The notes under the pieces are model-generated. The model was not told the origin of the DNA and made no database searches. It worked only from the letters and a program-made list of their open reading frames with translations. From Tropicimonas sediminicola (GTDB taxonomy: Bacteria > Pseudomonadota > Alphaproteobacteria > Rhodobacterales > Rhodobacteraceae): a DNA stretch of 38,619 nucleotides. Below, piece after piece: positions 1 through 38,619 of this stretch (the stretch's first letter is position 1; each line of letters begins with the position of its first letter). The stretch covers positions 1-38,619 of the forward strand of contig NZ_FZOY01000016.1 of assembly GCF_900188335.1 (NCBI RefSeq), in the 5' to 3' direction. The translations under genes and the position numbers were made by a program.

Positions 1-42
1 AGAAAAAATCCAAAAACTCTCAATACGATATCCCAAACATAA

Positions 43-79
43 AACAGCCCCAGTTGGACAAAACCCAACCAGGGCTGTT
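43..79 (-). terminator. probable Rho-independent terminator of phaC
   Basis: Two arms, AACAGCCC (43-50) and GGGCTGTT (72-79), pair perfectly. Inside them a second stem pairs GTTGG (53-57) with CCAAC (65-69) across a 7-base loop. Read on the minus strand the stem ends in GGGCTGTT and runs into TTATG, a short U-tract. It lies about 40 bases beyond the phaC stop codon. The U-tract is short, so termination strength is uncertain. Confidence 0.6.
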
Positions 80-118
80 CCCGTCTCACGGGTAGATGTT
101 TGGCAATAGGGGGCCGTG

Positions 119-1870
119 TCATTTGGCCCGCACGTAGCTTCCCGGGGCATCTTCGATGGGCTTCAGCTTGCCCCCACCAGGCTGCCGTGCCTCGACCTCT
201 GCCGCCGATTCATGGGCCTTCATCCAGTCCGACCAGACCGGCCACCAGCTGCCGGCGGTGAATTCGGCGCCGTTCAGCCAATCCCCCGGATCCGCCGGAT
301 AGTCGTCATTCAGCCAGTAGCCGTATTTCGGCTTCTCCGCGGGCGGGTTGATGACACCCGCAATATGGCCGGAAGCACCGAGTACGAACTTCACTTCGCC
401 CGCCAGAAGCCGGGTCGTGGGGTAGATCGAGGTCCAGGGCGCGATGTGATCCTCTTTCGTGGCGAGCACGAAGAAGGGGACGTCGATCTTTGACAGGTCG
501 ATCGGCGTTCCATCGAGCGACAGGTGCCCCGGTTGGCGCAGCCCGTTCTCGATGTAGATCTTTTCCAGGTACCAGAGCAGCATGGCCGCGGGCAGGCGGG
601 TGCTGTCGGTGTTCCAGTAGAGCAGATCGAACGCCGGTGGTTTGCGTCCCATCAGGTAGTTCATGACGTGGAACGACCAGACGAGATCGTTCTCGCGGAT
701 CATCGAGAACATGTCCTGCAGGTGGTAGTTCTCGAGATAGCCCTTTTCTTTCATGTGCTCTCTGAGAACCAGGAGCCGGTCGCGGTCGATGAATACGCCG
801 AGTTCGCCGACATCGGTGAAGTCGACCATGGTCGCGAGCGTCGTCGCGGTCGCAATGCGCTTGTCCTTGCGGGCCGCGAGGATCGCCAGCGTCGCGGTGA
901 CGAGGATCCCACCGATGCAGAAGCCGAGAATGTCGAAGCGTTTCTCTCCGGTCGCTTCGCCCATCGCGTCGAGCGCCGCCAGCGGACCGAGCTTCATGTA
1001 ATCCTCGAAACTCAGGTTCGCGTGTTCTTCGGTCGGGTTGACCCAGGAGATCAGGAACACCGAGTGGCCCTGTTCCAGCATGTAGCGGACGAGGCTGTTG
1101 TCCGGCCGCAGATCAAAAATGTAGTACTTGTTGATCCAGGGCGGCACGAACAGCAGCGGACGCTTTTTCTGCGTCTCGGTCATCGGCGCGTAATGGATGA
1201 GCTGCATCAGCTCGTTCTGGTAGATGACCTTCCCCGGCGTCGTGGCGAGGTCCTTTCCGACCTCGAAGGCCGTGGGATCGTTGGTGTTGATGTCGAGCCG
1301 GCCCTCGCCCCGCTCCAGATCCTCCACGAGGTTCCGGAAACCTTGAAGCAGACTTTCGCCATCCGTCTCCAGAAACCGATCCCGGGCGGCGGGGTTGAGC
1401 ATCAGGTAGTTGCTCGGAGAGAGCGCGCTCAGGAACTGGCGGGTATAGAACTTGGTCCGGAGGCTGTCCTTGCTGTTCGCCGGGAGCCGGGCGAGGAAGT
1501 CTTCCGTCGCCTTCTCAAGTGCCAGATGGGCGTCACGCATGCCCCGGGTGTAGGGATCGTTCTGCCAGCGACGATCACGGAAGCGCTTGTCCCTGGGAGC
1601 GTCCGTCCCCGGTGTCCAGGCATTCTGCCAGGCCTGCGCCCAGTCCATCCACATCCGCTGGGCGTAACCCACGGTTTCCACGGGGTTCTGCAGCATCTCG
1701 TTGAAGGACCGCAGATAGGCCTCCATGACGCTTCGGCTGTCGACGACCGAAAACTCGTTCCCGACGGCCTTGGCCACGGCCTGTTCCTGCGAGCGTTGGG
1801 TCACGGCCTGCAGCCGCGCCATCAGGTCCAGCCACTCCTGGGTCTGCGCGCTCAGTCTTGCCGAATCCAT
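119..1870 (-). CDS. phaC: class I poly(3-hydroxyalkanoate) synthase PhaC
   Basis: Polymerises (R)-3-hydroxyacyl-CoA into polyhydroxyalkanoate storage granules in the cytoplasm. The 583-aa product has the PhaC N-terminal helical region (about 50-220) followed by an alpha/beta-hydrolase core. The lipase-like box GFCIGG places the nucleophile at Cys318. The other triad residues are Asp474 in KEDHIAPW and His502 in GASGHIAG. Length and residue positions match class I synthases (about 589 aa, Cys319/Asp480/His508 in Cupriavidus). I chose the ATG at 1868-1870 because GGGAGGAGGGG lies just upstream; an in-frame start at 1957 would add 29 unconserved arginine-rich residues. No phaE or phaR partner is visible. 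The C-terminus PGSYVRAK resembles alphaproteobacterial PhaC. Neighbours are a terminator downstream and a copper chaperone gene upstream on the same strand, so it is probably transcribed alone. Confidence 0.95.
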   Translation of the reverse strand: MDSARLSAQTQEWLDLMARLQAVTQRSQEQAVAKAVGNEFSVVDSRSVMEAYLRSFNEMLQNPVETVGYAQRMWMDWAQAWQNAWTPGTDAPRDKRFRDRRWQNDPYTRGMRDAHLALEKATEDFLARLPANSKDSLRTKFYTRQFLSALSPSNYLMLNPAARDRFLETDGESLLQGFRNLVEDLERGEGRLDINTNDPTAFEVGKDLATTPGKVIYQNELMQLIHYAPMTETQKKRPLLFVPPWINKYYIFDLRPDNSLVRYMLEQGHSVFLISWVNPTEEHANLSFEDYMKLGPLAALDAMGEATGEKRFDILGFCIGGILVTATLAILAARKDKRIATATTLATMVDFTDVGELGVFIDRDRLLVLREHMKEKGYLENYHLQDMFSMIRENDLVWSFHVMNYLMGRKPPAFDLLYWNTDSTRLPAAMLLWYLEKIYIENGLRQPGHLSLDGTPIDLSKIDVPFFVLATKEDHIAPWTSIYPTTRLLAGEVKFVLGASGHIAGVINPPAEKPKYGYWLNDDYPADPGDWLNGAEFTAGSWWPVWSDWMKAHESAAEVEARQPGGGKLKPIEDAPGSYVRAK

Positions 1871-2031
1871 GGGGCCCCTCCTCCCGAGCGCCAGCCGGTG
1901 ACCCATCCTCCGTCGGGTCGTCGCAGCGGTTGCGTCGCCGCGGGACTGGCCATTCAATCCCGGCCCAGTCTAGCGAGACTGCGCCGGGGTCCTAGGAAAA
2001 TCCGCGCTTGCGACACAACGACCGAGGCCGG

Positions 2032-2229
2032 TCACAGGGCCTGCGACTCGTAGCCGGCCTGCTGGATCGCGGTTTGCAGCGCTTCAGCCGGCAACGTGCT
2101 GGAAATGCTCACGGTGCGGTCGGACAGGTCGCAGCTCACTTCGGCATTGGCATCGCTCGCCTTCACGGCTTTCTCGATCGCGGCGGTGCAATGGCCACAG
2201 CTCATCTCGGGAACGTTGAAACGGGTCAT
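2032..2229 (-). CDS. copZ: CopZ-like heavy-metal-associated (HMA) copper chaperone
   Basis: A 65-aa stand-alone HMA domain. The metal-binding loop MSCGHC (residues 9-14) provides Cys11 and Cys14, which bind Cu(I) in this family. The fold is the expected beta-alpha-beta-beta-alpha-beta ferredoxin-like length. It probably shuttles cytosolic Cu(I) to a CopA-type P1B ATPase, which is not in this window. The ATG at 2227-2229 is preceded by GGCAAAGGAGACTGAC, a strong ribosome site. Longer in-frame starts upstream would cross the promoter described separately and are rejected. The upstream sequence has a CueR-type operator, so the gene is likely copper-induced. A lone mercury or zinc HMA protein is possible but less likely given that operator. 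Confidence 0.88.
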
Positions 2230-2248
2230 GTCAGTCTCCTTTGCCGAG

Positions 2249-2280
2249 GATTTGCAGACTTCCAGCGGAGGAAGGTCAAG
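2249..2280 (-). promoter_or_regulatory. CueR-type (MerR family) copper-responsive promoter
   Basis: On the minus strand, TTGACC (2279-2274) is followed by a 19-base spacer and CAAATC (2254-2249). Within the spacer sits the dyad ACCTTCC...GGAAGT, nearly identical to the CueR operator of E. coli copA (ACCTTCC...GGAAGGT). The overlong 19-base spacing is the hallmark of MerR-family promoters that need DNA distortion to fire. It lies 20 bases upstream of the copper chaperone start codon. No cueR gene is visible here, so the regulator must be elsewhere. Confidence 0.8.
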
Positions 2281-2437
2281 GCGATTGTCGGCCGCACCCG
2301 CGCCCCACGCGCAGGGCCGCCATGCAACTTCCGTTTGCCATGGGGGTTCCGGGAATTGCCTTTGGTTGCAGAGTGATCGTACCAAGGGGCGATCGGGCAC
2401 CGACGGGATGCCCGGAACCTCAGCAAGGGACGCCACG

Positions 2438-2878
2438 ATGAGCCGCCTCGTCTACATTCTCAATGGTCCGAACCTGAACCTCCTCGGCAAGCGCCAGCCG
2501 GAGATCTACGGTCGGGAGACGCTCGAAGACGTCGAGCGGGCCTGTAGCGAAATCGGCTCGGCCAACGGTGTGCAGGCGCGCCTGCTCCAGTCGAACCACG
2601 AAGGCCAGATCGTCGACTGGATCCACCAGGCGCGCGAGGAGGCCCAGGGCATCATCATCAACCCGGCCGCCCTCTCGCATACCTCGATCGCGGTGCTCGA
2701 TGCGCTCAACACGTTCGAAGGGCCGGTCATCGAGGTCCATATCAGCCAGATCCACAAGCGCGAGGCCTTCCGCCACCATTCCTATGTCAGCCACCGTGCG
2801 GATGCGGTGATGGCTGGCTTCGGCGTGAACGGCTACGCGCTGGCGATGCAGCACATGGTCCGGCTCGTGAAGGAGTGA
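2438..2878 (+). CDS. aroQ: type II 3-dehydroquinate dehydratase AroQ
   Basis: Catalyses trans-dehydration of 3-dehydroquinate to 3-dehydroshikimate, third step of the shikimate pathway. The 146-aa length is standard for the dodecameric type II enzyme. The signature [19 protein letters not shown] at residues 7-25 contains the catalytic Arg19 and Tyr24 on the mobile lid. Asn75 and His81 lie in NPAALSHTS, and His101 and Arg112 lie in [16 protein letters not shown]. The start ATG at 2438 is preceded by AAGGGA about 8 bases away; upstream in-frame codons run through the copper promoter region and are not plausible. In many proteobacteria accB and accC follow aroQ; here the tRNA/integration scar follows instead, so the usual neighbours have been separated or never existed. 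Confidence 0.95.
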
Positions 2879-2939
2879 TCCGCATGGCGCTCCGACCCCT
2901 GTCGAAGGGCGGTAATCGGCGGGAGCTGCGGAGGTTTTC

Positions 2940-2983
2940 TGGAGCGGGCGGCGGGAATCGAACCCGCGTCATTAGCTTGGAAG
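2940..2983 (-). repeat. 44-bp direct repeat of the tRNA-Gly 3' part (attachment-site scar)
   Basis: These 44 bases are identical to 3077-3120, the 3' part of the neighbouring tRNA-Gly gene from the anticodon loop to the encoded CCA. The identity stops abruptly at both ends. The 93 bases between the copies are AT-rich and contain no gene. Tyrosine-recombinase elements integrate into exactly this part of tRNA genes and leave such a duplication. With only 137 bp between repeat starts, an integrated element has been lost almost entirely, or two att cores stand in tandem. Confidence 0.8.
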
Positions 2984-3076
2984 TCAGGTGATCAAATTCC
3001 GAATTTTTTACTAATTTCAATGTCTAATGGAGGCGCATCCACTGACTTTGTAGGTGATGTGTAGGAAATGATTTCT

Positions 3077-3150
3077 TGGAGCGGGCGGCGGGAATCGAAC
3101 CCGCGTCATTAGCTTGGAAGGCTAAGGTCTTACCACTACACAACGCCCGC
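3077..3150 (-). tRNA. tRNA-Gly (anticodon UCC)
   Basis: Read on the minus strand, the acceptor arms GCGGGCG and CGCCCGC pair, followed by discriminator U and an encoded CCA. The anticodon stem TTAGC/GCTAA encloses the 7-base loop CTTCCAA with anticodon UCC. The T arm GCGGG-TTCGATT-CCCGC has the invariant TTCGA. Discriminator U is normal for tRNA-Gly. The 3' part is duplicated at 2940-2983, marking it as an integration target that still keeps an intact gene. Confidence 0.96.
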
Positions 3151-3542
3151 TCAGTAGGCTGCAGGGATATTTCATGTAGGATGGGTCGTCAAGCGGTGTC
3201 CGGCGACCGGAAAGCTAAAGCATCGATAATCGCCTCGACCAATCCCGGCCGCGGCATAACTGAGCGGAAGATCCAACTAGAAAACGGCTCCAAGCCGTTC
3301 AGAAAGACCGAGCCACGTCTCCCTGTTGGATGCCGCGATCCTTGGACATGGCAAAAACGGTTTCTGGTTCACCAACGGAAATGGCGGCTGGGAACATCCT
3401 GCTTTCTGGAAAGTGACATTATTTGTGCAAGCCGTTCTTGGCGGGCGCATGCCGTCATTGACGACCTGACCCCAGACCGCCCCACGCGTTCCGCCTGGTG
3501 CGTGGTGATAATACCACACTGGTGCGTGACTGCGCCGGGGCC
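3151..3542. other. non-coding stretch with no recognised gene
   Basis: Between the tRNA and the IS remnant I see no reading frame with a recognisable domain or a credible ribosome site. Open frames here run antisense through the tRNA or overlap the IS remnant out of frame. The stretch probably represents debris at the island edge. Confidence 0.5.
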
Positions 3543-3698
3543 CTATCTGCAGCTGTCGATCAGGGTTTGATGCACGCCATGTTTCGCCACCAACTCGGCG
3601 ACCGTCACTTCGCCACGAATGGCCGCAAGGGCCACTTTCGCCTTGAACTCGGCGCCGTAATTCTTTCGATTTCCAGCCACGCTGTTCTTCCTCGCCAT
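3543..3698 (-). pseudogene. truncated IS3-family transposase OrfA remnant
   Basis: The first about 47 codons read MARKNSVAGNRKNYGAEFKA and continue into KVALAAIRGEVTVAELVAKHGVHQ, which is the N-terminal helix-turn-helix (HTH_Tnp_1) of IS3-family OrfA proteins that recognises the element ends. The family's OrfA is normally about 90-100 aa; here homology stops at HQTLI and the frame closes five codons later at a TAG. No OrfB or leucine zipper follows, so the rest of the element has been deleted. It differs in sequence from the complete IS3-family element at 6677-7950 and is an independent insertion. It sits just upstream of the GTPase operon on the opposite strand. Confidence 0.75.
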
Positions 3699-3845
3699 CG
3701 TTGGCGGCAAGCTTAGCAAGATGTCGGGTTTTCGGTGACCACCTCGCGACGCCCAAAAGGCACGCCACGGGTCATGTTGAACTGGGCGTCTTTTTGAGCG
3801 AGCTTTTTGCCAACGCGGTCGTGGCAGGCGCAGGACGGACACAAG

Positions 3846-4919
3846 ATGCAGAAACGCAAATTCAAGCGCTCCAAGCTTCCACAATCTGTCACGCGCGACC
3901 AGATTGTGCTGCCCGTCGTCTGGCTGCTTGGCAAGACCGGCGCCGGGAAGTCTTCTCTCGTCTGCGCCCTCACAGAACAGTCCGGTGCCGAGATTGGCAA
4001 TGGATTCCAGCCCTGCACGCGCACCGCGCGCAGCTACGACTTCCCCCCTGAGCAACCGCTCATGCGCTTTCTCGACACGCGGGGACTCGGCGAGGTAGGC
4101 TACGACCCGGCCGAGGACATCGCTGCCTGCTGCGACCGCAGCCACGTGCTGCTGGTCGTCTGCCGGCTCGATGACCCGGTGCAAGGCATGCTCGCCGACG
4201 CCGTCTCGGACATCGCCCGTGCGGACAATAAATTTCGCGCCATCCTCGTGCTCACCGGCAAGGACCTCGTGTCCGAGCCGGATGCCCGCGAGCGCGCAGA
4301 ACGCACCACCGCTGCCCGGATGAACCGAGCGGCCGGGCGCGACCTTCCCGTGGTCGCACTGTCGCTGGCCCCGAGCGAGGTCACTGATGTCGAAGGGCTC
4401 GACGCGCTGAGAGGGCAGCTACTCGATGCGCTGCCGGCGGCAGGGCTGCTGCTGGAGAAATCCCGCGCCGGCGATGCCGAGTATCTCGAGTTCCAGAAGC
4501 ATAAGCGCTGCGTTCTGTCCTATGCCAGTGTCGCGCTTACCAGCGATCTTGCGCCAGTCGTCGGCTTCGTCGCCGTGCCTACGACGCAACTCAAGATGCT
4601 GCACGCCATGGGCCTGCGCTATGGGGTGAAATGGGATCGCAAGGTCGGCGCGGCCTTCCTTAGCACCATGGGGCTCAGTGTCGGCGCGAGATATGCCACG
4701 AATTTCGGCCTGCGCGAGCTGGCCAAGCTGATCCCCGTCTACGGCCAGACCGTGGGTGCCGCCACCGCCGGAGCGATCAGCTTCGCTACGACCTACGCAC
4801 TCGGACGTGCTGCCGCCTATTTCCTCTACCGCAGCGTGCACGGCAGCCCGCCGAGCGAGGAGGAGCTGCGCAAGGTCTACCAGCGCGCCTTCAGGAGGTC
4901 CTCGGATGAAACTGACTGA
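3846..4919 (+). CDS. YfjP/Era-like GTPase with DUF697-like C-terminal membrane-associated domain
   Basis: The 357-aa protein has an N-terminal GTPase domain with G1 GKTGAGKSS (29-37), G3 DTRG (77-80) and G4 TGKD (137-140), all intact. The C-terminal part (about 265-330) is rich in Ala, Gly and aromatic residues, with hydrophobic helices resembling the DUF697 domain that follows YeeP/YfjP-type and other TrmE-Era-like GTPases. It is likely a membrane-associated regulatory GTPase; its partner and exact role are unknown. I chose ATG 3846 because AGGACGGACAC precedes it and the conserved protein starts shortly after; an in-frame start at 3807 is possible. The gene overlaps the next GTPase gene by 14 bases, so the two are cotranslated. 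Cryptic prophage and defence islands often carry such GTPases, but no substrate can be inferred from sequence alone. Confidence 0.85.
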   Translation: MQKRKFKRSKLPQSVTRDQIVLPVVWLLGKTGAGKSSLVCALTEQSGAEIGNGFQPCTRTARSYDFPPEQPLMRFLDTRGLGEVGYDPAEDIAACCDRSHVLLVVCRLDDPVQGMLADAVSDIARADNKFRAILVLTGKDLVSEPDARERAERTTAARMNRAAGRDLPVVALSLAPSEVTDVEGLDALRGQLLDALPAAGLLLEKSRAGDAEYLEFQKHKRCVLSYASVALTSDLAPVVGFVAVPTTQLKMLHAMGLRYGVKWDRKVGAAFLSTMGLSVGARYATNFGLRELAKLIPVYGQTVGAATAGAISFATTYALGRAAAYFLYRSVHGSPPSEEELRKVYQRAFRRSSDETD

Positions 4920-6474
4920 GCGGCTCCGCCCGGCCTTCCTGCGCTGGGACCGGCTGCTGGCGATAGCCGCTCTCGCACTTCCCTTCTTGGCGGCCATGCT
5001 CGCAGGCTTCGCCTGGATGATCGAGCATGGCTGGCTCATCGCGTTCATCGTGGCATCGATCTCGCTCGGGGGGCTGGTCGCGCTCATCCGGCTCGTGCGG
5101 CTCTGGATGCGCGGTCGCGAGCCCGGACCCGCGCCAAGGCCCGACCAGTTGCACGCCCGGATTGATCCGTCGTGGAGCGAGCGGGAGACCGCGGCCTTCG
5201 AAGCCGCGCAAGTTTTCATTGAGGAGAAGACCGCCAGCGCCCTGCCATGGGAAGACCTACAGCCGATCGCCCAGGAGGTGGTGCGACGGGTCGCTGCGGC
5301 CGCCGGTAAGGGCGAGAAGGGGGTGCTCGACTTCACCATCCCCGAGGCCCTGCTGCTCATCGATCGCATCGCCGTGCGACTGCGCTCGGACATTCGCGTC
5401 AATGTACCGTTCTCGGACAGCATCTCGGTAGGGACGTTACGCTGGCTCTGGCAGCGCCGCGACGTCGCCAGAAAGGTCAAGAAGCACGGTTGGAACGCCT
5501 GGCGGGTTATCCGCGCGGTCAAATCCCTGCCCACAGCCGTGCTGCGTGAGATCGAAGGGGTCATCGCCGAGGGCCATTCCTCCTTCGTGACAAGCGAGGG
5601 CACGGCGATCCTGCAGGCGTTGCTGCTCGAGGAGGTCGCGGCGGCGGCTGTCGAGCTCTACTCGGGGCGGCTGCGTTTTTCCGATTCCGAGCTTCTCGAT
5701 CTCGGCCTTGCTTCGAGCGATCTCGACCGGGCGCGGCTGGCGACCAGCGACATGCCGCTGCGCATCGCCGTCGCAGGTCAAATCAGTGCTGGAAAATCGA
5801 GCCTGATCAACGCGCTGCTCGGCACCGATCTGGCCGAGGTCGACGTGATACCGACCACCAATAGGCCCAAGACCTATCCCACCGACTTCGACGGGGTGGA
5901 GACGATGCTGCTCGACCTACCGGGGCTCGATGGCTCTGAAAGGCTCACCCGGAAAGTCGCCGTGGAACTCGCCCGCGCCGACCTCGTCCTTTGGACCGTT
6001 CGCTCGAACCGCCCGGCGCGCGAGATCGACCGCGCTACCATCGCCATGCTGCGCGAGATCGTCTCGGAGGATCCCCAGCGGCGGATGCCGCCGGTGGTCG
6101 TGGCCGTCTCCTGCATCGATGAGTTGCTGCCCGCCTGGCCTTTGCCAGAAGGCCACCTCACCGGCGATGCGATGAGGCGCGTCACCGAAGTCGTCGCGGC
6201 AGTCCAGCAGGACATCGCCGATCCTTGCGTCACCGCCAATACGATTCCCGTGGTACTCACCGAGCCTGACTGGAACGTCGACCGCCTGCGCGCCCGTATC
6301 GATAGCCTCATCGGCCCCGCGCTCGACACGCAAAGAAACCGATTGCGGATCGAGGCTAGGACCAGCGGTGTGTTGAAAGAGGCCGGACGAGCCGGGCGCG
6401 GCCTGCGCGGCGCGCTCACCTCAATCGGACGGAAGTACACGAAGGACAAGGATGCGGCCGATGGCAAGACCTAG
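4906..6474 (+). CDS. membrane-anchored dynamin/Era-like GTPase, second gene of GTPase pair
   Basis: A 522-aa protein. Two hydrophobic segments (about 15-38 and 43-63) suggest an N-terminal membrane hairpin, followed by a helical region (about 90-280) and a GTPase domain. G1 is GQISAGKSS (291-299), and a Thr-Thr at 317-318 may be switch I. G3 is DLPG (337-340). The G4 motif is degenerate: VSCIDE (401-406) replaces the usual N/TKxD, so nucleotide specificity could be altered. The start ATG lies inside the end of the preceding gene, with AGGAGG eight bases upstream, showing translational coupling. The AGKSSLINALLG segment resembles YfjP and dynamin-like proteins. A role in membrane surveillance or defence is inference from architecture and island context. 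A terminator follows 77 bases downstream, closing a two-gene operon. Confidence 0.85.
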   Translation: MKLTERLRPAFLRWDRLLAIAALALPFLAAMLAGFAWMIEHGWLIAFIVASISLGGLVALIRLVRLWMRGREPGPAPRPDQLHARIDPSWSERETAAFEAAQVFIEEKTASALPWEDLQPIAQEVVRRVAAAAGKGEKGVLDFTIPEALLLIDRIAVRLRSDIRVNVPFSDSISVGTLRWLWQRRDVARKVKKHGWNAWRVIRAVKSLPTAVLREIEGVIAEGHSSFVTSEGTAILQALLLEEVAAAAVELYSGRLRFSDSELLDLGLASSDLDRARLATSDMPLRIAVAGQISAGKSSLINALLGTDLAEVDVIPTTNRPKTYPTDFDGVETMLLDLPGLDGSERLTRKVAVELARADLVLWTVRSNRPAREIDRATIAMLREIVSEDPQRRMPPVVVAVSCIDELLPAWPLPEGHLTGDAMRRVTEVVAAVQQDIADPCVTANTIPVVLTEPDWNVDRLRARIDSLIGPALDTQRNRLRIEARTSGVLKEAGRAGRGLRGALTSIGRKYTKDKDAADGKT

Positions 6475-6550
6475 CCTTCTCGGTGCTCTGCATGCTTTTC
6501 GCGTCTTGAGGCCGTGCCCCCAATTCTGGCAGCCTTCCGCGACCGGTTTC

Positions 6551-6584
6551 TGCCGACCCCGACGTCTAAGGTCGGCAATTTTGT
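6551..6584 (+). terminator. Rho-independent terminator of the GTPase operon
   Basis: TGCCGACC (6551-6558) pairs perfectly with GGTCGGCA (6570-6577) across an 11-base loop, followed by ATTTTGTG. It lies 77 bases after the second GTPase stop codon and in the right orientation. Confidence 0.65.
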
Positions 6585-6623
6585 GCTTATGCCATCCCAA
6601 TCGTTGTCAGGCTAGCTCCGTCC

Positions 6624-6665
6624 GTCCAAGTTCCCGAGCCGGCTCGCATTGGCGCGAACTTGGAC
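6624..6665. repeat. nested inverted repeats next to the IS left end
   Basis: GTCCAAGTTC (6624-6633) pairs with GAACTTGGAC (6656-6665). Between them lies the perfect 12-base palindrome CGAGCCGGCTCG (6635-6646). The outer arms stop 11 bases before the IS3-family element. It may be a remnant end of another element or an operator-like structure; nothing in the sequence decides between these. Confidence 0.5.
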
Positions 6666-6676
6666 ACAGCGCGCAT

Positions 6677-6704
6677 TGGACCTGTCACGCTTTGATGCCG
6701 CTCC
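6677..6704 (+). repeat. IS terminal inverted repeat, orfB side
   Basis: Begins TGGACCTGTCACG and ends TGCCGCTCC. It is the reverse complement of 7923-7950 except for six central bases. It lies 10 bases beyond the orfB stop codon. Confidence 0.88.
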
Positions 6705-6714
6705 GATTTCTCAT

Positions 6715-7572
6715 CTATGCAGGCTGAGCCTCGAAGGCCAAGGGGCTTTTCCAGTCAGGAGCTGAATGCTTGCGACGCGGATTGTAGAAGCCGTTGATGT
6801 ATTCGAAGATCGCCAGCTCGGCTGCCCGCCGGGTCGGCCATAAACGGCACCAGATCAGCTCGGCCTTGATCGTCTTGAAGAAGGTCTCGACCGCCGCGTT
6901 GTCGTAGCAGTTGCCTTTCCCGCTCATCGAGACCTCAAAGCCATGCTGGCGCAGGATCTTCTGGTAGTCGTGAGAGCCATACTGGCTGCCGCGATCCGTG
7001 TGATGGATACAGCCCCTGGGCGGTTGCCGCAAAGCAATGGCCATCTTCAATGCTCGGATTGCCAGATCAAGCTTCATCCGGTTGCTGACAGCCCAGCCGA
7101 CGACGCGTCGGGAATGCAGATCGAGAATCACAGCGAGATAGAGCCACCCTTCCTGCGTCCAGACATAGCTGATGTCCCCCGCCCATTTCCGGTTCGGGCG
7201 ATCTGCCGAGAAGTCGCGATCCAGCAGGTTTGGCGCGATGTTGAAGCTGTGATCGCTGTCGGTTGTCGCCTTGAACTTCTTGCTCCTCTTCACGGAAATA
7301 CCGTTCTGGCTCATCAGCCTGCCGACACCTCGATGGCCGACATCGAGGCCAATTTCCTTCAACTCCTCGGTCATGCGCAGGCGGCCATAGCTGCCCGGGG
7401 ACAGGGCGAACTGCTCGCGGATGTGAGCCAGGACCACCATATCATTGCGCTGGATGTTGCTGAGTGGACGGCGACGCCAGGCTCGATATCCCCGAGGGCT
7501 GACATCCATGACCTTACACAGCCGGGCCACCGGGAATTCGTTGCGGTGTTCTTCAACGAAGGCCAACCTCAT
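6715..7572 (-). CDS. IS3-family transposase OrfB (DDE integrase domain)
   Basis: Catalytic subunit of the transposase, produced in this family as an OrfAB fusion. It has an N-terminal HTH_21-like region (about 40-95) and an rve integrase core with Asp133 (AGDISYV), Asp193 (HTDRGSQYGS) and Glu229 (DNAAVETFF); the 35-residue spacing between the last two is the DD(35)E signature. The motif SGKGNCYDNAAVE is typical of IS51-like members of the IS3 family. Length from ATG 7572 is 285 aa, full size. The frame is open further upstream to a GTG at 7621-7623. The canonical OrfA tail KATVFFAERSK, found in another frame, ends at a TGA overlapping this ATG. The catalytic core looks intact. Confidence 0.9.
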   Translation of the reverse strand: MRLAFVEEHRNEFPVARLCKVMDVSPRGYRAWRRRPLSNIQRNDMVVLAHIREQFALSPGSYGRLRMTEELKEIGLDVGHRGVGRLMSQNGISVKRSKKFKATTDSDHSFNIAPNLLDRDFSADRPNRKWAGDISYVWTQEGWLYLAVILDLHSRRVVGWAVSNRMKLDLAIRALKMAIALRQPPRGCIHHTDRGSQYGSHDYQKILRQHGFEVSMSGKGNCYDNAAVETFFKTIKAELIWCRLWPTRRAAELAIFEYINGFYNPRRKHSAPDWKSPLAFEAQPA

Positions 7573-7644
7573 TTGCTTCTCTCCGCGAAGAACACCGTTG
7601 CCTTCGTCGGGGAAACGCCCCACTGGGGCCTTTCCTTTTCCTCC

Positions 7645-7887
7645 TCAGTTTAGAACGTCCCTCTCCTCCCGGAGCTGCCGGTTCTCTCTGCGCAGTTTTG
7701 CGACCTCGCGCTCAAGCTCAGATTGCGCTGTCAGCTTCTCGGGGTTCTTGCGTTCCTGTTGGATCCACCGGCTCAGCGTTGAAAAGCCAACACCGAAGTC
7801 AGCGGCAATCTGCTTGCGGAAAAGCCCCCTCGCCAATTCGACCCGAACCGCTTCTGAGCGGAACTCCGGGCTCGGTCGTGATGCCAT
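7645..7887 (-). CDS. IS3-family transposase OrfA (HTH_Tnp_1), shortened
   Basis: An 80-aa protein with the helix-turn-helix that binds the IS ends (about 5-45) and the start of the leucine zipper (LEREVAKLRRENRQLREE). ATG 7885-7887 follows AAGGAGAACAGAC. The frame stops at TGA right after REERDVLN, whereas family members continue with KKATVFFA before stopping. That missing tail is present about 44 bases downstream in a different frame, after a purine-rich stretch and a GGCCCC/GGGGC hairpin. The junction is therefore either an unusual frameshift region or a small insertion that broke the gene. Confidence 0.82.
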   Translation of the reverse strand: MASRPSPEFRSEAVRVELARGLFRKQIAADFGVGFSTLSRWIQQERKNPEKLTAQSELEREVAKLRRENRQLREERDVLN

Positions 7888-7922
7888 GTCTGTTCTCCTT
7901 TGCGACACGATACGTGTGCAAA

Positions 7923-7950
7923 GGAGCGGCACAATTCCGTGACAGGTCCA
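7923..7950 (-). repeat. IS terminal inverted repeat, orfA side
   Basis: Begins GGAGCGGCA and ends CGTGACAGGTCCA, matching the reverse complement of 6677-6704 except for six central bases. It contains part of the orfA upstream region. Confidence 0.88.
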
Positions 7951-8171
7951 GACGGCGTGCGTGGTCGTGGTGCTGCCGTGACGTATCTGTCCCATAGACC
8001 GCCCCTCCATTACAACGAATGGATCGCACCATCAAAACCCGCGATCAAGCACCTAGCCTTGGGTTTCATGAAAACGGCTGCAGCGCGACTAGCCTGTGCC
8101 TTGCCAATCCACCTGAAAGAGTGCTCTGATGTCGTGGTGGAACGTCAAAACAAGAACTTAGAGGCGACGAG

Positions 8172-10892
8172 TTGAAGAAGAAGCTACTCATTAACCAAGT
8201 CAAGGTTGCCAGAATTCAAGACGGTCGCACCATTCCGACCAAAGTCGCCTACCAGGGTCGAAAGTTCAAAATAGGTCGGCACGCGGAAGACAGCGAAGAT
8301 TGTGACCGGCTTTTTGAAAATTTCAAAGTCGAACTCGGTCGGCAAACGCGTGAGCAATTGCGCACGCAAAAGCAAGAGATTTCTAAGGTCCACTCAAGAA
8401 CCGTAGTTGGAATCGCCAAAGATTTCCTCGAGGGAGTTTGCGACGAAGTATTCAAAAACACACAGCGGGATGGTTACTTGGAGCCAAAGAAAGTGCTTGT
8501 AGCGGAACCCATCTCGTTTGAAGAGGAGGGCAAAGTATCGGGTGAGTGGTTATCCAACTACAGGTTTGCCGTACGCTCTGCACTCCAATCAAAGTTTCAA
8601 GAGGTCGACTTTCTTCCTGAACCTTTTGCCGTCTTTCAATATTACCGATATGGATTTCGGCATCCACTGCTCAGCGAGAACGCGAAGCACATCGCCTTGG
8701 TACTGGATTTCGGGGGGGGGACGTTTGATGTTTCCGTGATTGAAACGACAAATACTGGGGACATTAGCGGGAGCGGCGCAAACTCTCGCCCTTTGGCTGC
8801 AAAATCAATCCCTGTTGGCGGCTATTTCGTCAACCAGAAAGTTGCGGAGCGCCTCCTTTTTAGCAACATTGATGATGCTAAAACCAAGAGAAGGGCACGC
8901 GATGTAATCGATAGAGTTGAAAGGTCTGGTGGTTTTCTGGGGGTGGCCAACCCCGCGGCGCAGCTATTTGGAGAACATGAGCAAGCATTCGTTCAGAACT
9001 TTCGAAACCTCTTGCGAGAAGTTGAGGGAGCAAAAGTTCGAATCTGCAATTCAGTCTCAAATTGGGATCTCACCGCAGAGCTTGGGACAGCAGTTTCACA
9101 CTTGGTCAACGTGCCTATTCATCCCTTCGATTCTGAGACCCAACGTCTCGAGTTTCGAATAACGGCGAACGATCTGCGCGAAGTCTTCATCTCCAATGTT
9201 TGGCAGAGTCGGCTAAGGGATGCCGTCAAACGTGCGCTTCAAAGGGCGGAAGAAGAGCTGCGAAGCCGACCAATATCTGTTGTGCTGCTTTCAGGTGGGT
9301 CCACCAACATCGGGTGGACGAAAGAGTTGATCGAAAGAGATCTCGCGGAGCACATTGCAGATGCGGATGTCTTGGAAATCTCTGAAAATTATCAGGAGGT
9401 GGTCGCGAAAGGATTGGCCGTGGAGTGTGCACGCCAGTACTTCACTGAAGGCGATGGCGACTTTGGTGCTGTCACCTACAACCGATTGAATCTAGCACTT
9501 AGAACGGATGAAGGTGAACTTGAACTATGTCCATTTAGTCCAAGGACTCAGGATCTCCCGCGAGCCGAGGATAAGGGCACATTGCTGGCCTCAGCTTCAT
9601 CGCTTCGCGCTTTTCTCGATAAACCAATCTCATGGAAGGCGCGCCTCAAACGTGCGCCAAAACAACAGTTAGAATACCACTATCTGAAGTCCTCATATGA
9701 TCCAAATGACCTGGACAGCGTCCATAACATCGGGGTTAACCGTGTCCGGGTACCTACGCAGGTCTTTGGCCAGTCGATTGATATCGAATTGACGGTTCGA
9801 GAAGATGGAACCGCGACTCCCGCGTTCTTGTTGAATCGCGGAAAAAGAAACGAAACGAGAATAGCTGGCGACGACTTCTATTTGGACATGACATTTGCTG
9901 GACAACCTCAGAGAGCGGAATCCTATATGGGCCTGGATTTTGGCACAGCCACATCAGCCGCGTCCTTGGTATTTCAAAGTGACGTAAAGGCTTACAAAGA
10001 CAGGGAGCGTCAAAAAGCGTGGACTGAACTGAACGATTTGGTTGAAATTCTTCCCTACTGTATAGCCCATCCTCTTGGGAACTACATGGCTCAAACAGAG
10101 GCGCATCTACTGGAGAAGTTCGGGAAAAGAACGTTGGAGGCCATGCTTTCATTTGTCGCGTATATTTGCTACTGTGACGTTGCGAGCCTTGGAAATGGCA
10201 AAACCCCGAAACTGAGCGCAGCATTCAACCGTAGCGCCGGCCCACTCAAGAATCTAATCACGAACTTGTCCCAAGGCGACCTAAGTGAAACACTAGTTGC
10301 GTCAAGGCTGCTTTCCATCTTGCAGAAGGACTTCATGAATGATTTGAGCTTAGCTATACAGGAAGTAAATAACATTAAACACGACCGGGCCGTTAATGTA
10401 GATTTTAACTACCTTCTTGGGGTCCTGGGGAATCACATCAAGCAATCTCTTGGCGGAATTCACTTTGGTAACTTCGAGTCTATGCGAAAGGATGCTTTTG
10501 GTGGTAAATATAGCGGGACTTTCCGCTCAATGCGTGGGTCCAACGCACCCTTCGTGGAGCTGTCGAACTATTCGGGTGCGGTTGACTTCGCTTCAGAGCT
10601 CGTTTTTTTGGTGGACGAGGCAAGTAAAACAGCAATCTCTGTATCCCCATTTTTCCTGTCAGGTGATGTTGCTGTTGGCACCGATACCGGGAAATGCAAC
10701 CTTCTGGTTCTGGACGGCATTGAAGGCAGGGGTTCGGATTTCTCATATATTCCCGTTCAGGAAGGAAAAGGACTAAAAGTTGGGGATTACACCTGTCTGG
10801 ATGATTTGAAGAAATTCTGTGCGGAGTTTTTCATCGGGAACGGTCCTTCAGGTATCTTTAGGAATGTGGAACTGAGCGAAAGGCACACTTAA
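8172..10892 (+). CDS. Hsp70/actin-fold ATPase-like protein with displaced phosphate-1 motif
   Basis: A 906-aa protein from a TTG start. Residues 10-40 align by eye with the strand that follows the phosphate-1 loop of Hsp70 proteins (VARIQDGRTIPTKVAYQGR), but the expected DFGTxxS loop before it is missing. The phosphate-2 loop LDFGGGTFDVSV (178-189) and adenosine loop VVLLSGGSTN (370-379) are clear, and EVVAKGLAVECA (409-420) follows as in Hsp70. Around 430-570 is a probable beta-rich substrate-binding-like part. A second phosphate-1-like loop, MGLDFGTATSAAS, appears at 586-598, followed by about 300 residues of unknown domain. The gene is clearly lower in GC than its neighbours, which suggests separate transfer. 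No in-frame upstream codons supply the missing motif (stop at 8127). Function unknown; chaperone-like sensing or defence is speculation. Confidence 0.8.
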   Translation: MKKKLLINQVKVARIQDGRTIPTKVAYQGRKFKIGRHAEDSEDCDRLFENFKVELGRQTREQLRTQKQEISKVHSRTVVGIAKDFLEGVCDEVFKNTQRDGYLEPKKVLVAEPISFEEEGKVSGEWLSNYRFAVRSALQSKFQEVDFLPEPFAVFQYYRYGFRHPLLSENAKHIALVLDFGGGTFDVSVIETTNTGDISGSGANSRPLAAKSIPVGGYFVNQKVAERLLFSNIDDAKTKRRARDVIDRVERSGGFLGVANPAAQLFGEHEQAFVQNFRNLLREVEGAKVRICNSVSNWDLTAELGTAVSHLVNVPIHPFDSETQRLEFRITANDLREVFISNVWQSRLRDAVKRALQRAEEELRSRPISVVLLSGGSTNIGWTKELIERDLAEHIADADVLEISENYQEVVAKGLAVECARQYFTEGDGDFGAVTYNRLNLALRTDEGELELCPFSPRTQDLPRAEDKGTLLASASSLRAFLDKPISWKARLKRAPKQQLEYHYLKSSYDPNDLDSVHNIGVNRVRVPTQVFGQSIDIELTVREDGTATPAFLLNRGKRNETRIAGDDFYLDMTFAGQPQRAESYMGLDFGTATSAASLVFQSDVKAYKDRERQKAWTELNDLVEILPYCIAHPLGNYMAQTEAHLLEKFGKRTLEAMLSFVAYICYCDVASLGNGKTPKLSAAFNRSAGPLKNLITNLSQGDLSETLVASRLLSILQKDFMNDLSLAIQEVNNIKHDRAVNVDFNYLLGVLGNHIKQSLGGIHFGNFESMRKDAFGGKYSGTFRSMRGSNAPFVELSNYSGAVDFASELVFLVDEASKTAISVSPFFLSGDVAVGTDTGKCNLLVLDGIEGRGSDFSYIPVQEGKGLKVGDYTCLDDLKKFCAEFFIGNGPSGIFRNVELSERHT
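8712..8720 (+). repeat. nine-G homopolymer in the Hsp70-like coding sequence
   Basis: Nine consecutive G encode the three glycines of the phosphate-2 loop (LDFGGGTFD). One-base slippage would frameshift the protein at residue 181-184 and remove most of it. Confidence 0.9.
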
Positions 10893-10999
10893 TGGGATCA
10901 AAGCTCAAACATGTTGCCGATAGCCGCGGAAGCCAAAGTCGAAGTTGGCCAGTGTTAGAAGCTTGGATTAGCTCCCCGCAGCTGATCCACCAACTGTGA
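10892..10999 (+). CDS. short open frame coupled to the Hsp70-like gene (uncertain)
   Basis: A 35-codon frame begins at an ATG that overlaps the Hsp70-like stop codon (TAATG), an arrangement typical of translational coupling. It starts MGSKLKHVADSRGSQSRSWP and ends at TGA. No domain is recognisable. It could be a genuine small protein or the stub of a truncated next gene. An antisense frame (10858-11049) overlaps it but lacks a ribosome site. Confidence 0.3.
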   Translation: MGSKLKHVADSRGSQSRSWPVLEAWISSPQLIHQL

Positions 11000-11260
11000 A
11001 AGATTGCCTCGCACATTGGACAATTGTCCAGCTCCATTTCAATGTTCATTTTGTAGTCGAGTTTAGGGCGCCGGTGGTCTCATCTTGAGCGCTTCATTCG
11101 GGCTGATGTGATTATACCGCCTTAGACAGCAATTGATAACGGCCCGCGCCTGATTGGTTGTCGTGAATCACGAGGCCCTGACTTCTTCGCTGTCGATGAT
11201 TGTCCCATCGGGTGATCCTCCTTCCCAAAAATAGCACGGAAAGAAGGTTAAGTGGACACT

Positions 11261-11953
11261 TCATGCGATCGACCAGCCCCCCCCCCCGCGACCCCAATTA
11301 CATCGAACTCGAAGCTTGCAGTCGGCACATCCGGGGTAGCGCGATCTACAAACCTTTGCAGCGTAATCCAGAGCCGCCCAGTTCACGCGGACGGGGTCAT
11401 CGCAGACGACAAGCCAGTGGCAAGCTTCCTGTAACCACGGGTCATGGCGAATGTCTGCCAACCGTCGCGGTCGAAGGTAGCGCTCGAGCAAGCGCGCCAT
11501 GTTTACATCGACGAGCGGCCTAGCTTCACCATGCCCGAACAGAAGAATTGCGTTCGCGAGGTATTGCCCGACCGCGGGCACCTGCGAAAGCTCCCCTTCT
11601 CCTGCCGGAAAAACACCGTCACGCCCGGCGGCGTAGGTCGCGAGCGCCTTAATCGAGGCAGCGCGCCGCCGCCACAGGCCGATAGGTCGGATCACATCCT
11701 CAAGTTGTTCAACGCTTGCCGCGGCCAGTGCCGTCCAAGAGGGAAACTTCCCGAAGAACGAAGGGTAAATCCCGGCCACAGTCTCGGCGCGGGTCCGCTG
11801 CAGGAGAACTTCCACGCAAATTCTCTCGTAGGCCGAAGCGCGATCAGACCGCCAAGGAAAGTCCCGTCCTTCAAGCGCGTACCAGTCTAGGAGATGACGC
11901 CTTAACCGCGTAATCCTGGACTTCTCGCCTCTCGTGAGCCGATCTTGTGACAT
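11261..11953 (-). CDS. HhH-GPD DNA glycosylase of the Mig (T:G mismatch) type
   Basis: A 230-aa endonuclease III/MutY-superfamily protein. The helix-hairpin-helix is LSQVPAVGQYLANAILLF (122-139). At the position of the catalytic Lys of endonuclease III it has Tyr131, as reported for the Methanothermobacter Mig thymine-DNA glycosylase. Asp149 in LVDVN is the catalytic acid. A 4Fe-4S cluster motif C202-x6-C209-x2-C212-x5-C218 matches the family. Mig enzymes repair T:G mismatches that arise when 5-methylcytosine deaminates, and their genes sit beside cytosine-5 methyltransferase genes; here the methyltransferase gene diverges 257 bases away. The MutY C-terminal 8-oxoG domain is absent, which argues against MutY. 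The final codons include an eleven-base poly-C/G tract. The start ATG at 11951-11953 has only a weak ribosome site. Confidence 0.85.
   Translation of the reverse strand: MSQDRLTRGEKSRITRLRRHLLDWYALEGRDFPWRSDRASAYERICVEVLLQRTRAETVAGIYPSFFGKFPSWTALAAASVEQLEDVIRPIGLWRRRAASIKALATYAAGRDGVFPAGEGELSQVPAVGQYLANAILLFGHGEARPLVDVNMARLLERYLRPRRLADIRHDPWLQEACHWLVVCDDPVRVNWAALDYAAKVCRSRYPGCADCKLRVRCNWGRGGGGWSIA
11277..11287 (-). repeat. eleven-base poly-C/G tract at the 3' end of the glycosylase gene
   Basis: Eleven consecutive C on the plus strand read as G on the coding strand, encoding GRGGGGW near the C-terminus. Slippage would alter only the last few residues after the FeS cluster. Confidence 0.9.
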
Positions 11954-12210
11954 ATTAATCCCAGGAAGCGTACTTGGATCTTACCTTCTAATCGGTGACT
12001 CGACAAAGCGCGAACGCACGAGACGTCAAACATGCATCGTTCGAGACGGCGACTGCTACAGGTTGGGGCCACTATCTATCTTTCCACTCTATCTTGGGGA
12101 TAACCATGCGAATTCATTTGCGTTGAGAGGGGCGTCGTGGTCGAATAAATAGCGGATCGCAGTGGTTCGAAATCCACGCAGTCGAGCAGTTGATAAGGCA
12201 GGATAGGATC
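11954..12210. promoter_or_regulatory. divergent intergenic region between glycosylase and methyltransferase
   Basis: The 257 bases must hold the promoters of both genes. The stretch is somewhat AT-richer than its surroundings. I see no convincing -35/-10 pair and no C-box-type dyad for a controller protein, so regulation cannot be named from sequence. Confidence 0.5.
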
Positions 12211-13677
12211 ATGACTTCGTCCCTGGGATGCATTGACCTGTTCGCTGGATGTGGCGGCCTCTCCCTTGGTCTCAAGAGGGCAGGCTTCGAGGTCAAGCTC
12301 GCCGTCGAAAAGTCCGCTATGGCGGCAGAGACCTACTACCACAACTTCATCGAACCGATCAGCGATCAGGCCGAGTGGAGCCGTTATCGCCGCCTTTCAA
12401 CCTTGGATCAGGCGCGGAGCGGCCTCGTCGTCAACGCCCTCGAACAAGTCCTCGCGTCGGAGCTGCTTCTCGAGGAACTGAAAGCGGCCGACATCGATCT
12501 CGTTGCGGGGGGGCCGCCCTGCCAAGGCTTCTCGCTCGCGGGGCGCCGCAACCCGGGTGACGAACGCAACACGCTGCCATGGCAGTTCCTCGACTTCGTA
12601 GAGCGCATCGAGCCAAAGGCCGTCATCATCGAGAACGTGGCGGGAATGCGTCAGGACTTCAGGAAACACGGGGCGCGGTCACCCTTCGACCAGCTGCGGC
12701 TGGCACTTTCGAATACCAGTCCGGGGTACGCGGTACAACCGATGGCGCTAAATGCGATGCATTTCGGGGTTCCGCAGCATAGGCCGCGGGTATTCCTCGT
12801 CGGCCTGCGCCGAGACCTTGCAGACGCGGCCGGGGTGCAAGTCACGGCCGATACCTGGCTCTCCGACAGGGACACGCCCTACGATCTCCAGATCCCTAGC
12901 CGTCCGGCGTTGGCGCCGGCACGGACGCATTTCGAGACCGGTCCACGGCAGCATCTCGCCGTTCGGGATGCGATTTCCGACCTCGGCAACGACGGCTACC
13001 TCGATGTGCAGGCCTTGTCCGAATTCGCCAGCGAAATGCGGTCCATCGAGCCCCTGCTCAAGCGCGTGGATGGCCCTCACGGAAACGCGGCAATCTTGCG
13101 AAACCACGTGCTCCGCTCGCACTCCGATCTAGTGAGAAAGCGCTTCGAGCTCTACCAGTTCCTGCGCGACGCTAAGATCGGCACGCAGCTTCTTTCCGTT
13201 CCCAAGAGAAGCGGGCTAACTGACGCGGAACGACGGGAATTGATTCACGACGCGGTCGATGGCTTAGAGTTTCCTTTGGTCTTGGAAAATGGCTCGACCT
13301 TGGCCGGCAACAAGGGAGCGTTTGTTCGCCTCTTGAACCGCCTCGCGACGAAGAAGCACAGCCAGCGCGCACTTTCACTCGGAAGCCCGTCACCAACCGT
13401 CGTGAGCCTGCCGGACGACTACGTGCACCCGACAGAGCCGCGTACTCTTACCGTGAGGGAGATGGCTAGGTTTCAGTCCTTCCCAGACGCCTTCGAGTTT
13501 AGGGCAAAGGAGACAACCGGCGGCACGAAGCGCCGCACGGAGGTGCCGCAGTACACGCAGGTCGGGAACGCGGTGCCGCCGAAACTCGCAGAAGCAATCG
13601 GAAGGCGCTTGGCGGAAGCCATCGCTGCCGCTTCCCTCGAAGGGAAAGGCGAGGCCCGCGACACCGCCGTCGCCTGA
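12211..13677 (+). CDS. DNA (cytosine-5) methyltransferase
   Basis: Transfers a methyl group from S-adenosylmethionine to C5 of cytosine in a specific DNA sequence. The 488-aa protein has all key motifs: I DLFAGCGGLSLGL (9-21, SAM binding), IV GGPPCQGFS (100-108) with catalytic Cys104, VI ENVAG (141-145), VIII QHRPR (189-193), IX LTVREMARFQSFP and X QVGNAVPPKLAEAI near the end. The long segment between VIII and IX (about 200-420) is the target-recognition region, so specificity cannot be read by eye. ATG 12211 was chosen because AGGATAGGATC precedes it and motif I starts at residue 9; an in-frame start at 12190 is possible. It diverges from a Mig-like glycosylase gene and faces a three-gene operon that could act as its restriction partner. 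No small restriction endonuclease gene or Vsr gene is adjacent. Confidence 0.95.
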   Translation: MTSSLGCIDLFAGCGGLSLGLKRAGFEVKLAVEKSAMAAETYYHNFIEPISDQAEWSRYRRLSTLDQARSGLVVNALEQVLASELLLEELKAADIDLVAGGPPCQGFSLAGRRNPGDERNTLPWQFLDFVERIEPKAVIIENVAGMRQDFRKHGARSPFDQLRLALSNTSPGYAVQPMALNAMHFGVPQHRPRVFLVGLRRDLADAAGVQVTADTWLSDRDTPYDLQIPSRPALAPARTHFETGPRQHLAVRDAISDLGNDGYLDVQALSEFASEMRSIEPLLKRVDGPHGNAAILRNHVLRSHSDLVRKRFELYQFLRDAKIGTQLLSVPKRSGLTDAERRELIHDAVDGLEFPLVLENGSTLAGNKGAFVRLLNRLATKKHSQRALSLGSPSPTVVSLPDDYVHPTEPRTLTVREMARFQSFPDAFEFRAKETTGGTKRRTEVPQYTQVGNAVPPKLAEAIGRRLAEAIAAASLEGKGEARDTAVA

Positions 13678-14273
13678 CAGTCTGCCTTCGCAGGCAAGAG
13701 CGCCTATCGCGCAGCGCATTACCGTAGCTCTTTTCCCTCGGGGCCGGTCAAGGACTATCTTCGCACTAGCCGCGAGCGTCCTTCGTTCAGCAGGGCACAA
13801 AGATCCCCTAGAAATTGCCTCGCTGAACTTTTGGTCTCGCGCTTGGGGAAGAAATGTCCAGATCTGGGCGATCCGTGCAAGTGGGGGGCTTTGTAGGTAG
13901 ATACACGAGGCGCTAAAGCTCTAGAACAAGCTCGTTTCGGCGCTTGTGAACGGCTGCGTGGAGCGTTTGGAAGTCGTCCACGTCTCACTAATCGCATACG
14001 GTTCGGGCTCCCTCAGGGCTTCTCCCGAAATCCGAGAGATAAGCCCCCCGACACGCCCAAAGGCGCACCGGATCCGCCGCGCACTCGCCCTCCCCTCCCC
14101 CCACAAATAAGTGAATCGCGTGGCCTCTCAAGACCGCGTTGGCCGCACCGTTCCTGATGGTCGGATTTCGTGCGCCCTTCAGCGTTAGCCCTCGAAACGT
14201 CGGTTTGCCCGTCACCGATCGAGGTAAGGTCTACTTGTATTTGTCTCTAAGGACATGGTGTCGGACCTTGGTC
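13678..14273. other. intergenic region between two convergent units
   Basis: It lies between the methyltransferase and the end of the three-gene operon. A small hairpin TGCCT-TCGC-AGGCA (13683-13696) follows the methyltransferase stop but has no U-tract. Open frames on the minus strand here are arginine/proline-rich and match no known pattern. I see no gene. Confidence 0.5.
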
Positions 14274-17200
14274 CTAACCAAGGCTCCTTTCTAGAAGGTA
14301 GGCTCTCCCCTTGTCAGTGATTACCCGGCCCTGCCCAGTTTGCCTAATCAGGTCGAGCTTTGAGAGATACGGAAACACTTCTTCCTTTAGGCGGTCCCTA
14401 TCAACAGATGACAACTGGCCAAGCAATTGCGACTCGCTCAGCGGCCTTTCTTGACGCTGCAACAGCCTAAGAACTTCGAGGTCGTCGGGCCCAAGACCGC
14501 TCTCGTCGATGCCACGCGCATCCCTAACGGCCTCAAGGTGCACTTCTAGCGTTGCCTCGGGATCTGATATTCGCGCTACGACTATCTCCCTTTGCAGCTC
14601 GTCGAGAAGTTGAATCGCTACCCGGGGTACGTTCCGTGCAACGCCGGCCAGGCGGCGAAGGAAGTCGATAGGAATTACTGTGGACTCCAGCTCGGGGCGA
14701 GAAGAAGCTGCCCGTCGCAGCATTTCGGCGACCTCGCCTGAACTATACGGCCGCAACTGTATCTCCGTGCATCGCGTCTTGAACGCGTTGTCGACCTCGG
14801 ATGCGCGGGTGGTTGCAAGCAAGAACGTCGCCCTAGGCACCTTTGCGACCTCGTCCTTAAGGGTGACTTGGCGATCATTTGGCTCAAGCAAGGTAAGTAA
14901 GGCCTCCTGTACCGCGGGTCTCACGAGATGAACTTCATCGATCAACACGATAAATGGTGGATACACTCGCACTGGCTGACCGGCGTCGATCCCGAGCTCG
15001 CGGATCGCGCTGCCTGCTTCCTCCAGCTTCCTTCGAATGAATTGGAAAAGGCTGTCCCGGCTGTCGACGGCCTTACCGTCGAGCATTACGAACGGGAGGC
15101 CCAATGCCGTTGCAATGCGCCGCGAAAGCTCTGTTTTCCCGGTCGACGGTGGTCCAGTCAACAAGTAAGAAATCGCCAGTGAAACCTGGCCATCGTCTCT
15201 GGATGATCCACCCAGAAAGGCGTATAGTACGTCGCGCTTCAAGGTCCTGACCGCTTGTTCATTTCCAACGAAGCCCTCGAACGCGCCATCCACACGTGAC
15301 TTGAGAGCCAGCTCTTCCGGAGTGAGTTTTACGGCAACCCGCTGATGCGCTCCTCCGTCTCCCGCGGGAACGTTTGGAGCCGCCTGTCCATCATTTCCGT
15401 TCGAGATGCCTTCCGCCTCGCGATCGGGTTGAAGTTCGGGTTGCCTTGATCCAGCCTTTTGCTCGGTTCCCATCTCTCCAGTCTCGGGTCCGTGTCTGTC
15501 AATCTTGTCATTGCGGCTACCGGGTCGGACATCTACGGTTGCTACTGTCTTCGGGGCGCCAGCGTAGATCTCTGACAGATCACCTCCTGACAGCATCGTC
15601 TTAATGGCCACTTGGACCTCGCCTCCTGAATCCGCGGACGCAACGGCCGCCGGGTTTGCCAGTAGCTGATTCACCTCATTGGAGTTCAATCTTCCAGGCA
15701 GCAGGCTGAACACGCGCCCACCGGGCCCGAAAGCTCCAGATTGGAACCAAAGCAGTGTGCCAGGATGACAAGCGACGGTAACATGCCCCTCCGCGATGGC
15801 AGTTAAGAGCCTTGCTTCCTTCTCGGTATCGCGTGACGTTTCGATCGGGCGCATTGCCAAGCCAGCCTCAAACAGTGTTGCCAGGGCCGAGTTAACCAAC
15901 ACCAGTGAAGAGCCTACGTCGACGAAGTTCTCCACTGCCCTTCGAAGTACGGCACCGGTGCTAGCCAGTTGCTCCAGCGGCTCCTCCAGAGCCTTGGAAC
16001 CGAACTCCGGGAACTTGGCCGCCATGGCCGTCCGCATCTTCACTTCAACTGGGTGGAACGTCACCGAGGCTGCGCCATCCGTGTCCTCCTTCACCGACAG
16101 CAAGAGCAAGTCGGCACGTTTCTGATCGTCCGTTGCCTTGGCACCCTCTGCCAGCGCGTCGACCAAGGGGTAGACCGCGTCCATTGGAAGGATACAGCGC
16201 ACCTCGTTTTCACTGACATCGTCTTCCCAAGCTGACAGCGCGTTGAATGCCAGCGAGAAGCCCACCGCGCCGACGCTCTGGGCATGCCCCATGGTAAGCA
16301 GGGACGACAAGCCAACGCCCCGCATCCCGAGCTGGGCGATCAGGTTCCACCCCTCTTCTTCTCCTGCCGGGATCCCGCAACCTTTGAAGACGGACGTTAT
16401 GCCCTCCACAAGCGCGCGCGGCGGCTTCGCAAGCACGGTGTATGGATGAGAGGACGAAATGGTTCCCCCTAGTGACTGTCCTTGCCGACGCTTCAAAAAC
16501 GCCGGTCGCCATTCCCAGAGCGCGATGTTCTGGGTCGATTGCCGCAATTGCGCCGACAGGACCGAGGGATCCAGGTGGCGGTTTCCTGTCACGGTCCATC
16601 GTGCGCGGTCAGACATCAACGAATGGCCGAGGCTCAGCGCTGCAACCAGCCTTCCAAGCTTTCCTTCCCTTGCCCGGTTCTCGAACGTCGAGAGCGCCCC
16701 CGAGAACTTGCCTAGCCCTGAGAAAGCCGCGGGTTGGACACCAACGCATACGCTCGAGCGTTTATTGTCCAAATCGTCGCGCTGCCACACGCGAAAGCGG
16801 TTAACGGGCAACCGAGGACCAGTTGTGCCCGCGCTCTCGTCTTGGGCTGCGGGCACACAGCCCAGCCGTACGATAGAGTTCTCGATGAACTGGATATCGA
16901 CCCTTCCCTGGTCGGAGTCCTCGCGTTCCATCGTCCACTCGAAAGGCGCCCTTGTTCCTCTTGACCGGTCCTGCGAAGCCTCGGAAACTTCGCTCAATAC
17001 ACGGGAAGGCGATGGCGGGTTTCCTTCCCGGTTAAGCGAGTCGAGGACCCTGATCCCGCCAGGCAGCATGTCCCGGTCTTCAGCCAGCATCGAGGTCGCC
17101 GCGGCAATGATCGCATCGTCGGTTTCGGGGTAGCGTTCGCTTCTGGTCGGCGAGGCCAGGCCAATCCTCAGCTTGGGCGAGGTCGGATAGACACGCAGGT

Positions 17201-19778
17201 AGTCTTTCAGCGCAACGGTGACGCCGCCCTTATCTAGGCCAGACGGGGTTCCGAAGGGCAGTTGTCTCCCAATGATGGATACCGACCTGCCCCTGAGATC
17301 CGTGATCATGGCCTGAGAAGCGACGAGGGACCATCCTGAAAACAGTTCGCTGGGTCCAGCCGACAGGCCAACGCTGAACCAAGCGTCGTCGACATCCTGC
17401 AGCGAAGGCCCCATCAAGGGGATGTTCTCGCCGTCTACGAAGCGAAGGAACGATGTCGCAGCCCGTCTGTAGACACCGCTCTCGAACAGCTCGGTGCAAG
17501 CATTTTGGACGCTCCACGCCCAAGCCAGTCGGACTGGATGCAGGGGGGACAGCAGTACTCCTTGGACCTCGCCCTGCGCGGTATTGTAGAGGATCGCGGA
17601 CAATGGATAGTGGGCACAAGCGTTGGCTGGTCCGGGACCCGCCGTGTCCATCATGTCGATGAAGGCTCCGAGGTAGGCCTCTAGCTTCCCGGCATCCAGT
17701 TCCCTAAAGTCAAGCGTACTAGGCCACGCTGGCTCCCGCGTGGCACCCGGCAACGAATGGAGTTCGAGTGCCTCGAACTTAAGCCAAAATTCGTCGAGAG
17801 CAGCCAGTCTGGGATAATGAAATGCAATGGGCGCGGAGATATCTGTGAATGCACCGATCCCTTCGTGCCATTCCAAGACGTCGCTCTGCGCGCCCGGCAA
17901 GGCAAGGATGCAAGATCCTAGCGTCTCTCGGACCTTGCACGGAACGTCCGCCGATAGGCAGTTTTGCGAAAGCCAGTCCTCTAGTGGTCCACGCGGATCT
18001 CCCCTGAGAGCCTCTAGCATCCCCGCAGAGGGGGTCACCTGCGGCTGCCCCGTCAACGCTACGAAAACCGGGTTTACATGGCCTTTCTCGATCTCGGGCG
18101 CCGAGACCTCGACCGTATACCTCCCGAGTGCAAGCGTCGCGTCCTCTGGCAAGTCCGGAACCTCGAATACACGAACGAACTCGGGGAGATACTCACTGTC
18201 GATTTCTCTCGGGCCGCCTCCACCTGACCAGGTGGGCGCGTCTTCCAAGCCAACTACGTAGAGCTGCGTTACTTGCCCAGAATTGCGAAGTTTAAGGGGC
18301 ACCGAGCTTTCTTGGCCGTCACCTCCGAAGACCACGTTTCCGCCTTCAACCAGGAACTCGGAGGTCGCAGGGTGGGAAATCCTTCGCGTTGACGTGCCCT
18401 CCGACCGCTCGGCCGCGATAACCGTCGGACGGCTTGGATGTGGCACCAAAAGTTTCAATTTTAGGCCTGCCCTGAAACTCGATTCCGCGGTGATCGTCTT
18501 GGGCTCTACGCTGAGCGTAACCGGAGTTTCGCGCCACTTCCCGCGGGTGCCAAGTTTTCGAGACATTCGGAAGCTGACCACGAGCGAGCCTTCCTCGATG
18601 CTCCAGCCCATGATTTCCACCAGCGCCGCGCTTGCGGGCGTCGCTTCTATATAGAGCGGAAGCGAACCGGGTGCATGCTCGAACTGGACACCTAGCCTAA
18701 GCTTGAAATTACCAATCGAGAATCGACCGCTATCCAGCGGGCCCGCCGGCGCAGGCGGTAGTACGTAATCGAGACCCTGAAGGCCGAGATCAACCAGGCG
18801 TGCCTCGCTTCCGGTCCCGTTAATTGCGAAGAGCTCGTGACTAGGTTGCTCGTCATTGGGACGGGTGAAGAAGCCCTTCTCTGAGCACGAAAGCCAGCTG
18901 TCGATCCAAGCGTCATTCTCGCCCCCATGGAACAAGGCGGCGAGGATCGGGTGGCCCAAGTTCGTGCGCGAGGCAGTATAGCCATCCCAATCAAGCTGCA
19001 TTATTGGGTGGTCGCCTTCGCCTGTGCCATCGATCGCGTCTATCGAAACGATTGACTTCTCAATGGCCTCTAAGCTCGCCCAACCCTCCAAAAGTCGCTT
19101 GGAAAACTTGGTGGCGTCGTTCGTCGGGTCGTAGGCACTTCCACTCGACGGTACGGGCAGCCCAGCACTCGCGAAAACAACATTGACACCTAGGGGTACG
19201 TCTCTGGCTTCGGCGAACTTCATGACTTTCGGCAAGTTCTCGCAGGCCGACTCTAGGTGTTGCCAATACGCGCTGGACCAACTCTGCTCGTCGTTCCCAA
19301 TGTTTTCGTATGCATCTGCAAGGAAGGAGAATATGTACTCCAATGCATCTGCGAGTTGGTTCCTCGCATCTTCTGCCCGCTCCTCGACGCCCAGGACGAG
19401 CCGAGCCACGTTGAGCGCCAGTTCGGAGGAGCGAACAATGCTGTTGGGTCTTCCTTCGAGCCCCCCAGGCAGTCCGAACGCCAGCTGGTCACGAAAACCC
19501 TCGTTGGTCTTGAGCTCGTCCGCCTGACCATCGGTGGCCACAAGGACAACATCGGATGTTCCGTCGCCTCCCTCTGGGGTTCGGTATCCTGCGGCTTCAC
19601 CGGTGGCTTTCTCTCCTTCGCCGGGACCAACGATGAATGCTGTTCCCCCTTTGGAATGGATTGCATCCACCACGATCTGCTTGAAGCCAGGGGACAACGA
19701 TCTCGGAAGGATCAATCGGCTTAGACCGTGCTTCCCAGTACATGCATGACCGAGGGCTCTTGCCAGTATGCTCACCAT
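14274..19778 (-). CDS. 1834-aa protein with PD-(D/E)xK-like motif and C-terminal RuvB-like AAA+ ATPase
   Basis: Third gene of the operon. Residues 1-1200 match nothing I recognise. A nuclease-like pattern follows: Asp1223 in ADLLLLSV and Glu1245-Val-Lys1247 in HPVEVKM, spaced as in PD-(D/E)xK nucleases. After a low-complexity polar linker (about 1410-1480) comes an AAA+ module: Walker A GPPSTGKT (1542-1549), Walker B FIVLIDEVH (1609-1617), sensor 1 LLATTR (1653-1658), an arginine near 1667 as candidate finger, sensor 2 RNVPR (1715-1719), and a RuvB-type winged helix (1764-1830). The AAA+ and winged-helix order matches RuvB Holliday-junction motors, so it is likely a DNA translocase coupled to a nuclease. 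ATG 19776-19778 follows TAGGAACG and lies 5 bases after the preceding stop. Size and operon place recall DptH, but DptH has a different ATPase type as I know it, so homology is unproven. Confidence 0.85.
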   Translation of the reverse strand: MVSILARALGHACTGKHGLSRLILPRSLSPGFKQIVVDAIHSKGGTAFIVGPGEGEKATGEAAGYRTPEGGDGTSDVVLVATDGQADELKTNEGFRDQLAFGLPGGLEGRPNSIVRSSELALNVARLVLGVEERAEDARNQLADALEYIFSFLADAYENIGNDEQSWSSAYWQHLESACENLPKVMKFAEARDVPLGVNVVFASAGLPVPSSGSAYDPTNDATKFSKRLLEGWASLEAIEKSIVSIDAIDGTGEGDHPIMQLDWDGYTASRTNLGHPILAALFHGGENDAWIDSWLSCSEKGFFTRPNDEQPSHELFAINGTGSEARLVDLGLQGLDYVLPPAPAGPLDSGRFSIGNFKLRLGVQFEHAPGSLPLYIEATPASAALVEIMGWSIEEGSLVVSFRMSRKLGTRGKWRETPVTLSVEPKTITAESSFRAGLKLKLLVPHPSRPTVIAAERSEGTSTRRISHPATSEFLVEGGNVVFGGDGQESSVPLKLRNSGQVTQLYVVGLEDAPTWSGGGGPREIDSEYLPEFVRVFEVPDLPEDATLALGRYTVEVSAPEIEKGHVNPVFVALTGQPQVTPSAGMLEALRGDPRGPLEDWLSQNCLSADVPCKVRETLGSCILALPGAQSDVLEWHEGIGAFTDISAPIAFHYPRLAALDEFWLKFEALELHSLPGATREPAWPSTLDFRELDAGKLEAYLGAFIDMMDTAGPGPANACAHYPLSAILYNTAQGEVQGVLLSPLHPVRLAWAWSVQNACTELFESGVYRRAATSFLRFVDGENIPLMGPSLQDVDDAWFSVGLSAGPSELFSGWSLVASQAMITDLRGRSVSIIGRQLPFGTPSGLDKGGVTVALKDYLRVYPTSPKLRIGLASPTRSERYPETDDAIIAAATSMLAEDRDMLPGGIRVLDSLNREGNPPSPSRVLSEVSEASQDRSRGTRAPFEWTMEREDSDQGRVDIQFIENSIVRLGCVPAAQDESAGTTGPRLPVNRFRVWQRDDLDNKRSSVCVGVQPAAFSGLGKFSGALSTFENRAREGKLGRLVAALSLGHSLMSDRARWTVTGNRHLDPSVLSAQLRQSTQNIALWEWRPAFLKRRQGQSLGGTISSSHPYTVLAKPPRALVEGITSVFKGCGIPAGEEEGWNLIAQLGMRGVGLSSLLTMGHAQSVGAVGFSLAFNALSAWEDDVSENEVRCILPMDAVYPLVDALAEGAKATDDQKRADLLLLSVKEDTDGAASVTFHPVEVKMRTAMAAKFPEFGSKALEEPLEQLASTGAVLRRAVENFVDVGSSLVLVNSALATLFEAGLAMRPIETSRDTEKEARLLTAIAEGHVTVACHPGTLLWFQSGAFGPGGRVFSLLPGRLNSNEVNQLLANPAAVASADSGGEVQVAIKTMLSGGDLSEIYAGAPKTVATVDVRPGSRNDKIDRHGPETGEMGTEQKAGSRQPELQPDREAEGISNGNDGQAAPNVPAGDGGAHQRVAVKLTPEELALKSRVDGAFEGFVGNEQAVRTLKRDVLYAFLGGSSRDDGQVSLAISYLLTGPPSTGKTELSRRIATALGLPFVMLDGKAVDSRDSLFQFIRRKLEEAGSAIRELGIDAGQPVRVYPPFIVLIDEVHLVRPAVQEALLTLLEPNDRQVTLKDEVAKVPRATFLLATTRASEVDNAFKTRCTEIQLRPYSSGEVAEMLRRAASSRPELESTVIPIDFLRRLAGVARNVPRVAIQLLDELQREIVVARISDPEATLEVHLEAVRDARGIDESGLGPDDLEVLRLLQRQERPLSESQLLGQLSSVDRDRLKEEVFPYLSKLDLIRQTGQGRVITDKGRAYLLERSLG

Positions 19779-19783
19779 CGTTC

Positions 19784-21286
19784 CTAGAACCCCGCCTGTA
19801 TCTCGAGAGCGTCGTCTGCATCGTGGCTGCTCCGCGCCATGCCATACTTCTCGAGGAGTGAAATGATCGTCGGCGTAGAAGCCTGTATGCCTAGTTCCGC
19901 GAGCGAATTTCTCAAGTCGCCCAGCCTGGCTAGGCCACCAGGGCCATCTGCGCAGAGGCTAGCCACCGTAACCAACCATTCTTGGCCAGGTTCAACACGA
20001 GTGAACTTCCCCGACCGCCGCAGCAGGGCATAGAGGTCTGTGCCCCCGTCGGTGCCACGGTCAAGGAGCGAGTAACGGATCGTTTCCCGCGTGTTCCTCG
20101 CCCCGCCAACTACTCCAGAAGAAAGGGCCTCGGTCACCGCCTCCGCGATATCGGTCTCGCCTGCAACCTGCGAGCGGGCATTGGCCAACCAACCTGCAAG
20201 ACCATTGCGGGCTCTATCGTGTTCTTCGATCGGGTCAATCTTGATCGCCTCGGACATCCCTCCTTCAGCCTTGGTCAACTGCTCGATGAGATCTAGGCAA
20301 GCGGTTCCGGCTCCCGCGAGTCGGTTTATCACTGGTCCCACGTCAGAGGTAGAAAGCGGCAGCTGATCGTTCCAAGGCAACAAGGCAAGTCCATCGCCGA
20401 GAATGTCTTCCACTGCTTTAGCAGAGTCGTCGCTTGCAAGGAGGGCAGCAGCTAGGCGCCGTGCCACGTGCATTTCGAATAGGAAGCCGGTTGCGATTGC
20501 CGTGCGTGCTACGCAGGAAGCCCAATCGGTCCACCGACGCCTCGGCATCGCCTCGATCCAACCACCGTGGCACAGCCTGTACCAGCTCCTGGCGAACCAA
20601 CGATACGGGGATGGCCTCGACGTCCCAAGCCAAGCAGGACGTCGCTCAACCGGTCCATTAGCATCCAACGTTCCCGATGCTAGTTTCTTGGCCAAGTCTA
20701 TGGAGGACGACGGGACGATGGTCTCGAACGCCAATGCCCCCCATCGCGGAAGGCCTGAGGTCCCAGCGTTCACGAGTGCTGCCTGCCAACCCGTTGCCAC
20801 GGTGCCCTCGCCACCTCCCAACGCATAGAGCTGCTCCAAAATCCGTGCGATGTTCGCGGGGTTTTTCTTCCCGGTCACGCCACGACGATCTTGCAATAGA
20901 GCGGTCTCGATCGTGAGCGGGGTTGCAGAGGTTCTTTTGGCTCCTCTGGACGCTGGGGCCGCGAGCTCGTCGAGTAGAACGGTTGCAATAAGTTCTGCGG
21001 CGTTGTCGTCCCGGATGCGCAGCTCACGGTCCAATGTCTCTTTCATGGCACTGAAACGTGCGTCACTCCTGGTGGGGCGGGTCAATTCAAGGCCTGCTGC
21101 AACGCTTTCCCTTAGCGCGGCCTGCGACGTCGCGGCATATGCAAGCCCTCTTGGAGTGGTTTGCTTCCCGGACGAACTGGGCGACGTGCTGTCGGTCAGA
21201 GACCACGCCAGCTCCGACATGAACAGTTCCCGTGAAGGGATGTACTCCGGCCTGTTGAGCCCCAGTAGAGTAAAGTCTCTTGGCAT
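19784..21286 (-). CDS. conserved-looking 500-aa protein of unknown function (middle gene of operon)
   Basis: I do not recognise this protein. It starts MPRDFTLLGLNRPEYIPSREL and is soluble and alpha-helical in character, with no signal peptide, membrane segment, cysteine cluster or P-loop. ATG 21284-21286 is preceded by GGAG seven bases upstream, 16 bases after the stop of the first operon gene; an earlier in-frame start would overlap that gene. It ends 5 bases before the 1834-aa protein's start, so all three genes are almost certainly cotranscribed. Its place between an ATPase and a giant ATPase/nuclease parallels DptG between DptF and DptH, which suggests a structural or adaptor subunit. 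That is inference from gene order only. Confidence 0.75.
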   Translation of the reverse strand: MPRDFTLLGLNRPEYIPSRELFMSELAWSLTDSTSPSSSGKQTTPRGLAYAATSQAALRESVAAGLELTRPTRSDARFSAMKETLDRELRIRDDNAAELIATVLLDELAAPASRGAKRTSATPLTIETALLQDRRGVTGKKNPANIARILEQLYALGGGEGTVATGWQAALVNAGTSGLPRWGALAFETIVPSSSIDLAKKLASGTLDANGPVERRPAWLGTSRPSPYRWFARSWYRLCHGGWIEAMPRRRWTDWASCVARTAIATGFLFEMHVARRLAAALLASDDSAKAVEDILGDGLALLPWNDQLPLSTSDVGPVINRLAGAGTACLDLIEQLTKAEGGMSEAIKIDPIEEHDRARNGLAGWLANARSQVAGETDIAEAVTEALSSGVVGGARNTRETIRYSLLDRGTDGGTDLYALLRRSGKFTRVEPGQEWLVTVASLCADGPGGLARLGDLRNSLAELGIQASTPTIISLLEKYGMARSSHDADDALEIQAGF

Positions 21287-21302
21287 TGATCTACTCCGAT
21301 GG

Positions 21303-23336
21303 CTACCGGGTAACACTACCCATGCCGACCTTTGAGAAACGGAAGCGGTGTTGGCCTTCTTGCGCGGCCAAACCCTTGGCAACGAGGCTCGCCCTTAGAC
21401 GCTCGATCCGGGGCTCGATGAGTTCGAGCGAGTCCGTGAAACCTTGACCACGCACCCGAGACTGGGCTTCCCTAAGGAGGTGAAAGTCCAGTGGCGTACT
21501 CGCTTGTCGGTTCTTCCCGTCCCTGATGTCACCCGGATCGATCATGATCTCGATACGGTCTCCGAAGGCCTCAGCAGATACGCGCATGCGGTTTCTAGGG
21601 ATCTCGATCTCGGCGACGCTCTGGTCCGTCGAGTTCCCAGCGACACGCGGTTTCAAGAACGTGAAATACGCCTCGGAGTTCGTTCTCTCGACCGGCGCAA
21701 CAATGTCCAAAATTGCGTCTTCAAGTTCGCGCCGGAATGGTCTCCCCACCCGGGCATCAATCCACGCGTCTTGCCAAGCATGGACGACACTACAGTGCGC
21801 CGGCCATCCCCTTGCGAACGCAACGAGCCGGTACATGTATCGTCCGTACCAGTCCAGGAGGGAATTCCGAACCTTCAGGCTGGAACGGTCATTCTCGGGA
21901 TTGACCGCTTCTGCGATCTTGGCTTCGATCCGACCATCTAGCTCCGTGAAGTACTGGCCAACGGCGACCTCTTCTAGGGCAAGGCTCGTGATCGGCAATT
22001 CCTTGTCCTCGATGCGTGAAAGCCGATCGGCGAGTTCTAGGTATTTCTTGCCGTCCGAAGGGCCAAATTGGCGCAGGGGATCCGCGAGCGAAACTGACCT
22101 GAGGGCCTCGTTGGACGTGCTAGGCCAAGAATGCCGGAATCTCGTAGGCGAACTTGCTACGCCGGGGTTCCCTGCATCGAAAAGAAGCATGTGCGTTCTC
22201 ATGTTGCCCAGGGCAACCAGCGCTTCGAGGGAACCGTCTCCGTCGCTGTCGGCGGCCCCTATCCAAGTGTCGATTTCCGCGGACATACCGTCCAGAACCC
22301 CGGGAGTAGAGGGGCCGACGAGGGAATGGGTGGCGAGGGCCCACAACTCCCTGTAGGTAAACTGAGAACCGGAGATCACCTCCGCTCCCCTCATCATGGA
22401 ACACCATCCACGGGCTGGAAACTCGGCCTGCAGCGAAAACGCGTTAGAAAGAACGGGATCCAGAGCTCGAACCTCCGCATCGGCAGCAAAGGCGTGCGCA
22501 ACCTTCCTAAGGCACTCTTCGAAAGCGCAGGACGTCGTAGCGCGCTCGCTCGAAAGAAGGGGGATCAACCTGCTACCGCGAACCTCGAGTGGCTCAAGCG
22601 GTTCATTCATCCGCTCATCACCTTCAGGCCACGCCTCGAGAAGCGACGCTTGGTCCATGTAGACCGCGTGGATGCTTGCAATGTGGCTACCCGCTTTGCG
22701 CACCTTGGCAAAGCCGTAGTTTCCGGAGCCTTTGCGCGCATCCCCGGCTAACTCGAGCTGGAATTCGTTTCCAGAAAGCTCGGTGGGTTCTCCCGTCAAC
22801 AGCCAGTTCGCAAGACACTTTGCTAGGAGGAGCTCGTCCATATCTTTGTCTGTGACTTCCGTGCTAGCTTCCGAGATCAAAACGCCGCGGTTCACACAAG
22901 CCAGGAGGTGATCCTGTCGTGAGATTGCTTCGGCAAGGTCGCGCAAGAGCGGTGCCGTGCACCTGTCCTCCGCTGGAATGGTCGCATCGTTGATGACCTT
23001 AAGGTCGCCGCCGGTCTTCAGTTGAAAGCAGTACTTTCTCTTGGCGAACTTAGATCTTTCGCCCTGCAGTGTGCCATCAATCTGCGCGACGGTGTCCGCA
23101 GCGAGCTTCGATTTACCGTTCCCCGCGCCACCAACAAGCATGACGAGGCAACGGGGATCATTTGGCCCGCAGAACGCGTTGCATACTTTGACGAGCGCCA
23201 TGCACGCTTCGAGCGCACACGGTGCGGATGGACCATCTGGCCACATTTCTTGGGTGTTTTTTGAGATTGGTGACACGGCGGCACCCATGCCACCGAAGCC
23301 GCGCTCAAGGATCCACGGCGGATAACCTATTCCCAA
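21303..23336 (-). CDS. P-loop ATPase, first gene of three-gene candidate defence operon
   Basis: A 677-aa protein from a TTG start (23334-23336) with GGGAG nine bases upstream; the next in-frame ATG is at 23288. The Walker A is VGGAGNGKS (68-76). KVINDATIP (113-121) and LLACVNRGVL (144-153) follow, a set of motifs seen in ATPases of large restriction and defence operons that I associate with DptF-like proteins. The long C-terminal part has no recognisable domain. It leads an operon with gaps of 16 and 5 bases to the next two genes, so the three proteins probably form one complex. It may energise or license the nuclease/translocase subunit. DptF homology is a suggestion from layout and motif style, not an established match. 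Confidence 0.75.
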   Translation of the reverse strand: MGIGYPPWILERGFGGMGAAVSPISKNTQEMWPDGPSAPCALEACMALVKVCNAFCGPNDPRCLVMLVGGAGNGKSKLAADTVAQIDGTLQGERSKFAKRKYCFQLKTGGDLKVINDATIPAEDRCTAPLLRDLAEAISRQDHLLACVNRGVLISEASTEVTDKDMDELLLAKCLANWLLTGEPTELSGNEFQLELAGDARKGSGNYGFAKVRKAGSHIASIHAVYMDQASLLEAWPEGDERMNEPLEPLEVRGSRLIPLLSSERATTSCAFEECLRKVAHAFAADAEVRALDPVLSNAFSLQAEFPARGWCSMMRGAEVISGSQFTYRELWALATHSLVGPSTPGVLDGMSAEIDTWIGAADSDGDGSLEALVALGNMRTHMLLFDAGNPGVASSPTRFRHSWPSTSNEALRSVSLADPLRQFGPSDGKKYLELADRLSRIEDKELPITSLALEEVAVGQYFTELDGRIEAKIAEAVNPENDRSSLKVRNSLLDWYGRYMYRLVAFARGWPAHCSVVHAWQDAWIDARVGRPFRRELEDAILDIVAPVERTNSEAYFTFLKPRVAGNSTDQSVAEIEIPRNRMRVSAEAFGDRIEIMIDPGDIRDGKNRQASTPLDFHLLREAQSRVRGQGFTDSLELIEPRIERLRASLVAKGLAAQEGQHRFRFSKVGMGSVTR

Positions 23337-24173
23337 TTGTCAGTTCTCCCTGCTCTCTCGGACCATCCATTGATCTCTTGTGCAAGATTTTGGAGTACCG
23401 CTTGGCAATTGCCCAACGTAATCTCGCCAAGGCTGGAAAGGCCTCGCGCGATAACGTATCAACGTGTTATGAGCTTTCAACGTCAGCTAGCGTTGGTTTG
23501 TGGTTGAACGCGCAACTGTGCCCAAACAGCAGCAAAAATGAGCTTTTAAATTATTTCCGGGCACTTTCATTGCTCTCCGGGCCGTCCAGTTGCAGGCACG
23601 CACCACATTGCCACTTTTCTAGTGGATCAGGCTCTCGACTTGCCCCCCCCCGCTGCGTCAATTCAACGCGTTCAAATTGCGCTCGCCATTATACGGATGT
23701 GGGCAACGTGCGCGTCGAACTCCTTCTGGTCCAAGGAATCTTTCGGTTGGGTGACGAATGCGCAAAGGTACTTCATTTTCCGATCTGGTTGAGGCCAAGC
23801 GCGGATCCGGCATCCCAAGACATTGCGAGCATCTCCTTGATTTCAATCTTGGTGGGTGACTTCGACTTCATCTCTACCAAGGCCCTTGCCATGCGGACAC
23901 CTTCGGAGGTGTTCACATTAGCGGCCTAACCTGAGCAGGGCAGTTTCCGCTGGGTCGATACACTTCAACCAAGCGGAGAACTCATTTATTGAGAACTAGG
24001 GGGTTATTCGGATTCAATTTCCGATCCGAAGAAACGAAGCCTCCCCCGCCGGTCCCTCGGTTAGCCAAAATAGTTTCTGACCCTCCCCCCCCGGGGTACA
24101 GCTCTTTCCGAGCGCCTTTCATTCTGAGAGTGGGGTCCGGTCTCGAGTTGGAGCCGGGCTTGCGCCGGCAGGA
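23337..24173. other. mostly non-coding region upstream of the operon
   Basis: It must include the promoter of the three-gene operon near 23340-23450, but I see no convincing promoter elements. It has a nine-C run at 23643-23651 and an eight-C run at 24085-24092. One short frame is listed separately. The remaining open frames are low in plausibility. Confidence 0.5.
23773..23892 (-). CDS. possible small protein (39 aa), uncertain
   Basis: Reads MARALVEMKSKSPTKIEIKE at its start and ends in a TGA; a GTG eight codons upstream could extend it. The amino-acid composition looks protein-like, with a Lys/Glu-rich helix. There is no strong ribosome site and no family match. It may be the tail of a degraded gene. 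Confidence 0.25.
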   Translation of the reverse strand: MARALVEMKSKSPTKIEIKEMLAMSWDAGSALGLNQIGK

Positions 24174-24653
24174 TCATCTGTTACGGCGCCAGGTCCATGG
24201 CATCTCGAACGAGGCGCTCCAGATGCCCCGCTTTTCCTTCTCCGCCAGCCTCTGCTCGCCGACATAGTCGACGCTGTAGTCCGTGTAGGCAACGGCCCAG
24301 CCATTCCGCACGAGCCAGGCGTTGATGTCCTCCTTGCCCTTCCTGCAGACCGCTATGAGACGCCCGTAGCGATCGACATCGCGAACATCGCAATCGATCG
24401 GCGATCGGGCAATGTGATCGGCCAGGGCGAATGCCGAATCCTTGCCGCATCGCCACGTGCTTCCATCGTCCCGCGTGCAGGCCTGACTGCTCTCGATTGC
24501 GTCGATCCCGAACAGGCGAATCCTTTGCCCATGAACCTCGATCGTGTCCGCGTCGATGACCGACGCCACGCCGGAAATGTTCGAAGGCTCGGCGGACAGA
24601 CATGTTGCAGATGTCGTGAAAACCACCGCCAGCACAACACATCGCCAAACCAT
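24174..24653 (-). CDS. secreted thermonuclease (SNase-family nuclease)
   Basis: A 159-aa protein with an N-terminal signal peptide (MVWRCVVLAVVFTTSATCLS, likely cleaved near residue 20-21), so it acts in the periplasm or outside the cell. The OB-fold nuclease domain has Asp36 (VIDADTIEV), Arg46 (IRLFGIDA), Glu54 and Arg98 (DRYGR), which correspond to the catalytic set of staphylococcal nuclease. It cleaves DNA and RNA in a calcium-dependent manner in that family. ATG 24651-24653 follows GGGGAAGTAGC; a longer in-frame start would overlap the upstream gene and displace the signal peptide. It starts 25 bases after the excalibur-domain gene and is probably cotranscribed with it. Such pairs are common on plasmids and integrated elements. 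Confidence 0.92.
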   Translation of the reverse strand: MVWRCVVLAVVFTTSATCLSAEPSNISGVASVIDADTIEVHGQRIRLFGIDAIESSQACTRDDGSTWRCGKDSAFALADHIARSPIDCDVRDVDRYGRLIAVCRKGKEDINAWLVRNGWAVAYTDYSVDYVGEQRLAEKEKRGIWSASFEMPWTWRRNR

Positions 24654-24678
24654 GCTACTTCCCCTTTCTCCCACTGTC

Positions 24679-24942
24679 TCAACCGCCGTAACACAGGTTC
24701 TCACAGGGGACGCCGTCGTTGTCCCTGTCGAGAGAGCCGCCCCAAGAGCAGTTCCGGTAGAACCAGTACGCGTCTTCGCAGCTGTAGATCGACTTCGAGC
24801 AATAGCGGCGTGGGGAGCAGTCGTTGGCCTGTGCCAGCAGCATCAGGCGATCGAGGGACGTCTGTGGGGTGACACTCGCAGGTGGCTGGTTCACCGATAG
24901 GTACAGGGCCTGGAAGGCGATCAGGCAAAGCGTGAAGTTCAT
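24679..24942 (-). CDS. excalibur calcium-binding domain protein
   Basis: An 87-aa protein with an N-terminal hydrophobic segment that may be a signal sequence or anchor. The C-terminal part has the excalibur signature: Cys-rich CSPRRYCSKSIYSCEDA followed by LDRDNDGVPCENLC, where DxDxDG binds calcium as in an EF-hand-like loop. ATG 24940-24942 is preceded by GGAGGATCGTCGC, a strong ribosome site. It lies directly upstream of the thermonuclease gene. In other bacteria excalibur domains are fused to or adjacent to SNase nucleases, so the two probably act together outside the cytoplasm, with calcium supply to the nuclease as an inference. Confidence 0.85.
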   Translation of the reverse strand: MNFTLCLIAFQALYLSVNQPPASVTPQTSLDRLMLLAQANDCSPRRYCSKSIYSCEDAYWFYRNCSWGGSLDRDNDGVPCENLCYGG

Positions 24943-25603
24943 GCGACGATCCTCCGACCCCGCTCTAGTCCGGTATTCCGGCAGAACTTGGGCGTTGGGT
25001 CAGAACCAGGCAGCAAAGATGCATCTTCCCGTCAAAGGATCGGTCTTGCCGAAGTGGAGACGCCTCGCCACTCGCCCCCGTCGCCTGCAGGCGGGTTCAA
25101 TCAGGAAGGCGCGGTGTCAAGCGAATGGTCCATGCAAGCCGGCGTCGAAGTTCAGAAGGTCACCTGCGCTTCGAAGGAGTTCTCTCCGGACGCGATGAGA
25201 CTGAGATCCGGATGCAGCGCCTGCGAACCCTGCGAATGCTGCGAACACGTGGAGAGCCTTGGCTCGCGATGTGACGAACAAGCGATCTCCCGGAAGACCT
25301 CAGCGCCGCGTCCATGGCATCGCGCCGGGCCAAGGGCTTCATGGCTGAGCCAGCTGTCGACCAGACGATGGGCTTGCTACTTCTGCTCCCTGCGCGTTGC
25401 CGAAGTTCGGCGTCCTTTGGCGGATGTACGATCAGCGGGACGAAGCAGCCGTCCGCCGCAGAGCGATATTCTACGTACAGAACCCTTCCAGCTTGTCTCG
25501 TTTTCCAGGCATTCTCTGGTCGTCCAAATGAAGGGACAAATCTATGCCAGTTCGTGGACCACTTCAGTGGGAGCAGCTCAAGTCTGCCGCTGAGGGTTCC
25601 CCA
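24943..25603. other. non-coding or decayed region
   Basis: Open frames on both strands are short, arginine/serine/cysteine-rich and lack ribosome sites. I see no gene, terminator or repeat that I can support. Confidence 0.5.
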
Positions 25604-26251
25604 TCACTGTGTCCCGCCGTGGCCCGGCAGTCGAGTAACTACTTCGATAGCAACTGGCTCCGTCAGCATCTGCCCTTTAAGATAGGGTATATCGACCGAT
25701 CCATCCGCTGGCTTCCCGTGGATGGTTCGCACCACCTCCATGCCCTCGATCACGCGTCCGAAAGCGGCGAAACCGAGGCCATCATCATTTCGACTCGATC
25801 CGTAATCGAGCCCCGGCTGATCCCCAACGGCTACGAAAAACTCCGACGAGGCGGTCCCCGCCTCGGCGCGTGCCATCGAGAGTGTCCCGTCCGTGTGGCG
25901 TATGCCAGTGTCGCGGGTTGATTCATGCGCGATCGGCGGAAACGGGGGTTCGCCGCCTGGCATGCCGCCCTGGATAACCTCGATCACCGGGGTGCCCGTA
26001 TCGTTTTCCGGGTTGACGGTCCGATAGAAGCTGCCACCGTCGAAATACCCGCCCTCCACGTAACGCAGGAAATTGGCCACGGTAACCGGTGCCTTTTCGG
26101 CGTACAACTCCACGCGGATATCCCCCTCGGCCGTTTGGATCATCACCTCAACGGTAGATGCATCCTGTGCGTGGCTGTACTGACCAGGAAGGGCGACGCT
26201 AACGGCGACCGCAAGCGCCACGGTCAAGGTCTTTGGGTTCAGTTTTCGCAT
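25604..26251 (-). CDS. periplasmic cyclophilin-type peptidyl-prolyl cis-trans isomerase
   Basis: A 215-aa protein that catalyses cis-trans isomerisation of proline peptide bonds during folding of exported proteins. A signal peptide (residues 1-29, ending in YSHAQ) directs it to the periplasm. The cyclophilin core has the family segments EGDIRVELYAEKAPVTVANF, YFDGGSFYRTV (active-site Phe-Tyr-Arg), VIQGG, and GTLSMARAEAGTASSEFFV, followed by FAAFGRVIEGMEVV. ATG at 26249-26251 has AAGGAG upstream. It stands alone on the minus strand. Confidence 0.93.
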   Translation of the reverse strand: MRKLNPKTLTVALAVAVSVALPGQYSHAQDASTVEVMIQTAEGDIRVELYAEKAPVTVANFLRYVEGGYFDGGSFYRTVNPENDTGTPVIEVIQGGMPGGEPPFPPIAHESTRDTGIRHTDGTLSMARAEAGTASSEFFVAVGDQPGLDYGSSRNDDGLGFAAFGRVIEGMEVVRTIHGKPADGSVDIPYLKGQMLTEPVAIEVVTRLPGHGGTQ

Positions 26252-26481
26252 CTGGTTTCTCCTTCTGTCAGAAAAGTTTCGGGAGTGTCCCGGTCGATGT
26301 CGAACAAGCGTGACAGGCTGCGCCGTGAACTCATGCGGTTTGAGGCGCTGATCGACTGGAAGCTCTTCGCTGAGAGAACCTGCGCGATCTTTCCACTCAA
26401 TTCATCGCAGTAGGAAAGCACCTGGAGGTGCTTCTCAACAAAGAAATGGATGAGAAACCCTCTCAAGCCTACTGCAAGCCT

Positions 26482-27534
26482 TTACAGGAACTCGAAAGGC
26501 TCAGCCTCTTCGAACTGGGAGGAGACTTCTCCGGAAAGCGGGCGGTCCTTTGAGACCTTGAGGGTCATCGTTTTTGCCCCGGGTTGCAGATCAACCTTAT
26601 TCAAGTCGACCCAGAACACGGTGGGTGAAACCGCCGAGTCGAAGTAATAGGTCCGGGCACTGTGATCGGACACGGTGCGCCACAGGGTAATGGCGCTCAT
26701 CGGGTTCTCGGGGCTGTTCATGCCGATCGGGGGGCTGATATTCCGCATTACGGAAAACACGCTGGCCAGCGACATGTTCTGGTCTTCGAACTTTTGCAGT
26801 CTGTTCAGCATCCAATCCAACCTTACCAGTCGATCTGTCGGATTGAGCGTTCCCGGAAGGAACTTATCGCCATTCACTCCTTTCCAGTACTCAAGCAGCT
26901 TGAGTTGGGTCGAGAAGTCCGGGTCGTTGGTCATGATATTGTACTCTCGCCCGTGATGGATCACGAGCTCGCCGTCAATATACTCGAAAATCGCGGAGTC
27001 TCCTGACGCGTCGGAGATCGCCATGTGAATTTCCGCGGCGATGCCATTTTCAACCGGCTTGGACACAATCGTGAACGGCGGATCCTGCATGGCTGCCACC
27101 GCCTCTTCAACAGTGGCGAAGTTGTCCAGAAAATACTGCAACCAGGCGCCAATGCTGATCGTCGGCTTCCCGGTTACGGCCGGATCACCGTAATCGCTGT
27201 CGGAAAGATACTGCATGCCTCCTACAAGGCCTTTCTCGTTCATGCCATCCGCCGATGCGGTGCCATAGAACGCCGTGATGACGGATCCATATTTCGAGGT
27301 CCAGGTCAGCTCGTTGTCGCTGCCCCCGCCTTTGCGTTCCACGCCTTGCGGGAAAATCCAGAGATCGCTGGCAAGATCGGGGTCGACCCAGTCCATGCTA
27401 CGTCCGGTAATGAACGACCCGTTCCCGGTTTCCACCAGAATTCGGGAGCAAGCATTCGCCGGTTGCAGCGTGGTAGAAAAAACAAGGCCAGTCGCCAAGG
27501 CAAGGCACAGGCAATTTCGTAGTTTCTTCATCAT
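26482..27534 (-). CDS. choloylglycine hydrolase / penicillin V acylase family Ntn hydrolase
   Basis: A 350-aa linear amide C-N hydrolase. The signal peptide ends at ANA, so cleavage exposes Cys29, the N-terminal nucleophile of the Ntn fold (ANA-CSRIL). Asp48 in RSMDW matches the conserved Asp of penicillin V acylase, and NEKGL (99-103) and the later NDPDF region carry the usual asparagines. Substrates in the family include bile salts, penicillin V and N-acyl homoserine lactones; the Gram-negative members with a signal peptide are often AHL acylases, so quorum quenching is possible but not shown. GGAGG precedes the double start ATGATG at 27534/27531. A remnant of an amidohydrolase gene lies just upstream. 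Confidence 0.88.
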   Translation of the reverse strand: MMKKLRNCLCLALATGLVFSTTLQPANACSRILVETGNGSFITGRSMDWVDPDLASDLWIFPQGVERKGGGSDNELTWTSKYGSVITAFYGTASADGMNEKGLVGGMQYLSDSDYGDPAVTGKPTISIGAWLQYFLDNFATVEEAVAAMQDPPFTIVSKPVENGIAAEIHMAISDASGDSAIFEYIDGELVIHHGREYNIMTNDPDFSTQLKLLEYWKGVNGDKFLPGTLNPTDRLVRLDWMLNRLQKFEDQNMSLASVFSVMRNISPPIGMNSPENPMSAITLWRTVSDHSARTYYFDSAVSPTVFWVDLNKVDLQPGAKTMTLKVSKDRPLSGEVSSQFEEAEPFEFL

Positions 27535-27589
27535 ATTCTCATATCCTCCAAAGTTTGTTCTGTTTTTTGCTGTTCCGAATATTCCTCAG

Positions 27590-27787
27590 TCAGCATCTTT
27601 GCCGTGGAATCCAGATCAATGAATTCCCGCGACACCATTGTACTGGTCGCGTCGTTACGCCACCTTCCATCGGGAAATCGCTGATCGCCGCGATCTTATC
27701 GCCCTCAATGGCGACATCACCAATGCCATCGAGACCGGCTTTCGGGTCAATTGCACGACCGCCGTAAATCGCCATGCCTTTCGCCAA
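27590..27787 (-). pseudogene. N-terminal remnant of an amidohydrolase (D-aminoacylase/dihydroorotase-like)
   Basis: The frame reads MAIYGGRAIDPKAGLDGIGD and then VAIEGDKIAAIS, the classic N-terminal composite beta-domain of the amidohydrolase superfamily. Homology ends after about 45 residues. The metal-binding HxH segment, normally next, is absent; the downstream frame that reads FIDLDS (like the usual FIDLHSH) is shifted and closes after some 25 codons, just before the Ntn hydrolase gene. So the gene has been frameshifted and internally deleted. Start may be TTG 27787 or ATG 27775. Confidence 0.7.
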
Positions 27788-27936
27788 ATGCGCGGAATAA
27801 GTGCTCAGGATAGAGATCGGTTAAAGTACAGCGAGATTAGAACGCCTCGAAGCTGTCCCCCATCCGGCGCCAAACAGAGTTTCCATAGCTTCGGGATGTT
27901 ACCTTACCGGAAAGGATCTGGGAGTGGAATCTAGGG

Positions 27937-28134
27937 TCAGATCCTGCAAAAGTCGCGTCCCCTGTCGCACATAACAGCCCGAACCTCAGAGTTTCGCTTA
28001 GATCCTTTGAAAAACGGGGAAGTCGGGCAAGGTCTCTTCTGCCCAAGAGTCTCGACGTTCGCGCCTTGCGCAGACACGGGAGAAGTCATCGTCAGACGTG
28101 CGGTTGCCGCAAGGAACGCCGTCAAAGTACGCAT
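27937..28134 (-). pseudogene. short secreted protein or truncated exported-protein gene
   Basis: A 65-aa frame beginning MRTLTAFLAATARLTMTSPV with a cleavage site near VSAQG looks like a signal peptide. The remaining 40 residues match nothing I know, and the frame then ends. AGGG precedes ATG 28132-28134. It diverges from the AraC-type regulator gene, the usual arrangement for a regulated target. It is probably the first gene of a decayed operon with the amidohydrolase remnant, but a real small secreted protein is possible. Confidence 0.45.
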
Positions 28135-28296
28135 GTGATGCCCTATATTGTTGACTTGCTGGAACACGGCACCATCTCAGCCATTGCATTTTCGCCGACA
28201 ATAAACTCTGAATCGAGGGTCAAATCATAAGATATTGTCTGGTTGTGACATTGAAGGGATAGGCCATGCGGTCGTAGCATTTGAGAGGACTCTTTT

Positions 28297-29268
28297 ATGA
28301 AAGCTGTACCCGAGAGCCACTTGTCACGGCTTCCTGGAAAGACTCACCAGACGCATCAAGCGCTTTGGCGCGGCCTGCCCTTGCTTCAGTCAGAAGCGGT
28401 ACAACTCGGGCCGGGGAGTCATGCGTACGAGATGCTGCAAATCATTGGGCGGGACATGCTTGTATTTCGCAGCAGTTTCGCGCCAAAGATGGCCAGTACC
28501 ATCGTACCTCACCCTGATTGGATGGTTTTCATGGTACCAGTTCATTGGCTCGGCGACCATGTTTTCAATGGTCAAGTGGCAAGACCGTTCGACGTTTTTG
28601 TTTTTGCCGGTCCTGACGGATACTCATCCATCGGCGCGGGAAGACACAATTTATCGCTGGGTATGCGAAAATCCAAACTGAGGGAGACGTTCGCCAGTTT
28701 GAGTGGTCGCTACATCGACGATATCGCCCTCGACAATCAACGGATAGCCCTCGGTCCAGACTTGGGCACAAGGTTCCACAGACGGATTCTGGAAACGATA
28801 GCGGCGTCGTTTGACGAGCCTCTTGGCCCCGGCAAATTCGCACTCAAGGCTGGCGTCGAGAATGATCTTTTTGCTGATGTCGCCGACCTTATTATTGCAC
28901 AGACAATCGAAGACAATGCTGTTTCAAGCTCCAATCTTGAACCGGTGCGAGTTGTCAGGCGAGCAGAAGAAATATTTGAGGATTACGTGACTAACCCACC
29001 AAGCATAGCTGACCTTTGCAAGGCAGCCAACGTCGGAGCAAGGAAACTGCACTTGTGCTTCAATGAAGTTTACGGCGCGCCGCCAATTGCGTACTTGCAA
29101 GCAAAAAGGCTTACCCAAGCCCGTAGTCTATTCCTTGCAGAGGAAGGGCCCCCGCCTTCCGTCAAAGACGTTGCCCTGTCGCTTGGCTTCACCCACAGCG
29201 GTCGCTTTGCGAAACGATATCAGAGCCTCTTCGGAGAGTTTCCATCAGAGACGCTCGAAAGCAGGTGA
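28297..29268 (+). CDS. AraC-family transcriptional regulator
   Basis: A 323-aa DNA-binding regulator. The C-terminal AraC/XylS domain (about 222-323) has two helix-turn-helix units, SIADLCKAANVGARKLHLCF and SVKDVALSLGFTHSGRFAKRY, with the conserved GF segment and the ending YQSLFGEFPSETL. The N-terminal 200 residues resemble the variable sensor part of AraC proteins that bind small ligands; the ligand is unknown. ATG 28297 is preceded by GAGAGGACTCTTTT. It diverges from the truncated secreted-protein gene at 27937-28134, 162 bases away, so its original target operon was probably that now-decayed one. It converges on the DUF1254 cluster. Family length is normal, so the gene appears intact. Confidence 0.92.
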   Translation: MKAVPESHLSRLPGKTHQTHQALWRGLPLLQSEAVQLGPGSHAYEMLQIIGRDMLVFRSSFAPKMASTIVPHPDWMVFMVPVHWLGDHVFNGQVARPFDVFVFAGPDGYSSIGAGRHNLSLGMRKSKLRETFASLSGRYIDDIALDNQRIALGPDLGTRFHRRILETIAASFDEPLGPGKFALKAGVENDLFADVADLIIAQTIEDNAVSSSNLEPVRVVRRAEEIFEDYVTNPPSIADLCKAANVGARKLHLCFNEVYGAPPIAYLQAKRLTQARSLFLAEEGPPPSVKDVALSLGFTHSGRFAKRYQSLFGEFPSETLESR

Positions 29269-29278
29269 ATTCTCGGAA

Positions 29279-29293
29279 GGCCCAGATCGGGCC
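29279..29293 (+). terminator. weak hairpin after the AraC gene
   Basis: GGCCC pairs with GGGCC across AGATC, 11 bases after the stop codon. No U-tract follows, so it is only a candidate terminator. Confidence 0.35.
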
Positions 29294-29975
29294 ATTACGT
29301 TGGCTTGACCTAATAACCATTGATCGAGAATTATGGTCGCTAAACGTCTGCTCCGGGCTCGTCGCGGACATCTGATGGCTTCGCTCGGATGTCCGTAAGG
29401 TCGGCAAAGCAGACTTGCTGGCGACATGGCCGCTCGGTGTCTGTGTGCTCGGGCCGACAGTTCCGATGACTGCGCTTTGCGGCCGTTGGCCGGGAGCGGC
29501 ACTTCGCACGCGCAGCAAGGTTTCCGACCGATGCGAACGGCCCAAAGCAGCCGCTCGCTTCCTTGATTAACGCTGCAGCGCAGCTTGACCGTACTGGTCA
29601 TTCGTACGCCGCGCAGAGTTTTCACAGGGCGAGCGACGCCAACGCGTTCAAATCGACGGTACCGCGTGCGACCAGCGGCTCCATGGTCCGCAGCAAAGGA
29701 TCGTGGTCGCGAGCGAGACATGGGTGGCGCAGATTTCTCCGAGGGAGCCGCGGATTTCGATCGCGCCGTTCAGCACAAGTCGCCCGTACATTCATACAGT
29801 GGTAATGGCGTTGTCATGGCTTTGCCCATGGATGCCCGCGCCTTCAGCTTGTTCTTCGACAGCGCAAGGTTGGCACATCGCGGTGACATCAGGAGGGAGC
29901 GGCATCCACCCCATTTTTATCGATTGAACGCCTGATATTAAGCGACTTACATCTTTGTAACGGATTCTGCCCCGC
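29294..29975. other. non-coding region between convergent genes
   Basis: No frame here has a ribosome site or a recognisable domain. Frames are arginine/serine-rich on both strands. I see nothing to annotate. Confidence 0.5.
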
Positions 29976-31097
29976 TTACTTGATCGTCCTCGGCTTCGGC
30001 ATCGTCCATTCACCGGTCTGGATCGCTTCGCCCGGCAGGTAATATCGAGCGGAAATGTCGAATGCTCCTTCGGGCACATAGAGACAATTGATGTCCGCTT
30101 CCGTGCACTTTGTCTTGAACTGAAACGTGACCGTACCATCGCCGTTCTTATCTGCCATGGTGTTGTTGATATGGTAGCGATCGTCCGGATTGTCGAAGAA
30201 CCGGCCCGTTGACGTGTCATAGACCGTGACGGACCAAAAGGCGTCCACCGGCGGCTCGGCCGTCTTGATCGTGTAGGGGCCATTCGCTCCAACCAGCGGG
30301 TCACCATTCTCGTCGGAGAAAAAGGCTTCATAGGCGCTGTGAGACGGCACCGGACCACCCCATGCATGCTTGGCGCTGGCGGCTAACAGCAGGTAGGACA
30401 CTTTGTCTGGGACGTCACCGGGACCGGCGACCATGTCCCGGAAGGGTACGGTCTTCATCACCTCGTCCATTTGGGCTTCGGCTGTCTCGACCGTCTGCTC
30501 GTCGAATTCACTCAGCAGGTCGAGCGGCTCTATCGACGAAATCTCCGGCCCGGAGATCCCGATACCCCTGTGCACTGCCTCTGCCTTGGCGACGTCCTCC
30601 GGGTCGTGCGGGTCTTTGACTTCGATCCGAACCACGACAGGAACAAGTTTCGACGGGGCTTCGATCAACTCCCCCTCGGCAGCTTCCGGTCTCTCACTAT
30701 AATAGAGCATGTAGCTGCCTTCGGGCCGAATGATATTGCGGAAATTGACATTGCGGTCATCCATCAGCTGGAACGAACTGAAGCGATCAGGATCGGCATT
30801 TTCCGAGGTCAGAACGACCGGTCCTTGGGACAGATCCGCATAGGCCTGCTTGTAGAACGTATCGTTGTTCATGCGAACAACCATATCTTCCCCGGCCTTG
30901 AAAATAACAGGCTCGGCGCCGGCCGCCCATGCATTGAGTTTCGCCGGATCGCCGCCTGTCTGGCTCATCATGTAGTTGAACGTCTCCTGGTAGGGCAGAC
31001 GCCTGAGGTATTCATTGACCGCGTCGCTCTGGGCCGTCGCGTGCATCGGGGCGATGACTGCTGCCATCGCAAAAGCCAGTGTCAGGAAATTACGCAT
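29976..31097 (-). CDS. secreted DUF1254/DUF1214 protein, paralogue A
   Basis: A 373-aa exported protein of unknown biochemical function. A signal peptide ends at MHATAQ. A DUF1254 part (about 40-150) has NNDTFYKQAYADLSQGPVVL and FQLMDDRNVNF. A DUF1214 part (about 250-370) has FWSVTVYDTSTGRFFDNPDD and ISARYYLPGEA. I chose the second ATG (31095-31097) because AAGGAGG sits seven bases upstream; the first ATG at 31103 lies too close to it. It follows paralogue B by 13 bases and is the last gene of the cluster. It is shorter than B and C. The family occurs as tandem copies in many proteobacteria, with no agreed function. Confidence 0.88.
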   Translation of the reverse strand: MRNFLTLAFAMAAVIAPMHATAQSDAVNEYLRRLPYQETFNYMMSQTGGDPAKLNAWAAGAEPVIFKAGEDMVVRMNNDTFYKQAYADLSQGPVVLTSENADPDRFSSFQLMDDRNVNFRNIIRPEGSYMLYYSERPEAAEGELIEAPSKLVPVVVRIEVKDPHDPEDVAKAEAVHRGIGISGPEISSIEPLDLLSEFDEQTVETAEAQMDEVMKTVPFRDMVAGPGDVPDKVSYLLLAASAKHAWGGPVPSHSAYEAFFSDENGDPLVGANGPYTIKTAEPPVDAFWSVTVYDTSTGRFFDNPDDRYHINNTMADKNGDGTVTFQFKTKCTEADINCLYVPEGAFDISARYYLPGEAIQTGEWTMPKPRTIK

Positions 31098-31110
31098 TTC
31101 CATTCCTCCT

Positions 31111-32538
31111 TTAGTTGGCCAACTGTACGGCTGGCGGCACCCAGCTTTCGTTCAGGACCGCTTCGCCCGGGACGTACAGCCTCAGCGCCAATTTGAATGG
31201 TCCTTTGCCGGGGGCAGGAAGCCAGTTGGCCTCCTTCTCGTCTCCCGGCGTTTCGGCCTGAATGAATATGGTCAGCGATCCGTCCGGGTTGGGCGTCATC
31301 CCGCTTCGATCCCCGATCGCGTATCGATTCAGAGGGTTGTTCACCAGATACCCTTCGAGATCGTACATCGTCATGGACCAGAAGGCGGCCGCTGGGGGCC
31401 AGGCCCCTTCGGCGAAGGTCAGGGTATATGCGTGCTCGCCGGTCAATGGATTGCCGACGGCGTCCAGCAACGTCAGGGGATAAAAGGCGTCCTCGATCAG
31501 GTTTCCGCCGATACCGACAAATGTCCACGCCGCGCGATAAGCATAGCGTGTCCCGAACCGCCCCATGTCGTAGGTCAGGCCCCAGTTGTTGACCAGCTTG
31601 CCAAGTTGTCGGGATTCCTCTGCCAGCGCGACCTTCGCATCAGCGACGCCTTCGTCTACCCCGGTCCGCAGATCGTCGCTCATCTCAGCAGTCGAGAACG
31701 GCGCGCCGGGTTCGATTCCCAGCGGGCGCAGTTTCTCCAACATTGGCACATCGTCGGCGTAGGGCGGATTGGTCGCCAAAAGTCGATTGAGGTTGCTGAA
31801 GAACTCCTCGGAGCTGAGCGCCAGCACCTGGTCGTTGACCAGCGTTACCCCATCCACGCCCGCCTTCAGCGGTACCTCGGACGGGGGCGCATAAGGCTGC
31901 CCCCATGCCGAGAGCGGCGTCAGCCTGTAGTTGTCCTGAATCGCGTTGACGAGTTCATATTCATCGGCGCCAGAGCAATATGTGCGGCCGCCGATCCCGG
32001 CGAGGTTGGTGGGGCTGCGCAACAGCTCCATCCCCTCGGGAACAGGCCCGTCCCAGTCCGGACCCGCGATCAGGAAGTCATGCGGCCTGTCACCATCGTG
32101 CGTGCGTGATCCCGGAGCCGCCGGCACCCCGTTCCAGGCATCGACGATCTGCATCACCCAGTAGCGGTCCCCCACCGCTGGGACGGACAGCACCAGAGGC
32201 TCGTCCGAAAGGTCGATCCAGCTCAGTGAATAGAGGTTGTCGACGTTGAATCCGACGATCGACCGGTTCGAGGCGTCGATGAACTGCCGGTAGTGTACAA
32301 ACTGGTTGACCGGCGCCTTGGCCGCTCCGGGCTTGGTCACATGGGTCAGAAAGTCGGCCTGGATCTCGAACATCACCAGTGGCATTCCGAAGAGCCATGC
32401 GTCCTTTGCCAGGGCTCGTGCTTCTTCCGGCGTCAACTCTGTCTCTGCAAGGGACCGGGTCGCCGGAAGAACGACGTTTGTCACAGTAACGACTGCAAGC
32501 AGCGCAGACGCGAGCAGGCCACGATAGAAATTCCGCAT
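31111..32538 (-). CDS. secreted DUF1254/DUF1214 protein, paralogue B
   Basis: A 475-aa protein with a signal peptide (about residues 1-31, ending near RSLAE). DUF1254 region: DNLYSLSWIDLSDEPLVLSV and YWVMQIVDAWNGV (about 95-135). DUF1214 region: FWSMTMYDLEGYLVNNPLNR, followed by LRLYVPGEAVLNESWVPP at the C-terminus. Full length for the family. ATG at 32536-32538 follows GGAGGCTTCAAC. It lies 117 bases after paralogue C and 13 bases before paralogue A, so B and A are clearly cotranscribed. Function unknown. Confidence 0.9.
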   Translation of the reverse strand: MRNFYRGLLASALLAVVTVTNVVLPATRSLAETELTPEEARALAKDAWLFGMPLVMFEIQADFLTHVTKPGAAKAPVNQFVHYRQFIDASNRSIVGFNVDNLYSLSWIDLSDEPLVLSVPAVGDRYWVMQIVDAWNGVPAAPGSRTHDGDRPHDFLIAGPDWDGPVPEGMELLRSPTNLAGIGGRTYCSGADEYELVNAIQDNYRLTPLSAWGQPYAPPSEVPLKAGVDGVTLVNDQVLALSSEEFFSNLNRLLATNPPYADDVPMLEKLRPLGIEPGAPFSTAEMSDDLRTGVDEGVADAKVALAEESRQLGKLVNNWGLTYDMGRFGTRYAYRAAWTFVGIGGNLIEDAFYPLTLLDAVGNPLTGEHAYTLTFAEGAWPPAAAFWSMTMYDLEGYLVNNPLNRYAIGDRSGMTPNPDGSLTIFIQAETPGDEKEANWLPAPGKGPFKLALRLYVPGEAVLNESWVPPAVQLAN

Positions 32539-32655
32539 GTTGAAGCCTCCATTACATTACAATGGGAAAGCAGATGGTTTCCCGGAAATGAACGACCCCC
32601 ACGATCCGCAACCTCGCCGGGGCGCCTCCTGGCGTTCGATGTCTCATCCGACACA

Positions 32656-34143
32656 TCATTCGACACGCACGATGCCAGGCATGTTGTATCTGCCATCAAT
32701 GAGCGAGGAATAAGGACCGTAGAACCGGGCGGTGAACTGGAAGTCTCCCTCCGGCGCAGGCAGCCAGTTCTGCAGCTGCAAAGGATCCTCGGGTTCCTCG
32801 GTCTGAATATAGATGACGAGCTTGCCGCCCTCGGTTTGCAGCTTCCCGCGTTCCAGCATGTAGCTGTTGAGCGAATAACGGTCGATCGGGTTGTCCACGA
32901 AGTAGCCTTCGTTGTCGTAGAGGGGAATCTCCCAGAACTCCGTCACCGGTGGCATGTCTTGCAGATCGAAGGTGAGCGTGTAGCGGTGCGCGCCGGTCAA
33001 CCGGTCTCCATTGGAATCCGTCATGCAGAACGTGCCGATATGGGACCTTGATGGCACCGGCGCCAGCACGGCGATCAACCCGTAGTAGGCCCGTTGCCGC
33101 CAGTTCGTGTCCTTGTAGTCAAGGTCACTCGTGAAATCCCAGCCGTTCCGCATGACGCCGGTTCCCGTCTCCGCAACCGCAAGGGCATCGGCACGGCCTT
33201 GTTCGATCCCGTCCGAGATGGCAGCAATAATCTCCGGGGTAAGCGTCTCCGGATCAAAGGTCATTCCCCGCTTGAGCCCGAGACGCGCGAACCGCTCAAG
33301 GGCGAGAATTTCCTGATGCCCGTCCTCTTGCAACGTGAAGGTCGGGTCGGCGAGCACCAGACCCACCCAACGCAGAAAATCAACGCCTGCAAGACGCGCC
33401 GGTTCCACGATGGTCTCCATGCCGGGATAGGTCGGATAGTCGGCTTTTGTCTCCGGAACATCATCGGGGCGTACATCCGTCCGGCCCGCCGCGATCCAGT
33501 CGCTGAGCGACATTACGGTGAAGCCGTCCTGAATTGAATTGACCACTGCCAACTCTTCTTGGGTGTCATCGGTCAGCGCCACGCGCCCGAGAATACCCGC
33601 GAAGTCCGAGCCTGACTTGACAATCTCTTCGCCGACGAACCCGTCCGGAAACTCCCCGCTCCAGTTCGGCCCGATGAGCAGGCGCCGCACTTGGCCCGGC
33701 GCATTGAACTGGCTGCCGATCATGTGCCACCAGCGGGCATAATTGTCGTAGAACTGCAGGCTCCAATAATGATCGCGGATGTCCGGGGTGGTGATCACCA
33801 CCGGCTCTTTCGACAAATCGAGCATCGCGTTGCCATAAAGCGTGGTCGCATTGGGCGTGGTCGCGATCCGGGGCAATGCCTTGAGCGGCGTCCTGTTCCA
33901 GTTCAGGCGGTTGATGCCATAATTCAGCGGGTTTTGTTCGTTCTGCGCAAAGTTGTAGCGCAGGTGATAGAGGGCGACCGGGTGCATGCCCCAGAGGAAG
34001 ACCTCCCTGCCGATCTCGCGCGCCTCATCGGTGGTCAGGTCCTGAGCAGCCTGAGCCTGCGCTCCTTCGGGGCGCGCTCCGACCACAGCAGCTGCGGTCA
34101 GGCCAGTGAACGAAGCGACGATTTGCCTGCGGGTCGGTTTCAT
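32656..34143 (-). CDS. secreted DUF1254/DUF1214 protein, paralogue C (possible Tat substrate)
   Basis: A 495-aa protein. The N-terminus MKPTRRQIVASFTGLTAAAV contains a twin-arginine-like motif (TRRQIVA) and a hydrophobic stretch, then AQAQ, so Tat export is possible. The DUF1254 part has NATTLYGNAMLDLSKEPVVI and YWSLQFYDNYARWWH; the DUF1214 part has FWEIPLYDNEGYFVDNPIDR and ARFYGPYSSLIDGRYNMP. ATG 34141-34143 follows AAGGGAACTCGTC; upstream in-frame codons are not plausible. First gene of the DUF1254 cluster. Its Tat-type signal differs from the Sec-type signals of A and B, which suggests the three do not act identically or that C binds a cofactor before export (inference). Confidence 0.9.
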   Translation of the reverse strand: MKPTRRQIVASFTGLTAAAVVGARPEGAQAQAAQDLTTDEAREIGREVFLWGMHPVALYHLRYNFAQNEQNPLNYGINRLNWNRTPLKALPRIATTPNATTLYGNAMLDLSKEPVVITTPDIRDHYWSLQFYDNYARWWHMIGSQFNAPGQVRRLLIGPNWSGEFPDGFVGEEIVKSGSDFAGILGRVALTDDTQEELAVVNSIQDGFTVMSLSDWIAAGRTDVRPDDVPETKADYPTYPGMETIVEPARLAGVDFLRWVGLVLADPTFTLQEDGHQEILALERFARLGLKRGMTFDPETLTPEIIAAISDGIEQGRADALAVAETGTGVMRNGWDFTSDLDYKDTNWRQRAYYGLIAVLAPVPSRSHIGTFCMTDSNGDRLTGAHRYTLTFDLQDMPPVTEFWEIPLYDNEGYFVDNPIDRYSLNSYMLERGKLQTEGGKLVIYIQTEEPEDPLQLQNWLPAPEGDFQFTARFYGPYSSLIDGRYNMPGIVRVE

Positions 34144-35055
34144 GACGAGTTCCCTTTCTGATGTTTCGGGTATCGCTCGGCGTTGCTGGATCACCAACTG
34201 GTTGGGCATTTGAAGGCTTTCGGATCGCCCGAGAAGCCAAGAGTATCTCTCGTAAGACGTCTTTTCAGATACTTGCGCTCTACTGGATCGGCTCGACCGT
34301 TGGAAAGGTCCATGATCCATCAAGAACTTCGGCCCTGGGCTGGTAGACCTGCGGAAGCATATAGCAACCTGAATGGTTAGGCCTTGATCTCACGCAACGA
34401 TATGCGATCGGCTTCGTCGCTCGATATCCGGTTCAGCGCAGAGGGTCGGTGAACGCGCACTGGGCTCACGCCAGAGAGCATCATCGCCCTGACCGTGAAA
34501 GCCGCTGCGTATTGACATGCTGGCCCGCGATCGACATGGACGAAGCGTGGGCTTCGAGAATAGTAGAGCCAAATCAAGCCGACCTCGCGGGCTTCAATCG
34601 AAAAAGCCACCAGATCATGGCCCGACAAGGCAGCGTGGAAGGCCGTGCCGCACGCGGCAAATTAGCGCGGCTTGGTTTTCGTTGTGCAGCAGCGACTGGG
34701 CTCCGTGGCAGTCGTGCAGCCAATGCCCCGGCTGGCGGTGCGGGAGGCCGCGCGCTGAGCCCCCGGCGCAAAGCAGCGCGCGGCCCGCCTACGACGATGG
34801 CGCAATGGTGTGAATGTCCGCTCTATCGTCATCGAGAAGAAGGATTTGCACCCGCAGCGAAGGTCGACTTCCCGCCCTTCCTTACGAATGCTGCGCGCGC
34901 ATCGGTCGAGATTTCGCGCTTGCGGCTGAGGTCCGGTAGGTCGGCAGAGCTACTGATATCGGTCGTCAAGCGGCGGAACGGTACCCGCGTTCTCCCGTTG
35001 TCGTGATCGGCATCGGCTGGATCTCCGACAATGTCGAGGTCTCTCGCCGATCCCG
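34144..35055. other. non-coding region; one uncertain minus-strand frame
   Basis: It must contain the promoter of the DUF1254 cluster near 34144-34300. A minus-strand 83-codon frame (34377-34628, starting MSGHDLVAFSIEAREVGLIW) looks somewhat protein-like but has no family match or ribosome site. Nothing else is recognisable. Confidence 0.45.
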
Positions 35056-36033
35056 TCAGGAAAGCGCAAGAATTGGGCCGTCGAGGAGGCGCACCAGGTC
35101 TCCGAAATAGCCACCGGACCGGGCGGGCTGCGTCGGGTCGGAGGTGATCGCGACAGCCAGGTCGCGCCCCATGTGAGCGGCGATGATCTGGCCGCCGTAG
35201 CCGCGGCCGAGGACATACCCCGACGGAGATACGAACCACCCGTAGCCGTAGGAGAGGCCTGACCAGGGCGAGCGGGTGTGCGGTCTGGTCGAGGCTTCGA
35301 TCCAGCTTGTCGGAATGACCTGCTCGCCGTCAAAGACACCTCCGTCCCGAAGCAACGTTGCGACCTTGAGCATAGCAGTCGGCCGCAGCGCCATTTCGTT
35401 CCCACCCAAAAAGTACCCCTGTGGATCTCGGGTCCAGGCGGGTATCTCGATGCCGAGGGGAGCCCCGAGGCGCGAGCGCGCCTGTTCCAGAAGGCTCAGG
35501 CCCGTGGCCTCGGCAAGCACGGCGCCCAGAACGTGCGTGGACCCGGTCGAGTACAGCATTCGCGTGCCCGGTTCTGCGACCATGGGGCGGGAGAGCGCGT
35601 TGGCGACCCAGTTCGATGAGCTGACCCATTCCCCATAGGCAGAGCCGGACGTCCGCTCGAGGCCGGCGCGGAGCGTGACCAGGTCCTCCATCGTGATGTC
35701 CGCCGCACCGGGTGTCGCATCCCTTGGAAGGAGGCGCGGCGCCAGATCGGCGATCGTCGCGCGCACCGAGGGAACCTCGCCGCGATCGATCGCGCTGCCC
35801 AGCAGCAGAGCGACGATGCTCTTCGAGCAGGACTTGATGTTGGCGGGGCGATCCAGCCCCGGACCGCGGGGGGCCTCCGCAAAGACCGTCTCGTTCGCCC
35901 GACGGATCTGGAGAGAGTGGAGCTGGGGGAGGCTTGCAACCGCGGCACGCAGGTCATCTGACTGCGCACGAGCGACAAGCGGCGTCGCCAGCGTCGCGGC
36001 CGCGGACAGGGAGAACAGGCGTCTTGTGATCAT
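35056..36033 (-). CDS. serine hydrolase, class C beta-lactamase fold
   Basis: A 325-aa exported hydrolase. The N-terminus MITRRLFSLSAAATLATPLV, cleaved near ARAQ, looks like a Tat or Sec signal. Nucleophile motif SxxK is Ser68-Cys-Ser-Lys71, and Tyr161 in YSTGS corresponds to the YxN motif. GRGYGGQ near the C-terminus replaces the KTG box, as in esterases of this fold. Class C family members include esterases, D-aminopeptidases and penicillin-binding proteins; true beta-lactamase activity is not indicated. ATG 36031-36033 begins the signal peptide and is chosen although its ribosome site is weak; a longer frame to 36153 would hide the signal peptide. Confidence 0.85.
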   Translation of the reverse strand: MITRRLFSLSAAATLATPLVARAQSDDLRAAVASLPQLHSLQIRRANETVFAEAPRGPGLDRPANIKSCSKSIVALLLGSAIDRGEVPSVRATIADLAPRLLPRDATPGAADITMEDLVTLRAGLERTSGSAYGEWVSSSNWVANALSRPMVAEPGTRMLYSTGSTHVLGAVLAEATGLSLLEQARSRLGAPLGIEIPAWTRDPQGYFLGGNEMALRPTAMLKVATLLRDGGVFDGEQVIPTSWIEASTRPHTRSPWSGLSYGYGWFVSPSGYVLGRGYGGQIIAAHMGRDLAVAITSDPTQPARSGGYFGDLVRLLDGPILALS

Positions 36034-36777
36034 GATGCGAACTTCGGAAGTCAGGGTGCCGATGTCCAGTTCGCTTCGGTCACGATTGTGTTGCTTGAGC
36101 AGGAATCGAAGCTGCTTCCTGGTTTCAGCGTCTTGCTCACGTACAGCCGCCAAGACCGCAGCGCGGGTGGACGGATGAGTCGGTTACGCTCTTGGCCGCC
36201 TGACTTCAGATAACGCGTTCGGGAAAAAAGATCCTTGAAGGGATCCGTTCGGTTGATGTTCGGACCAAGCAGGCGCGATCAGCCCACAAGAATTCCTTAG
36301 TATATTGTAAATAAACGATTAGTTCGGAGCCCTGCCAAATGCGAAGAAGCCAAGGGCCGTTGGTTAACGGGCGCCATCACGTCACCTCCAAAACCGTCCT
36401 ATGGCGGAAAAAAAATCTGCGCGTTTGGGATGAGACGGGTCTGTGGACCTCGAACTCCGGACTTTTGACCCACCCCCTCCCTCGCCGGCTGCTGGTTAAG
36501 GCCATGTAGGCGCGAGGACTGCGTGTTTGATGCCATGTTGGGACGGGAACGCTGGCCTCGGGACAATGGAATGTCCCATCTAACGATATGGAATCACGTA
36601 TTTTTTCAAATGGGACAAGATAGGAAAAGAACGAACCCCTCGTGTGGAAGCGAGATGAGTGTGGGCAAAGTAGGGGTATCTGCGCGAGGCGTCCCAAATG
36701 TCCCAGGCAGGGATACACACGAAATTTCAATGCCTTGCCTGGGACGTTGTAGCCACATTGGTTTGAGTGAGCGATGC
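36034..36777. other. intergenic region with AT-rich stretch and repeat cluster
   Basis: 36290-36330 is AT-rich and could hold a promoter. 36539-36745 carries the TGGGAC cluster described separately. A minus-strand frame (36377-36919) overlaps the neighbouring ATPase gene out of frame and is not supported. Confidence 0.5.
36539..36745. repeat. cluster of TGGGAC/GTCCCA motifs with an inverted repeat
   Basis: Six exact copies of TGGGAC or its complement occur at 36539, 36573, 36611, 36691, 36700 and 36740, plus a CGGGAC at 36559. Chance would give about 0.1 copies in 207 bases counting both strands. The last two are the ends of a 10-base inverted repeat, GTCCCAGGCA (36700-36709) and TGCCTGGGAC (36736-36745). 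They lie just beyond the 3' end of a primase/helicase-like gene, where satellite elements often keep replication or regulatory repeats. Confidence 0.6.
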
Positions 36778-38505
36778 TCAACCAGCCTCGCAGCGCAGTA
36801 GTTCCGCCGGTATCATCAGAACCCTTGGTTTCAAGCGAGGGCCAAGCCGAACCGGGTTTGCCGGCTTGTATACACCGTTCAGTTTCATCAGGGCCGAAGC
36901 ATGAGCACCGTCTCGCCATTTGGTGTCGGCGAAGAGTTCGGCCGTGGGCGTTGATCTGCCCGGCAGAATGGCCAATTCCGCCTTACCCCTTAGTGGATGA
37001 ATGCCAAATCGGCAAAGTTCGGCAATCGGGTCTGCGCTGCCCTCGCACGGATCGCCGAACATCGTGTGATTCACCAGTTCACGTACGCTTCGCCGGACAC
37101 CATGATCCAACGGCAAGGTCTTGTTCAGCAAGTACTCAAGAGCGTCCGTGCCTTCGGAATCCTGATCTGCCTCGCCGCTTTCGTCGATAAGATTGCGAAG
37201 CATCGGGTCCAGCTTGTCCAGCCTGAGTTGGTCGACCGGCCCGTCATGCAACAGGAGATCGAGGCCCGTGAGGACCGTCGCTGCCGTATCCGCTTGCCGC
37301 GTGTCTGCCCCAAGTTGCTTTGCACGCATTGCAATCATTGCGTGGGTCGTGTCCCAAATGAGGCTGCGCATCAACATACGACCGCGAAACTTTGCGGATA
37401 GGCCCCCGCAACAATCTCGCAGGCGAAGGAAAAGATCTGGAGGCGCGTTCACGGGCAAAGCTTTCAACTCGATCATCACAAAACGAGAGCGGTCCTGTGG
37501 TTGCAGGTGGATGTGGTTGATCGAAGTGACATAGGCCGCGCCCAACGTCCGGAAGCTGACTGCAGTGTGATCTGCACCGCCGCGGGCAATGCGTCCGCCC
37601 TTGCCGCCGGACATTGCGCGGAACAGCGCAAGCATCCTGTCCTGGCGCGATGACGTGCCGGGATTGTCTTCCGGTTCGAACTCATCGATGAGTATCGGCC
37701 GTGCGTGGTTGTTCCTCGACTGGCGGAGACCGGCCTCCGTGGCGTCGTTCACGACGCCTCCGGCGACCTCGCCAAGAAGCGTGGCTGCCAGTTCGATCAA
37801 ACCGGACTTTCCGCTTCCGCGACTGCCGTGCACATAGAGATGTGATCGCCAAGCTGGAAAGCCACCAAGGCTCGCGGCGGCAGTCCACCCGAGCCACACC
37901 GCAGCATCTTCAGGGCGCATCCAACCCCAGCATTGCTCAAGATCTTGCAGTAGTTTCTTGAAGGTGTCGGGTCGTGCTGGCGAAAAATCTGGTTTCTCGA
38001 TAGGTGCCGCGCCGATCATGATCTGGGAGGCACCGTGTTCATTGAGTGGGGAAACGGTGCCGTGCGGATCGACATAGCAGTCACCACAATGGGCAACAGC
38101 ATGATTGCTTTCAGCGCGCCAAACCCCAATCGATTTCTGCTCCACCCTGGCTGGATCGAAGATACCTTTGGCATTGCATTCGGCGATGATCCATTGACCG
38201 GCCTTCTTGGGACACCAACCATTGTCACGGGCCGCGAACTTCGAACGACACCATTCCTCGATGGGATCTCCCATGCCCTCGAACAAGGCTCTCACCCCTC
38301 TGCCGCTCTCGAGGGACTCCGCCTTCATTGTGCGAAGTTCTCCCGCCGGCGAGAGGAAGTGGTAGCTTCCGTTGGAATGTCCCAGAGGCGTCAGCGGAGA
38401 GATGTACTCCGCCGGACATTCGACCTTTTCGGCCTGGAGCAGCGCTTTGTGAATTGAACTGGCCGGGCTGGCGGCCCGATTCTTCTGTACCTCTTGGTTA
38501 TGCAT
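36778..38505 (-). CDS. primase/helicase-like P-loop ATPase of a phage satellite or integrative element (DUF927-like)
   Basis: A 575-aa protein. The ATPase core has Walker A VHGSRGSGKSGL (225-236), Walker B RPILIDEFEPED (269-280), a sensor-like SIN (328-330) and DRSRF (338-342) with a possible arginine finger. The segment before it (WLGWTAAASLGGFPAWRSHLY) resembles the DUF927/superfamily 3-like helicases of satellites and integrative plasmids, which unwind the element's origin. A catalytic primase motif is not evident in the first 180 residues. ATG 38503-38505 is preceded by GGAGGG and overlaps the end of the upstream frame; an in-frame GTG at 38523 is an alternative. The gene suggests an integrated element whose integrase lies beyond the right edge. 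Confidence 0.75.
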   Translation of the reverse strand: MHNQEVQKNRAASPASSIHKALLQAEKVECPAEYISPLTPLGHSNGSYHFLSPAGELRTMKAESLESGRGVRALFEGMGDPIEEWCRSKFAARDNGWCPKKAGQWIIAECNAKGIFDPARVEQKSIGVWRAESNHAVAHCGDCYVDPHGTVSPLNEHGASQIMIGAAPIEKPDFSPARPDTFKKLLQDLEQCWGWMRPEDAAVWLGWTAAASLGGFPAWRSHLYVHGSRGSGKSGLIELAATLLGEVAGGVVNDATEAGLRQSRNNHARPILIDEFEPEDNPGTSSRQDRMLALFRAMSGGKGGRIARGGADHTAVSFRTLGAAYVTSINHIHLQPQDRSRFVMIELKALPVNAPPDLFLRLRDCCGGLSAKFRGRMLMRSLIWDTTHAMIAMRAKQLGADTRQADTAATVLTGLDLLLHDGPVDQLRLDKLDPMLRNLIDESGEADQDSEGTDALEYLLNKTLPLDHGVRRSVRELVNHTMFGDPCEGSADPIAELCRFGIHPLRGKAELAILPGRSTPTAELFADTKWRDGAHASALMKLNGVYKPANPVRLGPRLKPRVLMIPAELLRCEAG

Positions 38506-38619
38506 CGGCTCCGCCCTCCACACGTGAGAACGGCGGTGAGAAAGTCGGCCACGGTAGCGGCGGGATGACCCTGCTGCGGGCGGCGTAAAAGTCGTCCACC
38601 TTTGCCCTTCTTGATTTGA
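38498..38619 (-). CDS. partial small protein upstream of the ATPase gene (cut by window edge)
   Basis: The frame entering from the right edge reads VDDFYAARSRVIPPLPWPTF and ends GGADA before a TAA that overlaps the next gene's ATG (ATGCATAA). AAGAAGGGCAAAG precedes a GTG that could start a 33-aa protein; otherwise it is the C-terminus of a larger one. Proline-rich, no domain recognised. The overlap implies coupling with the ATPase gene. Confidence 0.5.
   Translation of the reverse strand, partial: KSRRAKVDDFYAARSRVIPPLPWPTFSPPFSRVEGGADA

Follow-up and report, generated by a model that had tools for sequence, protein, structure and literature searches.

A probable divergent FGH restriction module beside a cytosine-5 methyltransferase and a putative T:G-mismatch glycosylase in Tropicimonas sediminicola

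A cytosine-5 (m5C) methyltransferase (MTase), an HhH-GPD glycosylase and a three-gene ATPase/nuclease operon lie side by side in the 38,619-nucleotide stretch of DNA analysed here (the window), which raises the question of whether the five genes form one system and, if so, of what kind. We put a probability of roughly 78% on the reading that they constitute an m5C restriction–modification system with an FGH effector, a RuvB-type motor swap and built-in T:G-mismatch repair, as judged from sequence comparisons. The locus sits on an island of bacterial DNA, and an IS3-type transposase and a probable relic att site lie near it. The five genes are as follows.

11261..11953, minus strand: HhH-GPD DNA glycosylase (MutY/Mig-like), 230 aa
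12190..13677, plus strand: DNA cytosine-5 methyltransferase, with an in-frame ATG at 12211
14274..19778, minus strand: H, predicted SspH/DndH-class effector, 1834-aa ORF
19784..21382, minus strand: G, likely middle subunit, listed length 532 aa, with ATG 21286 as its probable start
21303..23336, minus strand: F, P-loop ATPase, predicted to be SspF-like, 677-aa ORF

The gene inventory of an initial annotation, made from the sequence alone, was borne out. The MTase gene is complete (Pfam DNA_methylase E=2.3e-56, residues 14-474), the glycosylase gene (Pfam E=2.4e-16) is divergent from it with 236 bp separating the ORF starts, and the remaining three ORFs form a tight minus-strand operon that converges on the MTase across a stop-to-stop gap of 596 bp. 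Within this operon, the ATG of G at 21286 lies 16 bp after the F stop and the start of H lies 5 bp beyond the G stop. Adjacent and co-directional, F, G and H (677, 532 and 1834 aa) fit the sizes typical of the FGH class (~600, 500 and 1700-1850 aa).

H carries most of the information about the operon. Its residues 742-753 read LLSPLHPVRLAW, an LLSPxHPxRxAW motif; a PD-(D/E)XK nuclease follows at ~1168-1280, with VEVK containing E1245, and a RuvB-type AAA+ motor with a winged helix (RuvB_C) occupies ~1500-1830. Against a profile of 18 FGH-class H proteins, built without the window's H, it scored E=2.4e-10, whereas 300 shuffled sequences gave 7.4 at best, and the match consisted of two co-linear blocks, the LLSPxHPxRxAW motif and the nuclease. 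Two of the 18 members (L057 and L058) came from a scan whose lead sequence was the H of the window; a profile of m5C-linked H proteins without these two gave 3.3e-6 (best of 500 shuffles, 21), and an earlier 8-protein profile gave 0.0056 with hhalign. These results indicate that H is homologous to the SspH/DndH class outside the motor, across the HPxR block and the nuclease. The nuclease-like motif that the initial annotation had pointed out falls, in the alignments, on the PD-(D/E)XK block found in SspH-type proteins.

The RuvB-like AAA+ domain, which had also been recognized earlier, matched TIGR00635 (E=1.6e-21) and PDB RuvB 3pfi (E=3.3e-15), whereas DndH models did not match the window's H at E<=0.1. 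All four relatives with a nameable motor carry a HerA/FtsK motor instead; the H motor of the rhizobial locus L083, for example, matches DndH models at 7.3e-69. The RuvB motor is the oddest part of the locus, and a RuvB-type H was seen only in the window. An SspH model (PDLC02806) matched in 366 of 385 genomes, in the FtsK end among the matches listed, and this result was discarded. A single-sequence structure model covering the last 695 aa of H reached a mean pLDDT of 35. RuvB-type and HerA/FtsK motors are both hexameric double-strand translocases, so a swap between them can keep the pumping role. We consider it unlikely that the branch-migration ring of H loads onto invading replicons at their replication forks or at Holliday-like junctions, such that unmethylated DNA would be restricted during replication or recombination; to our knowledge, targeting of replicating or recombining DNA has been described for none of the FGH, Dnd, Ssp or BREX systems.

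F contains the motifs LVGGAGNGKS and CVNRGVL. A profile built from m5C-linked F proteins matched it at E=9.2e-7, against 5.7 for the best of 500 shuffled sequences; the PADLOC SspF model gave 3.7e-5 and a general F profile only 0.005, and a PDB search with F returned no match. By these comparisons, F is homologous to SspF and to its m5C-linked counterparts. G agrees with SspG/DndG in position and size, with no significant sequence match; its C-terminal segment is winged-helix-like in a pattern judged by eye only, and its single-sequence structure model had a mean pLDDT of 38. Assigned by position, G is likely the FGH middle subunit. The H-G-F operon is therefore best described as a probable divergent member of the FGH restriction-module class (SspFGH/DndFGH-like). 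Because this class is already known with several marks, the system would be a variant and not the undescribed category that had been proposed.

Considering that 5-methylcytosine deaminates to leave T:G mismatches, the glycosylase is a candidate repair partner of the MTase. It scored 1.9e-22 against the PADLOC type II nicking-enzyme model, and in the PDB it matched MutY at 2.2e-26 and, at 1.4e-21, 1kea, which is described as a possible G-T mismatch enzyme. A complete MutY chain has ~350 aa. The short form of 230 aa fits Mig, the best PDB scores are to MutY, and the residues decide neither way; the Asp, the Tyr and four Fe-S cysteines align with plasmid Mig. The gene adjoins the MTase gene, and the T:G repair role is assigned at family level. 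We predict that the enzyme is a glycosylase that acts on T:G mismatches and so protects against the deamination of m5C. Thirty-four records matched the HhH protein; in four of the five opened (H33, H34, H37, H38 and H57), the displayed stretch includes an m5C MTase.

If the five genes work together, the same parts should recur elsewhere, and they do. In four loci (L083, L084, L091 and L098), an m5C MTase stands directly before F-G-H and Vsr follows H, where the window has the Mig-like glycosylase; the hosts are S. fredii GR64, R. leguminosarum 31B, Shinella oryzae and one viral-collection contig. Where annotated, the F, G and H proteins of these loci are called only hypothetical or ATP-binding. 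The loci share with the window the MTase family, LVGGxGNGK and CVNRGVL in F, LLSPLHPxRxAW in H and a T:G repair partner, but have Vsr in place of HhH-GPD, a single-strand gene order and, in L083, a HerA/DndH-like motor. Searches with the F and H of L083 and with F/H profiles recovered L084, L091, L090, L098 and L099 besides the query, and an m5C MTase was adjacent in all five (rechecked by tblastn); L090 has no repair gene alongside, and the L099 sequence ends after F. The link between operon homologues and a methyltransferase thus holds for the rhizobial F/H relatives, whereas the wider FGH class occurs mostly with other modification enzymes. Repeating the partner count by frame-independent tblastn left it unchanged; L005 (F at the contig edge), H11, H74 and L025, which has neither F nor H by tblastn, were left out of it.

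A second arrangement is closer to home. Found with an SspF model in another genus of the window's family, L015/L016 (genome G647) comprise F-G-H, a convergent m5C MTase and a divergent Vsr, a layout that mirrors the window's except that Vsr replaces HhH-GPD. With this arrangement and the four loci above, the claim that MTase, T:G repair enzyme and ATPase/nuclease module belong to one system gains support from co-occurrence. The L015 MTase falls in a clade other than that of the window's MTase, and BLAST places the F and H of L015 nearer to proteins of the Ssp and MADS types, which fits m5C and FGH having come together on more than one occasion. Of eight records matching the L015 MTase, five plasmids were opened (H63, H64, H65, H68 and H69): none carries F or H, four carry Vsr and the remaining one lacks Vsr as well, so an MTase-Vsr pair alone does not predict FGH. 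The window's MTase shares 34.6% identity with its FGH-linked counterpart in L083 and 32% with that in L084. A tree grouped these three with a Euzebya MTase at 92/93, under the tool's mark for firm support; the Euzebya enzyme is nearest to the window's and has no FGH within 9 kb. The tree is also compatible with one gain and later losses. Nineteen plasmid records matched the MTase, and four of the seven opened (H14, H15, H16, H18, H25, H31 and H32 (through L090)) carry FGH.

Searches of plasmids and viral contigs with H and F of the window gave no relatives, and pattern scans of 85k species genomes gave no close ones; an alignment-based scan of these genomes found two distant FGH loci. The window itself apart, 289 and 225 class genomes contained no F relatives, and 146 related genomes contained no H relatives at E<=1e-15. 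SspF model PDLC02797 matched in 0 of 240 genomes and in no control either, which makes this search uninformative; across 295 genomes from the family of the window, model PDLC02795 matched twice, both times with Ssp genes and not with m5C. The L015 F had no match in a phage collection.

The initial annotation had seen no dnd or ssp genes. This stands for the modification genes, in that neither DndC nor SspB/DUF4007 was found in the window's genome (G000) at E<=0.001, and falls short for the effector, whose H and F are homologous to the Dpt/Ssp class. Phosphorothioation encoded elsewhere in the genome, as for a DptFGH module with distant dnd genes, was rejected on the basis of these two negative searches. 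SspB/DUF4007 was also not found in G647 but was found in the other three of five genomes. Vsr was likewise not found in the window's genome at E<=0.001, and the same search matched in G647 and G353. Druantia II and DISARM were rejected, their core proteins being unmatched: H, G and F had no match at E<=0.1 to the PADLOC models of DISARM, Druantia or BREX (drm, dru, brx/pgl), and the MTase alone matched DruM/DrmMII, scoring below type II MTase models.

SspFGH (PMC8092258) is similar in gene order (ATPase, unknown protein, ~1.8-kaa effector), in the homology of H (HPxR block and nuclease) and F and in its attack on unmarked DNA, which is predicted for the window. SspFGH, however, works with SspABCD phosphorothioation and an FtsK motor, whereas the window has a predicted m5C mark, no SspB found, a T:G repair gene and a RuvB-type motor; the window's F and H had no BLASTP match in the Ssp-type loci opened first. 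DndFGH/DptFGH follow the same three-part logic, but the window's motor is not HerA/FtsK and its genome lacks a DndC match. MADS-like loci, named after PADLOC mad models, combine an N6 MTase, a specificity subunit, F (often kinase-fused), G and H; LLxPxHPxRxxW and the nuclease block are also found in their H, and the window's H matches the L058 H by BLASTP, but the window has m5C instead of m6A, no specificity subunit or kinase, and another motor. Mig of Methanothermobacter plasmid pFV1 is also a small HhH-GPD enzyme near an m5C MTase with common Asp, Tyr and Fe-S residues, although it is only 28% identical. MORC/paraMORC clusters, as far as the available text of PMC2292703 describes them, are multi-gene m5C systems with a mismatch-repair partner (cytosine methylase, Vsr), but have a GHKL ATPase and an SF2 helicase and no FGH.

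The observed genes, the similarity of H and F to known effectors, the identity of the motor and the conserved neighbourhood lead us to the following model. The MTase would mark self DNA with 5-methylcytosine. F would act as an ATPase sensor, G as a DNA-binding middle subunit and H in target reading, as the PD-(D/E)XK nuclease and as the motor, and the three may assemble into a single complex, powered by ATP, that would scan DNA and damage, presumably by cleavage, any that lacks the mark, such as that of phages or plasmids. In H, a RuvB-type AAA+ ring would have replaced the usual HerA/FtsK motor. The HhH-GPD enzyme would remove T from the T:G mismatches.

Some features speak against a single system, among them that the MTase and the H-G-F operon are convergent and not one operon, and that the mark of the FGH class is usually not m5C. 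The five genes could then be unrelated neighbours, an MTase and Mig-like glycosylase from a type II system that has lost its nuclease, next to a standalone FGH module that counters invaders, as argued for DndFGH, which the accessible part of PMC10853773 describes as commonly decoupled from its modification genes. The 596-bp convergent gap would suit this, as would the association of related glycosylases with simple nucleases: a 55% identical HhH protein in Alisedimentitalea adjoins an m5C MTase and an MvaI/BcnI nuclease, and plasmid Mig lies near an m5C MTase and an NgoPII-type nuclease. MTase-Vsr pairs also exist without FGH. We nevertheless find chance neighbourhood distinctly improbable, because an m5C MTase adjoins every opened rhizobial-F/H relative and L015 repeats the layout of the window. 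In addition, unrestrained SspFGH is toxic when its mark is absent, according to the portion of PMC8092258 at hand, so a mark is expected for FGH.

The same portion of that report states that SspFGH damages DNA without its mark, that all three genes are required and that phage replication is suppressed with no visible degradation products. The last point would suit an abortive or inhibitory module, in which FGH responds to invading DNA by blocking replication or killing the cell, with the nuclease secondary and m5C only sparing the chromosome. H has retained its nuclease residues, however, and the same text (PMC8092258) reports that SspFGH causes TUNEL-positive damage to DNA, and we give this explanation a low probability. 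It overlaps the m5C restriction–modification reading, and the gene-level evidence is common to both. Much less probable still is an inactive remnant on a decaying island, to which the nearby transposase and att relic and the lack of close relatives would point, since five open frames spanning 0.7-5.5 kb are retained, and the motifs of the P-loop, RuvB sensor, PD-(D/E)XK nuclease, MTase and Fe-S cluster can all be recognized.

Under the m5C restriction–modification reading, the FGH effector may be agnostic to its mark, as the same ATPase/nuclease module occurs with phosphorothioate, m6A-type and, here, m5C writers. The m5C-FGH loci further suggest that a dedicated repair enzyme, either Vsr or an HhH-GPD glycosylase, offsets the mutagenic effect of this mark. 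H gains a motor from another ATPase family, the H motors previously reported being HerA/FtsK. Finally, a base mark can be mapped and can be switched by one gene, which would make testable how FGH modules distinguish self from foreign DNA when phosphorothioate sites are marked only in part.

All five genes that the initial annotation had joined into one candidate system, a cytosine-5 (m5C) methyltransferase, a Mig-type glycosylase and a three-gene ATPase/nuclease operon, proved real. The window is an entire contig of 38.6 kb, one of the 32 that make up a 5.17-Mb genome. The operon is transcribed in the order F, G, H, convergent to the methyltransferase gene:

11261..11953, minus strand: HhH-GPD glycosylase, leftmost of the five genes
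12190..13677, plus strand: cytosine-5 methyltransferase, between the glycosylase and the operon
14274..19778, minus strand: H, 1834 aa
19784..21382, minus strand: G, 532 aa
21303..23336, minus strand: F, 677-aa ATPase

Only 5 bp separate G from H, and an ATG of G lies 16 bp past F. The GC3 of the five genes (0.64–0.75, versus 0.83 for phaC of the same window) is consistent with their acquisition. Elsewhere on the island, the 3' half of a tRNA-Gly gene (3077–3150, minus strand) lies in a direct repeat of 44 identical bases (2940–2983 and 3077–3120, 137 bp apart) that is likely a relic attachment site at one island edge. Two overlapping GTPase ORFs (3807–6474; MMR_HSR1, Dynamin_N) match LeoA/LeoBC defence models and are perhaps a second defence system. 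IS3-type transposase genes (6715–8010) lie immediately upstream of an Hsp70-like 906-aa ORF of low GC (8172–10892; about 0.48–0.50), whose usual N-terminal part is apparently missing, as if truncated by the insertion. A 613-aa frame running off the contig end (36778–38619) contains GSRGSGKSG, which reads as ATPase-like, and had no Pfam match at 0.001.

The sole PADLOC clue to the operon's class was a match of F to SspF (E = 3.7e-5); no Ssp or Dnd model matched H or G at E ≤ 0.1. We gathered loci with SspFGH/DndFGH-like (FGH) modules through SspF models, plasmid searches and one scan, and built profiles without the window. Against 18 H proteins (first 1400 aa), the window's H scored E = 2.4e-10 for 5000 proteins, a score favoured by two members (L057 and the MADS-like L058) that came from a scan led by this H; the best of 300 composition shuffles scored 7.4. 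An earlier profile of eight other H proteins matched its nuclease block (hhalign E = 0.0056), and one of four m5C-linked H proteins gave 3.3e-6 (best of 500 shuffles, 21). Two blocks occur in the same order as in the 18-protein profile: an LLxPxHPxRxxW segment (residues 735–786) and a PD-(D/E)XK domain (1168–1280), in which LPMDA, KRADLLLL and PVEVKMR align with the same elements of SspH-type proteins. BLASTP against databases of a few dozen proteins matched H to L057 (2e-5), L058 (3e-5) and the Pseudoalteromonas locus L090 (1e-7). F matched the general F profile at 0.005 and the m5C-linked F profile at 9.2e-7. H and F are homologous to proteins of the FGH class; G had no supporting score from any profile and is the putative G subunit by its place, size and winged-helix-like C-terminal pattern.

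SspFGH reportedly damages DNA without its mark, and all three of its genes are required (PMC8092258). We opened the surroundings of 29 full or partial FGH loci, including the window, and rechecked them by tblastn for modification partners. Phosphorothioation (Ssp) genes were found at eight, an N6 methylase with a specificity subunit at nine and other DNA methylases at two; two, both short contigs, had no visible partner. An m5C methyltransferase was present at eight, a group over-represented by search design, as L083, L084, L091 and L090 were among the matches to the window's methyltransferase. A less biased count used rhizobial F and H, or F and H profiles, as queries and left out the query locus and an unopened second record from its strain. 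These searches recovered L084, L091, L090, L098 and the partial locus L099, and an m5C methyltransferase is adjacent in five of five, in keeping with the association drawn by the initial annotation. L015, a locus recovered by an SspF model, likewise has one. In Rhizobium anhuiense (L061, 4467–18632), the FGH module is followed by two DNA methyltransferases, non-m5C by BLAST or tblastn, which are yet another modification partner. In the annotation of the Pseudoalteromonas locus, H is split into two ORFs of 164 and 1623 aa (L090, 10553–15926). The SspB model matched three of five genomes, all with Ssp genes near FGH, and left the window's genome and that of L015 (G647) unmatched. Neither SspB nor DndC genes were found in the window's genome; the earlier remark that no dnd or ssp gene was visible holds genome-wide for these two.

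Vsr nicks DNA at T:G mismatches arising from m5C deamination. At four loci (L083, L084, L091 and L098) methyltransferase, F, G, H and Vsr genes follow one another on a single strand. In G647, from another genus of the window's family, F-G-H is convergent with the methyltransferase and Vsr divergent from it, a mirror image of the window with Vsr in place of HhH-GPD. This is the one Vsr match in G647, and the same search found none in the window's genome. No repair gene is visible at L090, and L099 ends after F. The window's glycosylase is short like Mig and has the Asp, Tyr and Fe-S cysteines common to plasmid Mig; in the PDB it scores best against MutY, and we infer that it acts on T:G. An Alisedimentitalea plasmid (L068, 11376–14651) carries a row of m5C methyltransferase, MvaI/BcnI-type nuclease and an HhH-GPD protein 55% identical to the window's, which is a conventional type II system that includes Mig-like repair.

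In a tree of 16 methyltransferases, the window's enzyme grouped with the FGH-linked enzymes of rhizobia and Pseudoalteromonas and with one from Euzebya that has no FGH nearby, at a support (92/93) short of what the tool counts as firm. The enzyme of L015 falls in a separate clade, firm branches force two changes of FGH label, and the F and H of L015 are closer to Ssp- and MADS-type proteins. Judging from this clade and these proteins, the pairing of m5C with FGH may well have arisen repeatedly; the alternative is one gain with later losses. Against a tie between methyltransferase and operon, relatives of the L015 methyltransferase accompany Vsr without FGH in four of five opened plasmids, indicating that methyltransferase–Vsr pairs serve other effectors too.

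The C-terminal motor of H (~1500–1830) matches Pfam AAA (9.6e-13) and RuvB_C (1.8e-7), NCBIfam RuvB (1.6e-21) and RuvB structures (3.3e-15). By labels read off the RuvB structure match, it retains Walker A (GPPSTGKT), Walker B (LIDEVH), the ATTRA sensor-1 block, an Arg in the finger region, the sensor 2 PR and the winged-helix start GIDE.GL...D..L. In the part of the H set scanned by Pfam, the motor could be named in four other proteins: FtsK in L015 (1.1e-35), HerA in L075 (1.7e-11), TrwB/HerA-like and DndH-like in L083, and DUF87/HerA in L090 (7.9e-6); matches were weak or absent in L057, L058, L061 and L062. The window's motor had zero tblastn matches at 1e-4 among 42 other loci. According to a 2024 analysis, the motors of DndH proteins are HerA/FtsK ATPases recruited from several clades (PMC10853773); RuvB does not occur in its main text, nor in that of a 2026 BREX survey (PMC12839542). 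Most simply, one hexameric dsDNA pump was swapped for another; a bolder reading is that the RuvB motor steers H to the branched DNA of replicating invaders.

Cytosine methylases replacing phosphorothioation in DndDE-type modification cores (PMC10853773) and m5C with Vsr in MORC-type clusters (PMC2292703) are already published; none of the literature matches listed reports m5C alongside FGH, an FGH system that includes a repair gene or a RuvB-type H. Gene content, the homology of F and H, the motor type and the neighbourhood are established, and we infer the following biochemistry: the methyltransferase would mark self DNA, F-G-H would scan and damage unmarked DNA at the cost of ATP, and HhH-GPD would repair deaminated marks.
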